This document shows, piece after piece, positions 1 to 18,596 of a stretch of DNA of 18,596 nt (position 1 is its first letter; every line of letters begins with the position of its first letter). The stretch spans positions 1 through 18,596 of the forward strand of contig USDU01000020.1 of NCBI GenBank assembly GCA_900553635.1, read 5' to 3'. A program made the position numbers and the translations under genes. The notes beneath the pieces are model-generated. The model was not told where the DNA came from, did no database searches, and saw nothing but the letters and a program-made list of their open reading frames with translations. The stretch comes from an uncultured Lachnospiraceae bacterium (GTDB lineage Bacteria; Bacillota_A; Clostridia; Lachnospirales; Lachnospiraceae).

Positions 1-24
1 ATGCGTTTCTCATCTTTTTCATTC

Positions 25-696
25 TCACAGAAATAATTTCGGTTCAGCAGGTTCCTGTCTTGCCGCGGCCTCCTGCTGCGCGCGGCGCTCCCGCATGGAG
101 AACACACAGCCGCAGTAATCCTGCCGGTAGAGGCCATATTCCCTGGACAGCTCTGTGGAGCGCTTGTAACCGTTCCGTTTTTTGAAATCGCTGTAGAGAT
201 AGTCCACGCCATAATCCTTCGCCAGCTGACCGCCGATCTCATTGAGCTTCTCCGCGTTCTTTAAAGGGCTGATGGACAGCGTCGTGGTAAAGTAATCGTA
301 TTTTCCGGCGCAGGCCATCTCCGCAGTCTCCGTAAGACGCAGACGATAGCACTTAAAGCAGCGCGCCCCTCCCTCGGGAACCTGCTCCAGGCCCTTTGCC
401 ATCTCATAGAAGCGCTCCGGCTCGTAAGGCCCGTCCAGGAAGGAGATGGGATGCTCTGCGGGAAGCTGGGCAATCAGGCGCTTCTGCTCCTCCACACGTT
501 TTCCGAATTCCTCCGGCGGATAGATATTCGGATTGTAATAAAAGACGGTGATTTCAAAATACCGGGACAGATATTCCAGCACGTAGCTGCTGCAGGGCGC
601 GCAGCAGCTGTGGAGCAGAAGACGGGGCACCCGGCCCTGACGCTGCAATACTTCGATTACCTTATCCAGTTCTTTTTGATAATTTATTTTATTCAT
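25..696 (-). CDS. queH: Epoxyqueuosine reductase QueH
   Basis: QueH reduces epoxyqueuosine to queuosine in the wobble position of GUN-anticodon tRNAs, the last step of queuosine synthesis; it is a cytoplasmic iron-sulfur enzyme that replaces QueG in many anaerobes. The 223-residue product shows the family cysteines: HSCCAPC (C31, C32, C35), CFKCYRLR (C113, C116) and YCGC (C195, C197), plus the TTTLSISPLKN segment near residue 137. Length fits the family. The ATG follows AGGAAGCAGGAACG. It begins 15 bp after the stop of the carboxypeptidase gene and is probably co-transcribed with it; no functional link to the selenium genes is evident. The C-terminal 20 residues are Ala/Glu/Gln-rich and probably disordered. 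No hairpin-plus-T-run terminator is visible in the 24 bases left before the window edge. Assignment is secure from the cysteine pattern. Confidence 0.93.
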   Translation of the reverse strand: MNKINYQKELDKVIEVLQRQGRVPRLLLHSCCAPCSSYVLEYLSRYFEITVFYYNPNIYPPEEFGKRVEEQKRLIAQLPAEHPISFLDGPYEPERFYEMAKGLEQVPEGGARCFKCYRLRLTETAEMACAGKYDYFTTTLSISPLKNAEKLNEIGGQLAKDYGVDYLYSDFKKRNGYKRSTELSREYGLYRQDYCGCVFSMRERRAQQEAAARQEPAEPKLFL

Positions 697-711
697 CGTT
701 CCTGCTTCCTC

Positions 712-1542
712 TTACTTCTCGCCCAGATACTCTTCCAGGCAGATTCCCTGCTCCATGATTTCCCTGGCAGCCTCTTTCCCCACATAGCGGTAATGCCAGG
801 GTTCGAAGATGATCCCCGTTTCCCCGGTCTTATCCGTGGGATAGCGCAGAATAAAACCGTAGCGCCAGCAGTTTTCCTCGAGCCATTTAGCCTCCGGCGT
901 CTCTGCCTGCTTATCGTCCAGAAGCTGATAATCCTTTGCCACAATATCTGCCGCCAGTCCCAGGTTATGCTCGCTGGTTCCGGGGTAGGCCACGACGGTT
1001 CCCGCCTGACGATAGGCCTCCTCGTAGCTTAAGCCCTCGGCCTGCAGGCGGCTCACCTTATTGTTATAAAGGTCCGTCTGCTTCTCGATAGTCCGGTAGG
1101 CCGAGCAGATCCAGAAGTCCAGTCCCTGCTTCCTTCCGTCTGCCAGCATCTGCTGCAGCTCTCCCACCGCCCGGCTATCAAAATAGTAATTATTCTCGAT
1201 TTCCGACACCCGGGGACGATAGTCCTCCGCCATAGGGTGCGTGGCGTTGACCAGGGTCAGCTTCCAGTCCCCGGTGCTTTCTTCCCCGTCCGGGTTATCG
1301 ATTGTCCCATTGTCATACTCAGCCGTCTGCGTCCTATCATTTTCGGATTCTTCTGCTTCCGGTTCCGCCCCGGCTCTCGCCAGCAGACCCGTCTCCTTCG
1401 CAAATACAAGCTTCCCGCAAAGCAATCCCAGCACAAAGGCCATCAGCCAGATGGCTGCAAGAATCCGATAAAACTGCCTCTGCCGGCGGCGACGGCGGGA
1501 TTCGGAACGCCCCGGTCTCTCATATACATGCTCACGCTGCAT
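712..1542 (-). CDS. Membrane-anchored D-alanyl-D-alanine carboxypeptidase, VanY-type (peptidase M15B)
   Basis: Predicted zinc D,D-carboxypeptidase that trims the terminal D-Ala of peptidoglycan stem peptides at the outer membrane face. An Arg-rich cytoplasmic N-terminus precedes one hydrophobic segment (about residues 27-47), then an acidic linker (55-90) and the M15B domain (about 95-270). Visible motifs are FWICSAYRT, SEHNLGLAAD (zinc ligands H192 and D199) and EPWHYRYVG (E247, H250). I start it at the ATG at 1542 (276 aa) because GAGGTGA lies five bases upstream with GGAAC between; a GTG nine bases earlier is in frame but sits inside that Shine-Dalgarno. It follows the xdhC-family gene after about 70 bp and precedes queH. 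Nothing nearby suggests a glycopeptide-resistance cluster, so a housekeeping wall role is more likely. A perfect inverted repeat covers its ribosome binding site. Confidence 0.88.
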   Translation of the reverse strand: MQREHVYERPGRSESRRRRRQRQFYRILAAIWLMAFVLGLLCGKLVFAKETGLLARAGAEPEAEESENDRTQTAEYDNGTIDNPDGEESTGDWKLTLVNATHPMAEDYRPRVSEIENNYYFDSRAVGELQQMLADGRKQGLDFWICSAYRTIEKQTDLYNNKVSRLQAEGLSYEEAYRQAGTVVAYPGTSEHNLGLAADIVAKDYQLLDDKQAETPEAKWLEENCWRYGFILRYPTDKTGETGIIFEPWHYRYVGKEAAREIMEQGICLEEYLGEK

Positions 1543-1543
1543 G

Positions 1544-1578
1544 TTCCTCACCTCTTGAAGCTCAGTATAGGTGAGGAA
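1544..1578 (-). promoter_or_regulatory. 10-bp inverted repeat burying the carboxypeptidase ribosome binding site
   Basis: The arms TTCCTCACCT (1544-1553) and AGGTGAGGAA (1569-1578) are perfectly complementary with a 15-base loop. In minus-strand RNA the 3' arm contains the GAGGTGA Shine-Dalgarno and ends one base before the ATG. A -10-like TATACT (1564-1569 on the minus strand) overlaps the 5' arm and runs into the loop, so an RNA started there would lack the 5' arm. No convincing -35 is seen. The repeat itself is directly visible; its function as a translational insulator, or as an operator, is inference. Confidence 0.5.
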
Positions 1579-1609
1579 TGTATCCGGCTTGTATCATTTT
1601 AAAATTCTT

Positions 1610-2677
1610 TCAGCATTTCTCCAGCAGCACCTCTATGACGCCGCCGCAGACCATGCCCTCTTCCTCCGCGTCGCAGGCTGTCATGCTCACAGGAATCAGC
1701 TCCTGCCACTTTTCCTTATCCTGCATAAGCCAGCGGGCTTTTTCCTTCACGCCCGCTTCCACACAACCGCCGCCGATGGTTCCGGATACGGTGCCGTCCT
1801 CCAGCACCAGCATTTTGGTACCGACGCTTCTTGGCGCCGAGCCCCGGCGGGCTACGATGGTACACAGCACCTTCGCCCGTGTGTCCGTCCCGTCCCCGAG
1901 AAGCTCCAGCTGCTCCTCCGAGAAGCTGCTGTTCTTCTTTTCCCCGTTTTTGACGGAAATGATTTCTCCCAGTATCGAGACCGCGATTTCCTCCGGCGTC
2001 TCCGCGTGAATGCCCAGTCCAATGGGCGCGTGAAGATCCTCCACCTGTCCTGCCGGAAAGCCCTGCTCCAGCAGCTTCTTTTTCACAAGCGCCGACCGGC
2101 CCCTGCTGCCCATCATACCCAGATAGGCATAGTTCTTCCCCAGAATCTTTTCCAGGCAGATGAGATCGTAGCGGTGCCCGCGGCTCATGACCACAAAATA
2201 CGTATCCTCGTCGCTGTCCACTGCGTCCAGTCCCTGTTCGAAGCTGTCGCAGATCACCCGCTTCGCGCCGGCCCGTCTGGCTCCGTCCGCAAAGTACGGG
2301 CGGTCCTCCAGAACCGTCACGTCAAAGCCCAGCAGCAGCGCCATACGAAGCAGCGCCACGCCCACATGGCCCGCGCCGCAGATCACCAGCTTCTTCGCTT
2401 CTCCCAGACAGTCGCAGAATACCGTCTCCCCTGCCAGCTCCTGCTGCCCTTCGGCCCGGATTACCCCGGCCTCCTCCCGGTGTTCTGTGAAGAAGCCCTG
2501 TCCGGTTCTCTCCCAGAGAAGTCCGTCTCCGGCAAAAAAGGCTTTTTCCCCCGCATGGGGTCCCTTTAAGACGGTCAGAATCCGTTTTTCCTTTTTATCC
2601 TGATATTCCTGTAAGATGGTATATAAATGACGCAAGTTTTCCACAATCCTTCTTTCTTTATGCGCGGATATCCACAT
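1610..2677 (-). CDS. xdhC: XdhC/CoxI-family molybdenum hydroxylase maturation factor
   Basis: XdhC proteins bind the finished Mo cofactor, mediate its sulfuration and insert it into xanthine dehydrogenase; here selenium would be the expected chalcogen. Numbered from the ATG at 2677 (355 aa): a poorly conserved N-terminal part (15-90), a Rossmann domain with GAGHVG (101-106), SRGHRYD near 165, MGSRGR (189-194) and APIGLGI (217-223), then a clear XdhC_CoxI segment with RRGSAPRSVGTKM (277-289), GTIGGGCVE (299-307) and CGG (344-346). The usual order is XdhC_CoxI first, Rossmann last, so this looks permuted. The ATG has AAAAGGA eight bases upstream and overlaps the previous gene by 20 bp. A GTG at 2644, just after that gene's stop, is the main alternative start; its AGAAGGA is very close. 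It is the last gene of the SDMH unit. Confidence 0.85.
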   Translation of the reverse strand: MWISAHKERRIVENLRHLYTILQEYQDKKEKRILTVLKGPHAGEKAFFAGDGLLWERTGQGFFTEHREEAGVIRAEGQQELAGETVFCDCLGEAKKLVICGAGHVGVALLRMALLLGFDVTVLEDRPYFADGARRAGAKRVICDSFEQGLDAVDSDEDTYFVVMSRGHRYDLICLEKILGKNYAYLGMMGSRGRSALVKKKLLEQGFPAGQVEDLHAPIGLGIHAETPEEIAVSILGEIISVKNGEKKNSSFSEEQLELLGDGTDTRAKVLCTIVARRGSAPRSVGTKMLVLEDGTVSGTIGGGCVEAGVKEKARWLMQDKEKWQELIPVSMTACDAEEEGMVCGGVIEVLLEKC

Positions 2678-4001
2678 CTGCGAGTTCCTTTTCCCCACAT
2701 TCCACCAGGCGCACCCTTTCCGGATACCGCTTTATCACCTGACGGCCTCCGGTATCGCCGGTCAGCTCCAGAAGCTCCGGGAAATAGCTTCGGTCCCAGA
2801 GAACCGGATTGCCCCGCCGCTCCCCGTGTCCGGCGCAGACGATAGCCCCGGGATAAGAAAAGCCCTCCTCCAGAAGTCTCTCCATAGTCGCCGGTTCCAG
2901 ATAGGGCTGGTCGCAGACCATACACAATACGCCCCGCAGATCCGGATTCTGCCGAAGACATTCCGTAAGTCCAAGCTGCAGGGAATGGCTGATTCCCCGC
3001 TCCGGCTCCCGGTTTATCACAGCCCTCACGCCGCGCTCCCCGGCTGCCCCGGCTATTTCCGGAAACCGGGTCACAATCACACGGGTGCAGTCCGAAAAAG
3101 CGCCCAGCTTATCCAACGTTACTTCGTACAGGGGACGCCCGTCCACCTGCTCCTCCAGAAGCTTATTTCCGCCGTACCGGCTGGACAGCCCCGCTGCCAG
3201 CGCCACGATACCGTACTGCCGCCCTACCAGCGTCCGGACAGCCTCCGCGCAGCCCCGTCCTATCTTATGGGATTTATCGGAAATGAGATGAACCAGGCTT
3301 TCGTCCTTTCTCGGATCCACGTCCCCGATTTTCATGCCCTTCTTTACCGGCACGCCTGCCTGCAGCATGCCCCGGATCACGCCGTCGATCTGCGCGTACA
3401 CCGGCTCGCCGCCCGTATAGGCCAGGACGCTGCCCTTCTCTACGATATCGCCGATGGCTGCCACCGGCTCCATCACGCCGTCCCCGGAAGCCTTGATCAG
3501 GCGCTCCCTGGCGTAGCCGCCCACCATGCCCGGCACGCCCGTATTGGGAATGGCGCTGCCCCGGTAAATGGGGCGGCCCATGGCTTCCCCGCGCATGGTT
3601 TCGATGACCGCATGGCAGTCTGTCCCTGCCCGGAAGCCGGGCCCCAGAGCCAGCACCAGCGGCGCGTCCGTAAGCCTTGTGCCAATATTTTTCTTCGCCA
3701 TGATGGCGTCGATGACCACCTCCGGCTGCCAGATCTCCCGCACCCGGGCTTCCGGATCTACCAGCACGCTGATGACGCCCTGTTCCGAGAGGGCTATGGC
3801 TTCCTCCGCCGATCCGGCCAGCACGCCGGTCACGCCCTCTACCTCCGCCCGCCCCTCGTAGACCGCCCGGGAATAGGCCACCTGGCGGCGTACCGTCAGC
3901 GGTACGGCGATTTCTGTCATGATAATCCGGTGGCCCTCCCGGAAAAGCTCCCAGGCCACGCCGGTAGCCAGATCCCCGGCTCCCTTGATTACGATTTTCA
4001 T
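2658..4001 (-). CDS. yqeB-mocA: YqeB (EF2563-family)-MocA fusion, selenium-dependent molybdenum hydroxylase maturation protein
   Basis: Two proteins usually encoded separately are joined here. Residues 1 to about 258 match the YqeB/EF2563 family of SDMH loci: a GAGDLATGVAWELFREGH dinucleotide-fold start, then VVIDAIMAKKNIGT (95-108), ALGPGFRAGTDCHAVIET (118-135) and a barrel-sandwich-like stretch (about 172-232). From about 264 it is a MocA/YgfJ nucleotidyltransferase that makes molybdopterin cytosine dinucleotide from CTP and Mo-MPT: LAAGLSSRYGGNK (268-280), CDQP (363-366, metal-binding Asp), GNPVLW (398-403) and GDTGGRQVI (415-423). Its ATG overlaps the yqeC stop as ATGA, so translation is probably coupled. 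The exact biochemical role of the YqeB half is unknown; its association with SDMH loci is established by comparative genomics. The reading frame crosses the junction without a break. Confidence 0.9.
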   Translation of the reverse strand: MKIVIKGAGDLATGVAWELFREGHRIIMTEIAVPLTVRRQVAYSRAVYEGRAEVEGVTGVLAGSAEEAIALSEQGVISVLVDPEARVREIWQPEVVIDAIMAKKNIGTRLTDAPLVLALGPGFRAGTDCHAVIETMRGEAMGRPIYRGSAIPNTGVPGMVGGYARERLIKASGDGVMEPVAAIGDIVEKGSVLAYTGGEPVYAQIDGVIRGMLQAGVPVKKGMKIGDVDPRKDESLVHLISDKSHKIGRGCAEAVRTLVGRQYGIVALAAGLSSRYGGNKLLEEQVDGRPLYEVTLDKLGAFSDCTRVIVTRFPEIAGAAGERGVRAVINREPERGISHSLQLGLTECLRQNPDLRGVLCMVCDQPYLEPATMERLLEEGFSYPGAIVCAGHGERRGNPVLWDRSYFPELLELTGDTGGRQVIKRYPERVRLVECGEKELADVDIRA

Positions 4002-4813
4002 CCTGTCTCTCCTGCTCTCTGAAGGTTCCAGGGCGGCATCAGATCCGCCGCCATAAGAATCCTCGTTTCCGGACTCGCAAGCGCTTTCGCCGCTTCCAGA
4101 GCCGCTGCCTTCCGTTCCCGGGTATCCGCCTTGTTAAACAACACCGCGTAGGCCATACCGGCCCTCACGCCCTTTTTGCCTCCTGCCGGACTGGCCGCCA
4201 GCTTCGCCAGATCTGCCGCCGTCAGGACGTCCTTCTCTTCTTTTCCGAGAATGGCGCAGACCTCTTCCACACGGCAGCAGACCTCTTTGATAGGCTGCCC
4301 CACTCCGTCCAGTCCATACACGCAGAGCACAAGCCCCGTCTCCGGCAGCAACACCGGTTCGCCCTCTCTGGGCGCTTTGACCGGCTTCTCTCTGGCTCCG
4401 TCTGCCTCCAGCAGAAGCCAGATCCCCTCCGCCAGAAGCTCCCGGTAAAACCGATCCGACAGCGCTTTACATTTCCAGTCGGAAACAGGCTCTCCCATCC
4501 AGAGAGTGCCTGTCTTCTTTAACATCTCCCGGGCCGCCTGCAGATCCGGACGGTCCAGAAATTCGGTATTCTTTTCATATTGGATATGGGTGGTGGTGCC
4601 TGCGGCCGCCAGGATTCCCAGTTTTTTACATTCCAACTGGAAACGGCGCAGGCAGGTGGTTTTTCCGCCTGCACCAACGATGGAAACGACGCAGTTCTTT
4701 TCCTGTTTCTTTTCCGGTTTTCCGCCAGAAGCAACGCCGCCTTCGACCAGCCCCAGGGCAACCAGCAGCGACTCCCGCTCCACCCATTTTCCGTCTATCC
4801 ATTCTTTTAACAT
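3998..4813 (-). CDS. yqeC: YqeC-family selenium-dependent hydroxylase accessory protein
   Basis: YqeC is a marker protein of SDMH clusters, thought to act in maturation of the selenium-containing Mo enzyme; its reaction is not known. The 271-residue product has a P-loop-like GAGGKTT (47-53) preceded by hydrophobic CVVSIV, then AGTTTHIQ (71-78), LLEADGAREKPVKAP (134-148, the family signature with an acidic pair) and FNKAD (226-230, resembling a GTPase NKxD element). The first 40 residues are a variable, Lys/Gly-rich lead. It begins 12 bp after the molybdopterin subunit stop with only a weak Shine-Dalgarno (GGATAAGAC), so it may depend on translation of that gene, and it ends in a 4-bp overlap with the YqeB-MocA gene. 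A nucleotide-binding function is supported by sequence; anything more specific is inference. Confidence 0.9.
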   Translation of the reverse strand: MLKEWIDGKWVERESLLVALGLVEGGVASGGKPEKKQEKNCVVSIVGAGGKTTCLRRFQLECKKLGILAAAGTTTHIQYEKNTEFLDRPDLQAAREMLKKTGTLWMGEPVSDWKCKALSDRFYRELLAEGIWLLLEADGAREKPVKAPREGEPVLLPETGLVLCVYGLDGVGQPIKEVCCRVEEVCAILGKEEKDVLTAADLAKLAASPAGGKKGVRAGMAYAVLFNKADTRERKAAALEAAKALASPETRILMAADLMPPWNLQRAGETG

Positions 4814-4825
4814 GTCTTATCCGAA

Positions 4826-7099
4826 TCAGTCTGTCCCCAGCGCAATCTTCTCGCTGGTAATCGGCAGGTTCCGGTGCCATACGCCCGTCGCGTTATAGAT
4901 GGCATGGGCCAGGGCCGGAGCCGGGGTATTGATCACGATCTCACCGATGGATTTTACGCCGAAGGGACCGGTAGGCTCGAAGCTCGGCTTAAATTCCACC
5001 CGGAAATGTCCCATATCCTGGCGGGTCGGGATCTTGTACTGCATCAGGGAACTATTGATAAGCTTACCCTTCTCCGTGTACTGGATATTCTCGTAGAGAG
5101 TCATTCCGATTCCCTGACCTAAGCCTCCCTCCACCTGGACCGTCGCCAGGTTCGGGTTCACAACCGTACCACAGTCTACCACCGCCGCATAGTCCAGGAT
5201 CTCCACATGGCCCGTCTCCTTATCCAGCTCGATTTCCACCGCGCCTGCCATATAGGGAGGCGGCGATACCGGGGAGCTGTGGCTTTCTGTCACCTGTAAC
5301 GCGATTTCGTTGCAGACCTGGGCCTTGTAGCCGATCTCCTCGCTGGTAACGGATTTTCCGGTTTTCACATCGGTGGCTTTTCTGCCGTCGAACTCCACGT
5401 CCTCCGGGTCACATTCCAGCATGCCTGCCGCTACCTGACAGATCCGTTTTTCCAGCTCTGTGGCTGCCTTGACCACGGCCTGACCGGTAATATAGGTGGT
5501 ACTGGAGGCGTAGGATCCGGAATCATAGGGAGAGCTGTCTGTGTCCGCGCCGGAGACGAAGATCTCGTCGGTGGTCACATGCAGACATTCCGCCGCCATC
5601 TGGGCCAGAATGGTATCGCAGCCGGTTCCCATATCCGCCGCCGCGATGGCCAGCTTATAGGTACCGTCCTCGTTGAGCATGATCGTCGCGGATCCCACGT
5701 CCACGCCTGAGATACAGGAGCCCTGCATGGCCATGCCCACGCCTACGGCGCGTACCTTGCCATTTCCCATATCCCGGGCAGGGTATTTTTCCTTCCAGCC
5801 AATCATTTCGCAGGCCCGGACCAGACACTCGTCCAGACGGCAGCTCTCTGCCACCTCGCCGAAATAAGCCGGCATAAGCATCTTTTCCCGTACCACATTT
5901 TTCAGTCGGAGCTCCACCGGATCCATCTGAAGAACCGTCGCCAGCTCATTTACGATGGATTCCAGGGCAAAGATTCCCTGGGTGGCTCCATAGCCCCGGT
6001 ACGCGCCTGTGGCAAGCTGATTCGTATAGACTACGTCAAATACGTGACGGAAGGCCTCCAGGTTGGCCGTATACAGGGGAATCGCCTTGTGTCCCGTCAG
6101 TCCCGCCGTAGTGGGGCCATGGTCGCCGTAAGCGCCTGTATTGGACAGGTTGTAAAGGTCGATGGCCCGGATCGTTCCGTCCCGGTCTGCGCCGATGCTG
6201 ACCCGGACGTCCATCTCATGACGGGGAGATCCGGCAATCTGGCTTTCTTTTCTGGTGTAAATGATCTTGGACGGCTTCTTTGTCATCCAGGTAACAAAGG
6301 CCGGATATATCTCCGTCACCACCGTCTGCTTGGCGCCGAAGCCGCCGCCAATCCGGGGCTTCATGGCCCGCACCTTTGCCCTGGGAATTCCGAGGGCCGT
6401 GGATACAATTCGTCTTACATGGAATACGATCTGGGTCGAGCTTACGACCACCAGTCTTCCGTAGGTGTCGATATAGCAATAGGTCCGGAAGGTCTCCATC
6501 ATGGCCTGGTTGACCGCCGGGACATGGTAGGTGCGGGTAAGCTTTACCTCACAGTCCTCAAGGACCGCCTCCACATCTCCGTCTCCGTCCTCCATATGGG
6601 CGCAGAGATTCCGCCTGTTGTCGGCTCCCACCGGGAACCGGGATTCCCAGTTGTCCTCCGGATGCACCAGAATTTCATTGTCGATGGCCTCATGGTAATC
6701 CAGCAGCGCCGGAAGCACCTGATATTTCACCCGGATCACCCGCAGGGCCTTATCCACACATTCTTCATTCTCGCCTGCTACAATCGCTACCGGATCGCCC
6801 ACAAAGCGCACATGCTGATCGAGAATCAGATGGTCGTAGGGGCTCCACTCCGGATAGGTCTGTCCCGCTGTGGCAAACCGGTTCTTCGGCACGTCCTTCC
6901 AGGTATACACTGCCTCGATACCCGGAATCTTCAGGGCCGCCGCATAGTTTACGTCCTCCACGATGGCATTGGCGTGGGGGCTGCGAAGAAGCTTTACCAC
7001 CAGACATTCCTTCGGAGCGAGGTCATCTACATAGACCGGCTGTCCCGTCACCAGCGCTATGGCGTCCTTCTTGCGTTCCCGTTTTCCTACTTCCCGCAT
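4826..7099 (-). CDS. xdhA: Xanthine dehydrogenase-like molybdenum hydroxylase, molybdopterin-binding subunit
   Basis: Catalytic subunit of a three-subunit molybdenum hydroxylase, predicted to interconvert hypoxanthine, xanthine and urate (or a related heterocycle) at a Mo centre with a labile selenium ligand. At 757 aa it has the a/b hammerhead domain (about 15-135) and the two Mo-binding domains. Motifs seen: GGGFGAK (251-257), TGAYRGYGATQG (364-375), GTGCDT (491-496), VVDCGTVVNPNLATVQVEGG (640-659, read through GLGQGIG) and FGVKSIGE (713-720), where E720 aligns with the catalytic base Glu of xanthine dehydrogenases. The start has GGAGGTG four bases before the ATG and overlaps the iron-sulfur subunit by 13 bp. 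Purine specificity comes from the neighbouring permease and Xpt, not from residues I can prove. No in-frame TGA is present, so selenium would be a cofactor, not selenocysteine. Confidence 0.92.
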   Translation of the reverse strand: MREVGKRERKKDAIALVTGQPVYVDDLAPKECLVVKLLRSPHANAIVEDVNYAAALKIPGIEAVYTWKDVPKNRFATAGQTYPEWSPYDHLILDQHVRFVGDPVAIVAGENEECVDKALRVIRVKYQVLPALLDYHEAIDNEILVHPEDNWESRFPVGADNRRNLCAHMEDGDGDVEAVLEDCEVKLTRTYHVPAVNQAMMETFRTYCYIDTYGRLVVVSSTQIVFHVRRIVSTALGIPRAKVRAMKPRIGGGFGAKQTVVTEIYPAFVTWMTKKPSKIIYTRKESQIAGSPRHEMDVRVSIGADRDGTIRAIDLYNLSNTGAYGDHGPTTAGLTGHKAIPLYTANLEAFRHVFDVVYTNQLATGAYRGYGATQGIFALESIVNELATVLQMDPVELRLKNVVREKMLMPAYFGEVAESCRLDECLVRACEMIGWKEKYPARDMGNGKVRAVGVGMAMQGSCISGVDVGSATIMLNEDGTYKLAIAAADMGTGCDTILAQMAAECLHVTTDEIFVSGADTDSSPYDSGSYASSTTYITGQAVVKAATELEKRICQVAAGMLECDPEDVEFDGRKATDVKTGKSVTSEEIGYKAQVCNEIALQVTESHSSPVSPPPYMAGAVEIELDKETGHVEILDYAAVVDCGTVVNPNLATVQVEGGLGQGIGMTLYENIQYTEKGKLINSSLMQYKIPTRQDMGHFRVEFKPSFEPTGPFGVKSIGEIVINTPAPALAHAIYNATGVWHRNLPITSEKIALGTD

Positions 7100-7563
7100 G
7101 CGGCACCTCCGTTCTTCTTATACTCGATAAAGGCGTGCATTCCCCGCAGCTGTCCCTCATAGCCGGAGCAGCGGCACAGGTTGCCTGCCAGATACTGCTT
7201 GATTTCCTCGTCGGTGGGCTCCGGGTTCTCCCGGAACAGGGCGATGGCGTTCATAATCATGCCCGGATTGCAGAAGCCGCACTGCTCCGCGCCCTGATCG
7301 GCGATAAAGGAGCCGAATTCCTCTGCCTCCTTCTGCAGTCCCTCCAGGGTCTCCACCCGGCGTCCCTCTGCCCGCGCCGCAAGCATGGCGCAGGAAAGCA
7401 CCGGAGTACCGTCCAGAAATACGGTACAGAGTCCGCAGTTGGTGGTCTCACAGCCGCATTTTACACTGTAGCAGCCATGCTTCCGGACAAAATCAAAGAG
7501 TGTCATATCCGCGGCAATCTCATCTGTTATCTTTTTTCCGTTTAAGATCATCGTTACGATCAT
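7087..7563 (-). CDS. Molybdenum hydroxylase 2x[2Fe-2S] subunit
   Basis: Small electron-transfer subunit that passes electrons between the Mo centre and FAD. The 158-residue protein has the plant-ferredoxin-type cluster pattern [10 protein letters not shown] followed by C58 (C38, C43, C46, C58) and the C-terminal alpha-helical cluster domain with CGFCNPGM (C95, C98) and CRCSGY (C130, C132). Two additional cysteines, C31 and C36, sit next to the first cluster and are not canonical ligands. Length is normal for a stand-alone subunit. The reading frame stays open 53 codons further upstream, but that extension overlaps the FAD gene and is not family-like; the ATG at 7563 has AAAGGAGTGAGG upstream and begins 7 bp after the FAD subunit stop. 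The 3' end overlaps the molybdopterin subunit by 13 bp. Confidence 0.95.
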
Positions 7564-7570
7564 GTCAGCC

Positions 7571-8332
7571 TCACTCCTTTCCCTGAATCTCTGCAAAGGC
7601 ACGCCCAAGCAGCACGCCCGCCAGATGACGGCGGAAGGTGTCGGAGGCGCGCATATTGCTCTGGAACTGGGTTTCCTCTGCCAGACGCTCTGCCGTCTCC
7701 TTGTCCATGCGCTCGATCTCATACAGCTTCGCGATACCCGGTCTTGCGCCGATCACGGCCTTCTTTACGCCGCCGCAGTCGGATACGGCCACGGTCAGCA
7801 CCGGAAAATCGGTTCGTATGTTCCGGTGGGACAGATACGCAAAATGACCCGGACATTTCTTTACGATGACCCGCACCAGAATGTCATTGTCACGCTTCAT
7901 TTTTACAAATTCTGACATTCGGACAATGCCGCCCTTATAGAGCTCCACATAGGAATCCAGGGCCAGAAACGCCGTCATTACATCAGAGAAGCCGAAGCGT
8001 CCGAAGATGCTGCCGCCTACCGTAGCCAGGTTACGGAACTGGGTGCCCACGATATCGCAGACCGCGTCATGCAGCAGTCCCTCGCACAGGGCGTTCAGTC
8101 CCTCATGCAGCTCGATCTGACGTAAGGTCGCCATGCAGCCGATGGAAAATGCTTCCTCCGTCTCCTCGATCTGATCAAGACCCAGGCCTGACAGATCGAT
8201 GGCCTTCTGCACGTTCCGGTTGCCCAGGCGGAGCCACAGCATACCGCCCAGGATCTTGTTGGTGCGCTTCTGGTTCAGCTCCCAGGCCTCCTCCAGACTT
8301 TCCACCCTTACCAATTCTCTTATTTTTATCAT
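7571..8332 (-). CDS. xdhB: Molybdenum hydroxylase FAD-binding subunit
   Basis: FAD subunit of the same enzyme, a PCMH/CO-dehydrogenase-flavoprotein type protein of 253 aa that would exchange electrons with NAD(P) or another carrier. The second FAD motif is clear: VGTQFRNLATVGGSIFGRFG (95-114, GxxxRNxATxGG type), followed by SDVMTAFLALDSYVEL (116-131) and the C-terminal CoxM-like domain (about 160-253). The first motif is KILGGMLWLRLG (26-37), where classical members have AGGTDL, so the pyrophosphate loop is unusual. The ATG at 8332 follows AAAGGAGG by six bases and lies one base after the permease stop TAG, a tight junction. An in-frame start 24 bases further upstream would overlap the permease and is rejected. 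Confidence 0.93.
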   Translation of the reverse strand: MIKIRELVRVESLEEAWELNQKRTNKILGGMLWLRLGNRNVQKAIDLSGLGLDQIEETEEAFSIGCMATLRQIELHEGLNALCEGLLHDAVCDIVGTQFRNLATVGGSIFGRFGFSDVMTAFLALDSYVELYKGGIVRMSEFVKMKRDNDILVRVIVKKCPGHFAYLSHRNIRTDFPVLTVAVSDCGGVKKAVIGARPGIAKLYEIERMDKETAERLAEETQFQSNMRASDTFRRHLAGVLLGRAFAEIQGKE

Positions 8333-8333
8333 G

Positions 8334-9725
8334 CTATTCCTCCTTTGGGAGAACAATATTCAGGATAATCGCTACCAGGGCAGCCGGTACGATACCGGAG
8401 CCGCCGAAGATGAGCTGTACGCTCTGGGGCAGTCCTGCCAGCACGCCGCTGTTGGCGCCCAGACCATAGCCCAGACCCAGCGCTACAGATACAATCGTCG
8501 TGTTGCGGACGGTCATTTTCTCCTTGGTAATCAGACCGATACCGCTGACTACGATGGAAGAGAACATCATAACTGCCGCGCCGCCCAGAACACTCTGGGG
8601 CATAATGGAAATCAATGCGGACAGCTTGGGGAACAGGCCGCAGAGAATCAGGAACACGGCTCCGGTCGCCAGGGCAAACCGGTTTACCACCTTGGTCATG
8701 GTCACCAGACCTACGTTCTGGCTAAAAGAAGTGTTCGGAAGCACGCCGAACAGGGAAGCCAGTGAGGATCCCACACCGTCGCAGACTACGCCGCCGGACA
8801 GCTCGGAATCGGTCGCCTCCCGATCCATACCACCCTCAATTACACCGGAGATATCTCCTACGGTCTCCACCGCAGTTACCACGAACATAATCAGTACCGG
8901 AACAATGGCTCTGGGATCAAAGACCAGCTTCACCGGCATCAGGGCCGGAACCGCGAACCATTTTGCCTGGGCTACCTTGTCCCAGTTCAGAACCCATGCC
9001 TTAGTATACTCCACGCCCTCCGCGGTTACTCCAGTGGTGGGCAGAACCAGCGCCATGATCGCCGCCACAATATAGCCTACAATAATTCCAATCAGAATGG
9101 AAGAAACACTGGTCATTCCCTTGGTGCCATGCTTCAGCGCAATGATGACCACCAGCACCAGGGTTCCCAGGAGCAGGTTTTCCATGGAGCCGTAATCCTT
9201 TGCGGAGCTTCCGCCGCCAAAGGATCCCACGCCTACGGAAATCAGGGACAGACCGATGGAAAGCACCACGGTACCGGTCACAACTGCCGGGAAGAAGCGG
9301 CGCAGGGGCTTCAGCATAAAGCCCAGAACCGTCTCAAAAAGGCCGCCAATCAGGGATGCTCCCAGAATCGCGCCGTACGCCAGGATACCGCCGCCCATGA
9401 CGCCCGCCACGCTGTTAAATACGCCGATAAAGCCGGAGCTGGTACCCATGATAATCGGCACCTTTCCGCCCACCGGACCGATGGCGTACAGCTGAATCAG
9501 GGTTACAATTCCCGCCACCAGCATGGCGTTCTGCAGAAGCGCTACCTGCACCTCCGCAAATTCCGTACCGGAGCCGATTCCACAGGCTCCTGTGATAATC
9601 AGAATCGGGGTCAGATTTCCCACGAACATGGCCAGCACGTGCTGGAGTCCCAGGGGAAATGCCTTTCGAAAAGGCATTTTGCCATAAAAATCATAGGCTG
9701 CTTTCTTGTTTTCTGCTTCATTCAT
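8334..9725 (-). CDS. NCS2-family xanthine/uracil-type permease
   Basis: Polytopic inner-membrane importer of the nucleobase:cation symporter-2 family; genomic context points to xanthine or a related purine as substrate. The 463-residue protein has about 12-14 hydrophobic segments, with GLQHVLAM (26-33, TM1 His), GTSSGFIG (94-101), VETVGD (286-291, the conserved acidic transport residue in TM8) and PNTSFSQNVGLVTMTK (330-345), which holds the NCS2 signature in TM10. The ATG at 9725 has AGGAG eight bases upstream. A 44-bp gap separates it from the DUF3343 gene and I see no promoter in it. It is followed by the FAD gene after one base. Exact substrate (xanthine, urate, hypoxanthine, uracil) cannot be read from sequence alone. 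Confidence 0.93.
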   Translation of the reverse strand: MNEAENKKAAYDFYGKMPFRKAFPLGLQHVLAMFVGNLTPILIITGACGIGSGTEFAEVQVALLQNAMLVAGIVTLIQLYAIGPVGGKVPIIMGTSSGFIGVFNSVAGVMGGGILAYGAILGASLIGGLFETVLGFMLKPLRRFFPAVVTGTVVLSIGLSLISVGVGSFGGGSSAKDYGSMENLLLGTLVLVVIIALKHGTKGMTSVSSILIGIIVGYIVAAIMALVLPTTGVTAEGVEYTKAWVLNWDKVAQAKWFAVPALMPVKLVFDPRAIVPVLIMFVVTAVETVGDISGVIEGGMDREATDSELSGGVVCDGVGSSLASLFGVLPNTSFSQNVGLVTMTKVVNRFALATGAVFLILCGLFPKLSALISIMPQSVLGGAAVMMFSSIVVSGIGLITKEKMTVRNTTIVSVALGLGYGLGANSGVLAGLPQSVQLIFGGSGIVPAALVAIILNIVLPKEE

Positions 9726-9769
9726 ACACGTTTCTCCTCATTTGCAATAGATAAATTCTTACATATTTT

Positions 9770-10006
9770 TCATAGTTCCAGGGTATACATACCCTCCCAC
9801 CGGATAGCCGCCCCAAGCATTGCCTGCTGCAGCAGCTCCTTCTCTGCGGGCTTCGCCTTCCAGGCCATCCCACAGCCTGCAGTAATCTCCCGGGGAATGG
9901 GAATCAGTCTGCCGGGAAGCCCCTCCTTTTCACAATGCCGTTCCATTTTCATGGCCTCGGTGGTGGTTCCGAAGGAGATCACCAGCGCTTCTGTTTTTTT
10001 CCGCAT
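9770..10006 (-). CDS. DUF3343 putative Se/S carrier-like protein
   Basis: A 78-residue cytoplasmic protein of the DUF3343 (Se/S carrier-like) family, which recurs next to selenium-metabolism genes. It begins ALVISFGTTTEAMKMER, a short strand-helix start typical of the family, and has the signature PREITAGCGMAWKA (38-51) with C45 as the conserved cysteine; C25 is a second one. The proposed role is to hold a chalcogen as a persulfide or selenenylsulfide. The reading frame stays open upstream for 68 codons, but that part lies in the shadow of the PLP-enzyme gene; the ATG at 10006 has GGAGGAG seven bases upstream and starts four bases after the PLP-enzyme stop. Family assignment is by motif and context; the carrier function is an inference and has not been shown here. 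Confidence 0.84.
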   Translation of the reverse strand: MRKKTEALVISFGTTTEAMKMERHCEKEGLPGRLIPIPREITAGCGMAWKAKPAEKELLQQAMLGAAIRWEGMYTLEL

Positions 10007-10010
10007 TGTC

Positions 10011-11162
10011 TTACTCCTCCGCCAGCTCCCGGACGGCTGCAGCCGCCTCGTCTGCCTCTGCCTCCGTATTGAAATAAGAAAAGCTGAACCGGACCGCCCC
10101 CTGCTCCCGGGTTCCCAGCGCCTCATGCATGAGCGGCGCGCAGTGGGCTCCTCCCCGGACGGCGATCCCGTAATCCTCATAGAGCCAGTCCGCCACCCTT
10201 GCGGAATCATAATCCCGGATATTCAGGGACTGGATTCCCGTCCGCCGGTCCAGATCCGGATTTCCGTAGAGGGTTACGCCTTCCACCTCCTTCACGCCGT
10301 CCACGAACCGCCGAAGAAGCGCCTGCTCCCGGGCACGAATCTGCTCCACGCCGGTCTCCAGAAGCCAACGGGCCGCCGCGCCCAGGCCCGCAATCCCATG
10401 GCCGTTCAGGGTGCCCGCCTCCAGCGCCGCCGGCATCTCCGACGGGTGTTCCCGGTCGAAGCTGTGAATTCCGCTTCCGCCCACCTTCAGCGGCCGGATC
10501 GAAAGACCGGGACGGACGCAGACGCCTCCGGTTCCCTGGGGGCCGTAAAGTCCCTTATGTCCCGTAAAGCACAGGACGTCGATCCCCATACGTTCCATAT
10601 CCATGGGGACTGCGCCCGCCGTCTGCGCAGCGTCTACGATAAGCAAAAGGCTGTGCTTTTTTGCGAAGGCTGCCGCCTGCTCCAGATCGGTGATGTTGCC
10701 GGTCAGGTTGGAGGCGTGGGTGATGATCAGGGCTTTTGTGTTCGGACGGAGCAGGGATTCCAACTCATCGTAAGCCAGGATGCCTGCCTGCCGCTCCTCC
10801 CCGGCTTCCGCCTTTCCAGGAAGCACCGACAGTTCCACACCCTGCAGCCGGTACAGGGGCCGCAGCACGGAATTGTGCTCGCAGACGGTGGTAATCACAT
10901 GATCCCCCGGCCCGAACAGGCCGCCAAGCGCCAGGTTCAGGCTCTCGGTGGCATTGGCCGTAAAGGCCACCTGCTCCGGAGCCGCCGCGCCCAGAAGCTC
11001 TGCCAGGCTTTCTCTGGCCCGGTAGATGGTTCGCCCCGCGTAAAGGGACGCGTCATGGACGCCCCTTCCGGAATTTCCCATGGAAGCCATGGCTTCCAGA
11101 AGGGCCTCCCTTACGCACTCGGGCTTTTGCAGGGTGGTCGCCCCGTTATCCAGATAAATCAT
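10011..11162 (-). CDS. Cysteine desulfurase / selenocysteine lyase-like PLP enzyme (EF2568 family)
   Basis: Class V aminotransferase-fold enzyme that would release sulfur or selenium from cysteine or selenocysteine as an enzyme-bound persulfide/perselenide. The 383-residue protein starts MIYLDNGATT like NifS/SufS proteins; H96 and D177 (VDAAQTAGA) contact PLP, K203 in FTGHKGLYGPQG is the Schiff-base lysine, and C341 in RGGAHCAPL is the active-site cysteine on the mobile loop. It matches the cysteine desulfurase subfamily that is typically encoded in SDMH loci, such as the Enterococcus faecalis EF2568 protein. Its ATG overlaps the yedF stop (ATGA) and it is followed four bases later by the DUF3343 gene, suggesting that the three products work together. 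Whether it prefers selenocysteine or cysteine cannot be decided from sequence. Confidence 0.92.
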   Translation of the reverse strand: MIYLDNGATTLQKPECVREALLEAMASMGNSGRGVHDASLYAGRTIYRARESLAELLGAAAPEQVAFTANATESLNLALGGLFGPGDHVITTVCEHNSVLRPLYRLQGVELSVLPGKAEAGEERQAGILAYDELESLLRPNTKALIITHASNLTGNITDLEQAAAFAKKHSLLLIVDAAQTAGAVPMDMERMGIDVLCFTGHKGLYGPQGTGGVCVRPGLSIRPLKVGGSGIHSFDREHPSEMPAALEAGTLNGHGIAGLGAAARWLLETGVEQIRAREQALLRRFVDGVKEVEGVTLYGNPDLDRRTGIQSLNIRDYDSARVADWLYEDYGIAVRGGAHCAPLMHEALGTREQGAVRFSFSYFNTEAEADEAAAAVRELAEE

Positions 11163-11779
11163 GGCTTAACGATTTTCGCCGCGCCCGCCATGGTCTCGGC
11201 GATGACGTACATATTGGTGACCTCGCCCACCTTTAAGCTGTCTGTCAGCCCGTAATGGTTCAGGCAGGTGCCGCAGGTGAGAATCTGTACGCCCTGAGCC
11301 TCCAGGGACTTCAAATCCTCCAGGGACGCGGACCCCTCGCAGGTGAGGGCGGCGCCTCCATTGTAAAAGAGCAGGGTCTTCGGCAGGGTATCCAGCTGTG
11401 TCAGCGCATAGAGATACCCCTTCATCAAAAGCCGTCCAAGCTCCGGATCTCCCTCGCCCATGGTGGCGGAGGCTATCACGACCACCGTATTCTCCCTGGC
11501 GTCGGGAATACATGCTTCCTGCTCCGCTGCCGTCGGCGCAGTCTGCTTATCTGCTGCATTTTCGCCAATCTCCATGGTTACCTGATACTGTCTGTCTGAA
11601 AGCTTTTTGGAGCTGACCTTGTAGCCCTTCTGATTGGCCATCTTGGTCAGGTTCTGAACTGCAATCTCATTGTCTACCAGCGTCTCCACCACGCCGCTTC
11701 CGCCCAGCTCTTTAATGGCGTTTTTGGTCTTCACTACGGGAATCGGGCAAGCGTCGCCCAGTGCGTTTACCTGAATCAT
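11159..11779 (-). CDS. yedF: Selenium metabolism protein YedF (TusA-like + DsrE-like)
   Basis: Two-domain cytoplasmic protein found with selD across bacteria. Residues 1-72 form a TusA/SirA-like domain with the CPxP-type motif GDACPIPVVKTKNAI (C11), the persulfide-carrying cysteine in TusA relatives. A linker (73-97) leads to a DsrE-like domain starting TVVVIASATMGEGD and ending with LTCGTCLNHYGL (C169 and C172), a CxxC pair suited to redox or chalcogen transfer; C147 is a further cysteine. Length (206) is normal for the family. The ATG at 11779 follows AGGAGGGAAAGAAAC. It lies 81 bp after selD and overlaps the PLP-enzyme start by 4 bp. Likely role: accept selenium from a lyase and pass it to SelD or to the Mo-cofactor machinery; the direction of transfer is inference. 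Confidence 0.93.
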   Translation of the reverse strand: MIQVNALGDACPIPVVKTKNAIKELGGSGVVETLVDNEIAVQNLTKMANQKGYKVSSKKLSDRQYQVTMEIGENAADKQTAPTAAEQEACIPDARENTVVVIASATMGEGDPELGRLLMKGYLYALTQLDTLPKTLLFYNGGAALTCEGSASLEDLKSLEAQGVQILTCGTCLNHYGLTDSLKVGEVTNMYVIAETMAGAAKIVKP

Positions 11780-11808
11780 GTTTCTTTCCCTCCTGTTCCT
11801 TTCTTATT

Positions 11809-11837
11809 TTTATGAAAATTTCTTTCTATAAAAACAA
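11809..11837 (-). promoter_or_regulatory. Weak candidate internal promoter upstream of yedF
   Basis: In the AT-rich 81-bp gap between selD and yedF the minus strand reads TTGTTT (11832-11837), 17 bases, then CATAAA (11809-11814). Each hexamer matches consensus at four of six positions. It is the largest gap in the SDMH unit, so an internal start is plausible, but AT-rich spacers give such matches by chance. Confidence 0.25.
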
Positions 11838-11860
11838 CTTCCTTCTTTATAAATAATTAC

Positions 11861-12898
11861 CTATGAGTCTCCTTCGACTACCAGAATCTCCGGCTCCGTG
11901 CGCTCCACAATCTCGCCCATGATCTCTGCCGGAAGCCCCGCCGCGCGAAGCTCATTTCTCAGATCCTCTGCCTCCTCCGCGCCCACTGCGAACAGCAGAC
12001 CGCCGGAGGTCTGCGGATCAAAGAGCAGTTCCTCCATGGCAAATGGGATGTTTTTGAATTTTACATATTTTTCCACATGATTCCGATTCTTCTGTCCGGC
12101 CGCCGTCAGCAGAAATTCCTCTGCATGATGCAGCGCTTCCTCGATGCGCGGCACCTTCTCCGCCTGTATCCGACAGGACAGCTTTCCGTCCATCATCTCA
12201 TGGAGATGGCCCAGAAAACCAAAGCCCGTCACATCGGTACAGGCGTGAATCTCGTAGTTTCTTCCTATCTCAGAGGCTGTTTTATTCAGCGTAGTCATGG
12301 ACGCAATCGCCTCCGCCATCGCCTCTTCGGAAGCCTCGCCCACCCGGTTCGCCGTGCAGACGATACCGACGCCCAGCTTTTTCGTGAAAATCAGCCTGTC
12401 GCCGGGACGTCCGCCATTGTTGGACCAGATGCGATCCGGGTGTACCAGGCCCATGACTGACAGGCCATATTTTACATCCGTATCGTTGATAGAATGGCCT
12501 CCCGCCAGGATGCCTCCGGCCTCCTGCACCTTTTCAGATCCGCCCCGCATGATTTCTCCCAGGATATTCAGATCCGAAGACTCCGGAAAGCAGACGATAT
12601 TGAGCGCGGTTTTCACGTCGCCACCCATGGCGTAGATATCGCTTAAGGCGTTGGCTGCCGCTATTTTCCCGAAAGTATAGGGGTCGTCCACCATCGGCGG
12701 AAAAAAATCCAGGGTCTGGACCACCGCTGTGTCGTCGCTGATGCGGTAAACCGCCGCGTCGTCCTTGCTGTCGTAGCCCACCAGAAGATCCGGATTCTCC
12801 GACCCCCTGGGCAGCTTTTCCAGGACATGGCTTAAAACGCCGGCTCCCAGCTTTGCTGTACAACCGCCGCCCTTACAGAATACGATTTTTTCACTCAT
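11861..12898 (-). CDS. selD: Selenide, water dikinase (selenophosphate synthetase) SelD
   Basis: SelD makes selenophosphate from selenide and ATP, the activated selenium donor for Sec-tRNA, selenouridine and the labile Mo-hydroxylase cofactor. The 345-residue product has the active-site loop [13 protein letters not shown] with C13 and K16 in the positions of E. coli Cys17 and Lys20; C13 is encoded by TGT, so this is the Cys and not the Sec form. Further matches are [18 protein letters not shown] (61-78), [11 protein letters not shown] (83-93), AGGHS (132-136) and [16 protein letters not shown] near residue 220. I use the ATG at 12898, 22 bp after xpt, because an upstream ATG at 12934 overlaps xpt and adds a basic segment not typical of the family; the Shine-Dalgarno (AGAAG) is weak. 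No selA, selB or selC is in view. Confidence 0.95.
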
Positions 12899-12920
12899 AG
12901 TTTTTCTTCTAATCCAATCT

Positions 12921-13514
12921 TTATTCCACTTCACTCTGATCGCGGAATTTCACATTTCCGGTCGCTGCGTCCATGCTCTCTACGATGGCCAGGGACTCCA
13001 GCTGATAGCCAAGGTTCCGGATCATCCGTCCGCCGGACTGGAAGCCCTTTTCTACAGCGATTCCGATACCTTCCACGGTGCCGCCTGCCTGTGCCACGAT
13101 GGAAATCAGGCCCTGCAGCGCGCAGCCATTTGCCAGAAAGTCGTCGATGATCAGCACGTGATCCTCCGGCCCTAAGAAACGCTTGGATACGATGACCTGA
13201 TTTTTGTTCTTGTGAGTGAAGGATTCTACCTCCGCCACATAGACGTCCCCGTCGATGTTGATGCTCTGGCTTTTTTTGGCAAATACCACCGGCACGTCGA
13301 AATAGCTGGCTACCACACAGGCAATGCCGATACCGGAGGCTTCAATGGTCATGATTTTATTGATATTCTTGTCCGCGAAGCGCTTTTTGAACTCCTCGCC
13401 CATCTGCTTGAACAGGTTGATGTCCATCTGATGATTCAGAAAGCTGTCTACTTTCAGGACGTTGCCTTCTTTTACGATGCCGTCTTTTAAAATTCTTTCT
13501 TCCAGGAAATTCAT
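12921..13514 (-). CDS. xpt: Xanthine phosphoribosyltransferase Xpt
   Basis: Converts xanthine and PRPP to XMP, feeding the GMP branch of purine salvage. The 197-residue protein follows Bacillus subtilis Xpt closely along its length: [13 protein letters not shown] (19-31), [13 protein letters not shown] (53-65), [11 protein letters not shown] (74-84), the PRPP loop [13 protein letters not shown] (120-132) and [11 protein letters not shown] (149-159). The ATG at 13514 has AAAAAGGAG upstream. It heads the SDMH operon, so xanthine imported by the NCS2 permease can go either to XMP here or to the molybdenum hydroxylase. In Bacillus this gene sits behind a guanine riboswitch; here the leader is only about 40 nt, too short for one, so control must be at the promoter or elsewhere. 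Confidence 0.96.
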
Positions 13515-13559
13515 GGTTTTTCTCCTTTTTGTCGTTTCTTTCTACTAATGTTATCTTTA

Positions 13560-13588
13560 AAAATAGCATAGATATCGACATTTTTCAA
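13560..13588 (-). promoter_or_regulatory. Sigma-A-type promoter of the xpt-selD-xdh operon
   Basis: The minus strand has TTGAAA (13583-13588), exactly 17 bases, then TATTTT (13560-13565), in an AT-rich stretch. Predicted transcription starts near 13553 and gives a leader of roughly 40 nt ending in a good AAAAAGGAG ribosome binding site. The -35 box lies 11 bp after the stop codon of the preceding two-component operon, with no terminator hairpin between, so read-through into xpt is possible. Confidence 0.55.
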
Positions 13589-13599
13589 GGAAGTTTGCG

Positions 13600-14544
13600 C
13601 TATAGGGCAAAATAAATGGCAAGACTCAGGGAACCGAGGCGGAGATAGTAATTGACTTCTCCCTTGTCGCTCTCACGGTAAACAACCTGCGCCGTCCGGG
13701 AACCGTCCGGATTCATATCGCTGATACCCCATTCTTCGCTTACCAGCCTTCTGGCGTCTTCTTCGGTATAGCCCTTCTTTTCGTAAAGGCGCACCTGATT
13801 GTCATAGTCCGTCTTATCTCCATCGGAAAGTATGGTATCTGCCAGTTCCCAGCTCTGCGTAACGCGCTCTGTTGTCAGGCCCAGATAGGAGCCGAATTTT
13901 TGAGCCCGCTCTGCCACGTCCGAATCGGTCGCCGCCGCATCCGAATCGGTCGCCGCCACGCCTGAATCGGTCGCCACCGCATCGGAACGGATTCCATTCT
14001 CATAACCCTCGTTCCACTCCTGAATGCCCAGCTCCAGAAGCTTACCGGTCTCGTCATCCAGGGCAGCTTTCAGGAGCCATCTGTCCTCCTCCGTGTCGAT
14101 TTGGAAATTCAGCATCCAGATAATCATGGATTTTTCCCCGCTGGGGTCGATATAGAAAATCGGATCCGCACTCTGCTCTGCGTCATCTTCTGTCATTTCG
14201 ACTGTGCGGAAGGTTTCGTCCAGCACGCCCATTTCACATAAGGTACCAAGCTCTTCCTCCGCTTTCGCAAGGCTTCCTGCCACGTCGTAATTTTTCCCTT
14301 TTTCCAATACCGTAGTGCTCGCGTCGGCGCTCAGAAACAGCTCCGCCTTTTCTACCATGCTAAGCTCTGTCTGGGACGTAATCCGCACCTCCGGCGCTTC
14401 CTCCGTCTCCACCACAGACAGACGCCTGTCGTCCTGCCATTTTCGGAAAGCCAAGGGAACGCCAAAGCCCACTGACGCCGCCAGAAGCAGCGCTCCCACG
14501 GTCAGAAGCCAGCTTTTGCGGGATCTGCAGTTTTTTCTTCTCAT
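13600..14544 (-). CDS. Unrecognised single-pass membrane protein of the two-component operon
   Basis: I do not recognise a family. The 314-residue product has a basic N-terminus, one hydrophobic segment (about 11-33) that could be an anchor or uncleaved signal, and a large, acidic outside domain. LLKAALDDETGKLLELGI (157-174) resembles the strand-turn-strand of PepSY-like domains, but this is weak. Residues 189-209 are three copies of a seven-residue repeat rich in Ala, Thr, Asp and Ser, probably a flexible linker between two halves. The C-terminus ends in a hydrophobic SLSLAIYFAL. Its ATG overlaps the sensor kinase stop (ATGA) and has GGGGAGGAGG upstream, so it belongs to that operon and may modulate the kinase or be its signal receptor. 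That role is inference from position only. Confidence 0.8.
   Translation of the reverse strand: MRRKNCRSRKSWLLTVGALLLAASVGFGVPLAFRKWQDDRRLSVVETEEAPEVRITSQTELSMVEKAELFLSADASTTVLEKGKNYDVAGSLAKAEEELGTLCEMGVLDETFRTVEMTEDDAEQSADPIFYIDPSGEKSMIIWMLNFQIDTEEDRWLLKAALDDETGKLLELGIQEWNEGYENGIRSDAVATDSGVAATDSDAAATDSDVAERAQKFGSYLGLTTERVTQSWELADTILSDGDKTDYDNQVRLYEKKGYTEEDARRLVSEEWGISDMNPDGSRTAQVVYRESDKGEVNYYLRLGSLSLAIYFAL
13922..13984. repeat. Three tandem 21-bp repeats inside the membrane-protein gene
   Basis: Copies at 13922-13942, 13943-13963 and 13964-13984 all start GAATCGGTCGCC and differ at a few positions; a truncated fourth GAACGGATTCC follows. The period is a multiple of three, so copy-number change would add or remove seven-residue units (ATDSD core) without a frameshift. 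Confidence 0.85.
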
Positions 14545-15998
14545 GCTTCCTCCTCCCCGGCCTGCTCCGGCAGCCATACCCTTACCAGAGTTCCTTTTCC
14601 TTCCTCGCTCTGAAAATCCAGTCTGCCCTCATGACGCTTTACGATTTCCGCACAGATGGACAGTCCCAGACCCGCCCCGCCCTGCTGTCGGGAGCGGGAT
14701 TTATCCACCATATAAAAGGCTTCCGTGATCCGGCTAAGCTCTGCCTCCGGCATGCCCTTTCCCTTGTCGCACACATAAAAGGCATAGCCTCCCTGCTCCG
14801 GACGCCCCAGCAGCGTCAGCCTCTTTTTCCGGTCGCTGCCTTCCATGGCCTTCCGGCCATTGTCCAGAAGATTCATCAGCACCGTTTTCATCAGATCCGG
14901 CTCCAGCTCCACCTGCCTGTTCTCTACCGACACCCAAAGACGGATCTCCTGCTTTTCCAGGGCAGGCTCCAGGATCCCCCGGATTTCCTCCGCCAGCCAC
15001 TCGGTGGACACGCGTCTTTTCACAAGCTCCTGATGGCGGAGTACCATCAGCTCCAGAAGCTTAAAGGACAGGGCCTCCAGCCGCTTTCCTTCTTTAAAAA
15101 TATAATTGGCTGCGTCCATCCGTTCCTCTTCCGTCATCTCCCGGCTCCGCAGCATATCCGCGTAGCCAATCATCGAGGTCAACGGAGTCTTCAGCTCATG
15201 GGCAAAGCTTCCGATAAAATCCTCCTGCCGTCTGGCCGTATCCTGAAGCTCCGTAAACTGCTGCTCCAGATGGTCTGCCATCCGGTTGAAATCCCGGGTA
15301 AGCCTTCCCACCTCGTCCTCGGATTCCACCCGAGCCCGCACCTCCATGTCGCCGCTCGCAATCCGTCTGGCGGCCCGGGAGAGACGGCGCAGGGGCTTCA
15401 GAAGCCATACGGTCATCAGATAGCACACCGGAAGCTCTAAAAGCAAAACCACCAGCATCCACCGGCGGTAAATCCGGTACTGTTCCGTTCGGTCGTTAAA
15501 AAGGGCCGTCACATCCCGGTCGCTTTCCAGGTAAATGACACGCTTTTCTCCCAGCAAAATCCGGCTCATGGTAGCCAGCTCGTATGTGCCGTTTTCCTCG
15601 CGAAGCTCCCGGGCGCGGGTTTCCCCGGATGCGGCTTTGATAAGCTTTTGGATGTCTTTTTCCTTCTCCTGATCGTAGGGGATTTGTTTTTCCATGTAGA
15701 GAGGCTGGCCATCCCCGTCATAGATGCGGAAGGTCAGGCCGCTGTCCGTCATTCCCTGGGACATGGCCTCCGCTGTTTTCTGAATTTCTTTATCTGTAAA
15801 ATTCTGCCATTCCTGTACCGTGGTATTCCAGTAGGCCACGAAGGAATAGGCCAGCATCCTGTTTTCCTCCGCCGCGTTCCGGGTCTCCCGCTGCCAGGAC
15901 GACGAAAACAGAGTGCCTAAAAGTGCATAGCCGCCCAGTCCCATCACCAGCATGCTGATGACCAGCATGGAAATACTGATTTTCCAGGAAAATTTCAT
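14541..15998 (-). CDS. Sensor histidine kinase (HAMP, HisKA, HATPase_c)
   Basis: Membrane sensor kinase of 485 aa. TM1 spans about residues 7-30 and TM2 about 177-200, enclosing an extracytoplasmic domain of roughly 145 residues with RIYDGDGQPLYMEKQI, reminiscent of a dCache/PAS-like fold. A HAMP linker follows (198-250, with LLKPLRRLSRAARRIASGDM, of which the last part marks the second helix). HisKA contains SFAHELKTPLTSM with phospho-acceptor H267; HATPase_c has the N box NLLDNGRKA (N380), G1 DKGKGM (411-416) and G2 GAGLGLSI (441-448). It is 96 bp downstream of its regulator, which is wider than usual, and overlaps the next gene by 4 bp. The ATG is preceded by AGAGGAT. The signal is unknown; the type is common for cell-envelope sensing. 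Confidence 0.93.
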   Translation of the reverse strand: MKFSWKISISMLVISMLVMGLGGYALLGTLFSSSWQRETRNAAEENRMLAYSFVAYWNTTVQEWQNFTDKEIQKTAEAMSQGMTDSGLTFRIYDGDGQPLYMEKQIPYDQEKEKDIQKLIKAASGETRARELREENGTYELATMSRILLGEKRVIYLESDRDVTALFNDRTEQYRIYRRWMLVVLLLELPVCYLMTVWLLKPLRRLSRAARRIASGDMEVRARVESEDEVGRLTRDFNRMADHLEQQFTELQDTARRQEDFIGSFAHELKTPLTSMIGYADMLRSREMTEEERMDAANYIFKEGKRLEALSFKLLELMVLRHQELVKRRVSTEWLAEEIRGILEPALEKQEIRLWVSVENRQVELEPDLMKTVLMNLLDNGRKAMEGSDRKKRLTLLGRPEQGGYAFYVCDKGKGMPEAELSRITEAFYMVDKSRSRQQGGAGLGLSICAEIVKRHEGRLDFQSEEGKGTLVRVWLPEQAGEEEA

Positions 15999-16094
15999 CC
16001 GTTATCCTCTTTTCATTTTTATACTCTGCGTTCTGCCTCCGAACAGTCTATATTCTAAACCAGTTGCCGCAGATAGCTTTATTCCCCGTACTGA

Positions 16095-16748
16095 TTACGG
16101 GCAATAGCGGTATCCTACTCTGTACACGGTCTGAATCTGCTCCTCCAGGCCCGCTTTTTTCCGCATCCGCTGCACATGCAGATCCACGGTCCGGCTGTCG
16201 CCCATGTATTCGCCGCCCCAAATGCGCTCGTAGATGGTCTCCCGGTAAAGGGCGATATTTTTATTGCGCACAAAGAGCAGGAGAAGGTCAAATTCCTTTT
16301 TCGTAAGGCTGATGGTCTCGCCCTTCTTTGTGACCGTCCGGGAGGCCGTATCGATAACCAGGTTGCCCTCAGTCAGCACCTGTTCCGTCTTGTGATAGCG
16401 CCGCAGCACCGATTCCACCCGGGCCAGAAGCTCGATGATTTCAAAGGGCTTGGTCAGGTAATCGTCCGCCCCCATGCGGAGTCCCTTCACTCGATCCGCC
16501 ACGCTCGCTTTCGCCGTCAAAAAAATCACCGGAATCTCCAGGGGCGCGATATAATCCATGATCTCGTAGCCGTTCGCGCCCGGCAGCATAATATCCAGAA
16601 GTACCAGGTCGTAGGGCTTTTTATCCAGCATATCCACCGCCGCCAGCCCATCGTAGGCGCAGTCGCAGGCGTAACCGGCCCTGGTCAGGTTGACCTTTAT
16701 CAGATTGGAAATGGAGTGTTCGTCCTCCACCACTAAGATTTGCAGCAT
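16095..16748 (-). CDS. OmpR/PhoB-family response regulator
   Basis: Cytoplasmic transcription factor of 217 aa. The receiver domain (1-118) has the acidic pocket E8/D9, phospho-acceptor D52 in LLDIMLPG, switch T78 and K100 in YLTKPF. The C-terminal winged helix (about 125-217) has TKKEFDLLLLFVRNKN, the recognition-helix segment RTVDLHVQRMRKKAG (186-200) and the final TVYRVGYRY hairpin. Its ATG has AGGAGA seven bases upstream. It is the first gene of a regulator-kinase-membrane protein operon. Immediately upstream lie 11-bp direct repeats of the kind OmpR-family dimers bind, which suggests autoregulation and possibly control of the divergent ABC transporter. Confidence 0.95.
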   Translation of the reverse strand: MLQILVVEDEHSISNLIKVNLTRAGYACDCAYDGLAAVDMLDKKPYDLVLLDIMLPGANGYEIMDYIAPLEIPVIFLTAKASVADRVKGLRMGADDYLTKPFEIIELLARVESVLRRYHKTEQVLTEGNLVIDTASRTVTKKGETISLTKKEFDLLLLFVRNKNIALYRETIYERIWGGEYMGDSRTVDLHVQRMRKKAGLEEQIQTVYRVGYRYCP

Positions 16749-16764
16749 TTTACTCTCTCCTTCT

Positions 16765-16811
16765 ATATGATAGAGTGTATCATATCTGCATCATATTTGC
16801 ATCATGGTTGA
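16765..16811. promoter_or_regulatory. Candidate response-regulator site: 11-bp direct repeats plus 8-bp inverted repeat
   Basis: Three tandem 11-mers run from 16779: ATCATATCTGC, ATCATATTTGC and ATCATGGTTGA, the first two differing at one base. They overlap an inverted repeat ATATGATA (16765-16772), five bases, TATCATAT (16778-16785). An 11-bp period places successive monomers on one face of DNA, as for PhoB/OmpR-type regulators. TATGAT (-10-like, on the minus strand, 16779-16784) lies within the array, so binding could block or direct transcription of the regulator gene that starts at 16748. Repeats are seen directly; the binding protein is inferred. Confidence 0.5.
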
Positions 16812-16877
16812 TCTGGGATCCCCTATGATGTATATGCACAGAAATCATGCCTGCGGATGATTTCGCGCTGCCCTACT

Positions 16878-16892
16878 CGGGATATCATCCCG
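16878..16892. other. 15-bp palindrome in the divergent intergenic region
   Basis: CGGGAT, three bases, ATCCCG is a perfect inverted repeat. No T-run follows on either strand, so it is not a terminator. A second GGGATCCC palindrome lies at 16815-16822. Both could be operator half-sites for an unknown dimeric regulator, or chance. Confidence 0.3.
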
Positions 16893-16904
16893 GATAGTTC
16901 TTTC

Positions 16905-16932
16905 TTGTTTCAGTCACACCCTTCTTTATTTT
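16905..16932 (+). promoter_or_regulatory. Candidate promoter of the ABC transporter genes
   Basis: TTGTTT (16905-16910), 16 bases, TATTTT (16927-16932), giving a start near 16940 and a leader of about 30 nt that includes the AGGAGG at 16957-16962. TATAGT at 16948 is a better -10 but would start transcription inside the ribosome binding site. Low confidence. Confidence 0.28.
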
Positions 16933-16969
16933 TCCATAAACTAACTATATAGTATCAGGAGGCTTGCCT

Positions 16970-17737
16970 ATGAATCCGCTGCTTACGCTGGAGCATGTCG
17001 GCTTCGCCTACCATCAGGCGGAGGGCGAAACTCCGGCTCTTTCCGATATTTCTTTTACCCTGGAAGCCGGCCATTTTCTGGCTATTGTGGGGCCAAGCGG
17101 CTGTGGAAAATCCACGCTGCTTTCCCTGATCTCCGGCCTCCTTCTGCCGGAGGAGGGCCGTATCCTGCTCCACGGCCTGCCGGTCCGGGAAGCCCGGGCC
17201 AACATTGGTTACATGCTCCAGAGAGACCATCTTTTTGAGTGGCGCACCGTCTACACCAATGTGCTGCTGGGCCTGGAAATCCAGCATCAGAAAACGCCCG
17301 AAAAGCTTCAAAAAGTCGATCACATGCTGGACTCCTACGGTCTGTCCGGCTTTCGGAACGCCCGTCCCTCCCAGCTCTCCGGCGGCATGCGGCAAAGGGC
17401 AGCGCTGATCCGCACTCTGGCTCTGGAGCCCGACCTGCTGCTTCTCGACGAACCATTTTCAGCGCTGGATTATCAGACCCGGCTGACGGTCTGCGATGAT
17501 ATCTATGAGATTATTAAAAAGGAGGAGAAGACGGCGATTCTTGTGACCCACGATCTGTCGGAGGCCATCAGTATGGCCGACGAGGTACTGGTGCTCTCGG
17601 CGCGGCCCGGGCGCATCCGGAAACGGGTGTCTGTCAAGTTTGACTTGACTAACCGCACGCCCATGCGTTCCCGCAGCGCGCCGGAATTCAAGGATTATTT
17701 CAACACCATCTGGAAGGAGCTGAACGACCATGCCTGA
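16970..17737 (+). CDS. ABC transporter ATP-binding protein, NitT/TauT (SsuB-like) family
   Basis: Cytoplasmic ATPase driving a nitrate/sulfonate/taurine- or thiamine-precursor-type importer. The 255-residue protein has Walker A GPSGCGKST (41-49), Q-loop at YMLQRD (Q84), signature LSGGMRQR (136-143), Walker B LLLLDEPFSALD (156-167) and switch H194 in LVTHDLSEA. The tail PMRSRSAPEFKDYFNTIW, ending in a short helix, is typical of SsuB/TauB-like proteins. I start at the ATG at 16970, seven bases after AGGAGG, not at the in-frame TTG six bases upstream. It overlaps the permease gene by 8 bp. Substrate cannot be told from the ATPase; sulfonates, nitrate, riboflavin or pyrimidine precursors are all handled by this family. 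It is divergent from the two-component operon. Confidence 0.95.
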   Translation: MNPLLTLEHVGFAYHQAEGETPALSDISFTLEAGHFLAIVGPSGCGKSTLLSLISGLLLPEEGRILLHGLPVREARANIGYMLQRDHLFEWRTVYTNVLLGLEIQHQKTPEKLQKVDHMLDSYGLSGFRNARPSQLSGGMRQRAALIRTLALEPDLLLLDEPFSALDYQTRLTVCDDIYEIIKKEEKTAILVTHDLSEAISMADEVLVLSARPGRIRKRVSVKFDLTNRTPMRSRSAPEFKDYFNTIWKELNDHA

Positions 17738-18533
17738 TCTTGCAAATTGCTCCCTGGCCCAGCAGAATTTTCTGAAAAAGCAAACCCGGCTCCGGAACCG
17801 GGTGCGGCTGGCAAGGCTTCTCATTTTCCTTGGCTTTCTGGTTTTATGGGAGGCCAGCACGAGGATGCACCTCATCGACGCCTTTATTTTCAGCAGTCCC
17901 ACCCGGGTGGTCCGCACTTTTCTCTCCATGGGACGGGACGGCTCCATATTTCTCCATGTGGGCGTGACGCTTCTGGAGACGCTGGTGAGCTTTCTGCTGG
18001 TCTTTCTCTTAAGTCTTCTGACCGCCGTGCTGCTCTGGCTGTCGCCGGGGCTGTCCCGCACTCTGGAGCCTTATCTGGTGGTCTTAAACAGTCTGCCCAA
18101 ATCCGCCCTGGCCCCGCTTCTCATCGTCTGGCTGGGTGCCAATATACGGACCATCATTGTGGCCGGAATCTCCGTGGCAGTCTTTGGCAGCATTCTGACG
18201 CTGTATACCGGATTTCAACAGATTTCCGCAGAGAAAATCAAGCTCATCTACACACTGGGCGGAGATCGGGGCGACGTGCTCTGGAAGGTGGTGCTGCCCG
18301 GCTCCGTGCCCATTTTTCTGAATACTATGAAGGTCAATATCGGACTTTGCCTGGTGGGCGTCATCATCGGGGAATTTATCGGGAGCCGCCGGGGGCTTGG
18401 GTATCTGATTATCTATGGCAGCCAGGTGTTTCAGCTGGATCTGGTGCTGATGTCCATCGTCATCCTGTGCGGGCTGGCTATGGGGCTGTATCAGGGGCTG
18501 AATGTGGCGGAGAAGCGCTTGGCACGGCGGTAA
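17730..18533 (+). CDS. ABC transporter permease, NitT/TauT (SsuC-like) family
   Basis: Membrane permease of 267 aa with about six hydrophobic segments, the first near residues 29-45 after a basic N-terminal stretch. The BPD_transp_1 coupling loop is visible as TLGGDRGDVLWKVVLPGSVP (175-194, EAA-type with the conserved Gly and LP), followed by IGEFIGSRRGLGYLI. This pattern is characteristic of SsuC/TauC/ThiX-like permeases. The ATG lies within the last codons of the ATPase gene, so the two are translationally coupled and form one complex. A periplasmic-type substrate-binding lipoprotein is expected nearby but none occurs before the window ends, so the system is incomplete here. An imperfect hairpin begins two bases after the stop codon. 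Confidence 0.94.
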   Translation: MPDLANCSLAQQNFLKKQTRLRNRVRLARLLIFLGFLVLWEASTRMHLIDAFIFSSPTRVVRTFLSMGRDGSIFLHVGVTLLETLVSFLLVFLLSLLTAVLLWLSPGLSRTLEPYLVVLNSLPKSALAPLLIVWLGANIRTIIVAGISVAVFGSILTLYTGFQQISAEKIKLIYTLGGDRGDVLWKVVLPGSVPIFLNTMKVNIGLCLVGVIIGEFIGSRRGLGYLIIYGSQVFQLDLVLMSIVILCGLAMGLYQGLNVAEKRLARR

Positions 18534-18534
18534 C

Positions 18535-18570
18535 AACGAGATAAAATACGCTTCGCGAATTTTACTCGTT
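18535..18570. repeat. Long imperfect hairpin after the ABC permease gene
   Basis: AACGAG (18535-18540) pairs with CTCGTT (18565-18570), TAAAAT (18542-18547) with ATTTTA (18559-18564), and CGC with GCG around a TTC loop, giving 15 pairs with one bulged A and one A-A mismatch. What follows (ATCGCGGC) is not a T-run, so a standard intrinsic terminator is doubtful. It may be part of a dispersed palindromic intergenic repeat that continues past the window edge. Confidence 0.5.
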
Positions 18571-18596
18571 ATCGCGGCATCTACGTTCCACTTCGG

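What the first reader, a model, noticed from the sequence alone, without database searches (positions are those of the whole stretch)
1610..13588. Single-operon selenium-dependent molybdenum hydroxylase system for purines, from import to cofactor
Twelve same-strand genes combine purine import (NCS2), salvage (Xpt), a three-subunit Mo hydroxylase, selenium activation (SelD, YedF, PLP enzyme, DUF3343) and cofactor maturation (YqeC, YqeB-MocA, XdhC). SDMH loci are known from comparative genomics (E. faecalis EF2563-type genes, orphan SelD) and in clostridial xanthine dehydrogenase biochemistry, but how selenium is installed is unsolved. Having nearly all candidate parts in one tight unit, with nine of the eleven internal junctions overlapping or under 25 bp, makes this locus a minimal parts list. 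The direction of catalysis (xanthine to urate or urate to xanthine) is unknown.
Basis: partly seen in the sequence, partly recalled or inferred. Interest (0 to 1): 0.7.

Follow-up and report, generated by a model that had tools for sequence, protein, structure and literature searches.

The report
Selenium-equipped bacterial purine enzyme operon
A bacterium related to gut Lachnospiraceae keeps in one run of twelve genes a probable purine-handling molybdenum enzyme, a purine importer and salvage enzyme, and the gene set thought to load selenium onto such enzymes; this kind of locus is known, but relatives carry the same enzyme without the main selenium genes, which makes the selenium step testable by comparison.

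Summary
In detail: twelve intact minus-strand genes (13514 down to 1610), nine of eleven junctions overlapping or under 25 bp, named by curated models. It is a new member of a known kind, the selenium-cofactor trait; Enterococcus faecalis EF2563-EF2573 has nearly the same parts. "Minimal parts list" is not supported. Of 250 genomes of one family, 69 carry the window-type hydroxylase; in 13 of them neither SelD nor YqeB nor XdhC was found, while MocA (11), permease (6) and Xpt (5) still neighbour it. So SelD, YqeB and XdhC look like an add-on. Among the 69, XdhC occurs in 50 of 52 with YqeB and 2 of 17 without, and tracks it in phylogenetically independent pairs. Three active-site residues do not differ. 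SelD without SelA occurs in 45 of 250; 44 have YqeB, one only broken YqeB. YqeC is predicted to be a SIMIBI-class GTPase; YqeB, YqeC, MocA and XdhC are joined by natural fusions. Likely use: urate/xanthine interconversion feeding Xpt. Selenium in this enzyme could not be tested.

The parts
12921..13514 (-). xpt, xanthine phosphoribosyltransferase (197 aa)
   Evidence: NF006671 271 bits, TIGR01744 231 bits, both over cut-off
11861..12898 (-). selD, selenophosphate synthetase, cysteine type (GGGCTAK), no in-frame TGA, 345 aa
   Evidence: TIGR00476 398 bits; ATG at 12898
11159..11779 (-). yedF, TusA + DsrE-like protein with CPIP and CGTC motifs (206 aa)
   Evidence: TIGR03527 219 bits; translation
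10011..11162 (-). EF2568/SclA-like PLP cysteine desulfurase or selenocysteine lyase (383 aa)
   Evidence: TIGR01977 401 bits over 377; SclA model NF040779 326 bits under 525
9770..10006 (-). DUF3343 / Se_S_carrier small protein (78 aa)
   Evidence: PF11823 82 bits; ATG at 10006
8334..9725 (-). NCS2 xanthine/urate-type permease (463 aa)
   Evidence: TIGR00801 307 bits over 292; PbuX model 359 under 414; 32% to both E. coli XanQ and UacT
7571..8332 (-). FAD subunit of the hydroxylase (253 aa)
   Evidence: PF00941 71 bits, PF03450 27 bits
7087..7563 (-). [2Fe-2S] subunit of the hydroxylase (158 aa)
   Evidence: PF01799 86 bits, PF00111 23 bits
4826..7099 (-). molybdenum-cofactor subunit of the hydroxylase (757 aa); Q258, R368, E720
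   Evidence: PF02738, PF20256, PF01315 over cut-off; these residues the same in 70 of 70 rows
3998..4813 (-). yqeC; predicted SIMIBI-class P-loop GTPase (271 aa)
2658..4001 (-). yqeB (about 1-258) fused to a MocA-like nucleotidyltransferase (about 262-447)
   Evidence: TIGR03309 313 bits over 220; PF12804 117 bits; TIGR03310 103 under 186; model pLDDT 94.7
1610..2698 (-). XdhC-type maturation factor, Rossmann domain first, CoxI domain second (362 aa from GTG)
   Evidence: PF13478 135 bits, PF02625 76 bits; domain order
13560..13588 (-). promoter-like match upstream of xpt (weak)
   Evidence: 9 of 12 positions, TG before the second hexamer; matches in the window not above shuffles

Best explanation
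A purine uptake and salvage operon whose three-subunit molybdenum hydroxylase is fitted with the selenium-cofactor maturation cassette. Proposed order: NCS2 brings in urate, xanthine or a related purine; the hydroxylase, working reversibly, yields xanthine; Xpt traps xanthine as XMP. The PLP enzyme releases selenium (probably from selenocysteine), DUF3343 and YedF pass it on, SelD makes selenophosphate. MocA turns the molybdenum cofactor into the (probable cytosine) dinucleotide, and an assembly of YqeB, YqeC and XdhC holds that cofactor, exchanges a terminal ligand for selenium with YqeC as a GTP-driven gate, and hands it to the Mo subunit. Shown here: gene set, order, domain content, predicted folds, co-occurrence, fusions, and that the same hydroxylase exists without SelD, YqeB and XdhC. 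Inferred: each chemical step, the substrate, the direction, and that this enzyme carries selenium.
For: YqeB, YqeC and SelD over curated cut-offs in one run with the hydroxylase. In 250 genomes of G001's family: YqeB 73, SelD 82, both 70, YqeB only 3, SelD only 12. SelD without SelA in 45; 44 have YqeB, and the 45th (G213) has broken YqeB pieces and a SelD fragment; 0 of 48 genomes searched (these 45 and the 3 YqeB-only ones) have 2-selenouridine synthase over cut-off. SelD lies within 15 kb of YqeB in 26 of 44 SelA-less genomes and 1 of 26 SelA-bearing ones, where SelD sits within 15 kb of SelA in 19 of 26. XdhC in 71 of 73 YqeB genomes and 9 of 177 others; 9 independent pairs on the hydroxylase tree, on average 8.0 concordant, 0.0 opposed, 1.1 not differing, median p 0.008. 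Fusions YqeB-MocA (9), MocA-YqeB (3), YqeC-YqeB (1), YqeC-MocA (11), MocA-YqeC (1), XdhC-YqeB (2) in 28 chosen loci, plus E. coli XdhC-YqeB. YqeC: G47, G49, G50, K51 in 35 of 35 filled rows, EADG 36 of 36, N227/D230 nearly invariant, SRP-GTPase fold. Published: selD and yqeB needed for good urate/xanthine growth in C. difficile; EF2570 described as a selenium-dependent XDH. Xpt near the window-type hydroxylase in 18 of 69 stretches, E. coli-type uricolytic genes in 2.
Against: In 13 of 69 genomes the hydroxylase is there and SelD, YqeB and XdhC were not found, so selenium is not needed for the gene to persist. No column of the Mo subunit clearly separates cassette-linked from selenium-less copies, so the sequence does not mark a selenoenzyme. 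In 36 of the 52 YqeB-bearing genomes with this hydroxylase no YqeB or YqeC match lies in the fetched stretch (34 with SelD, 2 without; two of these, G035 and G137, do have SelD, YedF and XdhC there), so YqeB may serve another hydroxylase there. yqeC deletion alone had no obvious phenotype in C. difficile. In E. faecalis 75Se labelled a 30-kDa protein that its authors thought unlikely to be the hydroxylase and possibly HP1/YqeB or HP2/YqeC. No hydroxylase subunit passes an XDH equivalog cut-off. The window's own genome is not held. E415 aligns, in a gappy stretch, with E. coli XdhD E606, a residue proposed to favour yanthine formation, which would mean a different product.
Confidence: 0.68

Rival explanations
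1. The selenium genes sit here, but this hydroxylase runs with sulfur or oxygen as terminal ligand; the cassette serves another hydroxylase elsewhere in the genome.
For: The same hydroxylase exists in 13 of 69 genomes where SelD, YqeB and XdhC were not found, and in 36 YqeB genomes with no YqeB/YqeC in the fetched stretch; sequences do not separate.
Against: In the window and its nearest clade (window, G001, G251; SH-aLRT 100) yqeB, yqeC and selD lie in the run with the subunit genes.
Confidence: 0.2
2. Same enzyme, opposite use: xanthine is oxidised to urate, and Xpt simply shares the regulation.
For: Clostridial XDHs are described as reversible; E. coli XdhABC oxidises xanthine in vivo.
Against: Xpt competes for xanthine and recurs beside this enzyme (18 of 69), while E. 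coli-type urate-degrading neighbours do not (2 of 69).
Confidence: 0.3
3. The substrate is not xanthine/urate at C8 but another purine position or another N-heterocycle, for example the 2,8-dioxopurine route of XdhD.
For: 37% identity to E. coli XdhD against 34% to XdhA; E415 aligns with XdhD E606; below the XDH equivalog cut-offs.
Against: R368 is R as in XdhA, Q in XdhD; Xpt and NCS2 neighbours and hardly any YgfK/SsnA-type neighbours.
Confidence: 0.2
4. SelD in this organism serves selenocysteine or selenouridine and is next to the hydroxylase by accident.
For: The window's genome is not held, so this was not tested in it.
Against: Cys-type SelD; in the nearest relatives G001 and G251 no SelA match and no 2-selenouridine synthase over cut-off; SelD of SelA users is mostly near SelA, not YqeB.
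Confidence: 0.04

Closest known systems
Enterococcus faecalis V583 EF2563-EF2573 selenium-cofactor locus (Haft and Self 2008; Zhang et al. 2008)
   Same: YqeB, YqeC, a small hypothetical protein (EF2565), YedF, orphan SelD, PLP enzyme, MobA-related protein, Mo hydroxylase, XdhC and a xanthine/uracil permease in one region
   Different: There the FeS and Mo domains are one protein (EF2570), ModE and uricolytic-type genes follow, MocA and YqeB are separate; here three separate subunits, a YqeB-MocA fusion, and Xpt leads the run
E. coli K-12 xdhABC-yqeB-yqeC-mocA-ygfK-xdhD region
   Same: Three-subunit XdhABC, YqeB, YqeC, MocA and purine permeases (L081)
   Different: No selD, yedF, PLP desulfurase or DUF3343 annotated in the stretch; uricolytic genes present; E. 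coli YqeB carries an XdhC part instead of a MocA part
Clostridioides difficile selD/yqeB-dependent purine use (Johnstone and Self 2024)
   Same: selD and yqeB needed for good growth on urate and xanthine
Window-type hydroxylase loci without SelD, YqeB and XdhC in the same bacterial family (for example L207, L211, L214-L217)
   Same: FAD, FeS and Mo subunits 48-75% identical; MocA, NCS2 or Xpt neighbours in many
   Different: No SelD, YqeB or XdhC found in the genome; a FecCD-type ABC importer in 8-9 of 13

Membership tests
Selenium-cofactor trait (SDMH locus) | SelD present | tested here: met
   TIGR00476 398 bits over 125
Selenium-cofactor trait (SDMH locus) | YqeB (TIGR03309) and YqeC (TIGR03172) both present | tested here: met
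   313 over 220 and 203 over 73 bits
Selenium-cofactor trait (SDMH locus) | Molybdenum hydroxylase subunits next to them | tested here: met
   Pfam domains over cut-off; Mo-yqeC gap 12 bp
Selenium-cofactor trait (SDMH locus) | SelD not explained by selenocysteine or selenouridine | tested here: inconclusive
   Window genome not held; in relatives G001 and G251 no SelA and no 2-selenouridine synthase over cut-off
Selenium-cofactor trait (SDMH locus) | Labile, cyanolysable selenium on the enzyme | not testable with these tools
   needs purified protein
Xanthine dehydrogenase equivalogs (NF043082/83/84, TIGR03311) | Score over curated cut-off | tested here: not met
   621/780, 49/310, 133/217, 279/830
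Purine-type molybdenum hydroxylase (works like) | R at the XdhA position and the catalytic-type E conserved | tested here: met
   R368 and E720 in 70 of 70 rows, as in E. coli XdhA; the roles are recalled from bovine xanthine oxidase
Selenocysteine lyase SclA (NF040779) | Score over curated cut-off | tested here: not met
   326 of 525 bits; EF2568 family TIGR01977 met, 401 over 377
MocA cytidylyltransferase (TIGR03310) | Score over curated cut-off | tested here: not met
SIMIBI-class GTPase (YqeC) | P-loop, acidic Walker-B-like motif, NKxD | tested here: met
   GAGGKTT at 47, EADG at 136, NKAD at 227-230
SIMIBI-class GTPase (YqeC) | Fold | tested here: met
SIMIBI-class GTPase (YqeC) | GTP binding and hydrolysis | not testable with these tools
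   biochemistry
XdhC maturation factor | Rossmann and CoxI domains | tested here: met
   PF13478 135, PF02625 76 bits; equivalogs NF045664 (251 of 350) and TIGR02964 (135 of 162) not reached

The most novel reading that the evidence does not exclude
Selenium is a swappable upgrade of one common gut purine hydroxylase. The bare enzyme (FAD-FeS-Mo plus MocA) works without selenium and without XdhC; SelD, YqeB, YqeC and XdhC are gained and lost together as one maturation unit, so in this lineage XdhC is a selenium-loading factor for this enzyme rather than a general sulfuration chaperone, and YqeC is the GTPase that drives the step.
Probability: 0.5. Interest if true: 0.7.

Novelty: new member of a known kind. 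Interest (0 to 1): 0.5.

Why it matters
[quoted passage not shown] The locus is a compact source of the candidate parts, and the family survey gives matched natural pairs: the same enzyme with and without SelD/YqeB/XdhC. Comparing such a pair would ask directly what selenium adds and which proteins install it. If the substrates are as inferred, it bears on urate handling in the gut.

Tried and rejected
Rejected: (1) that the whole unit is needed or minimal. (2) That a swapped domain order of XdhC (Rossmann then CoxI, as in the window) marks selenium use: of 95 distinct translated frames (a few from overlapping stretches of one genome) 45 are CoxI-first, 47 Rossmann-first, 3 Rossmann only, and Rossmann-first also occurs in stretches from XdhC genomes without SelD, such as L290-L292. 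(3) That the Mo subunit carries a clear selenium signature: best single-column p 2.9e-4 (Y669) against a 5% quantile of 3.2e-4 in 100 permutations, borderline and not corrected for kinship; the Q258, R368 and E720 columns do not vary, while E415 (62 of 70 E) and Y616 (18 Y, 49 F) do. (4) That YqeB carries selenium on a conserved cysteine: the best column (237) is Cys in 31 of 32 rows of A3 but Val in the window. (5) That the extra genes beside selenium-less copies are an alternative sulfuration system: they are a FecCD/periplasmic-binding ABC importer. (6) That all long YqeB frames are YqeB-MocA: of 14, 9 are YqeB-MocA, 3 MocA-YqeB, 1 YqeC-YqeB, and in G254 no second domain was found on its short contig.

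Led nowhere: Rfam and tRNA scans. A firm fold for the YqeB half: MocA-type chains filled the match lists shown; the profile gives only weak hints of a Rossmann N-terminus (best E 0.016) and a lipoyl/biotinyl-like C-terminus (E 0.21 and 0.85); Johnstone and Self had noted an AccB-like similarity. P0117 (YqeC-YqeB-MocA, 675 aa) is a single sequence whose YqeC end looks out of frame to me; not counted.

SelB was searched in 8 genomes only. G071, counted as without YqeB, has a 54-position YqeB match in a 72-aa frame, and G213 broken pieces. The tree holds 65 of the 69 survey genomes (G108, G122, G157 and G213 dropped for short matches, so 11 of the 13 selenium-less copies), plus the window, four GTDB loci (one, L080, at 49% identity) and two E. 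coli rows, 72 in all; 65 rows entered the pair test. The tree was built quickly, with SH-aLRT and no bootstrap. Fisher tests ignore kinship. Uricolytic neighbours were sought with E. coli proteins only, so C. difficile-type UacX/UacY would be missed. Some fusion loci were picked for long frames, so the counts are not frequencies, and in L045 and L060 the YqeC and MocA matches overlap. Literature searches covered open-licence PubMed Central only. XdhC had already been tied to the trait in 2008 (Table 1 and text of Zhang et al.; XdhC-YqeB fusions in Haft and Self); what I did not see in the passages read, nor in the two papers listed for YqeB+XdhC+selenium, is that XdhC is missing where the same hydroxylase lives without YqeB.

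Full report
What is there. The window's minus strand carries twelve intact genes from 13514 to 1610, with gaps of 22, 81, -4, 4, 44, 1, 7, -13, 12, -4 and -41 bp. Curated models name them xpt, selD, yedF, an EF2568-type PLP enzyme, DUF3343, an NCS2 permease, FAD, FeS and Mo subunits of a molybdenum hydroxylase, yqeC, yqeB fused to a MocA-like half, and xdhC. SelD is the cysteine type. The hydroxylase passes domain cut-offs but none of the xanthine-dehydrogenase equivalog cut-offs it was scored against, so the enzyme name is open. Upstream lie a two-component system and a gene without Pfam match; downstream VanY-type and QueH genes on the same strand.

Is it more than chance. The window's genome is not held. 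The closest relatives found are unnamed or MAG genomes of one family, L001 being titled uncultured Lachnospiraceae. G251 repeats the order selD-yedF-PLP-DUF3343-ncs2-FAD-FeS-Mo-yqeC-yqeB/mocA; G001 has selD-ncs2-FAD-FeS-Mo-yqeC-yqeB/mocA-xdhC, with yedF, the PLP gene and DUF3343 on another contig of the draft. Their Mo subunits are 82% identical to the window's and the three form one supported clade.

Selenium use in the family. Of eight genomes reached through my loci, four (G003, G006, G007, G008) have SelA and SelB over cut-off and a SelD with an in-frame TGA; three (G001, G004, G005) have SelD without TGA, no SelA match and no SelB over cut-off; one small draft (G002) has no SelD match. 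2-selenouridine synthase is over cut-off in one of the eight (G008). In 250 genomes drawn from G001's family, YqeB is over cut-off in 73, SelA in 37, and SelD found at E 1e-40 or better in 82 (77 over cut-off). YqeB and SelD co-occur in 70; 3 have YqeB only, 12 SelD only. Of 45 genomes with SelD and no SelA over cut-off, 44 have YqeB; the exception, G213, has broken YqeB pieces and a SelD fragment. Of 48 genomes searched (those 45 and the 3 YqeB-only ones) 0 have 2-selenouridine synthase over cut-off; 15 have sub-cut-off matches. In this sample SelD without SelA (45) is more common than SelA (37). SelD is within 15 kb of YqeB in 26 of 44 SelA-less genomes but 1 of 26 with SelA; in the latter it is within 15 kb of SelA in 19. 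Zhang et al. had seen selD near HP1 and HP2 in 5 organisms, all with orphan SelD, so this extends a known pattern.

The natural comparison. Window-type Mo subunits (53% identity or more, fragments included) occur in 69 of the 250 genomes. In 13 of them neither SelD nor YqeB nor XdhC was found. Their stretches hold the Mo subunit in 13 of 13, FAD and FeS subunits in 12 each, a MocA-like match in 11, the NCS2 permease (70% or more) in 6 and Xpt in 5. XdhC over cut-off is present in 50 of the 52 that have YqeB and in 2 of the 17 that do not; those 2 (G071, G213) hold YqeB fragments. Over all 250: both 71, YqeB only 2, XdhC only 9, neither 168. On the hydroxylase tree YqeB presence needs at least 10 changes. 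Nine independent pairs that differ in YqeB give on average 8.0 concordant, 0.0 opposed and 1.1 undecided pairs for XdhC (median p 0.008), and 6.9, 0.2 and 1.9 for SelD (median p 0.016). Mo-subunit sequences of 21 cassette-linked rows (16 survey genomes, the window, four GTDB loci) and 13 selenium-less rows (11 without SelD and YqeB, plus G027 and G131, which have SelD but no YqeB) do not separate convincingly; Q258, R368 and E720 are the same in all 70 family rows. So selenium appears to be added to an enzyme that can also do without it. Against this: in 36 of the 52 YqeB genomes with this hydroxylase no YqeB or YqeC lies in the fetched stretch, so I cannot say which hydroxylase YqeB serves there. 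XdhC also occurs in 7 genomes without SelD or YqeB and without this hydroxylase, so it is not exclusive to selenium in general. XdhC was already linked to the trait in 2008; the converse, its absence where this hydroxylase lives without YqeB, is what I add.

Extra genes beside the selenium-less copies. A FecCD-type ABC importer (ATPase, permease, binding protein) recurs in 8-9 of 13 such loci and 2 of 56 others, the 2 being G027 and G131, genomes with SelD but no YqeB. Its cargo is unknown; molybdate or tungstate is a guess.

Substrate and direction. Identity is 34% to E. coli XdhA and 37% to XdhD. R368 agrees with XdhA; E415 (E in 62 of 70 rows) aligns, in a gappy stretch, with XdhD E606, a residue proposed to contribute to 2,8-dioxopurine formation. 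Xpt lies in 18 of 69 stretches (mean 17.8 kb) and E. coli-type uricolytic genes in 2, so I favour supply of xanthine for salvage, including urate to xanthine, without excluding the reverse.

Papers seen: PMC2276186 parts 1-2 of 4 of the text; PMC11448449 abstract, introduction, results part 1 of 2, discussion; PMC12507026 abstract and passages; PMC5029168, PMC5322559, PMC2432076 and PMC12990295 passages only.

Verdict. Observation confirmed; a new member of the known selenium-cofactor trait. The part worth following is the natural comparison: the same hydroxylase, with and without a SelD-YqeB-XdhC set that largely comes and goes together.

Noticed in passing
1544-1578 (between xdhC and vanY, reaching the first codon of the longest vanY frame): Ten-base inverted repeat TTCCTCACCT/AGGTGAGGAA with a 15-base loop and no T run, just after xdhC.
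   Followed up: no
712-1551 and 25-696: VanY-family D,D-carboxypeptidase (170 bits to the VanY-B/G model, under its cut-off of 400) and QueH epoxyqueuosine reductase follow on the same strand; the transcript could run on.
   Followed up: no
13600-16748: Response regulator with a winged-helix output domain, sensor kinase and a 325-aa protein without Pfam match lie just upstream of xpt on the same strand, 85 bp away.
   Followed up: partly
L208:2571-3743, L210:1304-2449: Beside two selenium-less copies MocA is fused to a different P-loop NTPase (PF03266), where YqeC-MocA fusions occur in selenium loci.
   Followed up: partly
L207-L221: FecCD-type ABC importer, and in several loci a small regulator with a LysR-type helix-turn-helix (22 bits, under cut-off), recur beside selenium-less hydroxylase copies.
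   Followed up: partly
1610-2698 and L290-L329: XdhC occurs in two domain orders (45 CoxI-first, 47 Rossmann-first among 95 distinct frames), not tied to selenium.
   Followed up: yes
L173: Selenium cluster that also holds a guanine deaminase-like gene (33% to E. coli GuaD) between MocA and the hydroxylase subunits.
   Followed up: no
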